From positions 62,001 through 126,000 of the forward strand of contig JAEUIE010000006.1 in assembly GCA_016795155.1 (NCBI GenBank): a stretch of 64,000 nucleotides of DNA. The letters are read 5' to 3'. Origin of the DNA: Planctomycetia bacterium (GTDB lineage: Bacteria; Planctomycetota; Planctomycetia; Gemmatales; HRBIN36). The position numbers and the translations under genes are program-made. Under the pieces are notes generated by a model. The model saw nothing but the letters and a program-made list of their open reading frames with translations, ran no database searches and had not been told where the DNA came from. This document shows, one piece after another, positions 1 through 64,000 of this stretch. Numbering within the stretch: position 1 is the stretch's first letter; each line of letters begins with the position of its first letter.

Positions 1-1932
1 TCTCAGTTCACTAAAGATGTTGGTCATCACTTCCTGAGCGAGCAACTCGATGACACGAGTATTGCATTTTCCAGCGGGGAGCAACCAAAGCCCAGGTGAA
101 GTCGTTCGGTGAAGTGAATCTTGAACAGGCACCAGTTCACGGATTAATTCACTCAGTCCTGGCTCAAGGGGCATTTCAAATAATTCATGAGCCGTAGGGT
201 TACGTAAATCAGCATCGACTAATAGCGTCTTCTGTCCGGAACGAGCCAGGGAAAGTGCCAGGTGACAGGCCAAGGAAGTTTTTCCTTCGCCACTATCTGC
301 ACTGCAGACCATGATGATCTGCAATGAGTTCTTCTTGGCAGTATGAATCAATTGAGTCCTGAATGAATCGACTGATTCTGTGAGAATCGTTTGCCAGACT
401 TCTTCATCATCTTCTTTAGGCTTAAATCCCAAGCTCAGTCGCTTTGGCGGTGCGGGAACCATGCCTACCACATTCATTCCAAAATGATCTTCAATTTCAT
501 CAGGGGAAGATACTCGATGCGTCCGGCTTTCCAGGAATGCGATAAGAAGTAACCCTAGCCCAAAAGCAATAACTGACCCAAGAATGGAGAAACGTATTTT
601 ATTTGAATACCGATCTGCTGTGGAGATCATTGGATCCCCCATTTTCCTGATTCGTTCCGGTGTATCAAGTTCCGCCTTGAGATTTTCCACAGTAGCTGAC
701 AACTTTGCTCGAATTGATTCCAAGGTTCCTATTTTCTGTTTATCTTCTTCAACATTGACAGAATTCGTATTTAATTCCATTGAAACCTTGACATATTCAG
801 CCAGATCTGCTCGCAGGGTTTTTAATGCTTCCTCCAGCTGTTTTATTTTGAATTTGATATTATCGAGTATTGCAGTTCGCTCTGCCTGTGTCTTTGACTG
901 AATCTCTGTCACCAAGGATGGTCGAAGCTGTGTTTTTTTCTCATCAATCTGCTTTTGTATGGAAACCAATTCATCCTGCAGTTGTTTAACTCGAATATTC
1001 GTAGGTGCGGCTTTAATAGTTCGATCAAGTAATTCCTGCAAATTGGCTTGCTGTTGTTTAAGTGGCATGAGCTGAGGATGGTTGTTAAGAACTTCATCGA
1101 AGTACTTGCTCGAAGTATCCAGTGCCTGCTGTTTGTTATCGGAGAAGATTTTTAAATCATTTCGATAATGCCTTAATTCTGACTCTGCTCTTATTATTTC
1201 CTTCTTGGTAGCTTCCTGCAATTCGAGAGTTAGCTTTTGCCTAAGTAACACTGTTTCGGTGTTTACATCTTTGCCTGCATCTGCATTTTTTCGCATTTTT
1301 TCTCTAAGCACGTCAATTTCTGTTTTGGCCATATCGTCAAATCGAGTTAATCTGGTTAGTCGATCCATTCTCTCTTTTTTTGTTTCGCTACCAAAATCAC
1401 GTAAATACACTTCTCGAATGTTATTAACCAGAATTTTCAGTTCATGTGGTTTATCGCCCGACATCGAAAATTGCATAACTTCCGGACCGAATGGAAATTC
1501 CACTTTTAACTCTTTCATCAACCAGTCTTCGGGGTCTGGTTGCTCTTTGATGACCGAAAGTTTAGCTACATCCGAGTTTTTAAGTACTGAACTCATGAAC
1601 ACTGGATTTTTAATCAATGCGACCTGGGTTTGCCTCTGTAATGGTGGATCTGGATGTTCCTGCCAGCTTCCACCTACTCGATCCAGAATCCTGATTCGAG
1701 CATAAACGGATGGTTGCGTATAGGGGACTACGAACCAGAGAATCGTAGCTGCGAGCACAGCGAGTAAGATGGCAACCACACCTGCCTGAAACCATCTTCT
1801 CTTTAAAGCCTGCAGCAATATCCAGACATTTACTTTTTTGGAGTTACGCTTGAGTTTGCTGTTTTGGAAAGTACTATTTCCGTTAACAGATTGAACTGTA
1901 GTTATCGGCGATGTATTGGATGTGTTGGCCAT
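1..1932 (-). CDS. Wzc/GumC-type polysaccharide co-polymerase with BY-kinase-like domain (3' end beyond window)
   Basis: Inner-membrane chain-length regulator for exopolysaccharide export fused to a cytoplasmic P-loop ATPase of the bacterial tyrosine kinase (CpsD/CapB) type. The frame is open from the ATG at 1932 to the left edge (644 codons). One membrane segment lies near residues 40-60, a long periplasmic coiled-coil region follows to about 430, and a second membrane segment is near 443-465. The Walker A motif SGEGKTS starts at about residue 547 and the A' motif LLVDADLRNP follows; near the edge GLWLLPAGKCN matches the family's LPAG region. The usual tyrosine-rich tail would lie outside the window, so kinase activity cannot be judged. 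It is the last visible gene of a leftward set with the exosortase (65 bp gap) and the NusG-like factor, which fits a capsule/EPS operon. Confidence 0.85.
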   Translation of the reverse strand, partial: MANTSNTSPITTVQSVNGNSTFQNSKLKRNSKKVNVWILLQALKRRWFQAGVVAILLAVLAATILWFVVPYTQPSVYARIRILDRVGGSWQEHPDPPLQRQTQVALIKNPVFMSSVLKNSDVAKLSVIKEQPDPEDWLMKELKVEFPFGPEVMQFSMSGDKPHELKILVNNIREVYLRDFGSETKKERMDRLTRLTRFDDMAKTEIDVLREKMRKNADAGKDVNTETVLLRQKLTLELQEATKKEIIRAESELRHYRNDLKIFSDNKQQALDTSSKYFDEVLNNHPQLMPLKQQQANLQELLDRTIKAAPTNIRVKQLQDELVSIQKQIDEKKTQLRPSLVTEIQSKTQAERTAILDNIKFKIKQLEEALKTLRADLAEYVKVSMELNTNSVNVEEDKQKIGTLESIRAKLSATVENLKAELDTPERIRKMGDPMISTADRYSNKIRFSILGSVIAFGLGLLLIAFLESRTHRVSSPDEIEDHFGMNVVGMVPAPPKRLSLGFKPKEDDEEVWQTILTESVDSFRTQLIHTAKKNSLQIIMVCSADSGEGKTSLACHLALSLARSGQKTLLVDADLRNPTAHELFEMPLEPGLSELIRELVPVQDSLHRTTSPGLWLLPAGKCNTRVIELLAQEVMTNIFSELR

Positions 1933-1997
1933 AAGATGCTATCTCACTTCCTGATGATTACTTCATGACTACTTCGATACAGTCACAATTAAGTCCA

Positions 1998-2948
1998 TCA
2001 ACGTCTGCCAATCAATCTTTTTCTGGTTGCCTGTATGCTGGCTGCACCAGCATGTTTGTGCGTTGAAACATCCTGCACTGGAACCAGTTTTCGCAGCAAC
2101 CATATTTCCAGTGCGAGGAAACCCAACGCAACTGGCATCATAAGCCAGCCAGCCCAGTCGTGAAATATCTTTTCCGCAGCTTCTTCACCAAACCATTCCT
2201 GTGCAATTCCAGTCGCGGTTATCCTTAGAATGTTGACAATGATTGCTATGGGAATGGCACTCAGAATGATTATAACCGTATCAAGAATAGGTGGTCGATA
2301 AATAACTACCATCGCAGCAGCCAACGCAAAGAAGATCAGCAACATGCTCAAGCCACTGCAGGCTTCCATGACGCCGATACGTGATTGAGAAAGAAAAATC
2401 ACATTTCCTTCTGCCACCGCAGGTATTCCGGAAGCTTGTATCAGAAAAAGACTGCCAATAGTAGCTATCCGCTGAAGTGGATATGCTAAACCGGTTTCCA
2501 CGCTGTGGGGTAATGGAATCATGAAGATCAGGAACATAACTGCTGGCAATGCCCACCACATAATCGACCATCCACCGAACAGCCAGAACAATCCTGCTAT
2601 TACTATCATTAACGAAATACCATCTATCCAGTCCTGATTGATAAACCCGCAGGCAACATGTATCAGCATTCCTAAAATAACTAGTATCAGCCCGCGCGGA
2701 TCCAATGTTGCAGTGATTTTTTCAAGACGATCTCTTCGCAAGTATAAGATAACCAAGGAGAAAAAGGGAACGAGATACCCTTGGGAATACTGGGGATCGT
2801 TCCACCACTTATAGGCCATGGCGGTCAATGTCGTCCAGTAACTCCAGATCAGTGCTGTTAGAAATAATACTGCAAGCAATGCAATCGCAGTCCTGGACAA
2901 GTCCTGCTTCACATTTAAACTGCTTGCTTCAACATTTTTGGGTAACAC
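1998..2948 (-). CDS. exosortase/archaeosortase family membrane protease-transpeptidase
   Basis: Polytopic membrane protein of 316 aa. Exosortases recognise C-terminal PEP-CTERM-like sorting tags and process exported proteins in step with exopolysaccharide production. The family catalytic triad is visible: Cys197 in EACSGL, Arg242 in VNILRITATG and His263 in IFHDWAGW; an N-terminal YSQGYLVP also fits the family. About eight hydrophobic helices are apparent. The start is GTG at 2948, with GGAG about nine bases upstream; the spacer includes a perfect 10-bp palindrome, GTGCGCGCAC (2949-2958). No EpsI-like (DUF3485) domain is fused to it, and I found no sorting-tag substrate in the window. It lies between the antiterminator and the co-polymerase in one leftward transcription unit. 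Confidence 0.9.
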   Translation of the reverse strand: MLPKNVEASSLNVKQDLSRTAIALLAVLFLTALIWSYWTTLTAMAYKWWNDPQYSQGYLVPFFSLVILYLRRDRLEKITATLDPRGLILVILGMLIHVACGFINQDWIDGISLMIVIAGLFWLFGGWSIMWWALPAVMFLIFMIPLPHSVETGLAYPLQRIATIGSLFLIQASGIPAVAEGNVIFLSQSRIGVMEACSGLSMLLIFFALAAAMVVIYRPPILDTVIIILSAIPIAIIVNILRITATGIAQEWFGEEAAEKIFHDWAGWLMMPVALGFLALEIWLLRKLVPVQDVSTHKHAGAASIQATRKRLIGRR

Positions 2949-3073
2949 GTGCGCGCACTCCGTGACCGTGGGGTGACCTGCCCCCTTTTAAGTACCACCT
3001 TTTTTGCCTTCCTGGCATCATGTAATTCCTTGCAAATTCTACTGAGTCTTATCACTCAGTTTTGCATTGATCG

Positions 3074-3652
3074 TTAGCCCAATCGTACATTTGGAGTAAC
3101 TGCTCCGATCATCCAGGACTCAATCTGCACAGAAACTCCACGCTGCAGCATGCGAACTTCCACGACGAACATTTCCTTATTGTTCTTACGAATGATTTTA
3201 CCGGTCATTCCCTGCAATGAACCGTGCAGTATTTCCACCGTTTGCCCCGGCATTAACTGTTTTTCCGGTGTCATTACTTCACCAGACTGGATGAGTCGAT
3301 GTACTGCATGGAGATCATGATGCAGTGACACTTGATCGATCACCGGTATACAGGCTATGATCATGTTCGTCTTCAGTGACTGGACTCGATCCTCATCACT
3401 ACCATGAATAAAAACATATCCGGGAAACAATGGTAAATACGATTTCAGAACTCGATTCTTTCGTAGGGTTCTGAATTCATGAATTGGGAGAAAGAAATCC
3501 TTGCCTTGCTGATTCAACTTCCTCGCAAGCGATTTTTCTGCCCGTGGCTTGGTATACAATACCCACCAGCCTCGACTGGAATCGACCTTCTCGGAAATAT
3601 CGGTGAAAAGGCTATCCTTAGACAGATAAGGTTCTAACTGCAATCGAGGCAT
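3074..3652 (-). CDS. NusG/RfaH-like transcription antiterminator
   Basis: 192-aa NusG-family protein with an N-terminal NGN domain (WWVLYTKPRAEKSLARKL near residue 29, LPLFPGYVFIHG near 75) and a C-terminal KOW domain (GMTGKIIRKNNKEMFVVEV). Specialised NusG paralogues at the head of polysaccharide operons (RfaH, UpxY and LoaP types) let RNA polymerase read through long operons. Its position, first gene of the leftward exosortase/co-polymerase set, suggests the same job here. The gap to the exosortase is 125 bp. It is less likely to be housekeeping NusG, because no secE or rplK is beside it. The ATG at 3652 is preceded only by a weak GAGAG. Confidence 0.85.
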   Translation of the reverse strand: MPRLQLEPYLSKDSLFTDISEKVDSSRGWWVLYTKPRAEKSLARKLNQQGKDFFLPIHEFRTLRKNRVLKSYLPLFPGYVFIHGSDEDRVQSLKTNMIIACIPVIDQVSLHHDLHAVHRLIQSGEVMTPEKQLMPGQTVEILHGSLQGMTGKIIRKNNKEMFVVEVRMLQRGVSVQIESWMIGAVTPNVRLG

Positions 3653-3770
3653 TGTTGTCTCTCAATGATGCTACGTCTGTGTGTTGCGCAGGCCTCAAGC
3701 AGTCACCCGTCTTAAAATATCGTAACTTACGACTGAAAAACACTTTAAGGCTATACTGTGCATTGGGGGT

Positions 3771-3807
3771 GCCCATCACGATGTTAATCTGGTTGGCAGA
3801 GATGGGC
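3771..3807. repeat. inverted repeat in 5' leader of NusG-like gene
   Basis: Perfect 7-bp arms GCCCATC (3771-3777) and GATGGGC (3801-3807) around a 23-nt loop. In the leftward transcript this hairpin would lie about 120 nt upstream of the antiterminator start. No T-run follows on either strand, so it is not an intrinsic terminator. It could be a leader structure or an operator; its role is unknown. Confidence 0.45.
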
Positions 3808-3910
3808 GATCTCTTATAAATCCTATGGTAACAAACAATTGCGACAATTCAAGCATTACCTGCTGTAATTGACATGATTTACTTGAACTTGAATCATGCG
3901 AAACTCATGG

Positions 3911-3931
3911 ATTTGCAATTATTTTGCAAAT
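3911..3931. promoter_or_regulatory. operator-like inverted repeat upstream of deacetylase
   Basis: Perfect 8-bp arms ATTTGCAA (3911-3918) and TTGCAAAT (3924-3931) with a 5-nt spacer. The site is 66 bp upstream of the deacetylase start and inside the divergent promoter region. The symmetry and length suit binding by a dimeric regulator, but no cognate regulator can be named from this window. Confidence 0.4.
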
Positions 3932-3997
3932 AGGTGGTCGAGGCAGTAAGTTATACCAGAATTTCGCGGTTCGTATCAAGGCTTTAAGGTGACGTAA

Positions 3998-4900
3998 TTG
4001 CGATCTAATGAATGCCCCAGAACCATACTTAGTTTCGATGTTGAAGAACATTTTCGGATCGAAGCTGCATCGCATTTAGACTGCAGTCCAAGTGTCAAGA
4101 ACGTTTATCGTCAGCGTGCTGAAAATGCAACGAGATCATTGCTTGAACTACTTAACGAAGCGAATGCACCAGCAACCTTTTTCATTGTTGGAGAGTTGGC
4201 CAAGTCTTCTCCAGGGTTAATCAGAGAAATTCATCAGGCAGGTCATGAAATCGCATCTCATGGATGGGATCATCAATCTGTATTGAAGCTGAATCCAGCT
4301 GCCTTTCGATCCGATATTCAACAATCCAAAGACTCTCTCGAGCAGATTATCGGCTCACCAATTTATGGCTATCGTGCTCCGACTTTCAGCATTGTACCCC
4401 GAACAGCCTGGGCAATCGATGCACTAGTCGAAGCTGGATTTCAATATGATTCATCTATTTTCCCAGTGAGCCATGATCGTTATGGAGTACCTCACGCTCC
4501 AACAGTTCCCTTCTGGTGTTCAGGCCAGGATTCGACATGTAAATTACTGGAAATACCACCACTAACTTTACGTACACCCTTGAAAAATCTTCCTGTAGCA
4601 GGAGGAGGGTATTTCAGGCTGTTCCCGTTATCAATCATGCAAACTGGACTATTCCTGAATCGATATCATGAACCTTCTGTATCGATGCTTTATTTTCACC
4701 CATGGGAGTTTGATCCGGGACAAGTCAGGTTACCTTTGCCATGTCTGAGTCGTTGGCGTACTTATGCCGGCATACACCGTTCTACTGCGAGATTGCGACA
4801 CTTGATTCGAACCATTTCACCATCGTCATTTTGCAGAGCTGTGGATGTTGCTGGCGAGTTAAAGTCGACTCAACTCATTCATTTCAAACTTAGCGCTTGA
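3998..4900 (+). CDS. exosortase-associated polysaccharide deacetylase (NodB fold, DUF3473-like tail)
   Basis: 300-aa carbohydrate-esterase-4 deacetylase expected to remove N-acetyl groups from an exported polysaccharide. Visible family motifs are TILSFDVEEHF near residue 9 (metal-binding Asp region), SHGWDH (metal-binding His pair), YGYRAPTFSI, YDSSIFP, and the C-terminal LYFHPWEFDPGQ. The SFDVEEHF opening and HPWE ending are typical of the form found with exosortases. The start is TTG at 3998 with AAGGTG seven bases upstream; a nearby ATG is out of frame. No signal peptide is seen, as is usual for this subfamily. It is divergent from the exosortase operon, which supports a shared EPS function. 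Confidence 0.88.
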   Translation: MRSNECPRTILSFDVEEHFRIEAASHLDCSPSVKNVYRQRAENATRSLLELLNEANAPATFFIVGELAKSSPGLIREIHQAGHEIASHGWDHQSVLKLNPAAFRSDIQQSKDSLEQIIGSPIYGYRAPTFSIVPRTAWAIDALVEAGFQYDSSIFPVSHDRYGVPHAPTVPFWCSGQDSTCKLLEIPPLTLRTPLKNLPVAGGGYFRLFPLSIMQTGLFLNRYHEPSVSMLYFHPWEFDPGQVRLPLPCLSRWRTYAGIHRSTARLRHLIRTISPSSFCRAVDVAGELKSTQLIHFKLSA

Positions 4901-4958
4901 GTGAAATTGAATTAACTCTATTTCTCTGGTTTGAATTTGTGTTTGAGTTCCTGCTTGA

Positions 4959-7900
4959 TTAATATCGCGTGACCGTTTCATGCAAATTCAAAACAACACG
5001 CATCAGTTGCATCCATGCAGCCAGTTCTCGCTTGTCAATTCGATCATCATGAGAAGCCAAACCCACCGAAGTCAGTTTTTCAGCTTCTTTTGATTTGTCA
5101 GCATAGTGACTGCGTTGCATAGCAATCATGTTTTTCATCGCATCCAATTCAGCAGGTTTGGGATTTCGGGCCAACACTCTGTTGAAAGTGAAGCGAATTC
5201 TCTGAATATCGTCTTTGGAGCTATGCCAGATCGTTTGAGCCAGTATTCGTGCAGCTTCAACAAAACTTGGATCATTCAACAGGGTCAGTGCCTGCTGAGG
5301 CGTATTAGATTGAACTCTATTGGCAGTACATTCCTCCCGAGAAGGAGCGTCGAAATTCGACATCATAGGCTGAAGAAACATACGTTGCCAATGGGTATAG
5401 AGCCCTCGCCGATACTGGCGATCATCGCGAGAGGCGACGTAGTTTCGGTCAGGAAACTGAAGCAACGCATAATATCCTTCAGGCTGGTAAGGAAATACAC
5501 TTGGCCCACCCAGTTCTTTGTTCAATAGACCGGAGACTGCGAGTGCCTGATCGCGAATAAATTCTGCTTCCAGCCGCCTTGGGTTCTGGAACGAAAGTAA
5601 TCGATTCTGCGGATCAATTTCCTTGCTTTCTCCTCGTGTGACTGCAGATTGACGATACGTGCTGGACATGACCATCAGTTTCAGCAGATGTTTAATATTC
5701 CAGCCTGATTCACGAAATTCCACCGCTAACCAATCAAGCAACTCTGGATGAGTAGGCCACTCTCCTTGAGCACCAAAATCATCCAACTGATTGCTTAGTC
5801 CATTGCCAAAAAATTGTTTCCATAATCGATTAACAAAAACTCTTGCAGCCAAGGGATTTTCTGGAGAAGTGAGCCAGTTCGCCAGGTCCAACCTGCTGGT
5901 TCCAACAACCTTTGAGGTTAAGAATTCTGGAGGTGATGCTGAGACTATTGACCCTGATTGATCAAGGAAATTGCCTCGGGGAAGAATACGAGTTGTAACA
6001 GGTTTTTCCAACGCTTCAGAAACCATAGTCATGGCTTTCCCATTTCTGCATTCGTGGAACTTTTTTTCCAGTTCCTTGATCTGCGCAAATGCAGATTTAT
6101 TCCAACCGGTCGAACGAAGAAACTGCAAAGTTTCCGAAAGTGAATGATGGCTGACTAAACTAAGTGGAACATCGCCAGTAGTTGCGACTCGGATTCGTGC
6201 CAGTAAACTGGTTGGAAATTTGATCACTAAAGAATCACCCTCTACTGACTCGAGAGGCTGATCAAGCCACCAGATACTCTTATGCAACTGATTGCGATTG
6301 CCTGACAAGGTTCGCCATCCGTCCTTGATCCCGACAACATCATGACCATTCCGATAAATGTTTTCTTTCAGATTTGCTTCAGCAAATCGAATGGAGATCG
6401 GAACCAGCTTCTCTTCGCCACTTTTTTTAAGGTAGAAAGTCGGTCTGAAGGTGATGTTCGTTGACTTGTCTCGAAAAATGCTCAATGATTTTGAGGATTG
6501 CTCAACTGGCAGCAGATCAACACGAACAGCTGACAGCCAACCAGGTTTCAATACCAAACTCACTGTGGGAGCCTTATTGATTGGACCTTTCACTAGAATT
6601 GAACCATCTCTCTGAACTTCAGCAATCTCTTGTGAATTTTCTTCTCCCTGCTTTGTCTCGCTTTTCTGTTTTGCAGGAAACTTACTTGCATTCGTCTTCG
6701 ATAGTGGAGGCAAGTCGCTAAATGACACGGTCACCGATGTGCTAAGTTCATGTTGTTGTTGGCTTTGGCTGGTAATCTGCCTCTTCCAGCGAGCAAGTTG
6801 ATTTATTGCAGAAGTTTGCTCCTTTCCTGCCCCCAACTGGGAATCAAAACTCTCTTTCGCAATTTGCTCCATTTTCTCGATCAGTTTTTTCATTCGTTGT
6901 TTCAGATAGTCGTTTTCCACTTCTATTTCTGGAGGAAACGGATGATCGTTGCTCCATCCTTTCAAGTCGGGGTTGGGAGTGTAATCGTAATCCTGGTAGA
7001 CTCCCCATTGTTTCAAGTCACTGAAGTAGGCTGCCAGTGAATAAAAATCTTTCATGGTGTATGGATCGTACTTATGATCATGACATTCAGCACAACCTAT
7101 GGTTGAACCTAGCCAGGTTCCTGCAACAGTACGAACACGATCTGCTGCATATTTTGCCAGATATTCAGCAGGCTGAGCGCCACCTTCACGGGTCATCATG
7201 TTGAGACGATTAAAACCTGTTGCTATTCGTTGATTCACTGTAGGTTGTGGTAACAGGTCCCCTGCCAATTGCTCTCTGGTGAACTGATCAAAAGGCATAT
7301 TGGAATTGAATGCCTGGATTACATAATCTCGATAGGGGAAAATACGCTGGTTTTGATCGCCATGATAACCGACGGTATCTGCAAAACGAACTAGATCTAG
7401 CCAATTCACTGCCATCCGTTCGCCATAGTGCTGCGAAGCCAGTAAACGGTCTACCGTTTTTTCATACCAGGAATCATCCCCATTCTGAATTGCCTGCACT
7501 TCATCCCATGTAGGAGGTAGGCCGGTAATATCCAGACTTATACGTCTGAATAATGATGATCGATCAGCTTCATCTGAAGGCTTGATTCCTTTTGCTTCTA
7601 ATGCAGCCAGAATGAATACATCAATCGGATTTTTTGCCCAATCTTTGTTTTGGATAGAAGGAAGTTGTGGACGAGTTGGGATTACATATGACCAATGGGC
7701 CTGATATTCTGCTCCCTGCTCAATCCATAGTTTCAATAACTCTTTTTGTTTGACAGAAAGAGGCTTATGGGATTCAAGAGGAGGCATTATTTCATCTCGA
7801 TCTTCCGAAAAAATTCGTTCAATCAGATGACTTTTCGACAAATCACCAGGCACAATAGCTTTTCTGGTTATCGCTGAATCACGCTGATCAAGTCGCAATT

Positions 7901-8084
7901 TTCCCTTACGTTTGTTCTGATCCGGCCCATGACAGGCGAAACAATGTTCACTCAAAATGGGCCTGATATCTCGATTAAACTGCACACGGTTGGAGCGTAC
8001 TATTGGCTTTGAGTTTTGCGCTGCAGAAAACCAACTCAGAAGAAAAGTCAGTAGAAACACAAATAGACTGATGCTAATTCGCAT
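4959..8084 (-). CDS. secreted PSD1/DUF1549-DUF1553 cytochrome c-domain protein
   Basis: Large planctomycete-specific secreted protein, 1041 aa from the ATG at 8084, which gives a clean signal peptide (MRISISLFVFLLTFLLSWF). Two further in-frame ATGs lie upstream (8120, 8147) but add residues ahead of that peptide. Order of parts: signal peptide, a Planctomycete Cytochrome C1 domain with heme site EHCFACHGPD near residue 48, a DUF1549 region containing CAECHDHKYDPY, a central beta-rich region, then DUF1553 (RLDLANWLTSPENPLAARV onward). Such genes are usually followed by a DUF1501 sulfatase-like partner; none is here. The substrate is unknown; electron transfer linked to extracellular polymer breakdown is often suggested for the family. 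It converges on the deacetylase. Confidence 0.88.
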   Translation of the reverse strand: MRISISLFVFLLTFLLSWFSAAQNSKPIVRSNRVQFNRDIRPILSEHCFACHGPDQNKRKGKLRLDQRDSAITRKAIVPGDLSKSHLIERIFSEDRDEIMPPLESHKPLSVKQKELLKLWIEQGAEYQAHWSYVIPTRPQLPSIQNKDWAKNPIDVFILAALEAKGIKPSDEADRSSLFRRISLDITGLPPTWDEVQAIQNGDDSWYEKTVDRLLASQHYGERMAVNWLDLVRFADTVGYHGDQNQRIFPYRDYVIQAFNSNMPFDQFTREQLAGDLLPQPTVNQRIATGFNRLNMMTREGGAQPAEYLAKYAADRVRTVAGTWLGSTIGCAECHDHKYDPYTMKDFYSLAAYFSDLKQWGVYQDYDYTPNPDLKGWSNDHPFPPEIEVENDYLKQRMKKLIEKMEQIAKESFDSQLGAGKEQTSAINQLARWKRQITSQSQQQHELSTSVTVSFSDLPPLSKTNASKFPAKQKSETKQGEENSQEIAEVQRDGSILVKGPINKAPTVSLVLKPGWLSAVRVDLLPVEQSSKSLSIFRDKSTNITFRPTFYLKKSGEEKLVPISIRFAEANLKENIYRNGHDVVGIKDGWRTLSGNRNQLHKSIWWLDQPLESVEGDSLVIKFPTSLLARIRVATTGDVPLSLVSHHSLSETLQFLRSTGWNKSAFAQIKELEKKFHECRNGKAMTMVSEALEKPVTTRILPRGNFLDQSGSIVSASPPEFLTSKVVGTSRLDLANWLTSPENPLAARVFVNRLWKQFFGNGLSNQLDDFGAQGEWPTHPELLDWLAVEFRESGWNIKHLLKLMVMSSTYRQSAVTRGESKEIDPQNRLLSFQNPRRLEAEFIRDQALAVSGLLNKELGGPSVFPYQPEGYYALLQFPDRNYVASRDDRQYRRGLYTHWQRMFLQPMMSNFDAPSREECTANRVQSNTPQQALTLLNDPSFVEAARILAQTIWHSSKDDIQRIRFTFNRVLARNPKPAELDAMKNMIAMQRSHYADKSKEAEKLTSVGLASHDDRIDKRELAAWMQLMRVVLNLHETVTRY

Positions 8085-8440
8085 GAGAGTTTCAGCCGGG
8101 AAAAAACTACTTAAGCCCATGATAAACCATGAGACTGAACTTACCAAGTTAAAACAACTAATCGCGATTTGTGGAAAAGCATGAAGAGTGTAAAAAAGAT
8201 GTAATGCGGAGTAGAGTATTCCTGCAAATGAACCTGACAGTAACGCTGGATTCTTAAATCCAAGAACGGTGACGGTATTGCTTGGAAACAGTTTAGGTAG
8301 AATTCAGTTTGAAACTGCACGAAACTTGAAGAATTCAATTTCCAAACTGCCTAACCTCTTGCAATTGGCATCGAACCTGCTAACTTCCCAGAGACAAAAT
8401 CTCTGAGAAAACCGTTAGCTTGAATGCAAAGGTGGCCTCT

Positions 8441-9136
8441 ATGACGGAAACTTCTGCTGCCCCGGTGGCGGAGAAGTCGTTGTTCTTCTTCCCGAAATGG
8501 TTTAATAAAGCCTGGTGGGTTATTCTACCTGTTGCTTTAGCTGGGCCACCAGTCTTTCTGACTATTGCGTGGTTTGGCTTTAATCATCAATCAACGCATG
8601 TTGGTTATGCACCTAAACAGCCGGTCAATTACAGTCACACCATACATGCCGGCCAGTTGGGGATAGATTGCCGTTACTGCCATACTGATGTGGAAAAATC
8701 CGGGCAGGCTAATATTCCACCGACAGAGACCTGCATGGCATGTCATTCCATGGTTGCAACAGGTAAAGGCAGCCTGGAATTAATCAGGGAAAGTTGGAAT
8801 ACCAAAAAGCCTGTGGAATGGGTGAAAGTACATAAGTTACCCGATTTTGTTTACTTCAATCATTCTGCCCACGTTAATCGAGGTGTAGGCTGCGTTTCCT
8901 GTCATGGTCGTGTAGACCAAATGGACGTTGTGGTGCATGAGAAACCTTTGAGCATGGCTTGGTGTCTGGATTGCCATCGTAATCCTGAGCCTCATCTGCG
9001 GCCATTAGATCAGATCACCAACATGACCTGGAAACCCAAGGATACTGCAAATGAAACTGCAGAATCTCTCGGAAAAACGCTGCGTGCACAGTTGAAACTG
9101 AACCCATCTACGGATTGTTCTACATGTCATCGCTAA
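8441..9136 (+). CDS. actA: alternative complex III subunit A, pentaheme cytochrome c
   Basis: 231-aa membrane-anchored multiheme cytochrome, the first gene of the respiratory operon. It has one N-terminal membrane segment (about residues 24-46) and five CxxCH heme sites: CRYCH, CMACH, CVSCH, CLDCH and a terminal CSTCH. In alternative complex III (ACIII) this subunit passes electrons from the iron-sulfur subunit towards cytochrome c or the oxidase. The ATG at 8441 is preferred over the one at 8420 because AAAGGTGG lies five bases before it. The last heme site ends one residue before the stop, and the gene overlaps actB by 13 bp, suggesting coupled translation. The upstream gap of 356 bp to the PSD1 start should hold the operon promoter. 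Confidence 0.9.
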   Translation: MTETSAAPVAEKSLFFFPKWFNKAWWVILPVALAGPPVFLTIAWFGFNHQSTHVGYAPKQPVNYSHTIHAGQLGIDCRYCHTDVEKSGQANIPPTETCMACHSMVATGKGSLELIRESWNTKKPVEWVKVHKLPDFVYFNHSAHVNRGVGCVSCHGRVDQMDVVVHEKPLSMAWCLDCHRNPEPHLRPLDQITNMTWKPKDTANETAESLGKTLRAQLKLNPSTDCSTCHR

Positions 9137-12100
9137 ACAACACTGCCCCGATTCCCGAGGCAGGCTATTGGCGTTCGCTCGCTGAACTTAACGGCGTAGA
9201 AGATCCCAACCTCGGTGCGGAATTTCTTCCCAAACAGTTGGAACCTATGGATGGCGAAACACGCCGCCGGTTCCTTCAGATTATGGGAGCCTCAGTTGCC
9301 ATGGCTGGTGCCGTGGGCTGTTCCCGTCAACACCGCTACGTTGTACCAGCAGCCAAAGGCATTGAGAACCGCACAATCGGCCAAACCCAGGCATATGCTA
9401 CCGCTATGGAATTGAGTGGCGTTGCCATCGGTTTGCTGGCACAGTGCTACGAAGGACGCCCGATCAGAGTTGATGGCAATCCACTGCATCCGTTAAATCA
9501 AGGCTCCGTAAATGTCTGGGCGTCTGCCAGCATCCTGGGACTTTATGATCCCGACCGAAGCAAGACGATTCGATTCAAAGCCGACCGCAAAACAGCTATT
9601 GCTGAGAAGAAATGGTTTAATGTTGCTGATGCATTCAAATCCATAAGAACTGAGCTCTCAGCCACTCAAGGTGAAGGGTTGCGTATTCTCAGTGAAGCAA
9701 CATCTTCAGTCACAGTCAGCCAGGCAAAGTCCAGGTTACTGGCAACATACCCCAAGGCACAGTGGATAGAATTTGAATCTGTATCCCGAGATAATGAACG
9801 TCTGGGCACCAAGCTCGTATTTGGGTCTCCATTGCGAGCGCATTTTGAATTGAGCAAAGCAGAGATCATTGTCGACCTCGATGCTGATCTTCTTGGCATC
9901 CATCCCGCCTCTCTGCAATATACACGTGATTTTGCTGCTAACCGCAATCCAGAGAATACGCTTTCTGCCCAGAAAGCGATGTATAATCGACTCTATTGCG
10001 TTGAAAGCAACCTCAGTGCCACCGGTGGAACTGCAGACCATCGATTGGCATGGCGTTCCAGCGATATGAAACAGCTGGTAACGGCGCTTGCCAAAAGCGT
10101 CGAGTCACTGTTACAGAATAAAGAACTACCTGTACGGGCAACTACGAGCGGAAAGGCCAATACTTTTCTCGCGGCATTGGCTCGAGATCTTGTAAGCCAT
10201 AAGGGCAAGTCGGTAATCGCTCTAGGCTTTCGACATGCACCCGAAGTTCATGCAGCAGTCCATGAACTTAATTATGTTCTGGGAAACATTGGCACTACCG
10301 TAAACTATTTTGCGGCTCCTGAAGGTGATGCAATTCCTTCGGTACAGGCTCTCGCAGCACTTGCAAAAGATATGAACGATGGCAAAGTAAATACTCTTGT
10401 CATCCTGAACAATAATCCAATTTACTCTGCCCCCCAGGAAATCCGATTCAGCGATGGACTGGCCAAAGTCAAGAACTCTGTACATGTCGGGTTGTATTAC
10501 GACGAGACCGCAGAACTCTGTGCCTGGCATATACCACAGACACATTATCTCGAAAGTTGGGGAGATGCTCGTTCATGGAACGGAATTCACAGCATCGTCC
10601 AACCGGTCATCGAACCATTGCATCAGGGCAAGACAAACCTTGAAGTTATTTCACTGCTATTAGGCAACACTGCCAAGCCTTACGATCTTGTAAAGGAGGC
10701 GTTCAAGGCAACGTATCCACAAGCTTCAGCAGAAGACTGGAACAAGGCTTTGCGTGATGGTGTCGTAGAAGGTTCAGCGTGGAAGCCCGTTTCCGTCAAG
10801 CCTGCAACAAAGTCTGCCAACCATCATGAACTGGCCATATCGCTGACTACCATGACCATGGATGTCAAGATGTTTATGGGCGGAACAGGTGGCGAGTCCG
10901 GACCACCACCACTTGAAGCAGTTTTTATTCCGGACACCAAGGTATACGACGGCCGCTTTACAAACAACGCCTGGCTGCAGGAACTTCCAGAGTTTATCAC
11001 CAAGTTGACTTGGGATAATGCTATATTGTTATCTTACAACACTGCTAAACGACTGAACGTAAAACATGGTCAGATGGTTACAGCAACCCTGCATACCAGA
11101 TCAGTCAAAGCTGCAGTATTCATCCAGCCCGGACATGCCGATTGGTCCACGACCATGTTTCTGGGTTATGGCCGTAAGTCAGCCGGTGTCGTTGGCGGCA
11201 CTGCAGTCGGACGCGTCACTTCCCCAGGTTTCGATTTCAATCCACTCCGTTCACTCGCCACGTGGAATATCGCTCAAGGGCTAAACATTACGCCTCTCAA
11301 TGAATGGTACACTTTTGCTACCACTCAAGAGCATTCTCAGATTGATACCACTGGCCTGCGTGAACGGGACAAACGATCAGACATTCTGATCCGTTCCGAT
11401 ACGTTGGCTCACTATCAGAAAGATCAATCAGCCATTCATCACAAAGTGCATGAGTTGCCGATGATTAAATTGTTCGATAACCCACTCGATAATCAGGTCA
11501 AAGCTGATTATAAGTGGGGCATGACTATCGACTTGTCGAAGTGCACCGGCTGTAATGCCTGCGTCATCGCCTGCCAGTCAGAGAACAATATACCGGTCGT
11601 CGGCAAGCAACAAGTCATTGAACGACGTGAAATGCAATGGCTAAGAATTGATCGTTACTTCCATGGTGATTCCAAAAGCTTGGAAGATGTTACCGTTGTT
11701 CATCAACCCATGATGTGCGTTCATTGTGAAAACGCTCCTTGCGAACAGGTTTGCCCCGTTGCGGCCACGGTGCATTCTGCGGAAGGCACCAATGACATGG
11801 TATATAACCGCTGCATTGGAACGCGGTACTGTGCCAATAACTGTCCTTTTAAAGTTCGTCGCTTCAACTTTCTGAACTGGCACAAACAACTTGATGATGA
11901 AAAGAACAATGTCATCAGGCTCAGCTTCAATCCTGACGTGACAGTCCGAAGTCGTGGAGTCATGGAGAAATGCACCTACTGCATTCAGCGTATCCGTGCC
12001 GCCAAAGTTCGTGTTAAAAACGAAGGAATTAAGGCAGGAAACCCGGAACGAAAACTCAAGGATGGTGATGTCATCACGGCATGTCAGCAGGCTTGCCCTG

Positions 12101-12297
12101 CTGGCGCAATCACATTTGGTGATTTGAATAATCAGGCAAGTCGCGTGGCTCAACTGCAAAGTTCGCCACGTGGTTACAAAATGCTGGAAGATTTGAATGT
12201 GAAACCACGCACGGCCTATCTAGCTCGCATTCGCAATCCGAATCCGGAGTTGGAACCGACAGCAGCTCAGAAGGAGGCCGGCTATGGCCACGGTTAA
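9124..12297 (+). CDS. actB: alternative complex III subunit B, molybdopterin-like and iron-sulfur protein
   Basis: 1057-aa fusion of a molybdopterin-oxidoreductase-like domain and a four-cluster ferredoxin domain, as is standard for ActB. A Tat-type signal is visible ([10 protein letters not shown] at about residues 46-55, ending in AVGC). The C-terminal third, from about residue 797, carries cysteine groups [35 protein letters not shown] and CTYC...CQQACPAG for the Fe-S clusters. The family has lost molybdenum cofactor binding; the sequence cannot prove that here. The ATG at 9124 is chosen over a TTG at 9115. The 3' end overlaps actC by 14 bp. Confidence 0.92.
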
Positions 12298-13702
12298 TCA
12301 CACAATCGCTGATGGGGTAGCCCCTCCTTTAACGCTTGCTGGCGTGACTGATGCAGTTTGCCGCATCGTGGAAGAACCCACCCCTAAGCATTGGTGGACT
12401 GCATTTGGTCTTGCCAGCACGGGATTACTTATCCTGGTGGCCATGGTGGGTTACCTGGTTCTCACCGGTGTCGGTGTCTGGGGATTGAATAATCGAATTG
12501 GCTGGGCATGGGACATTACAAACTTCGTGTTCTGGGTCGGTATCGGTCATGCAGGTACATTAATCTCCGCCATCTTGTTCCTGTTCCGGCAAAATTGGCG
12601 AACCAGTATTAACCGTGCTGCTGAAGCAATGACCATTTTTGCGGTGATCTGTGCGTTGTTATTTCCAACAATACACGTCGGACGAGTCTGGGTCATTTAC
12701 TGGGCGCTGCCTTACCCTAATTCCATGTCCATGTGGCCTAACTTCCGAAGTCCACTTCTCTGGGACGTGTTTGCTGTCAGTACCTACTTCACCATTTCCC
12801 TGCTGTTCTGGTTCATGGGTTTGATTCCCGATTTGGCCACCATACGTGATCGTGCTACCAGCACGACTCGACGCATGGTCTATGGCATTCTTGCACTTGG
12901 CTGGAGAGGTTCCGCCCGCAACTGGCATACCTACGAAAGAACTTATTTGCTTCTCGCTGCTCTTTCGACCCCGTTGGTGTTATCAGTACACTCGGTGGTT
13001 TCTTTCGATTTTGCTGTCTCCATTCTCCCAGGCTGGCACACCACGATCTTTCCTCCTTACTTCGTGGCTGGTGCGATTTTCTCCGGCTTCGCCATGGTTC
13101 TCACCTTAATGATCCCCTGTCGGGCCTTTTTTAATCTGAAGCATATTGTGACGATGGATCACATCGACAATATGAACAAGATCATTCTGGCAACCGGCAT
13201 GATGGTCGGTTATGCCTACGGGTTGGAGTTCTTTATCGCCTGGTATTCTGGCAATACAACGGAAGCCTTTATCTTCTTCAATCGTGCCTTCGGACCGTAC
13301 TGGTGGGCCTACTGGACCATGGTAACCTGCAATGTTTTAGTTCCTCAGATATTCTGGTCTCGTCGCTTACGTCGCAACATTCCTGTAATCATGGTGGCTT
13401 GCATCCTGGTCAATGTTGGCATGTGGTTTGAACGCTTCGTGATTATTGTAACCAGCCTGCATCGAACCCAACTGCCTTCAGCATGGGGCATGTTCTACCC
13501 AACGATTGTCGACATTTTGACCTTTGTTGGCAGCTTCGGGCTGTTCTTTACCTTGTTCCTTCTGTTTATTCGGTTTGTTCCCATGGTGGCCATTGCTGAA
13601 GTCAAGGCGGTGTCAGTACACCATGATGACACACATGGGCATGAGTATCAGGCCCCTGCAGCACCGGTTGCAGTGGGCTTGGCCATCCCTTCGAAGGAGT
13701 AA
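12284..13702 (+). CDS. actC: alternative complex III subunit C, NrfD-like quinol-oxidising membrane subunit
   Basis: 472-aa polytopic protein of the NrfD/PsrC family, probably the quinol-binding membrane subunit next to ActB. The N-terminal [18 protein letters not shown] and the paired histidine region [15 protein letters not shown] are typical, and about ten hydrophobic helices are seen. The start at 12284 lies inside the end of actB and has a near-perfect SD, AAGGAGG, seven bases upstream. The C-terminus is a short His- and Ala/Pro-rich tail. A 60-bp gap separates it from the next gene. Confidence 0.92.
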
Positions 13703-13762
13703 TTCCAGGGTACGAGCTTTCGAAACCATTTTCGCTGGCGAGTTCCCCCTACAGGATCGATC

Positions 13763-15034
13763 ATGTCACACGAACATGAAAAAGTTGAAGAGACCAGGCC
13801 TCCCCAGTTACATGGGTTGGTGGCTGAATTTTCTTCTCCGGATGCCCTTCTTGAGGCAGCACGCAAAGTTCAGGAAGCGGGCTACCGGAAATATGAGTGC
13901 TATTCACCCCATCCGGTACATGGCATAGACGAAGCCATGAAGACACCCTATTCACCAATTCCCTGGCTGGTACTAGGTGGAGGATTGACAGGTACCGCAG
14001 GTGCCATCCTCATGCAGTGGTGGATGAATGCAGTCGATTACCCACTGATTATCAGTGGCAAACCATTCTTTTCACTGCCTGCCCAGATGCCCGTTGCTTT
14101 TGAACTGACCATTCTGCTGGCAGGTATTACTGCATTTGTCGGGATGATCGGATTGAACAAATTGTTTGGCTACTATAGCGCGTTGAACAAATCGAAGATC
14201 ATGCAGCGTGTGACCAATGATAAGTATGCATTAGTAGTAGAAGCTGATGACCCGCAATTCAGACTGCAGGGCACCAGCGACTTGTTGAGCCAAGCCGGTG
14301 CACATCATCTGGAAGCGTGTTATGAAGAGTATCAGTCTCCTGAACCACCTTCTCTCTTCTGGAAGATCATTATTTTGCTGACAGTCGTAGGTTTGATTCC
14401 AATGGCTTACGTATTTCGTTCAAGCAATTCCATCAGCGACGCCCCGCCGCTCCGCATCGATCATGGCATGGCCTATCAGCAGAAAGTGAAAGGACAGGCC
14501 CCAGCGCCAGCTGGCCTGTTCAAAACGCCTGACATGAATCTGCCGCCCGTAGAAGGGACTATTCCGTTCGGTTACAGTGAAGATGAACACTTTAACAAGG
14601 GCAAAGTCAATGGCCAGTTTGTGAATGGCTTCCCTGCCCGGATCAAGGACAAGCTGAATCAGGCATTCATGGATCGCGGACAGCGTCAGTTTTCCATCTA
14701 CTGCTCTGTCTGTCATGGCACTGCAGGATATGGCGATGGGATGGTGCACCGCGTTGCTACGGAGCGAGCTACCACGGATCTTTCCTTATGGGTTCCTCCC
14801 AAGAGTTTCCATGATCCATTGATCTCGTCCAAACCTGATGGTGAACTGTTCGATACCATCACTAACGGCAAGAATAAAATGCTGGGTTATGGCTATCGAT
14901 TATCCCCAGAAGACCGTTGGGCTATTGTGCTCTACGTTCGTGCTCTCCAGCAAAGTCAGCGAAACAAGACTATAGCTGCTACCGAAGCATCATCCATTTC
15001 AAAAACTACTGACAACTCAACCGCCAGACGTTAA
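13763..15034 (+). CDS. actDE: fused alternative complex III subunits D and E
   Basis: 423-aa protein that joins two normally separate ACIII subunits. Residues 1 to about 200 are ActD (DUF3341): LHGLVAEFSSPDALLEAARK, then two membrane helices (near 70-90 and 112-132) and a third near 197-215. The C-terminal part is a monoheme cytochrome c of ActE type with IYCSVCHGTAGYGDGM at about 312-327 and a candidate axial Met in GKNKMLGYGYRL. The fusion is read from one uninterrupted frame with no internal stop. It precedes actF by 12 bp. The effect is to anchor the cytochrome to the membrane through the ActD helices rather than through a lipid. Confidence 0.9.
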   Translation: MSHEHEKVEETRPPQLHGLVAEFSSPDALLEAARKVQEAGYRKYECYSPHPVHGIDEAMKTPYSPIPWLVLGGGLTGTAGAILMQWWMNAVDYPLIISGKPFFSLPAQMPVAFELTILLAGITAFVGMIGLNKLFGYYSALNKSKIMQRVTNDKYALVVEADDPQFRLQGTSDLLSQAGAHHLEACYEEYQSPEPPSLFWKIIILLTVVGLIPMAYVFRSSNSISDAPPLRIDHGMAYQQKVKGQAPAPAGLFKTPDMNLPPVEGTIPFGYSEDEHFNKGKVNGQFVNGFPARIKDKLNQAFMDRGQRQFSIYCSVCHGTAGYGDGMVHRVATERATTDLSLWVPPKSFHDPLISSKPDGELFDTITNGKNKMLGYGYRLSPEDRWAIVLYVRALQQSQRNKTIAATEASSISKTTDNSTARR

Positions 15035-15046
15035 CAGGAGAATGAC

Positions 15047-16429
15047 ATGGCTCACCGTGAGCCTATCAACATCGAACACGAGAATCGCCGGTTAGGCGAA
15101 TTGGGAAATTCCCTGTCTGGCATGTCCTACCTGGTTGGCATCGTTGCCTTGGTATTGGCCATCGTGCTGGGTTATTTTTCCGGTCCCTATGGCGACAGCA
15201 GTCGCAATGGAGGCTTGGGAACAGGCATGGTCCGTTTGCAATATGCATACCTGCTTGGATTCATGTTTTTCCTGACTATCACACTTGGTGGGCTGTTCTT
15301 TACGATGGCGCTCTACATCACCGGCGCCAAGTGGGGTATCGTTATCCGACGCATCCCAGAACTTGCAGCACGAAATGCCACTATACTTGCTATTCTCGTA
15401 TTGCCCATCATCATTCCCATGCTCTGGGGCAGTCATGCACTCTATGAATGGTCAGATAAAACCAAATACTCTGGTGATCCGCATGTGCGAGCAGATGCGG
15501 CTCAACATATGGAAAAAATACGCAGCAGTGATTTGCATCCTGAAGACAAATTTCTGGCAACTTATCAGGATCTGATTCATCACAAATCGCCTTGGCTGAA
15601 TGTTCCATTCTTTACCATTCGCATCGTTATTTACTTTCTCATCTGGTCTTTCCTGGGCTGGTATTTTTATCGCAAGTCCGTGAACTGTGATACCTCAGGC
15701 GATCCTCAGCAATACAGTAAAGCCAAGTGGTTATCGCCACTGGGAATCATTCTCTTTGCATTGGCAACGACCTTCGCGGCGTTTGACCTTCTGATGTCTC
15801 TGACGCCTACCTGGTACAGCACCATCTTCGGCGTGTACATCTTTGCCGGCTGCAATATCAGTATCTATGCGTTCAGCATCCTTGCTTACCGATATCTACA
15901 GAGCAAAGGTATACTAACCAAAGCCATCACAACCGAACATTACCACGACTTGGGCAAGCTGCTTTTCGCATTTGTCTTTTTCTGGGGATACATTGCATTT
16001 TCCCAGTTCATGTTGATCTGGTATGCCAATATGCCCGAAGAGACTGCTTTCTACAAACCACGACAATTCAGCACTGCCTGGATCATCTTTTCACTGATTC
16101 TGCTGTTTGGACATCTGCTGATCCCCTTCCCGGGATTGCTTTCGCGGTGGATCAAACGCAGCAAGCCAGCCCTTATTTTCTGGGCATGCTGGATGCTGGC
16201 AGCTCACTGGTTTGACCTCTTTTATCTGATTCATCCCACTTGGGCTGGTCGCGTATCAGGAAATCTCCTCGAACCGATTGATCCGCAAATTCCCCTCATT
16301 GAGGTACTCTGTACCATCGGTGTAGGTGGAATCTGGCTTGGGGCATTGGCTAAACGTGCCTGTAGCGTTTCGCTAGTGCCGGAAAAAGATCCTTATCTGA
16401 ACAACTCACTGGTATTCCAGAACTTCTAA
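15047..16429 (+). CDS. actF: alternative complex III subunit F, NrfD-like membrane subunit
   Basis: 460-aa polytopic protein, the second NrfD-type subunit of ACIII (paralogue of ActC), with about ten membrane helices. Family stretches include FFLTITLGGLFFTMALYITG, a helix with WLSPLGIILFALATTFAAFD, and FSQFMLIWYANMPEET near residue 325. It starts at an ATG with AGGAG six bases upstream and follows the fused actDE by 12 bp. ActF contributes to the proton-related half of the complex in known structures; whether it pumps is unsettled. Confidence 0.9.
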   Translation: MAHREPINIEHENRRLGELGNSLSGMSYLVGIVALVLAIVLGYFSGPYGDSSRNGGLGTGMVRLQYAYLLGFMFFLTITLGGLFFTMALYITGAKWGIVIRRIPELAARNATILAILVLPIIIPMLWGSHALYEWSDKTKYSGDPHVRADAAQHMEKIRSSDLHPEDKFLATYQDLIHHKSPWLNVPFFTIRIVIYFLIWSFLGWYFYRKSVNCDTSGDPQQYSKAKWLSPLGIILFALATTFAAFDLLMSLTPTWYSTIFGVYIFAGCNISIYAFSILAYRYLQSKGILTKAITTEHYHDLGKLLFAFVFFWGYIAFSQFMLIWYANMPEETAFYKPRQFSTAWIIFSLILLFGHLLIPFPGLLSRWIKRSKPALIFWACWMLAAHWFDLFYLIHPTWAGRVSGNLLEPIDPQIPLIEVLCTIGVGGIWLGALAKRACSVSLVPEKDPYLNNSLVFQNF

Positions 16430-16444
16430 AAGGCCGAGACGAAC

Positions 16445-16762
16445 ATGGCTGCTGAAGCTGATAATCCAAAAACAGGCTTGATAGCATGGGTGACTGCCAT
16501 CAGTCTCATCCTGATACTAGTTGTATTCATCGTACTGCAGGGATTGTACTTCATGTGGGAAGCACGCCACCGCAATAAGACAGGTGAAGGCGCGTTGGAA
16601 ACTCCCCTCATGCAATATCGCAAAGAACAGGAACTCAAGATGAATTCCATTGAGCAGGCCATGCAACAGACACTTGCAGATGCAAAAGCCGGCAAGGTAC
16701 TGGCAACTCCGCCACCTCCCGCGGCACCAGCCAAGACCGAGCCCCCTGCACCTGCCAAATAA
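16445..16762 (+). CDS. small single-pass membrane protein of the ACIII operon
   Basis: 105-aa protein, 15 bp after actF. It has a short polar N-terminus, one strong membrane helix (about residues 14-37), then a charged helical stretch (RKEQELKMNSIEQAMQQTL) and a Pro/Ala tail (TPPPPAAPAKTEPPAPAK). I do not recognise the family. Its place between the ACIII genes and the copper chaperone/oxidase genes suggests an accessory subunit, for example an ActG-like small subunit or a linker between ACIII and the oxidase. That is inference from position only. Confidence 0.7.
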   Translation: MAAEADNPKTGLIAWVTAISLILILVVFIVLQGLYFMWEARHRNKTGEGALETPLMQYRKEQELKMNSIEQAMQQTLADAKAGKVLATPPPPAAPAKTEPPAPAK

Positions 16763-16775
16763 CCAGAAAAACGGC

Positions 16776-16802
16776 GTGCCGTACATCGTTACGTATCGGC
16801 AC
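16776..16802. other. intra-operon hairpin between ACIII and oxidase halves
   Basis: GTGCCGTAC (16776-16784) pairs with GTATCGGCAC (16793-16802): nine base pairs with one bulged T and an eight-base loop. It lies in the 88-bp gap before the SCO gene, the largest gap in the operon. No T-run follows, so it is not a classical terminator; it could be an RNA-processing or stability element. Confidence 0.4.
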
Positions 16803-16850
16803 ATCGAATAGCATACAAGACAAGGCATTCGACTGACGAGGCCACTTGTC

Positions 16851-17978
16851 ATGAATACTGAGAAACACATGCAGGCTGGTAAAAATGCATCACTGGTTCA
16901 TCTGATTATCGCACTGGGTGTGCTGTTGCCGATCAGCCTGCTTCCTGTCTTGTTTATGGAACAAAAACCAAAGCAGGATCCTATAGCCAAGGTCGAAGAG
17001 CTATTGGCTATTCTAAATCAACTTAGCCCAGAAGCCCGCAATCAGATTTTTAAATCCATTAACGTTCGCGAAGATCGACTGTTGCAGTTGCCATATGAGC
17101 GACTGGAAGACATGGTAACCGTTCTGAAGGATGCTCCAACCAAGCTGTCGAGTATTTCAGGTAATGAACTTCAAGGCAGATTAGACAAACTCCTTGAAAA
17201 GCTCGATCGCAAAGAACCCATACCTGTAGCTTTGCAAGGGATTGGGATCGTTGAAAAACCGGGGGCACGCCTACCACTGGAACTCGTATTCCGTAATGAG
17301 GATGGACAAAGAAAACCTCTGGGAAGCTATTTCCAAACTGGAAAACCGGTAATCCTTACGCTGAACTATTCTGACTGTCCTCAGTTGTGTCATATCCAAC
17401 TCGAGCGGTTTGTCGAAGTGATGCAGACACATTCGATTCTGCCAGGAAAGTCATTTGAAATTATCACGGTCAGCATCAACCCTCTTGAAAGCCCTGCTAG
17501 AGCTAAAAATGCCAAGAAGAATTATCTCAAAGAACTAAACGCCAGCAGTAGCAGTTGGCACTTCCTGACTACTGATCAGGATGAAGCGATAAAAAAACTG
17601 GCTGCAACGGTAGGATTTAATTACCGATATGATCCCATCAAACGGGATTACGCACATTCTTCAACGCTGATTTTCTGCACGCCAGATGGTACAGTCGCCC
17701 AATACTACCAGGGTATCGAATACGAACCCAAAGAACTAACACGACGCATTGATGAAGCTCGACAGGGCATTCAAGTTGCATCAGGTGTGGAAGAAAACTA
17801 CCTCAACTGCAAGATTATTGACGACTCTAAACCATATGCCACCATGTCCATGCAGGTGATGAAATTGGTCGCTTCCATCATGGCAGTGGGGCTCGTTCTA
17901 ACCTTGATAATTCTCTGGATGATACCTAACCGTCGGCCGATCGTATTGCCTCCGCTGCAAGGAGAGACACACACATGA
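16851..17978 (+). CDS. SCO1/SenC-type copper chaperone, enlarged
   Basis: 375-aa membrane-bound thioredoxin-fold protein that would deliver copper to the CuA site of subunit II. The copper-binding set is present: SDCPQLCH near residues 172-179 (CxxxC) and the conserved His in DYAHSSTL near 267. Unlike the usual 200-aa SCO proteins it has an N-terminal membrane helix (about 17-36), an extra helical region to about residue 130 (SPEARNQIFKSINVREDR, YERLEDMVTVLKDAP), and a second membrane helix near the C-terminus (residues ~325-350). It overlaps the next gene by 4 bp (ATGA), so it is coupled to its target subunit. Confidence 0.85.
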   Translation: MNTEKHMQAGKNASLVHLIIALGVLLPISLLPVLFMEQKPKQDPIAKVEELLAILNQLSPEARNQIFKSINVREDRLLQLPYERLEDMVTVLKDAPTKLSSISGNELQGRLDKLLEKLDRKEPIPVALQGIGIVEKPGARLPLELVFRNEDGQRKPLGSYFQTGKPVILTLNYSDCPQLCHIQLERFVEVMQTHSILPGKSFEIITVSINPLESPARAKNAKKNYLKELNASSSSWHFLTTDQDEAIKKLAATVGFNYRYDPIKRDYAHSSTLIFCTPDGTVAQYYQGIEYEPKELTRRIDEARQGIQVASGVEENYLNCKIIDDSKPYATMSMQVMKLVASIMAVGLVLTLIILWMIPNRRPIVLPPLQGETHT

Positions 17979-19024
17979 ACTGGGCATTATTCGCCTCTGA
18001 TCTCAAAGACAAAACGTACTGGCTTCCTGCTCAGTTATCAAAAGAGGCAGCTGAAACCGATGTGCATTTCTATCTGCTCTACTGGCTGAATGTTTTCTTT
18101 TTCGTCGGAATCTTTGGACTGGTAGTCTACTTTTGCGTGAAGTATCGCCGCAGGACACCTGATCAGAAACCACTGCCTGCCCCATCGCACAATACTGTTC
18201 TGGAACTGGTATGGTCCATTATTCCCTCATTGATCTGCATTGGATTGTTTTACATTGGATTCATGGTTTACCAGGATCTGATGCAACCACCTCGCGAAAC
18301 ATTTAAAATTAATGTTGTAGGTGGAAAATGGAACTGGGAGTTCACATATCCCCAAACGGGATTACTGGGCACCAGTGATGGGCCGGAAGCATTACCTGAA
18401 CTGCACGTACCTGCCAACATTCCGATTGAACTGGTGATGACTTCGAAAGATGTCATCCACTCCCTGTATATTCCTGTACTGCGTACCAAGAAGGATGTCG
18501 TCCCAGGGCGTTATTCCAAACTCTGGTTTAACGCACAGATCCCAGGCACCTACAACATTTACTGTGCTGAATATTGCGGCACCAGCCATTCAGAAATGAC
18601 AGCTAAACTGGTGGTTCACGAAAATATGGCCAAATTCCTGGAATGGCAGAAGAGAAAAGAACAGGAAATTGACAACAAGAAACCTGTTGAACTGGGTGAA
18701 TACGTCTGGAAAGCCAAAGGCTGTCGAGGCTGCCATAGTATTGATGGATCTACAGGAACAGGTCCAACCTTTAAGGGGCTCTGGGGTATGCCTGCTGAAG
18801 AACACAAAACTTGGAAAACTACAGGCTCTTTAACACCCACCAAGGTTGATGAAAATTACATCCGTATGTCAATCAATGAACCAAATGATGAAGTGCGTGA
18901 AGGATTTGCACGCCCTTCCGCCATGCCCAGTTACAAAGGGCGATTATCCGACAAGCAGATTGCCGGGGTCATCGAGTACCTGAAGACTCTTGGTCGCGAC
19001 TCTCAACCACCGGTTAAACAATAA
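17975..19024 (+). CDS. coxB: caa3-type cytochrome c oxidase subunit II with fused cytochrome c
   Basis: 349-aa subunit II. Two N-terminal membrane helices are followed by a cupredoxin domain with the CuA ligands ([12 protein letters not shown] near 190-200, plus the upstream His in DVIHSLYIP) and a C-terminal cytochrome c domain with CRGCHSIDG near residue 249 and a candidate axial Met in SAMPSYKG. This fusion defines a caa3 oxidase, which accepts electrons directly, here probably from ACIII. The start overlaps the SCO stop. Confidence 0.93.
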
Positions 19025-19076
19025 GCCAAACGAACAACTGGTGCCTCAGCACCACGAAGACATAGGAGCAGTCGAC

Positions 19077-20867
19077 ATGTCGCACGAATCGAACGGCTAT
19101 CCGCCAGGCGACAATTATCTGAATCGCACCAAGGGATTCCTTTCATGGATTACTACGCTTGATCACAAGCGCATAGGTATGATGTATTTGGGTTCAGTAC
19201 TCTTTTTCTTCCTGATTGGTGGTGCGTTCGCCATTGCGTTGAGAACGGAGTTGCTCACACCCAAAGACAGTGTGCAGATGCCTCAGCAATATGATGCGAA
19301 GGGAAACCCAGCCAGCTTCCCCAAGAAATTTCTCTTTGAAAAAGATACCTACAACAAGTTATTCACGCTGCATGGGGCGATCATGGTCTTTCTCGTGATC
19401 ATTCCCAGTATCCCGGCTTCGCTGGGTAACTTTGTTCTGCCAATCATGCTGGGAGCCAAAGATGTGGCATTCCCCAGATTAAATTTGTGGAGTTATTATC
19501 TCTATATCATAGGTACGGTTTGCTTTCTCATTACCCTTGCCGTAGGTCAGCTTGATACAGGATGGACCTTTTACACTCCCTACAGTTCCAGTTCAGCTAA
19601 TAGCAACACCAATGTGATCATGGCAACCATGGGAGCGTTTATTCTCGGTTTCAGTTCCATATTCACCGGCATTAATTTCCTGGTCACTATACATACCATG
19701 CGACCAGCCGGAATGACCTGGTTTCGCATGCCCTTGTTGCTATGGGCGTTGTATGCCACTTCAGTGATTCAAGTGTTGGCAACTCCTGTTCTGGGCATCA
19801 CCTTATTGATGCTCATTGTGGAGCGTGCGTTGCAAATTGGTATTTTCGACCCTGCATTGGGTGGTGATCCTGTGCTGTTCCAGCATTTCTTCTGGTTTTA
19901 CAGTCACCCGGCTGTTTACATTATGATCGTCCCAGGAATGGGTGTGGCTAGTGAATTGATCTCCACATTCAGCAGGAAAACCATCTTCGGTTATCGCCAG
20001 ATTGCACTTTCCAGTGTGGGTCTGGCACTGATTGGCTTCCTAGTCTGGGGGCACCATCTTTTCACCAGCACCCAGTCCGACATCGCTAACATGATTTTCA
20101 GCTTCCTGACTTTCTTTGTAGCCATTCCTTCTGCCATCAAGGTATTTAACTGGCTGGCAACCCTGTATAAAGGATCGATCAGTTTTGAAACTCCCATGCT
20201 TTATGGGCTTTCCTTCATTGTGATTTTCACGATCGGAGGATTAACAGGGCTTTTCCATGCCACGCTGTCAACCAGTATCCCGCTGCACGACACCTACTTT
20301 GTGGTAGCCCATTTTCACTATGTGATGATGGGTTCTGCACTGATCGCATTCATCGGCGGCATTTTTTACTGGTGGCCTAAAATGACCGGCAAGATGTACA
20401 ACGATCTTCTTGGTCGAATCGCAGCTGTCATTATCTTCATCGGTTTTAATGGTACCTTTTTCCCACAGTTTGTCATGGGTTCAAAAGGCATGCCAAGGCG
20501 GTATTACAACTACTATGCTGAGTATCAGCCATACCACAAAGCTTCAACTTACAGTTCGTATTTCATGGCTTGTGGTTTTGTACTCGCTGGCTTCACTCTT
20601 GTTCAATCACTGGTACGTGGCCGAAAAGCTCCACCAAATCCATGGGGAGGAGCAACGCTGGAATGGCAGACAACTTCTCCACCACCAACGGAGAACTTCT
20701 ATCACACACCGGTCATTGACGACATACCGTATAACTATGAACGCCAAACCTACTTGGGTCCAGACAAAGGCTGGAAGGATGAGCACTTTGCCCATGAATG
20801 GGATGACATTGTTGCTCACCAGGATGGTCTTTCCAGTACCCCCAACGGTAACAATAACAAACACTAA
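19077..20867 (+). CDS. coxA: cytochrome c oxidase subunit I, A2-type
   Basis: 596-aa heme-copper oxidase catalytic subunit with twelve expected helices. Heme and CuB ligands are seen in [36 protein letters not shown] and [14 protein letters not shown]. The CuB region reads YSHPAVY where A1 enzymes read GHPEVY, so the D-channel Glu is absent and the Tyr-Ser pair marks an A2-type oxidase. The ATG at 19077 has AGGAG eight bases upstream; an in-frame start at 18990 would overlap coxB and add a non-conserved leader. The 52-bp gap from coxB contains this SD. Confidence 0.93.
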
Positions 20868-20941
20868 CATCTGTGATTTGACAATAATGTTCAATCACAC
20901 GCAGAACCACTCTTACTAAAACTTTTTGCCGAGCTTTCACG

Positions 20942-21670
20942 ATGTCAGATACAGCTCAAAGCCACGATGACCATGGACATGCTCACTCTAAGCATCTGGC
21001 ACATCATTTCGATAGTCTTCAACAGCAGTTTGAGGCAGGCAAACTCGGTATGTGGGCTTTCATCGCCCAGGAAATCCTGTTCTTCAGCGGACTTTTCTGC
21101 GCCTATGCTGTTTACCGTTACAACCACCCCGAAGTATTCGTCTATGCCCATCACTTTCTTGATACGAATCTTGGTGCCATAAATACCTGCGTCTTGTTGT
21201 TCAGCAGCTTAACGATGGCGTGGGGTGTACGCTGTGCACAACTGGGACAAAGAAAAGGTTTGATTCTCTGTCTCTGGCTAACAATCCTGTGTGGTTTCGG
21301 CTTTATGGGTATCAAGTACATTGAATATACCCATAAGTGGCATGAAGGACTACTGTGGGGGACCCGATATCATCCCAGTGAAGAAGCTCTTGAGCATGCC
21401 TTCAGCCATGGGCAGGAAGGGTCGAAATTTTCCCCACCTCCTGAACCGGCCAATGTACGTACTTTTTTTGCAATTTACTTCTGTCTGACCGGCCTGCATG
21501 GCATTCACGTGCTGGTGGGCATTGGCCTGCTAGCGTGGTTATTGATTCGTGCATACCGTGGTGATTTTTCACCTGAAAATTTCACTGCTGTCGACTTTAT
21601 CGGGCTGTACTGGCATATCGTCGATTTGATCTGGATTTTCCTGTTCCCACTTCTTTACCTCATTCACTAA
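20942..21670 (+). CDS. coxC: cytochrome c oxidase subunit III
   Basis: 242-aa polytopic subunit III of the caa3 oxidase. A His-rich N-terminus (residues 1-25) precedes the conserved [19 protein letters not shown] near 34. A hydrophilic segment, roughly residues 120-170 ([20 protein letters not shown] onward), separates the early helices from the late ones; the end is [20 protein letters not shown]. It follows coxA by 74 bp. The function is structural support of subunit I. Confidence 0.9.
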
Positions 21671-21715
21671 ATCAAGCTGTCAGGCTTATGATTTGCCTTC
21701 AGCTTGGAGTTACCT

Positions 21716-22162
21716 ATGAGCAGTATTACCGATCCAACACCTTTGCATACGCATGAAGATACCACTCACCATGAGGGGGATGGAGAACATTGTCCTCATG
21801 GGCTGGGCCATATTTCACCTTGGCAGACTCTAGTCAAGGTTTGGGCTGCGTTGATGGCATTGACCATCCTGACCGTGATGGCAACTTGGGTGAATCTTGG
21901 CAGCCTGAACATCTGGATTGCCATGGCAATCGCTGTGGTTAAGGGTGCTCTGGTTGTGCTTTATTTCATGCACATGAAATACGACCGGCCATTTATCGCC
22001 TACATATTCACGTTTTCACTGGCGTTTGTTGCATTCTTCCTGGGAATGGTGATGCTGGATAGCAAATCGTATCAGCCTGCCGTGGAAATTCGCCGACTGG
22101 ATGAGATACAGGTTACCGCTGCTCCAGTGTCGACTCCTGCAGCCCCTGCACCTGTCAAGTAG
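21716..22162 (+). CDS. coxD: cytochrome c oxidase subunit IV-like protein
   Basis: 148-aa small subunit with a His/Glu-rich N-terminus (THEDTTHHEGDGEHCPHG), three hydrophobic helices and a Pro/Ala tail. The core WQTLVKVWAALMALTILTV and the helix ending VLYFMHMKYDRPF match the COX4_pro / caa3 subunit IV family. The ATG at 21716 is preferred over a TTG at 21704, which lies within the SD-like TTGGAG. Last gene of the operon; the Pro/Ala tail resembles that of the small protein at 16445. Confidence 0.85.
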   Translation: MSSITDPTPLHTHEDTTHHEGDGEHCPHGLGHISPWQTLVKVWAALMALTILTVMATWVNLGSLNIWIAMAIAVVKGALVVLYFMHMKYDRPFIAYIFTFSLAFVAFFLGMVMLDSKSYQPAVEIRRLDEIQVTAAPVSTPAAPAPVK

Positions 22163-22184
22163 GTTGCCTGACAAAGTACACCAG

Positions 22185-22218
22185 ACCCCAGTTGTACCAC
22201 CGTTCTACCACCTGGGGT
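22185..22218. terminator. hairpin at the convergent end of the respiratory operon
   Basis: ACCCCAG (22185-22191) pairs with CTGGGGT (22212-22218) around a 20-nt loop, between the coxD stop and the sigma-factor stop. It has no T-run on either strand, so it is a candidate 3'-end structure rather than a proven intrinsic terminator. Confidence 0.4.
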
Positions 22219-22219
22219 A

Positions 22220-22966
22220 CTACATGAGCCTCTCTTCCAATTTGTGCCTCAAAGTTGGATGAATATAATCCTTCATAAAGTGCAGTATTCCTAGATCAAC
22301 GAATTCGTCTACTAATGCTTCAGGGGTGGGATGATCCAAAGTTCTTGCCACTTCATCCTGCAACAATTCTGCAAAGCGTCTCCGTGCACGACGTAGCAAT
22401 TGCCGGTAAGTATCTGGACGTATAGGCTTGTTTAACGCCATTTCAGCCTTGGCTGCCAATGCTGTCGATGTCATTCCCGGATGGTCGACTGCCAGCTTGA
22501 GTATGGTGTAATAGGCCGCATTGAGCCTGCCCTGGTCCTGGAGATGTTTGAAAGTCTTCCAGGTTCGCTCAAGCAGACATTCTCGCCATTGATTCACCCA
22601 GATCGCATCCAGTTCCGCTTCCGGACCTGGATGTTCACTAATCAGGCTTTCGAGTTCTGGTTCATGCGAGGGCGCCTTGGCCTGATTGCGCCAATACTGA
22701 AAAACTGCATGACGTAAAGATGAACGCAGATAATCTCTGAATCTACCTGCATTATTCCTGATTTCTCCAAGCCCTCGCTTCAGAATACCAAGCAGTACAT
22801 CGTGAATGACTTCCTGAACCACATCCGGATTTTTCAGTAATGCCGTTAGGTATTTCCGAACGGCAACTTCATATCGCAACACAAAGTAGGAGAGATCATC
22901 AACTCGCGACCAGTGAGTCGTGATGGCGTCGAGTCTCGATATACGCTTGACAGGGACAGGCGTCAC
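22220..22966 (-). CDS. ECF-like RNA polymerase sigma factor
   Basis: 248-aa sigma-70 family protein of the type abundant in planctomycetes. Region 2 is visible as YLTALLKNPDVVQEVIHDVL followed by RDYLRSSLRHAVFQYWRNQ. The C-terminal half has a helix-turn-helix-like stretch (TALAAKAEMALNKPIRPDTY, then LLRRARRRFAELLQDEVAR), longer than a minimal region 4, and ends in an acidic tail. The start is GTG at 22966 with GAAGAGG seven bases upstream. No anti-sigma factor is adjacent. Its target promoters cannot be inferred. Confidence 0.75.
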   Translation of the reverse strand: MTPVPVKRISRLDAITTHWSRVDDLSYFVLRYEVAVRKYLTALLKNPDVVQEVIHDVLLGILKRGLGEIRNNAGRFRDYLRSSLRHAVFQYWRNQAKAPSHEPELESLISEHPGPEAELDAIWVNQWRECLLERTWKTFKHLQDQGRLNAAYYTILKLAVDHPGMTSTALAAKAEMALNKPIRPDTYRQLLRRARRRFAELLQDEVARTLDHPTPEALVDEFVDLGILHFMKDYIHPTLRHKLEERLM

Positions 22967-23247
22967 ACACTAACCTCTTCATGAGGGTGATGGGTACAAA
23001 TAGTATAGATCGAAACAACGTACAAAGCGCAAGCGAATCTCAAGATAATTTGAATTACCCATATTTCCCAAAATTCCAAATAATGAGTATTCTCGTGAGC
23101 TAATTAGAGGGATCTTTGTTACTTCAGTGAGTCTAACAGAGTTACAACCGTTAAATCTCTGATTACCACTATCTTTTCGGCCGATATTAAAGTATGTACG
23201 TCCAGTGCGGGGAGCATGAGGGGCGTATTTGAGTGGGGGAGTTGATC

Positions 23248-24129
23248 GTGCAATATCTAAGCACCCTGACAACAGCTTGCTGCATACTATTGCTGGCAAA
23301 TGGTGTATGCTTTGCTCAGGAAAACAAACCTCAAAGCACTGCAGCACCAACCACTGCCATTCCTGAAAATTATTTCAAGATAACCAATGGTCCACGTACC
23401 ATGGAACTTGATCCTGTGACGCTATTCCCCGCTGGCGGTCCCCCTTATTCACTTTTTAGTCCTTTTTATGTTTACGCCAGACCGACGGCTTCCATCAGCA
23501 CCGGACATGGCTCTCTGGCCCAGATATTGAACACTGGCATTGGTGCCGATGTTGGTATACGCAGTCTGGCTTACAATGAGCAAAGATCAGCTGCATGGTA
23601 TGGTGATCTAGGATTAGGATACATTTACAACAACTCAAAAGATAACGACATCAATTTGATTGTTCGGGATGGCCCGGTTACCGTCTCACGGTTTGGCAGC
23701 CAGATTCAACTCGATGGAGTTACGTCCCTGGGCATAAAGGATCTGCATCGTGTTCATGCACGTCTGGCTCTCGGACGTGAGTTTTATTTTCAATCTGAGT
23801 GGTTTAACGGCATGAATTATTCACTGGGTGGTGATTTTGGTGGAATTTGGGGACAAGCAACCGTTAAGACCACTGTCAATGATAGACAAATTGACGGTCT
23901 GCAACCAACTGATGACATCGTGTATAATCCAGCAGATGGACACACCTCTGGTGTTACGAAGGGTTTCTTTATTGGAACTAATTTCAATGTGATACTTCCT
24001 CGCCGTACGCATGATTTCATAATCGGAACACGACTGGAATGGCAACGCGAGTATTTCAACAAACTGGTGGATAATAATGACGGTGCAAGTCAACTCAAAC
24101 TGATGTTGGAGGTTGGGTGGAGATTCTAA
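23248..24129 (+). CDS. BBP7-like outer-membrane beta-barrel protein
   Basis: About 293 aa from a GTG at 23248, with GGGGGAG five bases upstream; an upstream in-frame GTG at 23233 overlaps that SD. The signal peptide is MQYLSTLTTACCILLLANG ending near VCFAQ. The mature protein has alternating aromatic/polar strands (SLGGDFGGIWGQATVKTT, FIIGTRLEWQREYFNKL) and ends with the aromatic signature GWRF, typical of an outer-membrane barrel. It resembles the planctomycete BBP7 family. The substrate or role is unknown. It stands alone, with 280 bp upstream of it to the divergent sigma factor. Confidence 0.6.
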   Translation: MQYLSTLTTACCILLLANGVCFAQENKPQSTAAPTTAIPENYFKITNGPRTMELDPVTLFPAGGPPYSLFSPFYVYARPTASISTGHGSLAQILNTGIGADVGIRSLAYNEQRSAAWYGDLGLGYIYNNSKDNDINLIVRDGPVTVSRFGSQIQLDGVTSLGIKDLHRVHARLALGREFYFQSEWFNGMNYSLGGDFGGIWGQATVKTTVNDRQIDGLQPTDDIVYNPADGHTSGVTKGFFIGTNFNVILPRRTHDFIIGTRLEWQREYFNKLVDNNDGASQLKLMLEVGWRF

Positions 24130-24134
24130 GGAAA

Positions 24135-24157
24135 AATGCCTCCGTTCTGGAGGCATT
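24135..24157. terminator. hairpin at convergent junction
   Basis: AATGCCTCC (24135-24143) and GGAGGCATT (24149-24157) form a perfect 9-bp stem with the loop GTTCT, six bases after the barrel-gene stop. No T-run follows. It probably marks the 3' end of the rightward transcript and possibly of the leftward one. Confidence 0.5.
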
Positions 24158-24188
24158 AGTCGGATTACCAATCTGCAATGATGACTAA

Positions 24189-25049
24189 TTAAGCCTGTTC
24201 CAGGACGGGAAGAGGCATAGCTGAAATCGTCGAAGCCTCTGGTGGATTTTCGACCTTGATGGTAGCTGGAAGTGCAAAATAACGTTGTACCTTTTCAAAA
24301 GGCATACCCACCAGGTAGAAGATGGTGCCCAGGTAAATTCGCATATCCAGCCAAAAGCTGCGGCGGTTCACGTAAACGCGATCAAGTACCAGCTTTTTCC
24401 TAACACTTTCCAAATCAGTATCGGGTGGAAGTTGAATCTGTGCCAGACCAGTAAGACCAGGCTTGACCAGAAGGCGATCACGATACCGAGGCAGTGCCTT
24501 TTCAAGCGATACCACCAGTTCAGGCCGTTCCGGTCTTGGTCCAATCAAACTCATTTCACCACGAAGTACATTCCACAATTGTGGAAGTTCATCGATATGA
24601 CTTTTTCGCAAAATTCTGCCCACCGGAGTCACCCTATTATCGCGAAAAGTACACCACTTGATTCCTGACTGTTTTTCGCAATCATGGTACATCGAGCGCA
24701 GTTTATAGATGACATAGGGCTTTCCGTTGAGTCCCAATCGCATCTGGGTGTAGAAGGCCGGCCCATGCGAAGTCAATCTTACAAGTAAAGCCGAGATCAG
24801 AATGAATGGTGAACTCAGCAACAGAATGATGGCTGCCGCTATAAAATCTAGAATTGATTTTACATGGTGATAAATGAGATATCCGCCAACTTTGAGCTTG
24901 TAACCTGAAGGCAGACTAGGCTCATCTGGCAGCCTGATATCGGAATCAGTAGGTTTTGTAGCTTCAATTTCCATAAAAGTGACGCGATCACTGATAGGAA
25001 CTTGAGCATTTACAACCTTGTCATTGTCTAAGCGAGCATTCGTGCTCAC
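24189..25049 (-). CDS. polyprenyl-phosphate sugar-1-phosphate transferase (WcaJ/PglC type)
   Basis: 286-aa monotopic phosphoglycosyl transferase that would start a polysaccharide or glycoconjugate by placing a sugar phosphate on undecaprenyl phosphate. After about 70 polar residues comes the reentrant hydrophobic helix (LDFIAAAIILLLSSPFILI), then the catalytic core: QMRLGLNGKPYVIYKLRSM, HIDELPQLWNVLRGEMSL and IGPRPERPELV. It lacks the CoA-binding-like four-helix N-terminus of long WcaJ forms. The start is GTG at 25049 with AAGGAG five bases upstream. Confidence 0.9.
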   Translation of the reverse strand: MSTNARLDNDKVVNAQVPISDRVTFMEIEATKPTDSDIRLPDEPSLPSGYKLKVGGYLIYHHVKSILDFIAAAIILLLSSPFILISALLVRLTSHGPAFYTQMRLGLNGKPYVIYKLRSMYHDCEKQSGIKWCTFRDNRVTPVGRILRKSHIDELPQLWNVLRGEMSLIGPRPERPELVVSLEKALPRYRDRLLVKPGLTGLAQIQLPPDTDLESVRKKLVLDRVYVNRRSFWLDMRIYLGTIFYLVGMPFEKVQRYFALPATIKVENPPEASTISAMPLPVLEQA

Positions 25050-25590
25050 AGGCTCTCCTTTACAAAAATGAAACGATCAGCACCGTATCTGGAGAGATTG
25101 GCTTGGTGCTGATAAATGGAACCAACTGTCAAGGATTCTGTTGATGGAATCAATGCAGTTGATTGTGAGAAGAATCTATGGATTGAGTGAAACCAATCAG
25201 ACAACACAGTGAGAAAATTCTGGAGATAATTGCATAAGCAGGGCTGTGATGAAATCTGCCCCAATCGAATGATTGAAGAACGACAAAGCCGACTGTATCG
25301 CCCACTAAAACGCATGGTGCAACTTCTCTGTTGTGTAGGCTGGATTCAGCTGGGCCGTTGCGTTATGGGAAAATAACGCTGTTCTCACTGATTCTCGTGG
25401 GCGACGAGATTACTTGGAGAGACTGAATTGCCTTTCATAGTTATGCATATTTATCATGAAAATATCAACGTTTGTCAAATGAATAATTTATGAGTCTCTT
25501 GCTTTTTCATAAATTTGATGTTCGGGAGTGTTTTACCTCGTAATTGGCAGTTTGCCTGCACAAGTGTTTACCTCAATCTATAACAACGTT
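25050..25590. other. intergenic region between divergent sugar transferase and kinase
   Basis: 541 bp with no convincing gene. Two neighbouring hairpins are seen: GCGTTAT/ATAACGC (25360-25366 and 25373-25379, six-base loop) and CTCGT/ACGAG (25394-25398 and 25404-25408). A leftward 89-codon frame at 25046-25315 overlaps the transferase start by four bases (GTGA), but it has a Cys/Ser/Arg-rich, non-family-like composition. Promoters for both flanking genes should lie here. Confidence 0.5.
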
Positions 25591-27096
25591 ATGCACTCAA
25601 CACATGAGATTGAACAACAAGCTCAATTAGCCATTGATCATTTCGGTGTACCCTCTGACATTGCTTCCCAGATGGTCAGTAGGGTAATTCAGGCTGAAAA
25701 ACAGGGAGTATTTCTAAACGTACTTACGCTGTTACGGGATGGGGGGTTTCTCACCGACGAACAAGCAGATCAAATACTGAAAAACAGCGATGGGTCATTT
25801 ATTGCCGTTCAACATGCAGAAGTACAGAAACTGGATGTTGAGTACTTTGATGATGAACATCCCAGGTTCATCGGTGGTTATGAACTCCTGAAAAGACTTG
25901 GCGGTGGAACCATGGGTGCTGTATACCTGGTGTCGCAACCTCAATCCAACAAGCGTTATGCTATGAAAGTGCTTGGGCCTCAATGGCGCAAGCATGAAAC
26001 CCTTCTGATCCGGTTTCAACGCGAATCTCAACATGCAGCCAAGTTGGATCATCCTAATATCGTTCGTGGATTCTATGCAGGATCTGACAAAGAAACTGGT
26101 CGTCATTACTTTGTGATGGAATATGTAGATGGGATCAGCGTTCAGACTTTATTATCTCAACGAGGGAGACTACCTCCAGGCGTAGCCCTGCGCATTATCT
26201 GGGAAATAGCTCACGGTCTGGCACATGCGCATTCCAAGGGTATTGTTCATCGAGACATTAAACCAGCCAACATCCTTATTGATCCGGCTGGAGTTGCCAA
26301 ACTCGCAGATTTTGGATTAGCCAAAGACCGATTCACCAACGATGTTTCTCTCACTAAAACAAGGCAGGGTTTCGGTACACCGTTCTATATGCCTTACGAG
26401 CAAACCATCTCGGCACGCCAAGCCGATCAGCGAAGCGATCTTTTTGCTCTTGGTGCCACTGGATACCACATGCTGACTGGCCGATTGCCTTTCGAAGGTC
26501 AGACCCCTCTGGAAATCACCGAGAAAAAGCAGACAGGCACCTACCCTCCTGTTTCCGAACTTGTTCCAAGCCTGAATCCCAAGATTGATGCTTTGCTCGC
26601 CAAATTGCTTGCCCGGAAACCTGAAGATCGTTTTCAATCCGCCAGCGACCTCATCATTGCGCTGGATGCTTCTAACCTGGTTCCAGCAAAGCTGAATTGG
26701 GACGAAGCAACCGTTGAAGAACGTGGCACCGTTCATATTGCGGATCAGCCGACCAATCACGATGATAACGTATCGGATCAGGAAAAAGAACGCGCCTGGT
26801 ATCTCTGGTCAGGAAGACAATCTGGTAAACTGGTTTGTAAAAAGGCGACAACAGAACAAATCCGCGAGGCACTCAGTAAAAAGACTTATACACTGGAACA
26901 ACCAGTTAGCCGTTCACCCCGGGGCCCTTATCGGCCATTACGTGAGTTTATTGAATTTCGAATGCCCACTGTTACAGAACCAATCATGAAAACGCCAAGG
27001 CGATGGCCCGGCTGGATGGTATTCGCAGGCTTTACATTGTTCTGCCTGCTTTTCATGTTACTTCTCTGGTTTATGGCTCCTCATATTCAGAAATGA
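25591..27096 (+). CDS. membrane-anchored serine/threonine protein kinase
   Basis: About 501 aa. An N-terminal helical segment of some 85 residues precedes a Hanks-type kinase domain: glycine loop LKRLGGGTMGAVYLV, lysine in YAMKVL, catalytic loop HRDIKPANIL, DFGLAKD, and GTPFYMPYEQ as the activation segment end. A basic linker region with WYLWSGRQSGKLVCKKAT follows, and one membrane helix lies at the extreme C-terminus (WMVFAGFTLFCLLFMLLLWF). Almost nothing follows the helix, so there is no extracellular sensor domain. The start is uncertain: ATG 25591 lacks an SD, and GTG 25528 would add 21 mostly hydrophobic residues. It overlaps the transporter gene by 4 bp. Confidence 0.88.
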   Translation: MHSTHEIEQQAQLAIDHFGVPSDIASQMVSRVIQAEKQGVFLNVLTLLRDGGFLTDEQADQILKNSDGSFIAVQHAEVQKLDVEYFDDEHPRFIGGYELLKRLGGGTMGAVYLVSQPQSNKRYAMKVLGPQWRKHETLLIRFQRESQHAAKLDHPNIVRGFYAGSDKETGRHYFVMEYVDGISVQTLLSQRGRLPPGVALRIIWEIAHGLAHAHSKGIVHRDIKPANILIDPAGVAKLADFGLAKDRFTNDVSLTKTRQGFGTPFYMPYEQTISARQADQRSDLFALGATGYHMLTGRLPFEGQTPLEITEKKQTGTYPPVSELVPSLNPKIDALLAKLLARKPEDRFQSASDLIIALDASNLVPAKLNWDEATVEERGTVHIADQPTNHDDNVSDQEKERAWYLWSGRQSGKLVCKKATTEQIREALSKKTYTLEQPVSRSPRGPYRPLREFIEFRMPTVTEPIMKTPRRWPGWMVFAGFTLFCLLFMLLLWFMAPHIQK

Positions 27097-27968
27097 CAGA
27101 TCTCTGGGGAAGCCGACTCATTGTGGCGTCTGCCGCTCTATGCTGGAGCATGAGTGGCTTTTTTGTCAAACTCCTTACTGAATCGCAATCATGGATGGGA
27201 GAGGTTCGGGCGGTTGCGCCTGAGCAGATTGCCTGCTGGCGATGCCTCTTTGGAGCATTGGCTATCGCGCCGTTTCTGCGACTGAGAATGTTGCAATGGC
27301 ATCCAATTCTGGTGATTACCGCATGTTGCTTCACGCTGATGAATGGATTATTCATTGCAGCAATGTCGATAGGCGGTGTCGCTGAAGCTGCATGGCTGCA
27401 ATATACAGCACCATTCTGGGTATTTCTCGTTCAAGTAATCATCCTGCGACGGTCCCGAGCTTCTCAACGAGATTGGTTGGCACTTGCAATTGCCATGACT
27501 GGGGTTGTCATCATCGTCTTTGGCAATCTTCAAAGTGATCAATTCGCATCAGCATCAATGGCATTAGGTGCGGGAATTGCCTTCGCCGGGGTTATTATCG
27601 GGTTGTCTTTGTTACAGCATTTGTCCTCAATCTGGTTGACATTCGTGAATCAACTGACTGCAGGACTTCTGGCATTACCCTGGGCCATGGCCACACCTTG
27701 GCCAGAAGGTTGGCAGTGGTTTATTCTTGCTCTATTTGGTGCTGTGCAGGTTGCATTGCCTAATTGGCTGTTGTCGAAAGCGATGTACCATTTGCCTGCA
27801 CATGAAGCATCTCTTATCACTCTTCTCGATCCATTATTGGCACCATTCTGGGCATACTTGATCACGTATCAGATTCCATCCAGCACTACAGTTGCAGGAG
27901 GGATCATTTTCCTGGCGGCACTGATCTTGAGATATCTTCCGCTGAGAACTACCACTGCCAGAACTTAA
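27093..27968 (+). CDS. EamA/DMT-family transporter
   Basis: 291-aa membrane protein with about ten helices in two EamA repeats (first from LIVASAALCWSMSGFFVKLL, second from MALGAGIAFAGVIIGLSLLQ). The family exports metabolites such as amino acids or their derivatives; the substrate cannot be told. The ATG at 27093 overlaps the kinase stop as ATGA, so the two are translationally coupled; an earlier in-frame start at 27003 would overlap the kinase by 94 bp. The stop codon shares a TTAA palindrome with the stop of the convergent PEGA gene. Confidence 0.85.
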   Translation: MTDLWGSRLIVASAALCWSMSGFFVKLLTESQSWMGEVRAVAPEQIACWRCLFGALAIAPFLRLRMLQWHPILVITACCFTLMNGLFIAAMSIGGVAEAAWLQYTAPFWVFLVQVIILRRSRASQRDWLALAIAMTGVVIIVFGNLQSDQFASASMALGAGIAFAGVIIGLSLLQHLSSIWLTFVNQLTAGLLALPWAMATPWPEGWQWFILALFGAVQVALPNWLLSKAMYHLPAHEASLITLLDPLLAPFWAYLITYQIPSSTTVAGGIIFLAALILRYLPLRTTTART

Positions 27969-28471
27969 CGCGGAGGCAAGGGAATAGATGGGCCAGTTTC
28001 AGCATTGGGTGGTGGACTAACAGCTTGGCCTGCAGGGGGCGGTACCACTAAGGGCGCCGTTGACATTCCACCACCTCCTCGTTGCCTGAATTCGTCCGCC
28101 TGTTGTTTCAGTTCATCTCCCGATTTCTCTCGCACCGGCTGCAATTGATAATTGAATACTCTTCTATCGCGATATTCGATCGGACATATCTCAGCCAGAA
28201 AATCGATAGCTGGATATTCATACGCGTTGGCAGGTACTGGTTGAAGTACCTCAAGTGGTTCGAAGCCATCCTTAAACAATGTGAATTTATAATTTCCATG
28301 ATCGAGGAATACGTTTGTTGGAACGTTACATGGCGTTGTACCTACCTCAACATTGTTAACAAATACTCGTGCCCCAGGTGGTTCGCTCATGATGGTCATA
28401 CGGCGATAGATGCACCCGGTGCAGGGTGAGGTAATTATGATAAAGCCCAAAAGCAGTAAGATCTTACGCAT
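27965..28471 (-). CDS. PEGA-domain lipoprotein
   Basis: 168-aa secreted protein. A signal peptide with candidate lipidation site (MRKILLLLGFIIITSPCTGC) is followed by a PEGA domain (SEPPGARVFVNNVEVGTTPC, FTLFKDGFEP) and a Pro-rich C-terminal tail after residue 125. PEGA domains are small surface beta-modules found in bacterial lipoproteins. The ATG at 28471 is chosen because AAGGA lies upstream at proper spacing and abuts the alternative TTG at 28477. The gene converges on, and overlaps by 4 bp, the EamA transporter. Confidence 0.8.
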   Translation of the reverse strand: MRKILLLLGFIIITSPCTGCIYRRMTIMSEPPGARVFVNNVEVGTTPCNVPTNVFLDHGNYKFTLFKDGFEPLEVLQPVPANAYEYPAIDFLAEICPIEYRDRRVFNYQLQPVREKSGDELKQQADEFRQRGGGGMSTAPLVVPPPAGQAVSPPPNAETGPSIPLPPR

Positions 28472-28524
28472 AACCAATCCTTCTCAACTACAATGAAGAC
28501 GGACATATTCATTCCACGTCTTAA

Positions 28525-28554
28525 TTGAGGCTTTTGGCCATAGCAAAGCCTCAA
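28525..28554. promoter_or_regulatory. 10-bp-arm inverted repeat upstream of TPR/alpha-CTD gene
   Basis: TTGAGGCTTT (28525-28534) and AAAGCCTCAA (28545-28554), a perfect match with a 10-nt spacer. A perfect 10-bp palindrome GCAAGCTTGC follows at 28567-28576. Both lie in the 207-bp divergent region between the PEGA lipoprotein and the TPR/alpha-CTD protein, a position suited to an operator for either gene. Confidence 0.45.
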
Positions 28555-28678
28555 AGTATAGTCAAGGCAAGCTTGCAAGCCCATATCAGACACCTGAATG
28601 GCCTTCGCCTTGTTCTCTTGAGTTCAGCAACTATATTAATAGTCCGTTAGTAAGTACTTCTGGTGGAGTGTGCGCACG

Positions 28679-30013
28679 ATGACTGGCATAACTACTGATA
28701 TTAAAGCGATGTTTCTCGAAAAAGATGATTGTGATGCAGGAACGGTGCAAAGATTACGTGATGGATTGGCCCAGGGACATCCCCAATATAAGGCACTGCG
28801 TGAATCGGTTGATGCCATGAAGGTCAAACTGGAAGCAGGTGGACCACAAGAGAAGAAGTGGCATTTGAAGTTGGGGGTAGCTAACTGGTTTCTGGGGCGA
28901 ACACGTGACGCTGCTGATCATCTTCACAAAGCAGATACCGCCCTGTCACAATTTTATCTGGGACGAGCATTGGCCCAACTGAACGATATGGACGAAGCCC
29001 ATAAAGCGTTTGAACGTGCAGAAAAGATGGGTTATACGGCAACTCAAGTACAACTGCAGCGAGCAGGGCTTTATCTGCACCAGAAGCAGTATAAGCAGGC
29101 AAAAGAACTGATCAATCGACTGGAAAGCATGAGCAGTCATTCTGGTGAATACCACTTCCAGAAAGGTTGCCTGTTACTTGAAGAAGGCGATCGATCGGGT
29201 GCACTGGCCAGCTTTGAGAAGGCGATCGAAATTGATCCCAACCACTCAGGTGCTTTGTTCCAATTGGGATATTACAACGACCTGGCTGGAAACGATGAAG
29301 AAGCTATCGGATTTTATGAACGCAGCGTTTCTCAACTTCCCGCCAGCAAGGGTGCATTGAATAATCTGGGTATTCTCTATGAGGATAACAATCAGTACGA
29401 GAAAGCACACAATTGCTATCGACAGTTGAGTGAGGCTTTCCCAACTGATGGCAGAGCCAGACTTTTTCTCAAGGATGCTGATGCATCCCGTGAAATGTTC
29501 TTCGATGAAGACGCTGAACGACGCTTTGACAAGTTTTCACAGGTACTTGAAGTTCCAGTTACAGACTTCGAACTGTCCGTGCGAAGCAGAAACTGCCTGA
29601 AAAAGATGAACATCCGGACGCTCGGTGATTTGACACGCGTAACTGAATCACAATTGCTGGCCAGCAAAAACTTTGGTGAGACATCACTTGATGAAATCAA
29701 GGATATGTTGACAGCTAAAGGCTTGAGGCTTGGCCAGGCTTTGGAAGAAGGTGCGCGTTACGACCCACGCTTCCGAGCCAATCAGCCTCAGTATTCTCCC
29801 GAAGAACAAGAGGCGATGAACAAACCCATCAGTGAATTGAACTTTTCGGTGCGTGCCCGTAAATGTATGAACCGTTTGAGTATCAGTACAGTTGGTGAAT
29901 TGATTCAGCGAACTGCTGATGAACTTCTGGAAATGAAGAACTTTGGGCAAACTTCATTGGTAGAGGTTCGTGAAAAGCTCACTGAACTCAATTTGAAGCT
30001 TCGTGGCGACTGA
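28679..30013 (+). CDS. TPR protein with two RNA polymerase alpha C-terminal domains
   Basis: 444-aa soluble protein. Residues about 50-260 are tetratricopeptide repeats (for example GDRSGALASFEKAIEIDPNH, ALNNLGILYEDNNQYEKAH). Two domains closely similar to the C-terminal domain of RNA polymerase alpha follow, at about 294-352 (FELSVRSRNCLKKMNIRTLG, NFGETSLDEIKDML) and 383-444 (LNFSVRARKCMNRLSISTVG, NFGQTSLVEVREKL). In E. coli numbering the first copy keeps R265, N268, C269, G296, S299 and E302 and has T at K298; the second also keeps R265 but has K at 268. Alpha-CTDs bind UP-element DNA and activators, so a role with DNA or transcription is likely but unproven. ATG 28679 (GGAG ten bases upstream) is preferred over GTG 28670. 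Confidence 0.85.
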   Translation: MTGITTDIKAMFLEKDDCDAGTVQRLRDGLAQGHPQYKALRESVDAMKVKLEAGGPQEKKWHLKLGVANWFLGRTRDAADHLHKADTALSQFYLGRALAQLNDMDEAHKAFERAEKMGYTATQVQLQRAGLYLHQKQYKQAKELINRLESMSSHSGEYHFQKGCLLLEEGDRSGALASFEKAIEIDPNHSGALFQLGYYNDLAGNDEEAIGFYERSVSQLPASKGALNNLGILYEDNNQYEKAHNCYRQLSEAFPTDGRARLFLKDADASREMFFDEDAERRFDKFSQVLEVPVTDFELSVRSRNCLKKMNIRTLGDLTRVTESQLLASKNFGETSLDEIKDMLTAKGLRLGQALEEGARYDPRFRANQPQYSPEEQEAMNKPISELNFSVRARKCMNRLSISTVGELIQRTADELLEMKNFGQTSLVEVREKLTELNLKLRGD

Positions 30014-30046
30014 TCAAATCAGTCCCGCGCTACCCCTTCTCAAAGT

Positions 30047-30071
30047 TGCCCCCGAGTTTCATTCGGGGGCA
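30047..30071 (+). terminator. probable terminator of TPR/alpha-CTD gene
   Basis: TGCCCCCGA (30047-30055) and TCGGGGGCA (30063-30071) form a perfect 9-bp GC-rich stem with a 7-nt loop, followed by CATTTATT. It lies 34 bp past the stop and just before tgt, separating the two transcription units. Confidence 0.6.
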
Positions 30072-30082
30072 CATTTATTCCC

Positions 30083-31225
30083 ATGCCTCCTGTCAGCTTT
30101 ACACTTCTGAGAAACGACGGAAAAGCGCGGCTTGGACAATTGTCGACGCCGCATGGCACCTTTGAAACCCCCATGTTCATGCCTGTTGGCACCCAGGCTA
30201 CCGTTAAGGGATTAACCCCAGAAATGGTGAAGCAGTGTGGTGCCCGCATTATTCTGGGAAATACTTACCATCTTGCACTGCGTCCCGGAGCAGACATCAT
30301 CGCTGAACTGGGTGGTTTGCATCGATTCATGAACTGGGATCAAGCCATTCTAACAGACTCGGGTGGTTATCAGATTTTCAGCTTGGCTGCTCAACGAAAA
30401 ATAACTGACGAAGGTGCTTTTTTTCGCTCGCATCTGGATGGTTCTCCATTCTCTCTCACTCCAGAAAGTGCGGTCGATATACAGGAGAAACTTGGTTCTG
30501 ATATTGCGATGGTGCTGGATGAATGCCCACCTGGGCTTGCAGATCCAGAGGTGGTAAGACGGGCAATGGATCGCAGCATTCTGTGGGCTAAAAGATGTCA
30601 GCAGGCGCATCGCCGTGCTGATCAGGCACAGTTCGCAATAGTACAGGGTGGCATGAACGTCGCCTGGAGGATTGAATGTGCTGAGCAACTGAAAATGCTC
30701 GATTTCCCTGGGTATGCGCTGGGTGGTTTCAGTGTCGGTGAACCGGGTGAAGTCATGTTGCAGGTCTTAAGTGAAGCAGCAGACGCATTGCCTGTGGATA
30801 AACCCCGCTACCTGATGGGGGTAGGTAAACCTGAAGATATTCTTTCAGGAATTGCCCGTGGCATTGACCTTTTTGATTGCGTATTACCCACACGCAATGG
30901 CCGTAATGCCCAGGCGTTAACCTCAGATGGACCAGTGCGATTGCGTAATGCCAAGCATAAACGAACTGAATTGCCTCTGGATTCGCAATGTCGATGTTAT
31001 ACCTGCTCTAACTATACCAAAGCTTACTTACACCATCTGTTCAATGCAGATGAAATGTTAGGCCCAACGTTAATATCACTGCACAATATTCAGTTTTATC
31101 TCGATTTAGTATCCAAAGCTCGCCTGGCAATTAATGCCGGATGCTTTGACCGCTTCCATCATGAAAACCTTGTCCGTTGGCAGTCAAGCACTTACAATCA
31201 ACAGTCTGACACGGAATTGCCTTGA
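30083..31225 (+). CDS. tgt: tRNA-guanine transglycosylase
   Basis: 380-aa enzyme that exchanges guanine-34 of GUN-anticodon tRNAs for preQ1 in queuosine synthesis. Family motifs are FMPVGTQATVKGLTPEMV, LTDSGGYQIFSLA (active-site Asp region), YALGGFSVGEP and DLFDCVLPTRNGRNAQALT (nucleophile Asp region). The zinc site CRCYTC with the later His in LHHLF is present. Length is usual. No SD precedes the ATG at 30083. tgt-yajC-secDF is a gene order common to many bacteria. Confidence 0.95.
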   Translation: MPPVSFTLLRNDGKARLGQLSTPHGTFETPMFMPVGTQATVKGLTPEMVKQCGARIILGNTYHLALRPGADIIAELGGLHRFMNWDQAILTDSGGYQIFSLAAQRKITDEGAFFRSHLDGSPFSLTPESAVDIQEKLGSDIAMVLDECPPGLADPEVVRRAMDRSILWAKRCQQAHRRADQAQFAIVQGGMNVAWRIECAEQLKMLDFPGYALGGFSVGEPGEVMLQVLSEAADALPVDKPRYLMGVGKPEDILSGIARGIDLFDCVLPTRNGRNAQALTSDGPVRLRNAKHKRTELPLDSQCRCYTCSNYTKAYLHHLFNADEMLGPTLISLHNIQFYLDLVSKARLAINAGCFDRFHHENLVRWQSSTYNQQSDTELP

Positions 31226-31237
31226 TTTGTGGTTATT

Positions 31238-31639
31238 ATGACATCTTTCGTTTTCTGTCTTTTGGCTCAAGCTGCCGGTGGTGAAGCAGCCCCTGCACAG
31301 GGTAATGCTGAGCCCGGAACTGGTGCAGCACTGCAACCACTAATCTTTTTCGGTATCCCGCTACTGCTAGCATGGTTTATTCTTTTGCGGCCTGCACAGA
31401 AGCAGGAGAAAGAACGCAAGAAGGCCATTTACCTGATTAAGAAGGGTGACGAGGTCACCTTCTCTGGCGGCATTCTTGGCACGGTAGCATCCATCAAGGA
31501 AAAGACGGCAGGAACTCCAGGAGACCAGGACGAAATCATCGTCAAAGTGCTCGAAAGCAAATTGAGAATTCTGCGTTCTAGCATCTATTCCATAACGCCT
31601 GCCTCCGAAGCAACATCACAGGAGTCTGCATCGGGTTAA
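31238..31639 (+). CDS. yajC: preprotein translocase subunit YajC
   Basis: About 133 aa, the small membrane partner of SecDF. The N-terminus has a hydrophobic segment and an Ala/Gly-rich linker; the membrane helix (PLIFFGIPLLLAWFILL) is followed by RPAQKQEKERKK and the conserved KKGDEVTFSGGILGTVASIK. The start is ATG 31238 or GTG 31229; neither has a good SD. It follows tgt by 12 bp at most and precedes secDF by about 100 bp. Confidence 0.9.
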   Translation: MTSFVFCLLAQAAGGEAAPAQGNAEPGTGAALQPLIFFGIPLLLAWFILLRPAQKQEKERKKAIYLIKKGDEVTFSGGILGTVASIKEKTAGTPGDQDEIIVKVLESKLRILRSSIYSITPASEATSQESASG

Positions 31640-31666
31640 TGGATGCAGAGTAAAAACGACAACCTG

Positions 31667-31693
31667 AAGCCCTTGGGCGTAACCTGAGGGCTT
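31667..31693 (+). other. hairpin between yajC and secDF
   Basis: AAGCCCT (31667-31673) pairs perfectly with AGGGCTT (31687-31693), loop 13 nt, followed by GTTAAAT. Each arm is preceded by, or includes the end of, an AACCTGA direct repeat (31661 and 31681). It may attenuate or process the transcript between the two genes. Confidence 0.4.
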
Positions 31694-31739
31694 GTTAAAT
31701 GGATAAGACATTCACTTTTCTCTAGCCCCGATTGTGACA

Positions 31740-34736
31740 ATGACTGCACTGATATCAATTCTGATTTTAATCGCACTGATTGTCGGCTTGAAACTTCTGT
31801 TTACCAGGCTGTTCCCCGGATTTGAATGGCGACTTTTGCTGGTCACCGTTCCGGTAATACTAGCAACCTGGATTACGGTGGTTGCATTTCGCAATTACAT
31901 GGATCCTACTGCTGAAGGTAAGCGTTTCACTCTGGGTGTAGACCTGGCAGGTGGATCTATTCTGGTTTACGAAGTTGATCCTGCATTCTGGGAACGCCAA
32001 TCCGATGCTTTCAAACGTGAATTCAGTGCAGAGCAATTGGCTTCGCGCATCAAAACACGAGTCGATCCGAGTAATCTTCTTGAAACCACCATTCGACCTA
32101 TTCAGGGAGATGCCAGCAGACCACCACGCGTCGAAATTGTACTACCCATCAGCAATGATCCGAAGAATAAAAACAGCGCAGGGAAAATTCAGGAAATCAA
32201 ACGACTGATCCAGCAACAGGGTCAGTTGGAATTCCGCATCCTGGCGCACAACAACTCGATGCCTGAATTCAACGATCGTGATGCCATTAATACCGCCAAG
32301 ACACAATTGGCAGGAAAAGCAGATGAAATTGTGCTGCCCGGAAAAACTCCCCCTGCTCCAACAGGCTTGGAAGCTGAATATGAATGGCTCGAAATGTCAG
32401 CCAGCGAAATCGAGACACTGAAGCAAAATTTTAGTGCTGAATCGCCAGAAGGCTTTCGCATGATCGGGGATTACGCATATTTCAGTGCACCCAAGCAACG
32501 TACCATCGATATACCTGAAAGTGCACCTAACCTGGGTCGACATTTTGTTCTTACTCGCAAACCTATTGCAGATAAAGCACTGGTAACGGGTGACAACATG
32601 GATCCTGCATCCATTTTCCCTGACATGAATAATCTGCAATTTGTCGTCCGGTTTGGTATCAAGCCTGATGCTCAGGATCGATTCTTTGAACTCACCAAAG
32701 AAGTCAAAAAATTGATGGCTATTATCTTTGATGGAAAAGTAATATCAGCTCCAGAACTACAGGCACGGTTAAGCACGGGTGGAATTATCACCATGGGTGG
32801 CAGCGGTGCCGAAGCCCAAAGGCGAGTTACTGATCTGGCTCGCATTCTCCAGGCGGGCTCACTCCCTGCTGCACTGAAACCTGAACCAGCCAGTGAAATG
32901 ACGATGGGGCCAGGACTCGGTGAAGATACGATCCGCAAGGGAACGCTGGCTGTTGCCGGTGCATTCCTCGCTGTCTGCGTGTTCATGATGATTTACTACC
33001 GCTTTGCAGGATTTGTCGCGGTAGCGGCGTTGTTCATCAATCTGTTGCTCACCGTAGCCTTCCTCGCCTTTGCCAATGCAGCCATTACGCTACCAGGCCT
33101 GGCTGGTCTGGTATTGATGCTGGGTATGGCTATTGATGCCAATGTGTTGATCTATGAACGACTTCGTGAAGAGCGTGAACGGGGCGCCAATTTCGCACTG
33201 GCGATTCGTAATGCCTATGACCGTGCGTTGCCAACTATTATCGATACTCACATCACATCCATTTTCACTGCCATCGTTCTTTATGCAGTCGGCACTGACC
33301 AGTTGAAGGGTTTTGGTATCTCATTGACGATGGGGTTGATCATCAGTTTGTTTACCAGTTTGTACATGACGAGATTGTTCTTTGACATTGCTCTCAGCAA
33401 AGGCTGGCTGAAAAATCTGAGCATGATGAAGTTATTCAGCAAACCTAACTTCGATTTCATGCGAGTTCGGCATTACTGGTTTGCAGCAACTGTCATACTC
33501 TCCATTCTGGGAGTTGCACTTTTCCTCTATCGTGGTGAAGAAGGACTCAACATCGATTTCACTGGCGGGACTGCTTATACCTTCCAGTTCAAAGAGCCCA
33601 AGAACATTTCGGAAGTACGTTCTGAGATCATGAAACACCCAGAGTTGCCAGAGCCTGCCGTAGATGCATTGTACCGTGATGCAACGCTCGGGACGGGTGC
33701 CACCAGAGAATTCACGGTTCGTACCACCAATAAAGATGCTATCAAAGTTCGGCAAGCAATCGAAAGTGCTTTTGGCAAAGAACTCTTATATGTGGATGCC
33801 AAAACCACTGATGTAACTGCTGTTCCTCCTGATAAGCAGGATAATGAAAAACGGGACCAGGCATTTGAGATTACTTTTTCGAATAAGGAACCACCCGCAG
33901 AGGAAGTTGCCAAGTTTGTCAATCAGTGGTTTGCGCAGCATGTTCCTGGCAGCAATAAAGACTTCTTCCATGTCAAAGGCATAACTCCTGGAACCCGACA
34001 GGGCAGCTTTAAGACATCCAGGGTTGAATTCAAGCTCCCTGCAGAACTGAAGAATAAGGCAGGTGATCTGGTTAAGTATGTAGTTCAGCAATTCAGCTTG
34101 CCTGTTTCAGATCGCCTGGAGAATTTCGACAGTCAACTGGCCCAGGAAACCCAGGGTAAGGCTCTTTCCGCCATTCTGCTCTCATGGCTCGCCATAGTTG
34201 GCTACCTCTGGTTCCGTTTTGGTAACTGGACCTTCGGTGTTGCTGCAGTGCTTTGTCTTGCACACGATCTGATGTTTACAGTCGGTATTATTGCGGGTTG
34301 CCATTACATAGTGGGTATGTTTGGCAATGTACTACTGTTGGAAGATTTCAAACTCGATCTCCCCGCAGTTGCTGCACTACTTACATTGGTTGGCTACTCA
34401 GTGAACGATACCATCGTGGTGTTTGACCGCATTCGTGAAATCCGAGGAAAGAACCCTGAATTGACCACAGCCATCATTAATGAAAGCGTCAATGGCACGT
34501 TGAGCCGAACGATTCTTGTGTCATTGGCCACCTGGCTCGTTGTCGTCGTGCTTTACATATTCGGTGGCGAAGGTGTTAAACTCTTTGCCTTCGTGATGGT
34601 GGTTGGAGTCATTATCGGAACCTACAGTTCGATTTTTGTCGCCAGCCCACTGTTGCTGCTACTGGGTGAAGGCAAGCCTCGAACAGCACCAACTGGCACA
34701 ACGGGACGCAAACAGTTGCAAACTGCTTCCCGATGA
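31740..34736 (+). CDS. secDF: fused protein translocase SecDF
   Basis: About 998 aa; SecD and SecF in one chain, using the proton gradient to assist protein export at the SecYEG channel. The SecD half has an N-terminal helix, the periplasmic P1 region starting with FTLGVDLAGGSILVYEVDP, and a membrane block ending with LVLMLGMAIDANVLIYERL. The SecF half begins near residue 560 (MRVRHYWFAATVILSILG, INIDFTGG-like GLNIDFTGGTAYTFQF) and contains GYSVNDTIVVFDRIREIRG. The extra periplasmic segment of SecF (about residues 660-790) is long. The start may be GTG 31734 instead. Confidence 0.95.
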   Translation: MTALISILILIALIVGLKLLFTRLFPGFEWRLLLVTVPVILATWITVVAFRNYMDPTAEGKRFTLGVDLAGGSILVYEVDPAFWERQSDAFKREFSAEQLASRIKTRVDPSNLLETTIRPIQGDASRPPRVEIVLPISNDPKNKNSAGKIQEIKRLIQQQGQLEFRILAHNNSMPEFNDRDAINTAKTQLAGKADEIVLPGKTPPAPTGLEAEYEWLEMSASEIETLKQNFSAESPEGFRMIGDYAYFSAPKQRTIDIPESAPNLGRHFVLTRKPIADKALVTGDNMDPASIFPDMNNLQFVVRFGIKPDAQDRFFELTKEVKKLMAIIFDGKVISAPELQARLSTGGIITMGGSGAEAQRRVTDLARILQAGSLPAALKPEPASEMTMGPGLGEDTIRKGTLAVAGAFLAVCVFMMIYYRFAGFVAVAALFINLLLTVAFLAFANAAITLPGLAGLVLMLGMAIDANVLIYERLREERERGANFALAIRNAYDRALPTIIDTHITSIFTAIVLYAVGTDQLKGFGISLTMGLIISLFTSLYMTRLFFDIALSKGWLKNLSMMKLFSKPNFDFMRVRHYWFAATVILSILGVALFLYRGEEGLNIDFTGGTAYTFQFKEPKNISEVRSEIMKHPELPEPAVDALYRDATLGTGATREFTVRTTNKDAIKVRQAIESAFGKELLYVDAKTTDVTAVPPDKQDNEKRDQAFEITFSNKEPPAEEVAKFVNQWFAQHVPGSNKDFFHVKGITPGTRQGSFKTSRVEFKLPAELKNKAGDLVKYVVQQFSLPVSDRLENFDSQLAQETQGKALSAILLSWLAIVGYLWFRFGNWTFGVAAVLCLAHDLMFTVGIIAGCHYIVGMFGNVLLLEDFKLDLPAVAALLTLVGYSVNDTIVVFDRIREIRGKNPELTTAIINESVNGTLSRTILVSLATWLVVVVLYIFGGEGVKLFAFVMVVGVIIGTYSSIFVASPLLLLLGEGKPRTAPTGTTGRKQLQTASR

Positions 34737-34823
34737 TTGCTTTAAAAATGGATTGCACCTTACAATGAAACGCTCGACAATGAGAATAACCTGTTAGACT
34801 CATAAACTTGAAAGGATAATCAC

Positions 34824-35255
34824 ATGCCTCAACCCATGCCACCACCACAACCTGCCAAAGGCATTGGCCTTATTGGCTGGCTCATATTTCTGGCTATCGG
34901 AGTAGCTGTCCTGGGCTATTCTCTAGGCTGGTTTGAATTGAAGAAAGATCCGATCACCAGCAAAACGCAGGTGGTCACTCACATGGAAAAATTCAAAGCT
35001 GATAAGGATGCATTCCTTAAAACTTCTGGTGAGTATCTCAACAAAGGCAAAGACAAACTTGCAGGGCTGCTGAAAAAGAAGGAAGAGAAACCAGCAGATA
35101 AGACAACCATTGAAAAAGAAATTGCCGAGGTACAGGCTCAACTCGACAAGCTGAAAGCCAGTTTGAAATCTGCTGAAGATGCTGCCGATGAGGCTTCCCT
35201 CAACAAAGCCAAGGAAGGGTTGAACGATAGCGTCAAGAAACTACTTGATAAGTAA
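34824..35255 (+). CDS. small single-pass membrane protein with Lys/Glu-rich coiled coil
   Basis: 143 aa. A Pro-rich N-terminus (MPQPMPPPQPAKG) is followed by one membrane helix (IGLIGWLIFLAIGVAVLGYS) and a highly charged helical region, including KEIAEVQAQLDKLKASLKSA, that ends at the terminus. I do not recognise a family. AAAGGA lies seven to eight bases before the ATG, and a strong terminator follows, so it is a real and separately ended gene. It may sit in the secDF transcription unit (87-bp gap). Confidence 0.7.
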   Translation: MPQPMPPPQPAKGIGLIGWLIFLAIGVAVLGYSLGWFELKKDPITSKTQVVTHMEKFKADKDAFLKTSGEYLNKGKDKLAGLLKKKEEKPADKTTIEKEIAEVQAQLDKLKASLKSAEDAADEASLNKAKEGLNDSVKKLLDK

Positions 35256-35277
35256 ATGATTCAATCCAAGCAAGTAG

Positions 35278-35312
35278 AACCCCCACGGATTTTTCCGTGG
35301 GGGTTTTATTTT
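35278..35312 (+). terminator. rho-independent terminator
   Basis: AACCCCCACGGA (35278-35289) and TCCGTGGGGGTT (35294-35305) form a perfect 12-bp stem with a four-T loop, followed by TTATTTT. This is the only classical intrinsic terminator with a clear T-tract that I saw in the window. It ends the rightward transcript of the small membrane protein. Confidence 0.9.
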
Positions 35313-35329
35313 GCAGCTGAAGTATATCA

Positions 35330-35785
35330 TTAGTCTTTTTTACGCTTCAATTCAAAGATCATGCTCCTGCTGCCTTCCTTGGTTTCAAACTTGTCAGGCC
35401 TGGTGGTATCGCCATGATCTGCAGCACAGATCTTTACCTTGTCGTTGCCATCCCATTCGTAGATAGCCAGTTGTTTCTTGCCTTTTGTTTCACCATCGGT
35501 AACGGTGATATCCATGTGCATGGGCTTTTTGGAGGGATCGAGGTCCTGTTTGCCAGCTTCCATCAACTGATCGCCCAGTTTTTGTTCGTAGTTCTTGCCT
35601 TTAAATGTGAAGGTCATTTCCTTGTAGTTCGCTTCGTCGACCTTACTTCCTCCAAATTCCATAGCAGTCACCACCCAGGTACCTGTGAATTTCTTGTCTT
35701 CTTCAGCAACTTTGTCATCCTGTGGCAAAGCCTGCAGGCTGCAGAAGGCCAGGCATACCCAGGTCAATACCAGCAATCGTTTCAT
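35330..35785 (-). CDS. secreted TIGR03067-domain protein
   Basis: 151 aa with a signal peptide (MKRLLVLTWVCLAFCSLQA) and a lipocalin-like TIGR03067 domain, a family expanded in planctomycetes. Visible core: KKFTGTWVVTAMEFGGSKVD near residue 31, MTFTFKGKNYE, MHMDITVTDGETKGKKQLAI, and DKFETKEGSRSMIFELKRKK at the end. The function is unknown; the fold suggests binding of a small hydrophobic ligand. The ATG at 35785 is preceded by GAGGAG nine bases upstream. It stands alone, convergent with the small membrane protein. Confidence 0.85.
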   Translation of the reverse strand: MKRLLVLTWVCLAFCSLQALPQDDKVAEEDKKFTGTWVVTAMEFGGSKVDEANYKEMTFTFKGKNYEQKLGDQLMEAGKQDLDPSKKPMHMDITVTDGETKGKKQLAIYEWDGNDKVKICAADHGDTTRPDKFETKEGSRSMIFELKRKKD

Positions 35786-35995
35786 GTCCAGAACTCCTCA
35801 ATGGGTGCAGAAAGAAATGACTTCTCTGCCAGATATGTCAATGAACCACTACCTCAGTGATTCATCACCGATAAGTTTAGGCGTACACCAGACCAAGGTA
35901 AAGGAATATCTGGACGGTTCCTCAAGACATTTGGGCTTGTTCATTTCGCTCTCATCTGGATACACTGTTTCGTCAATTCAATAACAGAGATTGGC

Positions 35996-37015
35996 ATGGA
36001 CGCCCGCCCTGTTGCTTTCATTACCGGCATTGCCGGCCAGGATGGTTCATATCTGGCAGAATTGCTGCTGCGCAAAGGCTATGCAGTACATGGACTGCTT
36101 CGTCGTAACAGCGATCCGTTCCCGATTCGCCTCAATCATCTCTATGGAAAGTTGCAACTGTGGCCTGGCGACTTATGTGATCTTTCTAGTCTTACCCAGC
36201 TTCTCTATCGCATTCAGCCTCGAGAGATTTATCACCTTGCTGCTCAAAGCATTGTTTCACAGAGCTGGAATCAACCCTTACTGACAGCGGACATTACTGC
36301 CCTGGGAACGCTGCGAATACTGGAAGCCATGCGGCAGGCTGTGCCCAGTGCACGTTTTTATCAATCATCTTCGAGTGAACAGTTTGGTTCAGTTAACTCC
36401 AGTCCGCAAAATGAAACCACTCCATTTCAGCCACGAAATATGTATGGTGTTTCGAAGGTCTTTGCTCATCAGACAACCGTTAATTACCGAGAACATTATG
36501 GCCTGTTTGCCTGTTGTGGCATCATGTTCAATCACGAATCTCCACGAAGAGGAAAAGAGTTTGTCACTCGCCGTATTAGTCAGGGTGTTGCTGACATTGC
36601 ATCGGGCAAGAGTGATGTGCTGACGCTAGGAAGCATGGATGCCCGCCGCGACTGGGGATTTGCAGGCGACTATGTGGATGCCATGTGGCGTATGCTGCAA
36701 CAGGATTCCGCGGAAGATTATGTCATTGGCACGGGTGTCACTCATACTGTTGAACAACTGGTTGAAACCGCCTTTAACCATATTGGCCTTTATTATCAGG
36801 ACTGGGTTAAAGTAGATCCTGATCTCGTACGCCCTGCCGAAGTAAATGAATTGCGAGCAGACGCCAGTAAGGCACGAGACAAGCTTGGCTGGGAATCAAG
36901 CCTTTCTTTTTCCGATCTGATAGGAATGATGGTTGAAGAAGATCTCAGGGTGATTCAGCGCACTAGCCCAACTATCCTCAGTTTGCCTACCCGTAGATTG
37001 GCGAAGACTGCATAA
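35996..37015 (+). CDS. gmd: GDP-mannose 4,6-dehydratase
   Basis: 339-aa short-chain dehydrogenase-fold enzyme that makes GDP-4-keto-6-deoxymannose, the precursor of GDP-fucose, rhamnose or perosamine. NADP-binding glycine motif ITGIAGQDGSYLAELLL at residues ~9-25, RRNSDPFPIRLNHLY, SSSSEQFG (catalytic Ser/Thr-Glu region), YGVSK (Tyr-Lys pair) and FNHESPRRGKEFVTRRIS all match Gmd. No fucose synthase or perosamine synthase is adjacent. It stands alone behind a 210-bp gap and ends at a perfect hairpin. Confidence 0.9.
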   Translation: MDARPVAFITGIAGQDGSYLAELLLRKGYAVHGLLRRNSDPFPIRLNHLYGKLQLWPGDLCDLSSLTQLLYRIQPREIYHLAAQSIVSQSWNQPLLTADITALGTLRILEAMRQAVPSARFYQSSSSEQFGSVNSSPQNETTPFQPRNMYGVSKVFAHQTTVNYREHYGLFACCGIMFNHESPRRGKEFVTRRISQGVADIASGKSDVLTLGSMDARRDWGFAGDYVDAMWRMLQQDSAEDYVIGTGVTHTVEQLVETAFNHIGLYYQDWVKVDPDLVRPAEVNELRADASKARDKLGWESSLSFSDLIGMMVEEDLRVIQRTSPTILSLPTRRLAKTA

Positions 37016-37021
37016 CGCAAA

Positions 37022-37047
37022 ACAGCCTGATCTGAAGATCAGGCTGT
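37022..37047. terminator. hairpin at convergent junction after gmd
   Basis: ACAGCCTGATC (37022-37032) and GATCAGGCTGT (37037-37047) form a perfect 11-bp stem with a TGAA loop, seven bases past the gmd stop. No T-run follows on either strand. Confidence 0.5.
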
Positions 37048-37080
37048 AACGATATAGCAATGCTATTTGCTACTGTTCAA

Positions 37081-37257
37081 CTATTTAGCCTGAGCAGGAG
37101 CAGGAATTGGCTGAGCAGCAGGGGAAGCATGCACATGAGCTGGAGCATTATTGCCGCAGCTGGTGCAGATATCTCGACAACTGTCACAAGTATCATGACA
37201 GCAACCCATCAATGCGGAAACAACGGCAACCGCAACGAAAGACATGAGTGTACGCAT
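37081..37257 (-). CDS. small cysteine-rich putative lipoprotein
   Basis: 58 aa from an ATG at 37257 with TAGGA upstream. A hydrophobic leader (MRTLMSFVAVAVVSALMGCC) ends in LMGC, an acceptable lipobox, and is followed by a tight cysteine cluster (CHDTCDSCRDICTSCGNN) and an Ala/Pro-rich tail. The cysteine spacing suits metal binding or disulfides. The frame continues upstream to 37410 but that part has no leader-like features. I do not recognise the family. It converges on gmd. Confidence 0.55.
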   Translation of the reverse strand: MRTLMSFVAVAVVSALMGCCHDTCDSCRDICTSCGNNAPAHVHASPAAQPIPAPAQAK

Positions 37258-37535
37258 GGATCGGCATCCTACCTGATAATTTGCGCCTTTCCCAATTGCA
37301 AACTCGCTGCAAGGCAATTCGTTTGCAGGCGGATGATCCATCATCCCCCCCAATCGATCGGAAAGTGCTATTAAGGCAATCGACCAAACATGCAGGGCGC
37401 CTTTTCGCAAACCTCGTCAATCATCACGATCAGTATGTCAAAACGTATCGGTTCAATCGCTTATAATTGCTATGATGTTAAAGTATGACGATTGTGCTGT
37501 CTGTACGATTTTGAACTGTTTATGGTGGAGTTGCC

Positions 37536-38129
37536 ATGCTCGGTGTAACACTTAATGCTAGAGCTTTCATGGAACGCAGTGCTCAGGAACTGCTCAGGAT
37601 TGATCCTGCCCAGATGCAGAAACTGGCAGATCTGATCTTTCAGCGGTACGAAGCAGGCAGGTTTGTTTTCATCATTGGAAATGGTGGTTCAGGCTCAAAT
37701 GCTTCGCACCTTTGTGAAGACCTGGGAAAATGCACACTCCGCCGGGAAGATTTTGACAACGATAACAAGAGACGCCTGAAGGTGCTCAGCCTGACTGATA
37801 ATACCCCATACATTCTTGCCTGGGGCAACGACGAGGGATTTGACAGAGTCTTTTCTGAACAACTGAAAAATCTTGGAACCAAGGGTGATTTACTCGTAGC
37901 CATCAGTGGTTCGGGGAACAGCCCCAATATTTTGCGGGCAGTTGAATGGGCCAATAACCACGGCATCGAAACCGTGGGATGCACTGGCTTTGGCGGAGGC
38001 AAACTGAAAACCCTGGCCAATCATAACCTGCATGTCCCACTCGATGACATGGGAATTGTCGAATCCATCCATCTGACTTGTTTCCATTGGATCATCGATG
38101 ACCTGCATAGACGGATTAATAATATCTAA
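37536..38129 (+). CDS. gmhA: SIS-domain sugar isomerase, phosphoheptose isomerase-like
   Basis: 197-aa protein of the GmhA group, which converts sedoheptulose-7-phosphate to D-glycero-manno-heptose-7-phosphate for lipopolysaccharide or S-layer heptose. The SIS core is clear: [20 protein letters not shown] near residues 46-65, [20 protein letters not shown] near 112, and the C-terminal [16 protein letters not shown]. The ATG at 37536 has GGTGGAG upstream. A perfect TATAAT hexamer lies at 37462-37467 but without a matching -35. Other heptose genes are not in the window, so the exact substrate is uncertain. Confidence 0.82.
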
Positions 38130-38220
38130 GGAGATACGAACATATCCTGACTTACTCTAGCTATAGGCTACTGGCTCCTATACTTAATCTTTGTACTTAA
38201 CTGTGAGTTGTTACCCATCA

Positions 38221-38691
38221 ATGTCCCGCCGTAGCCGTGCCCGTGAAATCGCTCTGCAAGCCCTGTATCAACGTGACCAGAATAAATCCATGTCACAGGA
38301 AGATGCCATCAGCTTCCTGGCCCGTCGATTAGCAGAACCTGAACTCCTGGAATTGGGTAAATCACTGTTTCTGGGAGTTACCCAACATGTAACGGCCATT
38401 GATCAACGGCTGGCAGAAGTCGCTGACAACTGGTCAGTTGAGCGTATGGCTGTGGTGGATCGAAATGTCTTAAGACTGGGAATCTATGAACTTTATCATG
38501 GCCCAGAATTGCCTTTCAAGATAGTTCTGGATGAAGCCATCGAACTGGCCAAACGCTATGGTTCCGAAGAATCGCCTTCTTTTGTAAATGGCATCCTTGA
38601 TAAGGTCGCCAATGAAAAGAAACAAACTGAAAATGCAGATGAATCCACAGCTGCTGAGCCTCCCACTGAACCTGTTCCAACCCTATCATAA
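38221..38691 (+). CDS. nusB: transcription antitermination factor NusB
   Basis: 156 aa from the ATG at 38221 (an earlier TTG at 38191 would add ten non-conserved residues). NusB binds boxA RNA with S10 during rRNA transcription. Family motifs: RSRAREIALQALYQRDQNK at the N-terminus, then WSVERMAVVDRNVLRLGIYE and DEAIELAKRYGSEESPSFVN, GILDKV. An acidic Glu/Pro-rich tail of about 20 residues is extra. It precedes ftsY by 107 bp. Confidence 0.92.
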   Translation: MSRRSRAREIALQALYQRDQNKSMSQEDAISFLARRLAEPELLELGKSLFLGVTQHVTAIDQRLAEVADNWSVERMAVVDRNVLRLGIYELYHGPELPFKIVLDEAIELAKRYGSEESPSFVNGILDKVANEKKQTENADESTAAEPPTEPVPTLS

Positions 38692-38798
38692 AGGTACGAC
38701 CGAAGCAGCTAGTGCTGGTTGAGCAATGCGCTCATGGCCAGTTAGCATCACTCTCGTCACATTTGCGATTATTCACGTTTCCAGTTATTGAGTTCAAC

Positions 38799-39704
38799 AT
38801 GGGTTTTTTCGACAAAATTAAGAAAGCACTGACCAAGACACGGCAGGCATTCTCTGGTGTAGCTGGCCTGTTCGGCTTGCGTGGCCGTGTTGACAAGCAA
38901 TTTCTTTCACAACTCGAAGAAAAACTCTACCTCGCCGATGTAGGTACTGCAACGCCTTTGATCGTTGAACGAGTCAAGCAGGCATTTCTTGACAAGGAAG
39001 TCGGCAAGGATGTTCAGGACTTTGTCAAAAGAGAACTCGTCAGCATCATTGCTGCCAATGACACTGCATTAATCAAGAAAACAACTCCTCCTACCGTAGT
39101 CATGGTTTCCGGAATTAATGGTTCAGGAAAGACAACCTCCATCGCCAAGTTAGCCAACCTGCTGCAAAAGCAAGGCAACAAGGTTATCGTCGCTGCCTGT
39201 GATACCTTTCGCGCTGCAGCAGTGGAACAACTCACAATTTGGAGCCAGCGGCTGGGCTGTGAAATCATCAAGGCTGGTCAGAATGCTGACCCTGCTTCAG
39301 TGGCCCATGACGCTGTTGCTGCAGCTATTGCCCGTAAAGCTGACTACCTGATTATCGATACCGCAGGCCGACTGCACACGCAGGCCCATCTGATGAAGGA
39401 ACTGGAGAAAATCTGGCGTATCGTCGGTAGGCAAATTCCCGATGCCCCGCACGAAAGCATCCTGGTGCTCGACGCCACCACCGGTCAAAATGCTGTGATC
39501 CAGGCTCAGGAGTTCCTCAAGACCGTCAATTGCACCGGCATCATCCTCACCAAGCTCGATGGCACCGCCAAGGGTGGCAGCATCATCGCCATTCGCCAGA
39601 AATTAAACCTTCCCGTCAAGTTCATCGGAGTTGGCGAAGGCATTGATGATATGGAAGCGTTTGATGCACAGAGCTATGTGGATGGATTGTTTGAAGATGT
39701 GTGA
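38799..39704 (+). CDS. ftsY: signal recognition particle receptor FtsY
   Basis: 301-aa SRP GTPase that docks ribosome-nascent chain complexes at the membrane. Only a short N-terminal amphipathic stretch (MGFFDKIKKALTKTRQAFSG) precedes the NG domain, so the acidic A domain of E. coli FtsY is absent. GTPase motifs: GINGSGKTTSIAKLA, DTFRAAAVEQL, DTAGRLHTQ, TKLDGTAKGG and the closing FIGVGEGIDDMEAFD. The ATG at 38799 is chosen because the frame upstream to 38712 is not conserved. Confidence 0.94.
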   Translation: MGFFDKIKKALTKTRQAFSGVAGLFGLRGRVDKQFLSQLEEKLYLADVGTATPLIVERVKQAFLDKEVGKDVQDFVKRELVSIIAANDTALIKKTTPPTVVMVSGINGSGKTTSIAKLANLLQKQGNKVIVAACDTFRAAAVEQLTIWSQRLGCEIIKAGQNADPASVAHDAVAAAIARKADYLIIDTAGRLHTQAHLMKELEKIWRIVGRQIPDAPHESILVLDATTGQNAVIQAQEFLKTVNCTGIILTKLDGTAKGGSIIAIRQKLNLPVKFIGVGEGIDDMEAFDAQSYVDGLFEDV

Positions 39705-39716
39705 TTCATAAATGCG

Positions 39717-39788
39717 AGCGTCTGGCCGTTACGCCGACGTGGGAGTGATAAAAAGAAAGCACACATCGGCCTTACGGCCTGACGCTCA
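39717..39788. repeat. large imperfect inverted repeat after ftsY
   Basis: Two 26-nt arms (39717-39742 and 39763-39788) match as inverted copies at about 22 positions; the core is GGCCGTTACGCCG against CGGCCTTACGGCC. A 20-nt A-rich loop separates them. It fills the convergent junction between ftsY and the HAAS-domain gene and looks like a REP-type mobile palindromic unit or a long 3'-end hairpin. Confidence 0.6.
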
Positions 39789-39846
39789 CAAAAGTAAAAG
39801 TTATCTTTGTTGTGGACATATAGCATCAACAACGCTGGCTCAATTA

Positions 39847-40902
39847 TCATCGATCTTCCTTTATTACCTTCTGCCTGACTCTCTTGACAGCAGCCCTCAC
39901 TGGTTCAAATGCCTGCTGAATGGATTCAATTGACTTGACAAGTGCCTTGGTATCTCCATTGCTGATGGTGAGATTCGCCGCCTCGATCTGTGCTTTTGTT
40001 TTCTCGATGGATTTGGCTAATACGTCAGTCGTCGGCTGATCTGCAAATTGTAACCAGGCGGAAAACGCTGGGCCGTTGGATAAAGCGCTCAGCGAGTACG
40101 TGACCCTGCTGAGTTGAAAAGCCACCGCTAACTCATCATTCTTCTTTGCTGCAAGCTGTGCCTCTATCAAGCTTGTGTCAATGCTTTCAAGCTGTTGCAC
40201 CATCGAGGCTGGTGTCATACGGCCCAGCGCGGGCGTGGAAAGCAAAAAAGGTAATATCATTGACACCGACATGATTACCACCACCAGTAATAATCCCAGT
40301 GCCATGCTGTTCAGCACCGACAGCCGCATGAAAGGCTTGTTCTCGCTCTTCACCCGCCATTCAAATAGTGCCCACAAGGCAGCAAAGCCTAACACTGACC
40401 ACCAGAACCATTGATCAATCGTGGATGCAACTCCGTAGATAAAATCAAACATCCAGTTGACAATGGAGCGAGCATCATCTGGTACAGGGATGAAGCCATC
40501 ATGCTTCAGCTTTTTCATCTTCGGGAGCAGATAGATCATGCAGAAGAAACAAAAGAGAATCTCCAAGACGATGATGCCCACCACCATTAAGTACGTCCAA
40601 GTCGCCCAGAGCCACTTCGCTTTCATGGTCTTCTCCTTCCATTCCATCGCCTTGTCGATCACCATGGCCAGCATCATGCGATGTCCGTGGGTTGCCTCCA
40701 GTTCACTGCGTACGGTCTCCGGCGTTCCAAACTCCGCAAGTGCACGGTCGATGGCTTTTTGCTCCGAGAGCCCCGCCGTCTGATGCTGCGATATCGCATC
40801 CAGCAGATGTTCGCGCAGTTCCTGCCGGACATGTTCCCGCAATGCCTTGGGACCGCCCATGCTCCGGCACACCTGTTGCAGATAGTGCTCCAGCTTATTC
40901 AT
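39847..40902 (-). CDS. HAAS/permease-prefix-domain membrane protein
   Basis: 351 aa. The N-terminal 75 residues are a helical HAAS-type domain (VRQELREHLLDAI, KAIDRALAEFGTPETVRSEL) that usually accompanies PadR regulators. Four hydrophobic helices follow (near 100-125, 160-180, 198-225 region), with a C-terminal soluble helical segment. Genes of this kind form PadR-linked membrane signalling pairs; the signal is unknown. Its start overlaps the PadR gene by 8 bp, so the two are made together. Confidence 0.75.
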   Translation of the reverse strand: MNKLEHYLQQVCRSMGGPKALREHVRQELREHLLDAISQHQTAGLSEQKAIDRALAEFGTPETVRSELEATHGHRMMLAMVIDKAMEWKEKTMKAKWLWATWTYLMVVGIIVLEILFCFFCMIYLLPKMKKLKHDGFIPVPDDARSIVNWMFDFIYGVASTIDQWFWWSVLGFAALWALFEWRVKSENKPFMRLSVLNSMALGLLLVVVIMSVSMILPFLLSTPALGRMTPASMVQQLESIDTSLIEAQLAAKKNDELAVAFQLSRVTYSLSALSNGPAFSAWLQFADQPTTDVLAKSIEKTKAQIEAANLTISNGDTKALVKSIESIQQAFEPVRAAVKRVRQKVIKEDR

Positions 40903-41224
40903 GGGATTTCTCCAGGATGCTGTTAACCGCCTTGCCCAATTCCTGCCACGACTGCTCCTTCTCCTTCAAAGCAGCCCGCCCTGATTTCGTGATGTGATAA
41001 TATCTCCGCTTGCGACCCGTTTCCTTCTCTTCCCACTCTCCAGTGATCAACCCTGTCTGTTCCAATTTGTGCAGGCTTGGATAAAGCGATCCCTCTCGCC
41101 ATTGAAAAGCGCCATCGGTATCACGATGCACGGTCGCAGCAATCTCATAGCCATACATCGCCTTCCTGCTTAAAAGCGAGAGGATGAGCAGCGACAATGT
41201 GCCTTTAAGTAGTTCCGTATCCAT
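40895..41224 (-). CDS. PadR-family transcriptional repressor
   Basis: 109-aa winged-helix regulator. Family pattern is complete: LLKGTLSLLILSLLSRKAMY at the N-terminus, GYEI, WREGSLYPSLHKLEQTGLIT as the recognition region, and RKRRYYHITKSGRAAL as the wing. These proteins usually repress their own operon. It is the promoter-proximal gene of a two-gene leftward unit with the HAAS protein, and inverted repeats lie just upstream. Confidence 0.92.
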   Translation of the reverse strand: MDTELLKGTLSLLILSLLSRKAMYGYEIAATVHRDTDGAFQWREGSLYPSLHKLEQTGLITGEWEEKETGRKRRYYHITKSGRAALKEKEQSWQELGKAVNSILEKSHE

Positions 41225-41241
41225 CGTGATCCACTAGCAAA

Positions 41242-41270
41242 GGAATCCGATACATTGGATTCCTATGTAT
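41242..41270. promoter_or_regulatory. probable PadR operator
   Basis: Two overlapping inverted repeats lie 17-46 bp upstream of the PadR start: GGAATCC (41242-41248) with GGATTCC (41257-41263), and ATACAT (41250-41255) with ATGTAT (41265-41270). Dyads with ACAT/ATGT half-sites are typical PadR targets, so autoregulation is likely. Confidence 0.5.
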
Positions 41271-41299
41271 TAACTGAAATGCTAACTGCTGTCAAGTAA

Positions 41300-41824
41300 T
41301 TAACGGAGCTGAATCACAAATTCTTGATGATATGTAGGGCCTTGGGAACTCAACACGCTACTGAACAACACTACCTCGTTTACCCTGAACTCATCAGGCT
41401 CGAAGGGTTGTGTTAGAAATGCTTCCACAACTTCGCCAGGCACACGGCCATCACACCGGGCCAGCGTCAGATGCGGATGATATGGCCGCATTTCGGGCTG
41501 ATACCCCACCATCACAAGCACTGCCTCCATTTCCCGATGTAATGACTGCAACTCTGTCGACTCGCGCACCCCTGCCCACAAAATCGTCTCTTTGCGATTG
41601 GCAAACTTCCCCAACGCTTCGATGGTTATCGAGAAATGTGGCGACCGTAATTTTTCCAGCCCCTGCCGATACACCTCCACTTCTCCTTCGCCGATAAAGT
41701 GCAGTGTCAAATGCATCTGTTCCGCCTTCACTAACCTTATCCCCGGCATTGGTGAAGGCTGCAGCGCCTGCAGTTTCTGAACAACTGCAGGAGGAAGAGC
41801 AATACCGGTGAATAGTCGTGCCAT
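41300..41824 (-). CDS. thpR: RNA 2',3'-cyclic phosphodiesterase (2H family)
   Basis: 174-aa 2H phosphoesterase of the ThpR/LigT group, which opens 2',3'-cyclic phosphates at RNA ends. Both catalytic signatures are seen: HLTLHFIGE near residue 40 and HPHLTLARCD near 125. The start ATGGCACGACTATTC at 41824 fits the family N-terminus ARLFTGIALPP; an ATG eight codons upstream is less likely. It is transcribed in the same direction as the PadR pair but ends 75 bp before it. Confidence 0.9.
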   Translation of the reverse strand: MARLFTGIALPPAVVQKLQALQPSPMPGIRLVKAEQMHLTLHFIGEGEVEVYRQGLEKLRSPHFSITIEALGKFANRKETILWAGVRESTELQSLHREMEAVLVMVGYQPEMRPYHPHLTLARCDGRVPGEVVEAFLTQPFEPDEFRVNEVVLFSSVLSSQGPTYHQEFVIQLR

Positions 41825-41888
41825 GGCGTAATCTCTTCGATCAAACATATACTGATCTTATTCACTAATAACTGCCGGGTAATTAATC

Positions 41889-43703
41889 ATGCTCCCGTTG
41901 CTTTTCTTGCTCTCTCTGCAGTCCACTAATCCCGATCCCCACTCATTTGCCAACTCCCACCAGATCCGCACCGAACACCTCGACCTGCGTCTCAATGTCG
42001 ATTTCGACAAGAAACAACTCACCGGCTACGTCACCCATCGCCTGAAGACGATGCCTGGCCAATCGCCGACGGAACTTGTTCTCGATACCCGTCAGCTCAC
42101 CATCAACCGCTGTGAAATCAGCGACAATGACAAAGACTATAAGCCCACTACGCACCAACTAGACAAAGAAGACCGCATCTTCGGCTCCGCCCTGCACATC
42201 AAGATTACCCCTGCGACGAAGTATGTGCGCATCCATTACGCCACCAGCGCCGCTGCGAGCGGTCTGCAATGGCTGACACCCGCCCAGACCGCTTACAAAC
42301 AACACCCGTTCCTCTTCTCGCAGTCGCAGGCTATCCACGCCCGTAGTTGGATTCCAGTGCAGGATTCTCCCGCAGTCCGCTTCACTTATACAGGTCTTGT
42401 GGATGTGCCATTCCCGTTACAGCCCGTCATGAGCGCCACCCGCCATGAAGCCAAGCCACGCTCGTTCAGCTTCACCATGGAACAGCCCATCCCCGCTTAC
42501 CTGCTCGCCCTCGCCGTCGGCGACATCAAGTTTCAGCGTATTGGCAAACGCACAGGCATCTGGGCTGAACCCTCTGTCGTTGCCAAGGCTGCCAAAGAGT
42601 TTGAAGACATGGAACTCATGCTGGAAGCAGTGGAGTCGATGTATGGCCCCTATCGATGGGGAAGATATGACGTATTGATCCTGCCTCCCAGCTTTCCGTT
42701 TGGCGGCATGGAAAACCCGCGCATGACCTTCGCCACACCCACCGTGCTGGCCGGTGACAAGAGCCTGGTCTCGCTCATCGCCCATGAGATGGCCCATTCC
42801 TGGTCGGGCAACCTCGTCACCAACGCCACCTGGCGCGACTTCTGGCTCAACGAAGGGTTCACCGTCTACCTCGAACGCCGCATCCTCGAAAAAGTTTATG
42901 GCTCAAGCCGAGCGATCATGGAAACGCAAATTGGCCGCAATGTACTAGAGAAGTCTATCAAATCGATGAAACCCCGCGATCAGATTCTGCATATTGATCT
43001 TAATGGTCTCGATCCTGATGAGAACGTCACTGATATTCCCTACGAGAAAGGCTTTCTGTTTCTGTTGCATCTGGAGAAACTCATCGGCCGTGAACGCTTT
43101 GATGCCTTCCTGAAAGGCTGGTTCGCCAGTCATGCTTTTCAGAGCGTGACCACCGATGTCTTCGTTGCCTACCTCAAGAAAGAACTGCTCGACAAAGATG
43201 CAGCACTGGCCAAAGCGTTTCCACTGGATGGATGGATCAACAAACCCGGATTGCCCGCCGGGATTCCTGCTACTGTATCACCTGCTCTCAGTCATGTTGA
43301 GAAACTTGCCCAAGCATTTAAATCGAATTGGCTTGAAGCTCATGCTTTACCAGGCAAACAATGGTCAACCCAGGAATGGCTCTACTTTCTCCGATCTCTT
43401 CCGGAAACAATTCCAGCCAACAAACTGAAGGAACTCGACGATACCCATCACCTCACCCAGACCGGCAACAACGAAATCCTCTGCCAGTGGCTCGAAATAG
43501 CCATCCGGGCCAACTACGAACCAGCCTACCCCCGCGTTGAATCGTTCCTCATCACCGTCGGCCGTCGCATTTATGTTAAACCTCTCTACGAAGCGCTGAT
43601 CAAGACGCCCCAAGGCAAAGAACGAGCGAAAGCCATATACGCCAAAGCAAGACCGGGGTATCATTCGATAACTGCGAACAGCATTGATGAGTTGTTGAAA
43701 TAG
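41889..43703 (+). CDS. M1-family zinc aminopeptidase (leukotriene A4 hydrolase-like)
   Basis: 604-aa metallopeptidase. After a short hydrophobic leader comes the beta-sandwich domain, then GGMENPRMTF (substrate-binding GxMEN), the zinc site HEMAH with the third ligand in NEGFTVYLERR, and a helical C-terminal domain (SNWLEAHALPGKQWSTQEWL onward) like that of leukotriene A4 hydrolase. Length matches that subgroup. The leader MLPLLFLLSLQS suggests export. It is divergent from thpR with 64 bp between them. Confidence 0.92.
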   Translation: MLPLLFLLSLQSTNPDPHSFANSHQIRTEHLDLRLNVDFDKKQLTGYVTHRLKTMPGQSPTELVLDTRQLTINRCEISDNDKDYKPTTHQLDKEDRIFGSALHIKITPATKYVRIHYATSAAASGLQWLTPAQTAYKQHPFLFSQSQAIHARSWIPVQDSPAVRFTYTGLVDVPFPLQPVMSATRHEAKPRSFSFTMEQPIPAYLLALAVGDIKFQRIGKRTGIWAEPSVVAKAAKEFEDMELMLEAVESMYGPYRWGRYDVLILPPSFPFGGMENPRMTFATPTVLAGDKSLVSLIAHEMAHSWSGNLVTNATWRDFWLNEGFTVYLERRILEKVYGSSRAIMETQIGRNVLEKSIKSMKPRDQILHIDLNGLDPDENVTDIPYEKGFLFLLHLEKLIGRERFDAFLKGWFASHAFQSVTTDVFVAYLKKELLDKDAALAKAFPLDGWINKPGLPAGIPATVSPALSHVEKLAQAFKSNWLEAHALPGKQWSTQEWLYFLRSLPETIPANKLKELDDTHHLTQTGNNEILCQWLEIAIRANYEPAYPRVESFLITVGRRIYVKPLYEALIKTPQGKERAKAIYAKARPGYHSITANSIDELLK

Positions 43704-43704
43704 T

Positions 43705-43729
43705 AGTTCTCACTCTCTGAGTGAGGACT
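43705..43729. terminator. hairpin at convergent junction
   Basis: AGTTCTCACTC (43705-43715) pairs with GAGTGAGGACT (43719-43729) with one T-G wobble and a TCT loop. It lies between, and touches, the stops of the M1 peptidase and pdxJ. No T-run. Confidence 0.5.
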
Positions 43730-44447
43730 ACAAACCTCGCATCAGTTCCTTCATCTCCCGCACCGCCCGTTCCATGCCCACCATCACCGCTCTTGCCACT
43801 ATGCTATGGCCAATGTTGAGTTCTTCTGCATGAGGCAAGGCAGCTATCGCTTGCACGTTCAGATAATTCAGTCCATGCCCCAGATGCACATGCAGTTTGG
43901 CTTCATTAGCCTGGATACAGGCTGCCTTCAGTCGGGCTATCTCCTCCGCTACCGCTGCTGCGTTCACCGCATCTGCATATTGGCCTGTGTGAAACTCCAC
44001 TGCTTCCACACCTAGTTCCTTGCTGATTGTCACCTGGCGTGGATCAGCATCGATGAACAGTGAAACGGCGATTCCTGCCCCCTGCAGCGCTTTGATTGCT
44101 TCAGTCACAGCCTTCACGTTTGCCACGACATCCAGACCGCCTTCGGTTGTCAGTTCTTGCCGTTTTTCCGGCACCAATGTCGCATAGTCGGGTTTCGCCT
44201 TGCAGGCAATCGCCACAATCTCCGGCGAGCATGCCATCTCCAGGTTGAGTCGCCCAGGCACCGCATGCCGCAGTCGCAGCACATCGTCATCCTGAATGTG
44301 TCTGCGATCTTCCCGTAGATGGATCGTAATCCCATCCGCCCCGCCAAGCTGGGCCTGCACTGCAGCCCACACGGGGTCAGGCTCCCGACCTCGCCTTGCC
44401 TGACGAATGGTTGCAACGTGATCAATATTGACGCCTAGACGGAGCAT
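43728..44447 (-). CDS. pdxJ: pyridoxine 5'-phosphate synthase
   Basis: 239-aa TIM-barrel enzyme that condenses 1-deoxyxylulose-5-phosphate with 3-amino-2-oxopropyl phosphate in the DXP-dependent vitamin B6 pathway. Family motifs: [16 protein letters not shown] at the N-terminus, [15 protein letters not shown], and the C-terminal [14 protein letters not shown] and [15 protein letters not shown]. Length is usual. Confidence 0.96.
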
Positions 44448-44463
44448 TGAATTCTCTTTCTCA

Positions 44464-44484
44464 CCTCTCCCCTGGCGGGAGAGG
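44464..44484. repeat. short GC-rich inverted repeat
   Basis: CCTCTCCC (44464-44471) and GGGAGAGG (44477-44484) with a five-base loop, in the 69-bp gap between pdxJ and the next leftward gene. The upstream gene reads leftward through it, so it could be a 3'-end hairpin or an intergenic repeat. Confidence 0.5.
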
Positions 44485-44516
44485 GGTTGGTAGTGAGGGG
44501 GTGCGCTTGCAGTGAC

Positions 44517-45092
44517 CTAATCCGCACTCACTGGGAACGGATGCTGCTCAAACTTCGCTCCCATAGCCAGCCATCCGAGCAATCGCACCAAGGCAACAAT
44601 GTAGAGCAATGCAGCAAAAGCCAGTGCCCCACCAACAGCCCAATCAACTGCCGCTTTGAATACCGAATCTGGCACCCAGAGTACGAAACTGACTGCCAGC
44701 AGAACCATCACGGGGATGACGATCCAGCTAAGAATCGCATGCTTCTTCTTCCAGGGTCGATACAGGCTCAGCATACAAAACGGAGCCAGCAAATAGTCCA
44801 TGCTCCATCCTGTTTCACCCAGTGCAGTTCGACAACGTGCCAGCGTGCGGGGCACCATCTTGCGATAGAAAATGGCATATGCCTTTCCTACACCGAGCAG
44901 AATGATCAATCCGTAGAGGAACCAGTCGAATGCTGTCAGCGGAATCCCTTCCGTCTGGAGATACGTTAAACTGTACGCTTTATTCAAAAGGCGGTAACCA
45001 CCCATGCCAAAGAGTGCGGCTAACGCCAGCAGACCCCAGATTTGACCCAGCGTTTTAGCCAAAGTTTGCCGTTCAGAGGGAATGGTAGACAA
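44517..45092 (-). CDS. hypothetical polytopic membrane protein
   Basis: 191 aa with about four or five hydrophobic helices (WGLLALAALFGMGGYRLL, DWFLYGLIILLGVGKAYAIF, WIVIPVMVLLAVSFVLWV, VGGALAFAALLYIVALVRLL). Short polar ends. I do not recognise the family. It precedes pdxJ in the same direction but an inverted repeat lies between them. A 170-bp gap with a strong palindrome separates it from the divergent membrane protein. Confidence 0.65.
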   Translation of the reverse strand: MSTIPSERQTLAKTLGQIWGLLALAALFGMGGYRLLNKAYSLTYLQTEGIPLTAFDWFLYGLIILLGVGKAYAIFYRKMVPRTLARCRTALGETGWSMDYLLAPFCMLSLYRPWKKKHAILSWIVIPVMVLLAVSFVLWVPDSVFKAAVDWAVGGALAFAALLYIVALVRLLGWLAMGAKFEQHPFPVSAD

Positions 45093-45163
45093 GGAGTCAT
45101 CCTTTATGGTGCAGAAGCTATTATCAGCTTAGGATTTTGCGATCTGCGAGCTATAGTAATGAC

Positions 45164-45228
45164 AGCCCGACGCGCCAGCGAGGGGCGATGTGCAATCGCA
45201 AGGTCCACCCTCGCTAGCGCGTCGGGCT
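45164..45228. repeat. long palindromic intergenic element with nested hairpin
   Basis: Two 21-nt arms (45164-45184 and 45208-45228) are inverted copies with a single mismatch; the outer ends read AGCCCGACGCGC and GCGCGTCGGGCT. The loop holds a second small hairpin, GCGAT/ATCGC (45186-45190 and 45196-45200). It lies between divergent genes, so it is not a shared terminator; a REP-like dispersed element is likely. Confidence 0.7.
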
Positions 45229-45261
45229 GCCAAGTTCTTTGCTTCAATATGCAGGTGTTTG

Positions 45262-46914
45262 ATGTCATCGCCCTCCCCCCAAGCCACATACCCTCAACCC
45301 CTTTCCTCGAAGGGTAAGGGGGAGAAGAAACCTTTTGTTCCGCCCCCGCACGGCTTGGCCCATTATGCCTGGCTGGTTGAAATGGCGGGTGCAATCCTTG
45401 TCGTCGCAGTACTCACCATTACCGAATCAGGTGGTATGTTCCGCGATTCTTGTTGCCTCTGGCACCCGGTCGTTGGAGAAAAACTCCTCCATGAGGGCTG
45501 GATTACCACTGACCCATTCAGTCACACCTTTGCTGGCAAATTCTGGATACCATTCCAGTGGCTGGGTGAAGTTGCCATGGCAAAACTCTATGAATGGGCC
45601 AGTTACGATGGAATTTTCTGGGCCACCGTAGCTCTTTTTGCAAGTATGTTCGGTTGGCTGGCAGGCCGGGCCGTACGGTTTGGATGTCATCCCATACTTG
45701 CTGCGCTCATTGGTTCACTTGCGTTTTTTGAATGTTGTCATCATTTCCATGCCCGACCCCATCTCATCACGATGGCAGGCATGTGTTTTCTGATGGCTTT
45801 ACTCACTGATGTTGAAGCAGGCAGGTTGAAAAAACTTCATCTGTTATGGATTATCCCTGCATTCTGTCTGTGGGCCAATATTCATGGCGGCGTGCTCGGC
45901 GGCTGGGGCACCCTGGGTATCGTCTTCTTCGGCTGGGGCGTTTATTGGTTGTTGGGCTGGAATTCACCTATCGATTCCTGGAAAACTGTTGGCTGGTTGA
46001 TCCTACTCTGTATTGCCGCCACTGCAGTGTTCCTGGTTAATCCTTATGGCTACGATTACATGCGCATGTGGGCAGAGATCATGAAGGCTGATCTGCCCAA
46101 GATTATTGTGGAACATGCTCCACTCAATCCAACCAGTGCAGTCGGAATCACCGTTCTGAGTGAAGCCCTTCTCTACTTCTTTATTCTGGCAGGCACATGG
46201 CCAAAGCATCGCCCTCGAGTTGTCTGGCTGTTGCCTATTGTCTGGCTGATTCTCGGTTGTTCTCGTATTCGTCATGCACCATTGTTCTCACTGGTCGCCA
46301 TGATTGCGATCATCGACATGTTGCCTTACTGCAAATGGATGCACTGGCTGGCCAAGCGAAGTGATCTGTATGTTGAACCCAAGCCAGACGATCCAAAAGA
46401 ACCGACTTGGGGCATTATTGCAGCTCGCTTATTCCCTTTGTTGATACTGGCTGTCCCTATCACCGGTTTGCGATTTGTCGAACTCGATAAGGAATGGTGG
46501 CCGCTGGAACTGATTCCTGAAATGAAAGAGCAGGCACAAAAACCGAATGTGAAATTATTCAACGAAGATCGCCTGGCAGGCATGGTCATCCGCTATGTTC
46601 CGGAACTGAAAGTATTCGTAGATGATCGTTGCGAACTCTATGGCGAAGCATTTCTACTTGATTACCTGGATGCCATCCGCGACAAGCCAGCCGACAAACC
46701 CAAGAATCCAGATCCTGATGCACCCACGGTGTTAACTCCGCAAGAGAGAGAAAAACAGGAATACTGGATGAATGAATGGACTAAACGGTACGGCATCAAC
46801 CTGGCTCTTGTGCAGCCCAAGAGCAAGTTCGCAGCGTACCTTCGCACTGCACCTGGCTGGAGACTCGTCAAGGAAGTGAAAGGCGGATGCCTGTTTGTCA
46901 AAGATAACAATTGA
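45262..46914 (+). CDS. GT-C-like polytopic membrane protein, possible glycosyltransferase
   Basis: About 550 aa with roughly ten membrane helices and a soluble C-terminal domain. The N-terminal loop after helix 1 (GGMFRDSCCLWHPVVGEKLL, GWITTDPFSHTFAGKFWIPF) and the C-terminal LAGMVIRYVPELKVFVDDRC, ELYGEAFLLDYLDAI, KRYGINLALV resemble a widespread family of GT-C-like membrane proteins thought to use polyprenyl-linked sugars. The specific activity is unknown. The start is uncertain: the frame is open from 45190, but that part is palindromic repeat DNA, so ATG 45262 is chosen. Confidence 0.7.
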   Translation: MSSPSPQATYPQPLSSKGKGEKKPFVPPPHGLAHYAWLVEMAGAILVVAVLTITESGGMFRDSCCLWHPVVGEKLLHEGWITTDPFSHTFAGKFWIPFQWLGEVAMAKLYEWASYDGIFWATVALFASMFGWLAGRAVRFGCHPILAALIGSLAFFECCHHFHARPHLITMAGMCFLMALLTDVEAGRLKKLHLLWIIPAFCLWANIHGGVLGGWGTLGIVFFGWGVYWLLGWNSPIDSWKTVGWLILLCIAATAVFLVNPYGYDYMRMWAEIMKADLPKIIVEHAPLNPTSAVGITVLSEALLYFFILAGTWPKHRPRVVWLLPIVWLILGCSRIRHAPLFSLVAMIAIIDMLPYCKWMHWLAKRSDLYVEPKPDDPKEPTWGIIAARLFPLLILAVPITGLRFVELDKEWWPLELIPEMKEQAQKPNVKLFNEDRLAGMVIRYVPELKVFVDDRCELYGEAFLLDYLDAIRDKPADKPKNPDPDAPTVLTPQEREKQEYWMNEWTKRYGINLALVQPKSKFAAYLRTAPGWRLVKEVKGGCLFVKDNN

Positions 46915-47007
46915 ACTTTGACAACAGCATCCATAATCGTCACAATCATCTGAGGAACAGTCTGGCTGAACCAGCCAAATCAATCACTTTTCATCACTTT
47001 GGGTTTC

Positions 47008-48057
47008 ATGATGTTACTTTGTGTATTGCTTGCCGGTTTGACATTGGATGAAACAGAGCTGAGCAAACAGCCCGGTGTACTGGTGCGTGAATTCATTTAC
47101 GAGAAAGCGCCGTTTCCAGAGTGTCATGCCTCTACCATTGTTGAAACACCCCAGGGAATAGTTGCAGCCTGGTTTGGAGGAACCGAAGAAAAGCACCGTG
47201 ATGTCGGCATATGGATTTCACGTCTGGAGAATGGAAAATGGACAGCACCCGTAGAAGTCGCCGACGGTGTTATCAATTCCACGAAGCGGTTCCCAACATG
47301 GAATCCGGTACTGCATCAAGTCAAGGGTGGAGATTTACTGCTCTTCTACAAAGTTGGCCCTATTCCTGCTTCCTGGTGGGGCGAAGTCAAACGATCCAAA
47401 GATCATGGCAAGACATGGTCGTCAGCAGAGAAATTACCTGACAACATCATTGGCCCCATCAAGAACAAGGCAATCACCCTAGACGATGGCACCATTCTCT
47501 CAGGCTGCAGCACCGAGAACCAGGGCTGGCGACTGCACTTTGAGCGCAGCACTGATCAGGGGAAAACCTGGACCAGCACAGGTCCCATTCATGACGGCAA
47601 GGACGTCGGAGCCATTCAGCCAACTTTGTTACTGCATCCGCAGGGTCGCATACAGGCACTGAATCGTACTCGGGGCAAAGGCAAGATCTACGAAACATGG
47701 TCAGGTGATGGAGGCAAAACCTGGTCCAAACTGACACCAACGTCATTACCCCATTCCAATTCCGGTATTGATGGAGTGACTTTGACAGATGGCAGACAGC
47801 TATTGGTCTACAACCATGTCGATATTGCTGGAGTTGTTTCCCGAGCACGAACACCACTGAATGTCGCCATCTCCGATGATGGCAAAAACTGGAAAGCCGC
47901 AGCCATTCTGGAGAATGATAAAGGGGAATATTCATACCCTGCAGTCATACAGTCCAGTGACGGAAAAATTCACATTGTTTACACCTGGAAGCGGAAGAAA
48001 ATACGGCATGTCGTACTTGATCCAGCCCAATTGGAAATAAAGAATTTGTGGAAATAA
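47008..48057 (+). CDS. secreted sialidase-fold (BNR repeat) hydrolase
   Basis: About 349 aa. A short signal peptide (MMLLCVLLAGLTLDE) is followed by a six-bladed propeller of the sialidase superfamily. The Asp-box pattern SxDxGxTW recurs: SKDHGKTW, STDQGKTW, SGDGGKTW and SDDGKNW. PFPECHASTIVETPQGIVAA and AWFGGTEEKHRDVGIWISR are typical of the planctomycete exo-alpha-sialidase-like group. It may cleave sialic acid or another sugar. The start is ATG 47008; a TTG at 46999 is also in frame. Neither has an SD. Confidence 0.82.
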   Translation: MMLLCVLLAGLTLDETELSKQPGVLVREFIYEKAPFPECHASTIVETPQGIVAAWFGGTEEKHRDVGIWISRLENGKWTAPVEVADGVINSTKRFPTWNPVLHQVKGGDLLLFYKVGPIPASWWGEVKRSKDHGKTWSSAEKLPDNIIGPIKNKAITLDDGTILSGCSTENQGWRLHFERSTDQGKTWTSTGPIHDGKDVGAIQPTLLLHPQGRIQALNRTRGKGKIYETWSGDGGKTWSKLTPTSLPHSNSGIDGVTLTDGRQLLVYNHVDIAGVVSRARTPLNVAISDDGKNWKAAAILENDKGEYSYPAVIQSSDGKIHIVYTWKRKKIRHVVLDPAQLEIKNLWK

Positions 48058-48062
48058 TACAC

Positions 48063-48080
48063 CTTTCATCTTCATGAAAG
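48063..48080 (+). terminator. hairpin after sialidase gene
   Basis: CTTTCAT (48063-48069) and ATGAAAG (48074-48080), perfect 7-bp stem with a CTTC tetraloop, five bases past the stop. No T-run; weak terminator candidate. Confidence 0.4.
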
Positions 48081-48199
48081 TCTCGGTGACAGCCCCTTGT
48101 CAACCCGGAGCACAGGGCTTAGTATCTCAGAAGCATGATGGCACGTGAGGCGATGAGGCCCGCGCTACTCATTCTTACAGGATTTAAGAGACATCATTG

Positions 48200-48559
48200 A
48201 TGGGTAGCACACGCAAGGCAACCGTTCAGGTTTCTGTCAGTCTGGAACGAGCCGCCCGGCTGTATCGGCTGGTGGAATGGCTGGGTGAAGGCCCGCGAAC
48301 CCGTGCCCAAATCCTGAATAAGCTCAAAATCGATATCCGCACTTTCTACCGTGATCTCGAGCTTCTGCGTGAATGTCAAATCGATGTTGCTTTGACCTCT
48401 CGCAAATATGTATTGATACCCGATGTCAAATCTGCCCTGATGGTTTTGCCTTTCCCTGACCCGTGCATCAACCTGGGTGAAGCACAGCAACTTTCAAAAG
48501 GTCGTTTGAAAATTCATCAAAAATTACGCGACGTTCTCAAGCAGATTGTTCGGAAATAA
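48200..48559 (+). CDS. small HTH protein, DeoR/WYL-regulator-like N-terminal domain
   Basis: 119 aa. Residues about 18-75 form a winged helix like that heading WYL/DeoR regulators (ARLYRLVEWLGEGPRTRAQI, DIRTFYRDLELLRECQI, then the wing ALTSRKYVLIP). The C-terminal 45 residues are short and helical (LGEAQQLSKGRLKIHQKLRD), without the WYL ligand domain. It may be a stand-alone DNA-binding regulator. ATG 48200 follows a TTG at 48197 in the same frame. It lies upstream of the glycan operon (77-bp gap). Confidence 0.7.
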   Translation: MGSTRKATVQVSVSLERAARLYRLVEWLGEGPRTRAQILNKLKIDIRTFYRDLELLRECQIDVALTSRKYVLIPDVKSALMVLPFPDPCINLGEAQQLSKGRLKIHQKLRDVLKQIVRK

Positions 48560-48636
48560 CCCGTTACATGCTGTGCCGTTGACTCTCTTCCCAACAACAG
48601 CAGAATAACAATCAGTACCTATGTCTTTGAATTACT

Positions 48637-49578
48637 ATGAATTCATATCCGGCCATCTCTGTTGTTATTCCAGTTTACCAGAGTGAGAAAAGCCTGCCTC
48701 CGTTAATTGAACAGTTGGAAACAGCGCTGAAAGCATTGTCTTTACCTGATTTCGAAGTCATCATGGTGAACGATGCCAGTCGAGACAATAGCTGGAAGGT
48801 CATCCAGACTTTATCAGTAGAGAAACCCTGGATACGTGGCATCTGTCTGATGCGCAATTACGGTCAGCATAATGCCGTTTTATGTGGTATACGAGCAGCA
48901 CGCTTTCCCGTGGTTGTTACGATAGATGACGACCTGCAGCATCCGCCCGGTGAGATCGTCAAACTAATGAACGCACTGAATGATGAAACTGATGTTGTGT
49001 ATGGTACACCTGAGAAGGAACAGCATGGCCTATGGCGAGACCTGGCTTCAGTAGTCACCAAGATGGCCCTGCAAAGCGCCATGGGAACCACGATTGCCCG
49101 CAAGGTTTCAGCATTTCGCCTGTTTCGCACCAAGTTGCGTGATGCCTTTGCCACTTATTCCAGTCCATATGTTTCCGTTGATGTACTCCTCACCTGGGGC
49201 AGCACACGTTTTACCTCAGTCAAAGTGAGACATGACCCGCGTACAATCGGAAAATCGAACTACACTTTCTCAAAGCTTGCACGGCATGCGATGAACATGA
49301 TTACCGGCTTTAGTGCCGTACCTCTGCGATTGGCGACCTTCATTGGATTTGGATTTGCCTTGTTTGGCGGATTGTTGCTTGTTTATCTGCTGATCAATTA
49401 TTTTGTAACAGGTGGAGGCGTTCAGGGATTCACCTTCCTTGCCTCAGTTATTTCACTATTCTCAGGGGTTCAGCTCTTTGCCCTGGGCATCATGGGTGAA
49501 TACCTGGCACGTATGCACTTCCGCATGATGGATCGACCTTCCTATACTGTCCGCGTCGTGACAGGAGATACGACATGA
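48637..49578 (+). CDS. family 2 glycosyltransferase, polyprenyl-phosphate sugar synthase type
   Basis: 313-aa GT-A enzyme of the DPM1/ArnC-like group that transfers a sugar to polyprenyl phosphate. N-terminal ISVVIPVYQSEKSLPPLIEQ, nucleotide-binding VTIDDDLQHPPGEIVKLMNA, and two C-terminal membrane helices (ATFIGFGFALFGGLLLVYLL, FLASVISLFSGVQLFALGI) match. It is the first gene of a tightly packed set and overlaps the next by 4 bp. Confidence 0.9.
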   Translation: MNSYPAISVVIPVYQSEKSLPPLIEQLETALKALSLPDFEVIMVNDASRDNSWKVIQTLSVEKPWIRGICLMRNYGQHNAVLCGIRAARFPVVVTIDDDLQHPPGEIVKLMNALNDETDVVYGTPEKEQHGLWRDLASVVTKMALQSAMGTTIARKVSAFRLFRTKLRDAFATYSSPYVSVDVLLTWGSTRFTSVKVRHDPRTIGKSNYTFSKLARHAMNMITGFSAVPLRLATFIGFGFALFGGLLLVYLLINYFVTGGGVQGFTFLASVISLFSGVQLFALGIMGEYLARMHFRMMDRPSYTVRVVTGDTT

Positions 49579-50636
49579 CAGCCCCAGTGAATATCCTGCT
49601 CTTGGGATTGGGTGGAAACGTCAGTCAGGGAATCTTAAAAGCGTTAAGGAAATCACAACTGCCTTTGAGGATCATTGGCGGTTGCGTACGTGCTGAAGCA
49701 GCAGGGCTCTACTTCTGTGATCATGCTCTCGTCACGCCTTATGCCACCGATCCGCATTTCATCAATTGGTTGATAACCACCTGTAATCAGTTTCAGATAC
49801 ACGGCATATTGACCGGTGTAGAAGAAATTCTGATTGCCATGGCACTGCACCAGAAAGCCTTGCAGCAGAATACCACTGCCAGGGTCATTTCTTCGTCGTA
49901 TGAACGGCTCGAAATCTGTCATGACAAGCTGAAAACAGCCCATTGGCTGAAAGCTAACGGATTGAATTATCCGAAATCAGTAGATGCCGGTAACGAGGCG
50001 GACGTTTTGAATCTTCTTAATGATCTGGGACTGCCCTTATTCGCCAAGCCAAAAGTGGGTAAAGGTGCGAAAGGCGCCATGCGGATTGATAGCATCGAAC
50101 AACTCAACAGTTTGCGTGGCAATGCAGAATATGTCATCCAGGAATTTCTACCTGAACAACAAAACGAAATTACCGCTGCCAGCTTTTCTGACATAGATGG
50201 CGAGGTTCGTGGCATCATCCTTTTCAAGCGAGATTTACAGAATGGCACGACGGTGTGCGCACAGGTCACACACTCGCCGATTGTTGAACAGGAAGTGATG
50301 CGAATCAGTCAGCGATTAAAGCCGAGTGGTCCATGCAACATGCAATTGCGAATGCATCGGGGTAAACCAGTATGTTTCGAGATTAATTTACGTTATTCGG
50401 GTACAGCACCCATCCGAGCCGAGCTGGGCTTTAATGATGTAGAAGCAGGAATACGTCACTATATTCTTGGCGAACCTGCGTACGATCTGGCAAAGATTCG
50501 GAACGGATTTGCATTGCGGTTCTGGAATGAAGTGTATCTCGACGAACAATCGTACACCCGTTTTCAGTCGAAGGGAAGCTTTGAGAATCCTGCTCAGAGC
50601 ATTCAGCAATTCGAACAGTTCGGGAGAAAGCAGTGA
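49575..50636 (+). CDS. ATP-grasp ligase, CarB/PylC-like
   Basis: 353 aa. An N-terminal Rossmann-like part (ILLLGLGGNVSQGILKALR) is followed by an ATP-grasp fold: SSYERLEICHDKLKTAHWL, PLFAKPKVGKGAKGAMRI, YVIQEFLPEQQNEITAAS and the metal-binding VCFEINLRYSGTAPIRAELG. ATP-grasp enzymes join an amine or amino acid to a carboxylate via an acylphosphate. Embedded between sugar genes, it may attach an amino acid or carbamoyl-like group to a glycan; this is inference. ATGA and GTGA overlaps couple it to both neighbours. Confidence 0.8.
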   Translation: MTAPVNILLLGLGGNVSQGILKALRKSQLPLRIIGGCVRAEAAGLYFCDHALVTPYATDPHFINWLITTCNQFQIHGILTGVEEILIAMALHQKALQQNTTARVISSSYERLEICHDKLKTAHWLKANGLNYPKSVDAGNEADVLNLLNDLGLPLFAKPKVGKGAKGAMRIDSIEQLNSLRGNAEYVIQEFLPEQQNEITAASFSDIDGEVRGIILFKRDLQNGTTVCAQVTHSPIVEQEVMRISQRLKPSGPCNMQLRMHRGKPVCFEINLRYSGTAPIRAELGFNDVEAGIRHYILGEPAYDLAKIRNGFALRFWNEVYLDEQSYTRFQSKGSFENPAQSIQQFEQFGRKQ

Positions 50637-51514
50637 AAGTCCTGATTACAGGCGCATCTGGTCTGGTCGGTGGGGCCATTGCCAGGCATTTGATACAAGC
50701 TGGACATGATGTTACTTGTCTTGTGAATAATCAAAATGTTGAGCTGCGTTGTGATTATGTAACTGGAAGACTGGGCGATGCATCCTTAGTTCAGAAAGTC
50801 CTCTCTAACAGTCCACGCTGCGATGCCATAATTCATGCTGCAGCAAAGATCAGCTACGACAACACACATCCTGAAATCATCACTACGAATATTATCGGCA
50901 CCGAGCAGTTGATCCAACTTGCAAGGAAGTGGCACTCAAAGACGTTTGTTTACCTGTCATCGATTGGTGTAATTGGAAAGCCAGTGTACCATCCCATCAC
51001 TGAAGATCACCCTGTGAATCCGCTCAGCCTGTACCATGCATCCAAACTGTTTGGCGAGCACTTGGTCCTGCTCCAATCAGATATTCCTTCACGCGTAATC
51101 TTGAGGCTGACAGCACCGGTAGGTGTTCACATGCCTCAACAGCGGATTCTGCCAGCGTTTGTCAAAAATGCCATTCAACATTTGCCTCTGCAAATTCAAG
51201 GCAGTGGTGAAAGACAACAGAACTATGTTGATGTTCGCGACATTACACAATGCGTCTGCAACGCACTTTCGTACACTGGCACAGGCATTTTCAACCTGGG
51301 CGGCAGCGATTGTATCTCAAACCTGAAATTGGCCAGGTTATGTATTGAACTACTAAACTCAAAATCAACAATTGAGCATTCCTCAACAGCTGACCCGGCA
51401 CCCGACGAAGTATGGAATGTGTCGATTGATCGTGCGAAAAAACAGCTGAATTATCAGCCTCAATTCGATATCCGCTCAGTCATTAGGCAACTTGCAGATT
51501 ATTATGCTCATTAG
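50633..51514 (+). CDS. NAD-dependent sugar epimerase/dehydratase
   Basis: 293-aa extended short-chain dehydrogenase. It has the nucleotide-binding motif LITGASGLVGGAIARHLI at the N-terminus, the catalytic Tyr-Lys pair in YHASKLFGEHL, and the upstream SSIGVIG. It probably changes C4 or oxidises/dehydrates an activated sugar. The start is GTG at 50633 overlapping the ATP-grasp stop as GTGA, with GGGAG upstream. A 127-bp gap follows before the acetyltransferase. Confidence 0.85.
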   Translation: MKVLITGASGLVGGAIARHLIQAGHDVTCLVNNQNVELRCDYVTGRLGDASLVQKVLSNSPRCDAIIHAAAKISYDNTHPEIITTNIIGTEQLIQLARKWHSKTFVYLSSIGVIGKPVYHPITEDHPVNPLSLYHASKLFGEHLVLLQSDIPSRVILRLTAPVGVHMPQQRILPAFVKNAIQHLPLQIQGSGERQQNYVDVRDITQCVCNALSYTGTGIFNLGGSDCISNLKLARLCIELLNSKSTIEHSSTADPAPDEVWNVSIDRAKKQLNYQPQFDIRSVIRQLADYYAH

Positions 51515-51641
51515 ATTCGACTTCATGATAAGACTGTACCTTTTTCACTTGTGCTACAGAAAACGATATTGCAGACTTGAAGGTATTCCTTTTTGCAGCA
51601 GTACTAGATAACAACATTATTCACTTCGTTGTTATTGATGT

Positions 51642-52415
51642 ATGTATAGCTTCTGGAAACGAATGCTGATGCAAGCTGGTGAGAGTGAACCCTGGCAACT
51701 CCTCTACTGGGATACCAATTTGTTTGGTATCCGTATTGCCCGCATTCTGCAGCCATTGACCGAAGTTGAGTTGCAGGCCTATCTGCTCTGGGCTCAATCG
51801 CACGATATTGAATGCACGTATTACGATTGCCCCATCGAACACGTTGACGCTATTCATCTTGCTCAACACTACAGCTTTCAGTTTGTTGATATGCGGGTAT
51901 TGCTGAAGCGATCGATGAAAATCTCCGTTCCTTCGCATGCATCAGATAATGAAATCCGATCCGCACGTGATTCTGATATCGAGAAACTGCAGGCTCTATC
52001 CGTCGAGTTGCATAAGGATACCAGGTTTTTTGCTGATCGTCGTTTTCCAGTTGCCCAGGCTCGTGAACTCTATGCCATCTGGATGAGAAATGAATGTGCT
52101 GCAACCGACGGAGTTGTTTGGGTGAAAGTTGATGAGAACGATTCGCCCATTGGTTACCTGACCTGCAAAGCCCAGGGCGAGCTTGGCACTATTGGTCTAT
52201 TTGGAGTCGCTTCGCAATATCAGGGGAAAGGAATTGGGCAAGCGTTATTACGAAAAGGGTTAGGTTGGTTTAATGAACAGAAATGCCAGAGAGTGCAGGT
52301 AGTAACGCAAGGCAGGAATACAGGAGCTTTGGCCAGTTACTGCATGCAGCAGTTCCTTATCATCAAGCAATCGGTCTGGCTTCATCGTTGGACGCAATCG
52401 ACAGGCAGTTCATGA
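51642..52415 (+). CDS. GNAT acetyltransferase, WecD-like
   Basis: 257 aa. The N-terminal half (WDTNLFGIRIARIL, ECTYYDCPIEHVDAIHLAQH) resembles the substrate part of WecD, and the C-terminal half is a GNAT domain with the acetyl-CoA loop SQYQGKGIGQALLRKGLGWF and VVTQGRNTGALASY. WecD acetylates dTDP-4-amino-4,6-dideoxygalactose with acetyl-CoA. The adjacent WecE-like gene makes that assignment plausible. The start may be ATG 51642 or 51663. The stop overlaps the methyltransferase start as ATGA. Confidence 0.78.
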   Translation: MYSFWKRMLMQAGESEPWQLLYWDTNLFGIRIARILQPLTEVELQAYLLWAQSHDIECTYYDCPIEHVDAIHLAQHYSFQFVDMRVLLKRSMKISVPSHASDNEIRSARDSDIEKLQALSVELHKDTRFFADRRFPVAQARELYAIWMRNECAATDGVVWVKVDENDSPIGYLTCKAQGELGTIGLFGVASQYQGKGIGQALLRKGLGWFNEQKCQRVQVVTQGRNTGALASYCMQQFLIIKQSVWLHRWTQSTGSS

Positions 52416-53242
52416 AATCCATTGCAGATCTCTCTTCACAACTTCAATTCGATGAACATGGCATCTGGCGAAGCCAGCGTTCACATCAGCTATCCTATCC
52501 TGAAGAAGGTAATCAACTGTATTACCAACTCGAAGACACTTCATTCTGGTTTCAACATCGCAATCAGGTCTTGTGCGAAATCGTGAAGCAATTCCCGCCT
52601 GCAGGTACATTCTTCGACATCGGCGGAGGAAATGGCTGTGTTGCCAATGCACTTCAGACGCAAGGACTGGAAGTCATTCTGTTGGAACCGGGGCCTGCCG
52701 GTGCATTGAATGCCAGAAAACGGGGTGTCCAACAGGTTATTTGTTCTACGCTGGAAGATGCTGGATTGGCTGAAGCCAGTATTCCAGCTGCAGGTCTATT
52801 TGATGTCATCGAGCATATCAATGATGATCAATCTTTGATGAAATATCTACGCACTCGCATGATGACAGGTGGCTTACTTTACATCACCGTGCCTGCATTC
52901 AGCATGCTTTGGTCGCACGAGGATGTTGAAGCTGGTCATTTCAGGCGATTTACTCTTTCACGACTTAAAAAACTAATTGAACAAACTGGCTATCAAGTTG
53001 AATACTCTACTTACTTTTTCAGTTTTCTGACAATTCCCATTTTCCTGCTCCGATCCATACCTTCAGCCATTGGTTTTCGTAAACAAAGCAAATCAGAGAA
53101 GGTTCAAGAGGAACACCGCCCTCGATCGGGATTTATCGGAAAATGGATGGATCGGTCGCGACAGAAGGAACTTCAACGCATCCACCAGAAGAAAACACTT
53201 TTCTGGGGCAGCAGTTGCCTTCTGGTTGCCCGTGCCGTTTAG
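52412..53242 (+). CDS. class I SAM-dependent methyltransferase
   Basis: 276 aa from the ATG at 52412, which overlaps the acetyltransferase stop. SAM motif I is GTFFDIGGGNGCVANAL near residue 67; LFDVIEHINDDQSLMKYL and TVPAFSMLWSHEDVEAGHFR follow, the pattern of small methyltransferases in glycan loci. A hydrophobic segment (YFFSFLTIPIFLLRSIPSAI) near residue 205 suggests membrane association. The substrate is probably a sugar or lipid-linked intermediate. The frame is open upstream to 52283, but that would overlap the previous gene by 133 bp. Confidence 0.82.
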   Translation: MKSIADLSSQLQFDEHGIWRSQRSHQLSYPEEGNQLYYQLEDTSFWFQHRNQVLCEIVKQFPPAGTFFDIGGGNGCVANALQTQGLEVILLEPGPAGALNARKRGVQQVICSTLEDAGLAEASIPAAGLFDVIEHINDDQSLMKYLRTRMMTGGLLYITVPAFSMLWSHEDVEAGHFRRFTLSRLKKLIEQTGYQVEYSTYFFSFLTIPIFLLRSIPSAIGFRKQSKSEKVQEEHRPRSGFIGKWMDRSRQKELQRIHQKKTLFWGSSCLLVARAV

Positions 53243-53265
53243 TCCGATATGTTTAGGAAGAACCT

Positions 53266-54405
53266 ATGTCGCATGAGCAACTGATAACTTTTAATCGCTC
53301 TTCCACCATTGGCAAAGAATTCCAGTACATTGCCGAGACCCTGCTGGTAGGACAGATTGCAGGCGACCAGACCTTCACCAGAAAATGTCATCAACTGTTC
53401 GAATCCAAACTCGGTGTTGCCAAAGCATTGCTCACCACATCCTGCACCCATGCACTGGAAATGTCAGCACTGCTGCTGAATATTCAACCAGGCGATGAAG
53501 TGATCGTTCCGGCTTTTACCTTTGTGTCAACAGCCAATGCCTTTGCATTACGTGGCGCTAGAATTGTTTTTGCAGATATCAGACCGGATACCATCAATCT
53601 GGACGAACAGCAACTTACCCGATTGATTACACCCAGAACCAAAGCACTGGTTGTCGTGCATTATGCCGGTGTTGCCTGTGCTATGGAACCAATCCTGGCT
53701 ATTTGTCGCAAGCATGGTATCTCTGTTGTTGAAGACAATGCCCACGGATTGTTTGGCCGTTACCAAGGCAAGCCACTCGGTACGCTGGGCTGCCTGTCAA
53801 CGCTCAGCTTTCACGAGACGAAGAACTTTACTTGTGGTGAAGGCGGAGCATTATTGATTAACGATCCTCAATACATCGAGCGTGCTGAGATCATCCGTGA
53901 AAAGGGTACCAACCGAAGTCGGTTCTTTCGCGGGCAGGTCGATAAGTATACCTGGGTAGACGTCGGCTCCAGTTATTTGATCTCCGACGTCCTGGCTGCG
54001 TTCCTTTTTGCACAACTTGAGCGATCAGAAGAAATTCAGTCTAAACGTCGGGTGATCTGGAATCGTTACAACAGCGAACTGCAGGATTGGGCCAGTAAGC
54101 ATCACGTCCAACTGCCCCATGTGCCTGAAGATTGCGATCAAGCCTACCACATGTATTATCTCGTGATGCCATCACTGGAGAAAAGGCAATCGTTGATTGC
54201 ATATCTCAGGTCACACAACATCATTTCCGTATTTCATTATCAATCACTTCATCTTTCCGACATGGGTAAAAAATATGGAGGCAAACCGGGCGACTGTCCC
54301 GTTACTGAGCGTATGAGCGACTGTCTGCTTAGACTTCCTTTCTTCAACGACATGTCGGTTGATCAGCAGTTCAGAGTAATCAATGCAATAAAACAATGGA
54401 AGTAA
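53266..54405 (+). CDS. DegT/DnrJ/EryC1-type sugar aminotransferase, WecE-like
   Basis: 379-aa PLP enzyme. PAFTFVSTANAFALRGARIV, SVVEDNAHGLFGRYQG and the PLP lysine in HETKNFTCGEGGALL match dTDP-4-amino-4,6-dideoxygalactose transaminase (WecE/RffA). With the WecD-like gene two places upstream this gives a likely route to dTDP-4-acetamido-4,6-dideoxygalactose. The dTDP-glucose synthase and dehydratase genes that would supply the substrate are not in the window. SD-like AGGAAG precedes the start. It follows the methyltransferase by 23 bp. Confidence 0.88.
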   Translation: MSHEQLITFNRSSTIGKEFQYIAETLLVGQIAGDQTFTRKCHQLFESKLGVAKALLTTSCTHALEMSALLLNIQPGDEVIVPAFTFVSTANAFALRGARIVFADIRPDTINLDEQQLTRLITPRTKALVVVHYAGVACAMEPILAICRKHGISVVEDNAHGLFGRYQGKPLGTLGCLSTLSFHETKNFTCGEGGALLINDPQYIERAEIIREKGTNRSRFFRGQVDKYTWVDVGSSYLISDVLAAFLFAQLERSEEIQSKRRVIWNRYNSELQDWASKHHVQLPHVPEDCDQAYHMYYLVMPSLEKRQSLIAYLRSHNIISVFHYQSLHLSDMGKKYGGKPGDCPVTERMSDCLLRLPFFNDMSVDQQFRVINAIKQWK

Positions 54406-54533
54406 CAACTCAATTGGTTTAAACAAGAAAAGATAGGTAATCTAGGAAAGCACAAACTAGTTACTCTTCTTGACCCCTTCACTCGATCTTGTTATCTGCA
54501 TTCGTGTTAGGGGGATTAGCTACCTGAGGGGGA

Positions 54534-54556
54534 GTTGTTGCTGCACAGGCAACAAC
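54534..54556 (+). other. hairpin between SD-like site and TolC start
   Basis: GTTGTTGC (54534-54541) pairs with GCAACAAC (54549-54556), loop seven bases. A strong SD-like GAGGGGGAG lies immediately upstream (about 54526-54534) while the likely start is ATG 54564. Folding would bring the SD nearer the start codon. Confidence 0.45.
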
Positions 54557-54563
54557 ATGCATC

Positions 54564-56789
54564 ATGCTCCGTTGGAGCTTCGTCATAGTTTTGGCGATTG
54601 GTATTGGCTGTTCTCGCGAATACTACGTTCGTGATGCAGACAAGGAGACCTATGCTGCGCTGGAGGAACGGAACACCAACTCCTGGACCATTCCTGACCT
54701 AGATATTATCCCGCCGCCGGAATCGCGGATTTTTGTACCCGGCAATATGGTGAAGCCACCTCAACCGCTGGATGATTCCTACGCTCACGAATACATGCTT
54801 TACGCTAACGGTATTCGTGGATCAACCATCTGGGATAACTATGGTTACACGGACAACTGGGATAATCCCGATTGGATGGCCTATCTGCCACTCGATAAGA
54901 ACGGTGCTGTCCCCTTGAACGCGGAGCGTGCAGTTCTGCTGGGGCAGATCCACAGCATTTTCTTTCGAACTGAACTTGAAAACCTCTACCTGACTGCGTT
55001 GGCACTTACACTCAACCGGTTTGAATTCGCCTGTCAATGGTATCTGACCAACAGCACCTTCTTCCAGCACTTTGGTACCAATGGCTACCCGACTGAATCG
55101 AATACAGTGACCACCAACACCAATTTGGGCTTTACCAAAGCTTTCTCGACGGGTGGCCAACTTCTCATTGATTTCGCCAACAGTTTTGTATTTGAATACA
55201 CCGGGCCAAATCACTACCGGGTAAACAGTTCTATCAGCGGTACATTCCTTCAGCCTCTGCTGCGAAATGGTGGCAAGTACGTTCGCATGGAAACTCTAAC
55301 ACAGGGCGAACGCAATGTACTGTATGCCATCCGCGATTTCGCCCGATTTCGCAAACAGTATTATTTCAATCTCTCCATGCGTGATGGTGGATACCTTGGA
55401 TTACAACTGGCTGAGCAGAACATCAGGAATCAGGAAGATAATGTTCGAAGACTGGAACAGATTTATCAACTGCATCAATTTCTGATTGCCAAGGGTGGTT
55501 CGATTTCCCAGGTACAGCTTGACCAGATTTTCCTGGGACTAAAGCAGGCACAGGCCACACTGATTCAAACCCGAACTTTCTATGAAAACGCTTTGGATAA
55601 TTATAAGTACACTCTTGGATTGCCACCTGCGTTGCCTGTCAAACTGGAGAATACATTGCTTGAACAGTTTGCACTGACAACACCTGAGATGGATTCCATT
55701 CAAAACGATCTGGCAGCCCTGGATCTCAAAATCAGGCAAAATGATCAGCCACCGGTATTGAGTGAATTGAAGAGCATGACTGAAACCTGTCGTCAGATCA
55801 TTGAGCGAACACAAACCGTTTCGCAAAGCGTGGTAAAAGAACTGGATACCCGATTGAAATCACTGCCAAAAGAAACTGCTGATCCAGATGCTCAACAAGC
55901 CAGGCTGGATTTAACTCAACTGACTGAACGCATGACAGATTTGAGCACTGAATTAAGCAAGCTGCATGGAGGACTGAACCAACTACTCAAAGAGATAACT
56001 GAAAACGAAAGAGCCAGAGATTTTGAGCGCCTTAAACGACGAGTAAGGGAGTTGCTGGCAATTCAGGGCGACTTGCTGGTTTATCAAACACAAGTTCGTG
56101 TATACGCAGTTCAGTTAAAGCACTTCAACTTCACTGAAGATGAATGTATTCGCATCGCACTGGAAAATAGATTGGATTTAATGAATGAGAAAGCCAGAGT
56201 GGTGGATAGCTGGCGACGTCTTAATATTTCAGCTAATGGCTTACTTCCAGGCCTCAATATCGTTTCTGGGATGAATATTGGCGATATTCCACTTAATTCT
56301 CATCCTTACGATTTTGCTGCACAGGCCAGTTCATATCGCATTGGCGTTCAATTGGATGGCCCATTGAACAGGCAGATCGAAAGAAATACTTTCCGAACCA
56401 GTATTATACAGTATCATAGAGTACGACGAGCCTACCTCAATCGGTGCGATTCGGTGGTTCAGTCGTTGCGAAGAAATTTGCGCCAACTGCAAACCGACCG
56501 ACTGAACTTTGAAATCGCCCGCCAAAGCCTGATCGCTGCTGCTAGACAATTGGAAGCCACCCGCATCCGGCTTTTGATTGGCGGCGATCTAAACCCAGCA
56601 ACCGGCACGCTTGACACCCTCAGTGCTCTTTCCTCCCTGCTGGCTGCTAAAAACACGCTGATTGCCAACTGGGTTAACTATGAAACCGGTAGGCTACAGC
56701 TTTTGCTCGATATGGAATTACTTCAACTTGACGAAAGGGGGATTTACCATGACGACCAAACTATCGCCATTGTCCCCAACCATGATTGA
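54564..56789 (+). CDS. TolC-family outer-membrane efflux lipoprotein with large coiled-coil insertion
   Basis: 741 aa, far longer than the usual 430-500. Signal peptide MLRWSFVIVLAIGIGCS ends in a lipobox (Cys17). Outer-membrane efflux repeats are visible: the first from about residue 120 to 375 (AEQNIRNQEDNVRRLEQIYQ, AQATLIQTRTFYENALDNYK), the second from about 523 (FTEDECIRIALENRLDLMNE). Between them lies an insertion of some 145 residues, mostly charged helix (LTQLTERMTDLSTELSKLHG). It would form the outer-membrane channel of an export pump. The next gene, overlapping by 41 bp, is the adaptor; no inner-membrane transporter follows. Confidence 0.82.
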   Translation: MLRWSFVIVLAIGIGCSREYYVRDADKETYAALEERNTNSWTIPDLDIIPPPESRIFVPGNMVKPPQPLDDSYAHEYMLYANGIRGSTIWDNYGYTDNWDNPDWMAYLPLDKNGAVPLNAERAVLLGQIHSIFFRTELENLYLTALALTLNRFEFACQWYLTNSTFFQHFGTNGYPTESNTVTTNTNLGFTKAFSTGGQLLIDFANSFVFEYTGPNHYRVNSSISGTFLQPLLRNGGKYVRMETLTQGERNVLYAIRDFARFRKQYYFNLSMRDGGYLGLQLAEQNIRNQEDNVRRLEQIYQLHQFLIAKGGSISQVQLDQIFLGLKQAQATLIQTRTFYENALDNYKYTLGLPPALPVKLENTLLEQFALTTPEMDSIQNDLAALDLKIRQNDQPPVLSELKSMTETCRQIIERTQTVSQSVVKELDTRLKSLPKETADPDAQQARLDLTQLTERMTDLSTELSKLHGGLNQLLKEITENERARDFERLKRRVRELLAIQGDLLVYQTQVRVYAVQLKHFNFTEDECIRIALENRLDLMNEKARVVDSWRRLNISANGLLPGLNIVSGMNIGDIPLNSHPYDFAAQASSYRIGVQLDGPLNRQIERNTFRTSIIQYHRVRRAYLNRCDSVVQSLRRNLRQLQTDRLNFEIARQSLIAAARQLEATRIRLLIGGDLNPATGTLDTLSALSSLLAAKNTLIANWVNYETGRLQLLLDMELLQLDERGIYHDDQTIAIVPNHD

Positions 56790-58467
56790 AACGACTTTTA
56801 ACCCGTCCCGTGTTCTTGAGACTGATACGATGCAGAAGGATCTGCTTCCCACTACGGTAACTTCGGAACTGGCTATGAGCACGGCTTACCCCGTTGCTCC
56901 AACACATATTGTGCATGTCAGTCACGAAATCATCCCTTCGCCATCTTACGATGTACAAGCACAAACTACATCAAGAAGGCTCTGGATTCCTTATGCATTC
57001 ACTGCACTGGTTGCACTCGGTGCTGGCTACCTCTGGTTTCGTCCCGCTCCTGGAGTGGTAAGTATCACTGAACCACCGCTCACACTGATCAGTGCCACAA
57101 AAGCTCCGCTGGACGTTTGTCTGATTGAACAAGGCGTCATCGAGTCAAACTCGACTGTTCTGATCACTAACCCAATTACTTCTGCACCCGTGACCGTTAC
57201 ATCAATGGTCCCTTATGGTACCCGGGTCAAGAAGGGCGATGTGATTGCCAAGCTCGATCTTTCCAGCCTGCACTCCACCATGGCAGATCAGCAAAGCAAG
57301 ATTCTCGCGGCAAGAATGAAACTGCAGGAAGCCCAGGAAGCCCTCGATGCCCTCAAGACCAAAAACGAGGGCGAGCTGGCATCCATGGATTTACAAATGG
57401 AATTCGCCCAGAGTGATCTGAACCGGTACGTGAATGAAGAGAAACAGGTGGAACTGAATGATCGCCGAGGACAGATTTCCATGGCTGAACGCGACCTGCG
57501 TGAAGCTGAAGAAAAAATGTCCTACTTTAGAACGTTTCACAAACGAGGCTTCATCAGCAGTGAGCAATTAAAAGCCAAGGAAGCAGAGCTGGAACGTTCT
57601 CGTTTTGCCCTGGCACAGAATCAGTCTCGACTCAAAATCTATGAACGATACATGGTGCCGCGCCAGGAACGTACCCTGCAGGCAAAAGTGGATGAGTTGA
57701 AACGAGAATATAGCAAATTGAAAAAGACACAAAGTGCAGCCCTGCTGAAAGCACAGAATGATATCACAACTTGTAAAGCTGGATTAACTTCGGAAGAGAA
57801 TAAGCTTACCCTGTTGCAAACTCAACTGGCTAACGTCGAGGTAATAGCCCCGCGTGATGGTATCGTCGCCGCTCCACCAGCGGAAGCACAAAAGACCCGA
57901 CCTGCTCAAGGCTCAACACTCCAACCAAGTCAGGCGATATTTTCGATGCCTCAATTGGACAAGGTGTGTGTCAAAGTCAGGTTGGGCGAGTCAGAAATGC
58001 GCAAACTGCAAACTAGGCAGAAAGCTCGCATCACCTTGGATGATGAGTCTGGCGCTCAATACCAGGGAACTTTGGAGAAAGTGGATTTTCAGGCAGAATC
58101 GACTTGGACCAGGCCTGATGGACAACCCAAGGATTTTGTTGCTCTCGTCTCCATCACCAATAATGAGCCTCTGGATTGGACATATCTCGGTCAGAAAGCT
58201 CGAGTCGAATTCACACTCGATACGTTGCCCGATGCGTTACAGGTTCCAGCTTCTGCTATCACTGAAAAGGAAGGCAGATCCTACGTGATGGTCATGACTA
58301 GGGATGGATTAATGCCACGCGAACTTCGCACTGGTTGTACGGATGGCAAAAAGGTTGAAATCCGTCAGGGACTTGAGCCTGGTGAGAAAGTTGTTGTTTC
58401 ATCTAAACTGAAACTGAACGAAACAGTTGATATTCAACCAGCCAAGCTGGTCGTGGCAACACCATGA
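56749..58467 (+). CDS. HlyD/RND-type membrane-fusion protein
   Basis: 572 aa from the ATG at 56749, with GGGGG eight bases upstream. A polar N-terminal region of about 77 residues precedes one membrane helix (LWIPYAFTALVALGAGYLWF), then a lipoyl/barrel-sandwich half (VTSMVPYGTRVKKGDVIAKL), a long coiled coil (about residues 185-360), the second half (ANVEVIAPRDGIVAAPPAEA) and the C-terminal beta domains. It links a transporter in the inner membrane to the TolC protein encoded upstream. The partner pump is missing locally. A 13-bp hairpin follows the stop. Confidence 0.85.
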   Translation: MTTKLSPLSPTMIETTFNPSRVLETDTMQKDLLPTTVTSELAMSTAYPVAPTHIVHVSHEIIPSPSYDVQAQTTSRRLWIPYAFTALVALGAGYLWFRPAPGVVSITEPPLTLISATKAPLDVCLIEQGVIESNSTVLITNPITSAPVTVTSMVPYGTRVKKGDVIAKLDLSSLHSTMADQQSKILAARMKLQEAQEALDALKTKNEGELASMDLQMEFAQSDLNRYVNEEKQVELNDRRGQISMAERDLREAEEKMSYFRTFHKRGFISSEQLKAKEAELERSRFALAQNQSRLKIYERYMVPRQERTLQAKVDELKREYSKLKKTQSAALLKAQNDITTCKAGLTSEENKLTLLQTQLANVEVIAPRDGIVAAPPAEAQKTRPAQGSTLQPSQAIFSMPQLDKVCVKVRLGESEMRKLQTRQKARITLDDESGAQYQGTLEKVDFQAESTWTRPDGQPKDFVALVSITNNEPLDWTYLGQKARVEFTLDTLPDALQVPASAITEKEGRSYVMVMTRDGLMPRELRTGCTDGKKVEIRQGLEPGEKVVVSSKLKLNETVDIQPAKLVVATP

Positions 58468-58490
58468 AAGTGAAAGTAATAACCTGAGTT

Positions 58491-58519
58491 CAACAAGGAG
58501 GCATTGTGCCTCCTTGTTG
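58491..58519. terminator. perfect 13-bp hairpin at convergent junction
   Basis: CAACAAGGAGGCA (58491-58503) and TGCCTCCTTGTTG (58507-58519) with a TTG loop, 23 bp past the adaptor stop and 22 bp past the infC stop on the other strand. No T-run. The stem could serve both transcripts. Confidence 0.6.
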
Positions 58520-58541
58520 CTGTTCCATACTGCAAAATTCA

Positions 58542-59084
58542 TTAATGCCCTGATTTGGGGGCAACTAAGGCAGCCATCTGCTTGCCTTCCATTCGAGGTG
58601 GACTTTCCACTTTGCCGACGTCTGAAAGCTTCTCGATCATACTTTCGAGTATTTTTTTTCCTTCTTCAATATGTTGCAACTGTCTGCCGCGGAATCGGAC
58701 ACAGATGCGAACCTTATCGTGATGTTGAAGGAACTTGTGTGCCTGGTTGAGCTTGACATCTATGTCGTGCTGTCCAGTGACTGGACTGACTCGAATTTCT
58801 TTCTGTTTCTGCTGATGTGACTTGGCAGACTTGGCTGCCTTCTTGGATTGTTCAAAACGGAACTTTCCATAATCCATAATTCTGCAGACTGGTGGTCGCT
58901 CGGTCGGCGCAACTTCTACCAGGTCGAGGCCAAGTTCACGGGCCTTTTCCAATGCTTGCATCGTGGGAAGGATACCAAGTTGTTCTCCTTCAGCGCCTAC
59001 TACACGAATCGGACTCAGTCGAATCTGTTCGTTGATGCGTGGGCCACGGTCCTGGACCGGAGCACGAGGGGGTTCGCGGAAAAT
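58542..59084 (-). CDS. infC: translation initiation factor IF-3 with AUU start
   Basis: 180 aa, the same length as E. coli IF-3. N-terminal domain [15 protein letters not shown] and [14 protein letters not shown], then the C-terminal domain [20 protein letters not shown] and [13 protein letters not shown]. No ATG, GTG or TTG occurs between an in-frame stop (59097-59099) and the internal ATG at 58961, which would delete 41 conserved N-terminal residues. An ATT at 59082-59084 has a near-perfect AAAGGAG six bases upstream. IF-3 genes are known to start at AUU, which IF-3 itself discriminates against, giving autoregulation; the same is likely here. It follows plsY in a leftward unit. Confidence 0.9.
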
Positions 59085-59262
59085 CCGTATCTCCTTTCAA
59101 TGAGATCATCTGCCTTGCTTGAACGATAACACACGTTCAGTATTCCATAGCATAAGGCATGTCATTCTATGGTAAAAAACTACCGTAGCAGCAAGATTCT
59201 GTCAACTGAATGATGAAAACTGCAGGTCTTTTACCATAGCCTGTGATCGTTATGTTGGTTTC
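59085..59262 (-). promoter_or_regulatory. infC leader with competing inverted repeats
   Basis: Between plsY and infC. CTATGGTAAAA (59167-59177) is an exact inverted match to TTTTACCATAG (59229-59239), and also pairs, with one mismatch, to TACCGTAG (59181-59188). A further CCATAG at 59145-59150 is complementary to the CTATGG core. These pairings exclude one another, as in attenuators. No T-run or ribosomal-protein site was recognised. Confidence 0.5.
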
Positions 59263-59910
59263 TTATAGTTTCTTCGGATTTTTGGTGATTCGATTTTCGG
59301 TTCCATTCCATAATCGAACGAGATTGCTGCGATGCCGCCAGATAACCAGAACAGTTCCTGCCAAACAGAGCAAAGTAACCGGTAAATTCTCTCCCGAAAG
59401 GGCATTATTTCTCTGTATTGCCAATTGTGTTACGGATAACACCAAAGCTGCGAGTATTGATCCCAGCGAAACATATCGCGTGGTGAAGAAGACCACCAGA
59501 AAAGTAAGAATCGCAGCTAGCAATGACCAGGGCGCCATCGGCAGCATGACACCCGTTCCTGTTGCCGCCCCTTTGCCACCACGAAAATTCAGGTAAACAG
59601 GAAACATATTTCCGATCAATATGGCAAGACCTGCCAGTGCAGCGACACCTGAATGTGGCCAAGTCTCTGGAGTAACATCGGGCAACCATCCCCATAGGAG
59701 GATACTGACGGGCACTCCTGCCTTAATGAAGTCCAACAAAAAGACCACGAAGAACCACTTCAGACCCAGCACTCGTCCAACATTGGTAGCTCCAATATTC
59801 TTGCTGCCATGCTCACGAATATCGATTCCCTTCACCCATCTGGCTACCAGATAACCAAAAGGAATCGCTCCAATCAGATAACAGATGACAATTACCAGAA
59901 TAACAAACAC
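59263..59910 (-). CDS. plsY: acyl-phosphate:glycerol-3-phosphate acyltransferase
   Basis: 215-aa polytopic membrane enzyme that makes lysophosphatidic acid from acyl phosphate in phospholipid synthesis. Family motifs: YLIGAIPFGYLVARW, HGSKNIGATNVGRVLGLKW (motif 1), and YLNFRGGKGAATGTG (motif 2). Length and five-helix pattern are usual. It is upstream of infC in the same direction (178 bp) and divergent from carA. Confidence 0.95.
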   Translation of the reverse strand: MFVILVIVICYLIGAIPFGYLVARWVKGIDIREHGSKNIGATNVGRVLGLKWFFVVFLLDFIKAGVPVSILLWGWLPDVTPETWPHSGVAALAGLAILIGNMFPVYLNFRGGKGAATGTGVMLPMAPWSLLAAILTFLVVFFTTRYVSLGSILAALVLSVTQLAIQRNNALSGENLPVTLLCLAGTVLVIWRHRSNLVRLWNGTENRITKNPKKL

Positions 59911-60056
59911 AATCTCCCCTCAGGTGTATGGTCGTCATCCTATCTGATTGAATTCCATAGTTCCAACAGCAATTCTGGTTAGGCTGCACAAAGAATCTTG
60001 GGCGATTAACTTCGGATTCTCTACATCAGACTTTGATATCAGATAATGGAACCTCC

Positions 60057-61181
60057 ATGCCTTACCCTGTTGCTAAGCTCGCTCTCGAAGATGGATCAGT
60101 TTACACCGGCACCGGATTTGGCGCCACAGGTGAAACCTCTGGTGAGGTTGTTTTTAATACCAGTCTTTCTGGCTACCAGGAAGTGCTGACCGATCCGAGC
60201 TACCGCGGACAGATCGTCACCATGACCTATCCGCACATCGGCAACACTGGAATTAATAAAGAAGATCGCGAATCCCCCAAGCCTCAGGTTCAAGGATTCA
60301 TCGTACGGGAAGCAGATCGCCGCCCCAGCAATTTTCGCAGTGAAGCCAGCCTGCAGGATTATCTCGCAGAGAATAAAGTCCTGGGCATCGAAGGAATCGA
60401 TACCCGTTCGCTGGTCAGGCGACTGCGAGTGCGTGGAGCCATGAATGGCGTACTTTCCACAACATGCCTGGATGATGCAGAACTTCTGAAAAAAGCCAAA
60501 TCGACCCCTCCCATGCTGGGACGCGATCTTGTCAAAGAAGTTGTACCAGCGGAAGCATTCGTCTGGAAAAAAGGGGGGCTTGATCATTTCCTCACGAAGG
60601 AGATTATTCCTGCTGGCAAATCCAGACACCGAATTGTGGCTATGGATTTTGGCATGAAGTGGAACATCCTTCGTTGCCTGACACATGTTGGCTGCGAGGT
60701 AACTGTAGTTCCAGGTACCGCTACCGCTGAAGAAGTGTTGAAGTATGAACCTGAAGGCATTTTCCTCAGCAATGGTCCGGGCGACCCTGCAGCACTGGGC
60801 GGCATCATCCAGAACATCCATAAGTTGTGCCAGACTGGAAAACCAGTCTTTGGCATTTGCCTGGGACATCAACTGCTGGGCCATGCACTAGGCGGCAAGA
60901 CATTCAAGCTGAAGTTTGGACATCGCGGCGCCAACCAGCCTGTCCTCAACCGACAGACAAACCGAGTGGAGATTACTACACAGAATCATGGATTTGCAGT
61001 GGATATTGATTCCCTACCATCGGATGTTGCAGCCACCCACATCAATCTGAATGACAACACTCTCGAAGGTCTTCGCCATAAAACCAAGCCCATCTTCTGT
61101 GTGCAATATCACCCTGAAGCCGCAGCCGGCCCACACGACAGCATGTATCTCTTTGAAGAATTCGTAAAGACCATGCGATAA
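60057..61181 (+). CDS. carA: carbamoyl-phosphate synthase small (glutaminase) subunit
   Basis: 374-aa subunit that hydrolyses glutamine to feed ammonia to CarB for arginine and pyrimidine synthesis. N-terminal SYRGQIVTMTYPHIGNTGIN, then the class I amidotransferase core: FLSNGPGDPAALG, FGICLGHQLLGHALGG (nucleophile Cys) and CVQYHPEAAAGPHD. ATG 60057 is used; an in-frame TTG at 60033 is possible. carB is not in the window. Confidence 0.95.
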   Translation: MPYPVAKLALEDGSVYTGTGFGATGETSGEVVFNTSLSGYQEVLTDPSYRGQIVTMTYPHIGNTGINKEDRESPKPQVQGFIVREADRRPSNFRSEASLQDYLAENKVLGIEGIDTRSLVRRLRVRGAMNGVLSTTCLDDAELLKKAKSTPPMLGRDLVKEVVPAEAFVWKKGGLDHFLTKEIIPAGKSRHRIVAMDFGMKWNILRCLTHVGCEVTVVPGTATAEEVLKYEPEGIFLSNGPGDPAALGGIIQNIHKLCQTGKPVFGICLGHQLLGHALGGKTFKLKFGHRGANQPVLNRQTNRVEITTQNHGFAVDIDSLPSDVAATHINLNDNTLEGLRHKTKPIFCVQYHPEAAAGPHDSMYLFEEFVKTMR

Positions 61182-61239
61182 CCTTGTGCGAACCACGTTG
61201 GTCTTTACCCTGTCAACAGCATATCTATCATCACAGAGA

Positions 61240-61291
61240 CCCTCCCTTTGTTCCGGAGGGATAGGAAACTGTGACGCCTGTTGTAGAGGCG
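61240..61291 (+). other. tandem hairpins in thrS leader
   Basis: CCCTCC/GGAGGG (61240-61245 and 61255-61260, nine-base loop) and CGCCT/AGGCG (61275-61279 and 61287-61291, seven-base loop) lie in the 132 bp between carA and thrS, the second ending ten bases before the AAGGAG SD. They could be the carA 3' end and a thrS translational control element. No T-box is recognisable. Confidence 0.4.
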
Positions 61292-61313
61292 GCACCCTGT
61301 GAAGGAGCCAGAC

Positions 61314-63491
61314 ATGGTCATGATTCGCCTGCCTGACGGCAACACCAAAGAATTCCCCTCCAAATCACGTCCCAAGGATATTGCACTTTCGATTGGCAAA
61401 CGATTGGCTGACGCAGCAATCGCTGCGAAAGTCAATGGTTCAATCGTCGATCTAGATCGAGAATTGCCTGAGGAGGCGGTTCCTCTTGATTTCCAGTTAC
61501 TAACTGAAAAAGACCGTGAGGCCCTTGATGTGCTACGCCATTCCTGCGCTCACGTGATGGCACGCGCGGTAATGCGATTATTCCCGCATGTCAAACTGGC
61601 TTTCGGCCCTACCACCGAAAATGGATTCTATTACGACATTGATTGCGATCCTCCACTCAAAGAGGATGATTTCCCCAAGATCGAAGAAGAGATGGCACGG
61701 CTGATCAAGGAAGCTGAGCCTTTTGAACGATTTGAACGAAGCATCGGTGAATCCAAGGAGTTGATGGACCACCTCGATCAAGAGTACAAAGTCGAGCACA
61801 TCAAGGATGGCTTGAAAGGCTTCGATCGGTTGAGCTTTTACCGACAGGGTGAATTCATCGATCTCTGTCGAGGGCCGCACATCCCTCATGCTGGCAAAAT
61901 AGCAGCTTTCAAGCTGTTGAGCATCGCAGGTGCATACTGGAAAAATGATGCATCGCGTGCACAATTGCAGCGACTTTATGGCACCGCCTTCTTCAGCAAA
62001 AAGGAACTCGATGCCTACCTCACTCAGGTTGAAGAAGCCAAGAAACGCGACCATCGCGTTCTAGGCAAGCAACTCAAGTTGTTTACTATCAGTCAGTCCG
62101 TAGGTTCAGGTCTGATTCTCTGGATGCCTAAAGGTGCCACTGTTCGAGGTATTCTGGAAACATTCATCAAGGATGAATTGATCAAACGGGGATATTCACC
62201 TGTGTACACCCCCAATATTGGTCGATTGGAACTCTACCGCACCAGCGGACATTTTCCATATTATCGGGATGCACAATACCCACCCCTGTATCTGCACCCG
62301 ATGGGTTCCTGTATTGATACCTGGCTGACTCAGTTGCAGAACAATGAACTGCGACGTGATCAGGAAGAGGCATTTCTCGAACTCGCCCGAAGCCAGCAGG
62401 TTGAACTCAAGGAATATGATCCGGAGGCCTCTCCTGAAAAACGTATTGCTTCACTGAAAGCCTGGATTGAATCCCAGGAAGGCTATCTCGTGAAGCCTAT
62501 GAATTGCCCGCACCACATTCAGATTTATCAGGCAACTCCGCACAGTTACCGTGATTTACCGGTACGCCTGGCGGAGTTTGGCACGGTATATCGTTTTGAA
62601 CAGACAGGCGAACTGTCCGGGCTGACTCGCGTGCGTGGCTTTACTCAGGACGATGCACATTTATTCTGTACAGAAGATCAGGTTGGAGAGGAGTTCAAGG
62701 GTTGCATTGAAATGACCCAGATGATGCTTCGCACCATGGGTCTCAATGACTACCGAGTCAGGTTGAGTTTCCGCGATCCACGCAGTGAGAAATACATTGG
62801 CAAGCCGGAATCGTGGAACAAGGCCGAACGGGCGATTGAAGATGTTGCACGATCAATTAAAGACCTGCCTCATATCGAAATCGCTTTGGGTGAAGCAGCG
62901 TTTTATGGCCCCAAGGTCGATTTCATTGTCAAGGACTGCATCGGCCGGGAATGGCAACTGGGAACTGTTCAACTCGATTACAACGCGCCAGAACGGTTTG
63001 ATCTGGTCTATACAGGTGCTGATAATCAGCCTCATCGCCCGGTGATGATCCATCGCGCTCCATTGGGATCGATGGAGCGGTTTATCGGCATACTGATCGA
63101 GCACTTTGCAGGAGCCTTCCCATTGTGGCTGGCACCTGAACAAGCACGCATTTTGCCTGTCAGTGAGAAATCGGCTTTATACGCTCACGACATCATGAAC
63201 CGATTCCTGAAGGCAGGTTATCGTGTCACCGGCGATTTCCGACCTGAAAAGATCGGCTACAAGATTCGCGAAGCACAATTGGAGAAGATTCCATACATGC
63301 TGATCGTTGGTGAAAAGGAAGTGGCCAGCGGAACCATTGCGGTGCGCGACAGAGTCGATGGTGAACTAGGGCCAAAACCTGTAGATGAAGTGCTTGCTTT
63401 GTTTGAAGCTGAAGTTGGTCGCAAGAGTATCCGCAGCACCAGTTCCGCCAGTGTTGACTTCACTGACAAAGGCGTGAAGTTTGCAGAGTAA
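61314..63491 (+). CDS. thrS: threonyl-tRNA synthetase with extra insertion
   Basis: 725 aa, against about 640 usually. Order: TGS domain ([12 protein letters not shown]), editing domain with [10 protein letters not shown] and [10 protein letters not shown] (the HxxxH and C/H residues), then the class II core ([41 protein letters not shown]) and the anticodon domain. About 68 residues separate the motif-2-proximal YYRDAQY from KPMNCP, where E. coli has about 12; this insertion (about 323-390) is mostly charged helix ([20 protein letters not shown]). The C-terminus adds about 25 residues. SD AAGGAG is six bases before ATG 61314; an in-frame start at 61299 is less likely. Confidence 0.95.
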
Positions 63492-63500
63492 CACAAATCA

Positions 63501-63528
63501 GGCATTATCTCAGCAGTGGGATAATGCC
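63501..63528. terminator. hairpin at convergent junction of thrS and metB-like gene
   Basis: GGCATTATC (63501-63509) and GATAATGCC (63520-63528) form a 9-bp stem with a ten-base loop, then TGTTCT follows. The right half lies inside the last codons of the leftward gene. Confidence 0.5.
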
Positions 63529-64000
63529 TGTTCTAAATCTGCCTGCAGATCAGCTACATCTTCGATTCCGACGCTTAACCGAATCAGACCATCATCCACG
63601 CCCCGCTTGAGTCGAATGTCAGCGGGGATGCTGGCATGGGTCATCGTTGCCGGGTGATTCACCAGCGATTCGACACCGCCCAGGCTCTCGGCCAGACTGA
63701 AGAGTTTGGTATGGGTGAGGAACTGCATGGTCGCAGCCTTGCCACCCTTTACTCGCAGACTGACCATGCCACCTGAGTCGCGCATCTGTTTTTTCGCGAC
63801 GGCATAGCCAGGATGCGACTTCAACCCGGGGAAATAGACTTCTTCTACTTTGGGATGATGCGCCAGCCAATCAGCCAGGTGTTTTGCATTCTGGCAATGT
63901 TTCTCCATTCGTAGTGCTAAGGTCTTTACACCACGCAAGGTGAGATAACAATCGAAAGGCCCCGGCGTGCCACCTGAGGCATTCTGGTGAAACTTTACAG
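63510..64000 (-). CDS. cystathionine gamma-synthase-type PLP enzyme, C-terminal part (5' end beyond window)
   Basis: The frame is open from the right edge to the stop at 63510 (163 codons). It is the C-terminal domain of the Cys/Met metabolism PLP family: SGGTPGPFDCYLTLRGVKT near the edge, RMEKHCQNAKHLADWL, SLAESLGGVESLVNHPATMT and DGLIRLSVGIED. The PLP lysine lies beyond the edge. Members include MetB, cystathionine lyases and sulfhydrylases; the C-terminal half cannot decide between them. An internal start at 63938 would miss conserved residues and is rejected. Confidence 0.88.
   Translation of the reverse strand, partial: VKFHQNASGGTPGPFDCYLTLRGVKTLALRMEKHCQNAKHLADWLAHHPKVEEVYFPGLKSHPGYAVAKKQMRDSGGMVSLRVKGGKAATMQFLTHTKLFSLAESLGGVESLVNHPATMTHASIPADIRLKRGVDDGLIRLSVGIEDVADLQADLEQALSHC

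Follow-up and report, generated by a model that had tools for sequence, protein, structure and literature searches.

In enterobacteria, the WecE and WecD enzymes serve the synthesis of the enterobacterial common antigen (ECA) repeat unit, in which the next enzyme is WecF. The Arn pathway (ArnB, ArnA, ArnC, ArnE/F and ArnT) makes undecaprenyl-phosphate Ara4N using an aminotransferase, an N-acyltransferase, and a polyprenyl-phosphate family 2 glycosyltransferase (GT2). To our knowledge, the envelope glycans of Planctomycetota, Chloroflexota, Acidobacteriota, Verrucomicrobiota and Myxococcota are poorly known. A further related system is the C. difficile type B flagellin cluster (CDR20291_0242-0247), where an ATP-grasp protein is reported to be required for the terminal sulfonated peptidylamido sugar, the mutant being without the terminal moiety (PMC5207246).

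Here, a cluster from a Planctomycetia bacterium (contig JAEUIE010000006.1) is compared with these systems. "The window" denotes the whole 64,000-nucleotide stretch of DNA that was analysed. Its six genes probably produce an acetylated amino sugar and attach it to a membrane lipid, from which the cell surface would be decorated. No description of the cassette was found among the titles and abstract openings listed in literature searches that covered few subscription journals.

Organization of the cluster

Six intact genes occupy positions 48637-54405 of the forward strand:

48637..49578, + strand, ArnC/GtrB-type (polyprenyl-phosphate) GT2 glycosyltransferase (PF00535)
49575..50636, + strand, ATP-grasp carboxylate-amine ligase-like protein (PRK12767 / NF009402)
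50633..51514, + strand, extended SDR of the epimerase/reductase type (PF01370, 122 bits; GTG start)
51642..52415, + strand, WecD-like GNAT acetyltransferase (NF008212 profile, WecD fold match)
52412..53242, + strand, class I SAM methyltransferase (PF13489)
53266..54405, + strand, WecE-type sugar aminotransferase, DegT family (NF008687, TIGR02379)

The preliminary description gave this gene order correctly, but the 4-bp overlaps it reported throughout are found at only three of the five junctions: GT2/ATP-grasp, ATP-grasp/SDR, and GNAT/methyltransferase. The other two are gaps, 127 bp from the SDR to the GNAT gene (51515-51641) and 23 bp from the methyltransferase to the wecE-like gene. The methyltransferase frame starts at 52283 in the ORF list; as a matter of judgement, 52412 is preferred because of the ATGA overlap with the GNAT gene there.

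The 127-bp gap, lying between 51514 and 51642, could separate two unrelated units that happen to be side by side, GT2-ATP-grasp-SDR and GNAT-methyltransferase-WecE. This is very improbable: GT2, GNAT and WecE go together in many genomes (see below), and each half of the cluster holds part of that set. In a consensus scan the gap shows neither a promoter-like nor a terminator-like site, although this is weak evidence since the whole-region counts of such sites are close to the shuffle means. The six genes are likely co-transcribed.

Predicted synthesis of the amino sugar

The aminotransferase scores above both WecE cut-offs (NF008687, 562 vs 375 bits; TIGR02379, 516.5 vs 434.85 bits) and its best PDB matches, 6blg and 4piw, are both WecE. 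It carries an HETKN motif, the lysine of which, presumably the catalytic one, aligns with that of the solved WecE. In a family tree of 96 rows built by a quick method, 50 of the 92 inner branches are open and the window protein is not firmly placed. Elsewhere in the genome there is an RmlB (463 bits vs a cut-off of 365) and an RmlA-like gene, which at 223 bits is below its cut-off of 361.

The GNAT protein falls below both curated WecD cut-offs (NF008212, 84.7 vs 219 bits; a second profile, 55.4 vs 195.1 bits). Its structural model (pLDDT 93.1) finds WecD, 2fs5, as the first-ranked Foldseek match in the PDB (TMq 0.73, TMt 0.84, 20% identity). A tyrosine aligns with Tyr208 of WecD (numbering by hand), the residue we take to be the general acid; Y233 of the GNAT is nearly invariant in 31 aligned rows.

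The earlier proposal that WecE and WecD together yield an acetylated 4-amino-4,6-dideoxy sugar is supported by the aminotransferase scores, the WecD fold match and the RmlB in the genome; with its score below the cut-offs, the WecD assignment is weaker than was proposed. With WecE-type and WecD-like proteins in the cluster and RmlB elsewhere in the genome, dTDP-Fuc4NAc is a reasonable predicted product. The methyltransferase (PF13489, 49.4 bits vs a cut-off of 27, a score obtained with the longer frame that begins at 52283) has relatives of 40-46% at five WecE loci (L028, L044, L064, L076 and L134), and probably O-methylates the sugar.

The glycosyltransferase and its predicted acceptor

The preliminary description had missed the ArnC/GtrB nature of the GT2, which is evident from PDB matches to ArnC and GtrB sll0501 that span its full length. 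ArnC is also the best NCBIfam match, but at 174.7 bits against a cut-off of 529 the ArnC equivalog cut-off is not reached. Two hydrophobic segments are present at the C-terminus of the window protein. The aspartates of the DxD motif, D97 and D99, are invariant in 60 of 60 aligned sequences, and the equivalent of GtrB R200 is retained in 57 of the 60 sequences of the clade. The R122 column, in contrast, is Pro in 56/60 and Arg in 0/60, and at D157 the clade has Ala in 53/60; all three GtrB columns were assigned by hand from the GT2-GtrB PDB match. R122 is described as universal for lipid-phosphate acceptors (PMC4728340, section 8), so its loss counts against a lipid-phosphate acceptor. A GT2 of the ArnC/GtrB kind suggests that a single sugar is donated from a lipid carrier, instead of being built into an ordinary O-antigen or S-layer repeat unit, and polyprenyl phosphate is the predicted acceptor.

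A rival reading, in line with the comparison to O-antigen and S-layer loci suggested previously, is a repeat-unit pathway: a soluble dTDP-sugar would be made for an O-antigen/S-layer-type unit, with the GT2 extending the growing chain in the cytoplasm. The missing R122 equivalent fits this arrangement, as does the part that WecE and WecD play in ECA. It is nonetheless unlikely, given the full-length ArnC/GtrB match with its two C-terminal hydrophobic segments; moreover, a Pfam scan covering 20 of the window's ORFs detected no family for Wzx, Wzy or an initiating transferase, and some relatives of the cluster adjoin GtrII, PMT_2 or EamA genes. In the same-phylum locus L134, a GtrII gene directly follows wecE (PF14264, 66.4 bits vs 30). 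At L030 and L060, PMT_2 genes scoring above the cut-off are close to wecE, and L046 has an EamA gene there. In a Pfam scan of 10 neighbor proteins (9 polytopic, 1 small), 3 exceed a relevant cut-off, one of the three being in L029, a locus without the cassette GT2; this count weighs against the lipid-carried donor.

Profile searches found no flippase or GT-C among the six genes themselves, which counts against the lipid-carried donor. An EamA transporter is encoded at 27003-27968, about 20.7 kb upstream of the cluster, and 8 open frames elsewhere in the genome, on contigs other than this one, give 9 matches to PMT_2. A polytopic protein at 45190-46914 was considered as the missing GT-C and rejected. 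Of 6 family relatives, 4 carry it and none of the 6 has a WecE or ATP-grasp match, and no cassette genes surround its relatives in four fetched regions; it was therefore left out of the set.

Recurrence of the GT2-GNAT-WecE core

A search with the GT2 only identified 14 other genomes among 342 of the phylum. WecE (>400 bits) was within 4.2 kb of the GT2 in all 13 of the 14 regions that were fetched, and within 1.6 kb in 12 of them. Conversely, a GT2 (>250 bits) lies no more than 5 kb from WecE in 46 of the 80 loci found with WecE (59 of 93, minus the 13 chosen by GT2). The other 34 of 80 have no such GT2 within 5 kb, some because the contig ends there, and GNAT was found by BLAST in 40 of the 93 loci; both counts weigh against the lipid-carried donor reading. 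L134 has GT2-GNAT-methyltransferase-WecE in the same order as the window, its GNAT assigned by clustering only. In Leptolinea tardivitalis YMTK-2 (L071), GT2 and WecE are accompanied by a WbqC-like gene where the GNAT would be. The core recurs in several bacterial phyla. The pairing of GT2 with WecE, often accompanied by a GNAT, goes beyond chance, being seen in many unrelated genomes.

The ATP-grasp/SDR pair

The ATP-grasp protein scores 264.5 bits against the PRK12767 / NF009402 cut-off of 218. N271 is fully and E269 nearly fully conserved in 10 relatives. The top fold match is 2pn1, with PurK, PurT, RizA and PylC within the best 50 matches listed. The SDR carries GxxGxxG and YHASK but not the dehydratase TDE motif, a combination we take to indicate an epimerase/reductase; as a 4,6-dehydratase it was rejected (TIGR01181, 94.5 bits vs 365). 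Of the SDRs at the loci compared, the one adjoining the ATP-grasp gene of Acetoanaerobium noterae is the most similar to it (36%, 182 bits; runner-up, 91 bits). WecE (52%), ATP-grasp (45%) and SDR (36%) are contiguous in that organism, the only one among the loci compared, outside the window, where the pair is contiguous with WecE. A hexapeptide transferase is near the three genes. Other genes nearby were judged by eye to be RmlA-like and flagellar.

This contiguity raises a different route, in which the ATP-grasp protein would acylate the 4-amino group left by WecE with an amino acid (or another acid), the SDR would prepare or modify the acyl part, and the GNAT would acetylate the added group, ending in an acylated Fuc4N, not plain Fuc4NAc. 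L-amino acid ligases among the ATP-grasp fold matches agree with it, as does the reported need for an ATP-grasp protein for the terminal sugar in C. difficile type B (PMC5207246). The fold matches, however, fail to distinguish amino acid ligases from PurK, PurT or carbamoyl-phosphate synthase. In the single Sinorhizobium region looked at, the pair is found with no WecE, and an ATP-grasp gene is near WecE in only 1 of 93 loci, so this route is doubtful.

That one match is weak and on the opposite strand. The ATP-grasp protein is also rare across the genomes searched: it matches in 5 of the 342 other genomes from the phylum (E to 1e-25), in 1 of the 20 genomes to which the loci led (1e-25), and in 1 of 400 genomes from the phylum of G350 (1e-35). 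It was thus rejected as a core member. No match was found in phages and none was confirmed in viral contigs; 35 plasmid records match, 33 of them from Sinorhizobium, and two were looked at. The combination of genes, once called unusual, is so only for the ATP-grasp/SDR pair; GT2-GNAT-WecE, sometimes with the methyltransferase, is recurrent. The two proteins may be an accessory pair giving further decoration, perhaps an aminoacyl group.

Proposed pathway

From these analyses we infer the reactions, sugar identity and lipid acceptor as follows. RmlA and RmlB, encoded elsewhere in the genome, would produce dTDP-4-keto-6-deoxyglucose, which WecE would aminate at C4 and the WecD-like GNAT would acetylate. 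The GT2 would then transfer this sugar, most likely from dTDP-Fuc4NAc, as a single unit to polyprenyl phosphate, in the way that ArnC and GtrB handle their own sugars. The lipid-linked sugar would be flipped and attached outside the membrane by a GT-C encoded elsewhere. O-methylation by the methyltransferase is probable, and the ATP-grasp and SDR proteins may supply the extra decoration. Three-component systems of such logic have been described for other sugars (PMC11127046). We assign this pathway a probability of roughly 0.55; the scores of the GNAT, GT2 and RmlA candidate below the curated WecD, ArnC and RmlA cut-offs count against it.

A broader and more tentative proposal is that GT2-WecD-WecE represents a widespread unnamed cassette for lipid-carried Fuc4NAc in at least seven phyla, that its GT2 clade binds lipid without the "universal" arginine, and that here the ATP-grasp/SDR pair extends the route, giving an aminoacylated 4-amino-4,6-dideoxy sugar on the lipid; we consider it improbable in this full form. 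If the proposed pathway is right, a single gene set would link a sugar of an enterobacterial antigen to decoration by way of a lipid carrier, in the phyla named above whose envelope glycans are poorly known. It raises the questions of whether this GT2 clade makes polyprenyl-phosphate-Fuc4NAc without the GtrB arginine, and what the ATP-grasp (PRK12767) and SDR proteins contribute to amino sugars.

Comparison with known systems

The core is best read, by analogy, as an Arn/Gtr-like pathway that would supply a lipid-carried donor for glycosylation. It resembles the WecE-WecD branch of ECA in having a WecE above the cut-offs, a GNAT with WecD as its best fold match, and a predicted dTDP-Fuc4NAc product. 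The partners differ: an ArnC/GtrB-type GT2, ATP-grasp, SDR and methyltransferase here, vs the WecF repeat-unit pathway in ECA. The C. difficile type B cluster, compared by description only, likewise combines an ATP-grasp protein and an aminotransferase of DegT type (FdtB-like) among its glycan genes, but it also has ornithine cyclodeaminase-like and FemAB-like genes, whereas WecE, SDR and GNAT are present here (PMC5207246). The Gtr (GtrA, GtrB, Gtr-type) and GT136 systems share the GtrB-type GT2, and GtrII follows WecE in L134; unlike them, this cluster has dedicated amino-sugar donor genes, no GtrA or GT-C, and no R122 equivalent. From the Arn pathway it differs in sugar family, in an acetyl rather than a formyl group, in a GT2 below the ArnC cut-off, and in having no ArnD/E/F/T in the cluster, but it shares the logic of an aminotransferase, an N-acyltransferase and a polyprenyl-phosphate GT2, with EamA or PMT_2 beside a few relatives.

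Gene cluster and its surroundings

The six genes of the cluster are all intact.

48637-54405, + strand: GT2 glycosyltransferase, ATP-grasp protein, SDR, GNAT, methyltransferase and WecE-like aminotransferase

The cluster noted in the preliminary description is mostly real. Its "packing with 4-bp overlaps" holds for three junctions and fails for the other two, which are gaps of 23 bp and 127 bp. For the methyltransferase, a start at 52412 is more likely than one at 52283. G+C content per kb is 0.45-0.49 in the cluster vs 0.455-0.56 in the flanks, with no clear separation. The host genome comprises 5.28 Mb in 68 contigs. Other features of the region are:

28670-30013, + strand: TPR protein with top Pfam match PF03118 (two stretches, 149.9 bits)
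45190-46914, + strand: 574-residue polytopic protein with no Pfam match, found in four of six relatives from the host's family
54564-58467, + strand: outer-membrane efflux protein (PF02321), starting 158 bp past the cluster, and the next gene, judged by eye to have a HlyD-type membrane-fusion look

PF03118 is the RNA polymerase alpha C-terminal domain, an odd pairing with TPR.

Enzymes of sugar synthesis

The aminotransferase exceeds both WecE cut-offs, and its nearest proteins of solved structure are WecE. The GNAT is below the WecD cut-offs (84.7 vs 219 bits); the first PDB match of its predicted structure (pLDDT 93.1) is WecD. RmlB is found on a different contig of the host genome (463 bits vs a cut-off of 365), and the top RmlA candidate there, a 243-codon frame, scores below its cut-off (223 vs 361 bits). 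The SDR falls well below dehydratase cut-offs and lacks what we take to be the dehydratase motif. The product predicted earlier from the WecD- and WecE-like genes, dTDP-4-acetamido-4,6-dideoxygalactose, is plausible. A gene ~11.6 kb upstream of the cluster encodes a candidate for another source of 4-keto-6-deoxy sugar:

35996-37015, + strand: GDP-mannose 4,6-dehydratase-like gene, slightly below cut-off (397 vs 415 bits)

Recurrence of the GT2-GNAT-WecE cassette

A WecE scan of named genomes gave at least 80 loci; the 80 listed and 13 fetched via GT2 make up the 93 loci compared. Two loci with identical WecE, L053 and L131, appear to duplicate a single record. L053 is labelled Planctomycetota and L131 was drawn from the host's own phylum, which points to a planctomycete host. 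Counting genes no more than 5 kb from WecE, GT2 (>250 bits) is present in 59 of the 93 loci, GNAT in 40, both in 35, methyltransferase in 16, SDR in 14 and ATP-grasp in one. With the 13 GT2-picked loci set aside, 46 of the 80 listed loci chosen by WecE have GT2 in this range. The GT2-first search is a stronger test of the linkage: GT2 alone matched 14 of 342 other genomes of the phylum, and WecE lies within 4.2 kb of it in all 13 fetched regions (within 1.6 kb in 12), the fourteenth match, at a contig end, being left out. By organism label, loci with GT2 near WecE span seven phyla: Chloroflexota, Planctomycetota, Acidobacteriota, Verrucomicrobiota, Myxococcota, Lentisphaerota and Omnitrophota.

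WbqC-like genes adjoin GT2 or WecE in eight loci (L026, L033, L049, L055, L068, L069, L071 and L092), the identity being backed by Pfam in L069 (PF08889, 257.8 bits). Since no GNAT label is seen in the printed gene windows of these loci, WbqC may take the place of GNAT and acylate the same amino sugar.

The ATP-grasp/SDR pair

The ATP-grasp and SDR genes, placed between GT2 and GNAT, are the unusual part of the cluster. The ATP-grasp protein exceeds the cut-off of NF009402, a family titled only "carbamoyl phosphate synthase-like protein". Fold matches of its model (pLDDT 86.6) include L-amino acid ligases as well as 2pn1, PurK, PurT and PylC; the predicted fold would therefore place it in the carboxylate-amine ligase superfamily and tells nothing finer.

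In the six family relatives, searches found neither the ATP-grasp (to 1e-20) nor a close WecE (to 1e-90). ATP-grasp matches occur in five of the 342 phylum genomes: in two (L136, L139) a WecE-like gene (42% and 49%) lies no more than 2 kb away, a third (L138) has an adjoining weak DegT relative (32%), and the remaining two, both on short contigs, have no WecE-like gene. The nearest WecE rows, in a quick and mostly unresolved tree, are from Chloroflexota, Cyanobacteriota and Verrucomicrobiota. This patchy occurrence and the nearest rows from other phyla are compatible with horizontal acquisition of the cluster, though not proof of it.

In Acetoanaerobium noterae, the top external match, WecE (52%) is directly followed by ATP-grasp (45%) and then SDR (36%), and the SDR scores 182 bits, whereas none of the other compared loci exceeds 91. 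One Sinorhizobium medicae region (L160, 6231-8892) carries a PHP-domain, ATP-grasp and SDR/oxidoreductase trio without WecE, adjoining sulfate-activation genes. The contiguity, the trio and the SDR score gap argue that ATP-grasp and SDR act together, at times on a WecE product.

Proposed lipid carrier and candidate flippase

Alignment with the polyprenyl-phosphate glycosyltransferases ArnC and GtrB, both of solved structure, spans the whole of GT2 and takes in its hydrophobic C-terminal portion. In L134, from the same phylum, the order GT2-GNAT-methyltransferase-WecE is as in the window (the GNAT being assigned by clustering, at only 15% identity), and GtrII directly follows WecE (PF14264, 66.4 bits vs a cut-off of 30). 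PMT_2 in L030 and L060 and EamA in L046 are also above cut-off near WecE, as is EamA in L029, a locus without the cassette GT2; PMT_2 in L094, EamA in L080 and YfhO in L040 are below their own cut-offs. No GT-C family was found in five other scanned polytopic neighbours, from L128, L080, L053, L035 and L033, nor in those scanned from L098 and L061. By a crude hydropathy count, 42 of 93 loci have a protein of at least 400 residues with at least seven hydrophobic segments within 4 kb of WecE, 14 of the 93 giving no count as WecE was missing from the gene calls. The window itself has a candidate remote flippase, on sequence grounds, ~20.7 kb upstream of the cluster:

27003-27968, + strand: EamA-family transporter (two matched stretches, 93.9 bits)

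Given the full-length ArnC/GtrB match and the GtrII, PMT_2 and EamA neighbours of relatives, the cluster, for which the preliminary description had suggested comparison with O-antigen and S-layer glycan loci, is better interpreted as a pathway for lipid-carried decoration resembling Arn and Gtr, the ligase and SDR forming an accessory pair. Alignment columns of the GT2 clade, matched by hand to GtrB, bear on this reading. The DxD is kept in 60/60 sequences and the equivalent of GtrB R200 in 57/60. Counting against the lipid carrier are the D157 column, alanine in 53/60 (by eye ArnC does not retain this residue either), and the loss of R122, reported in the part of the GtrB study consulted as universal and required for activity (PMC4728340) and retained in ArnC: its column has proline in 56/60, alanine in three and serine in one. 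The clade may have a different mode of acceptor binding, or a different acceptor.

Comparison with known systems

Three-component systems of the same logic as the lipid-carried decoration pathway are known for glucose and pentofuranoses, according to the portions consulted of two papers (PMC11127046; PMC3688519). The ATP-grasp gene with an aminotransferase is likened to the Clostridium difficile type B flagellin cluster, where, as far as the published description was consulted, the terminal sulfonated peptidylamido sugar requires an ATP-grasp protein (PMC5207246).
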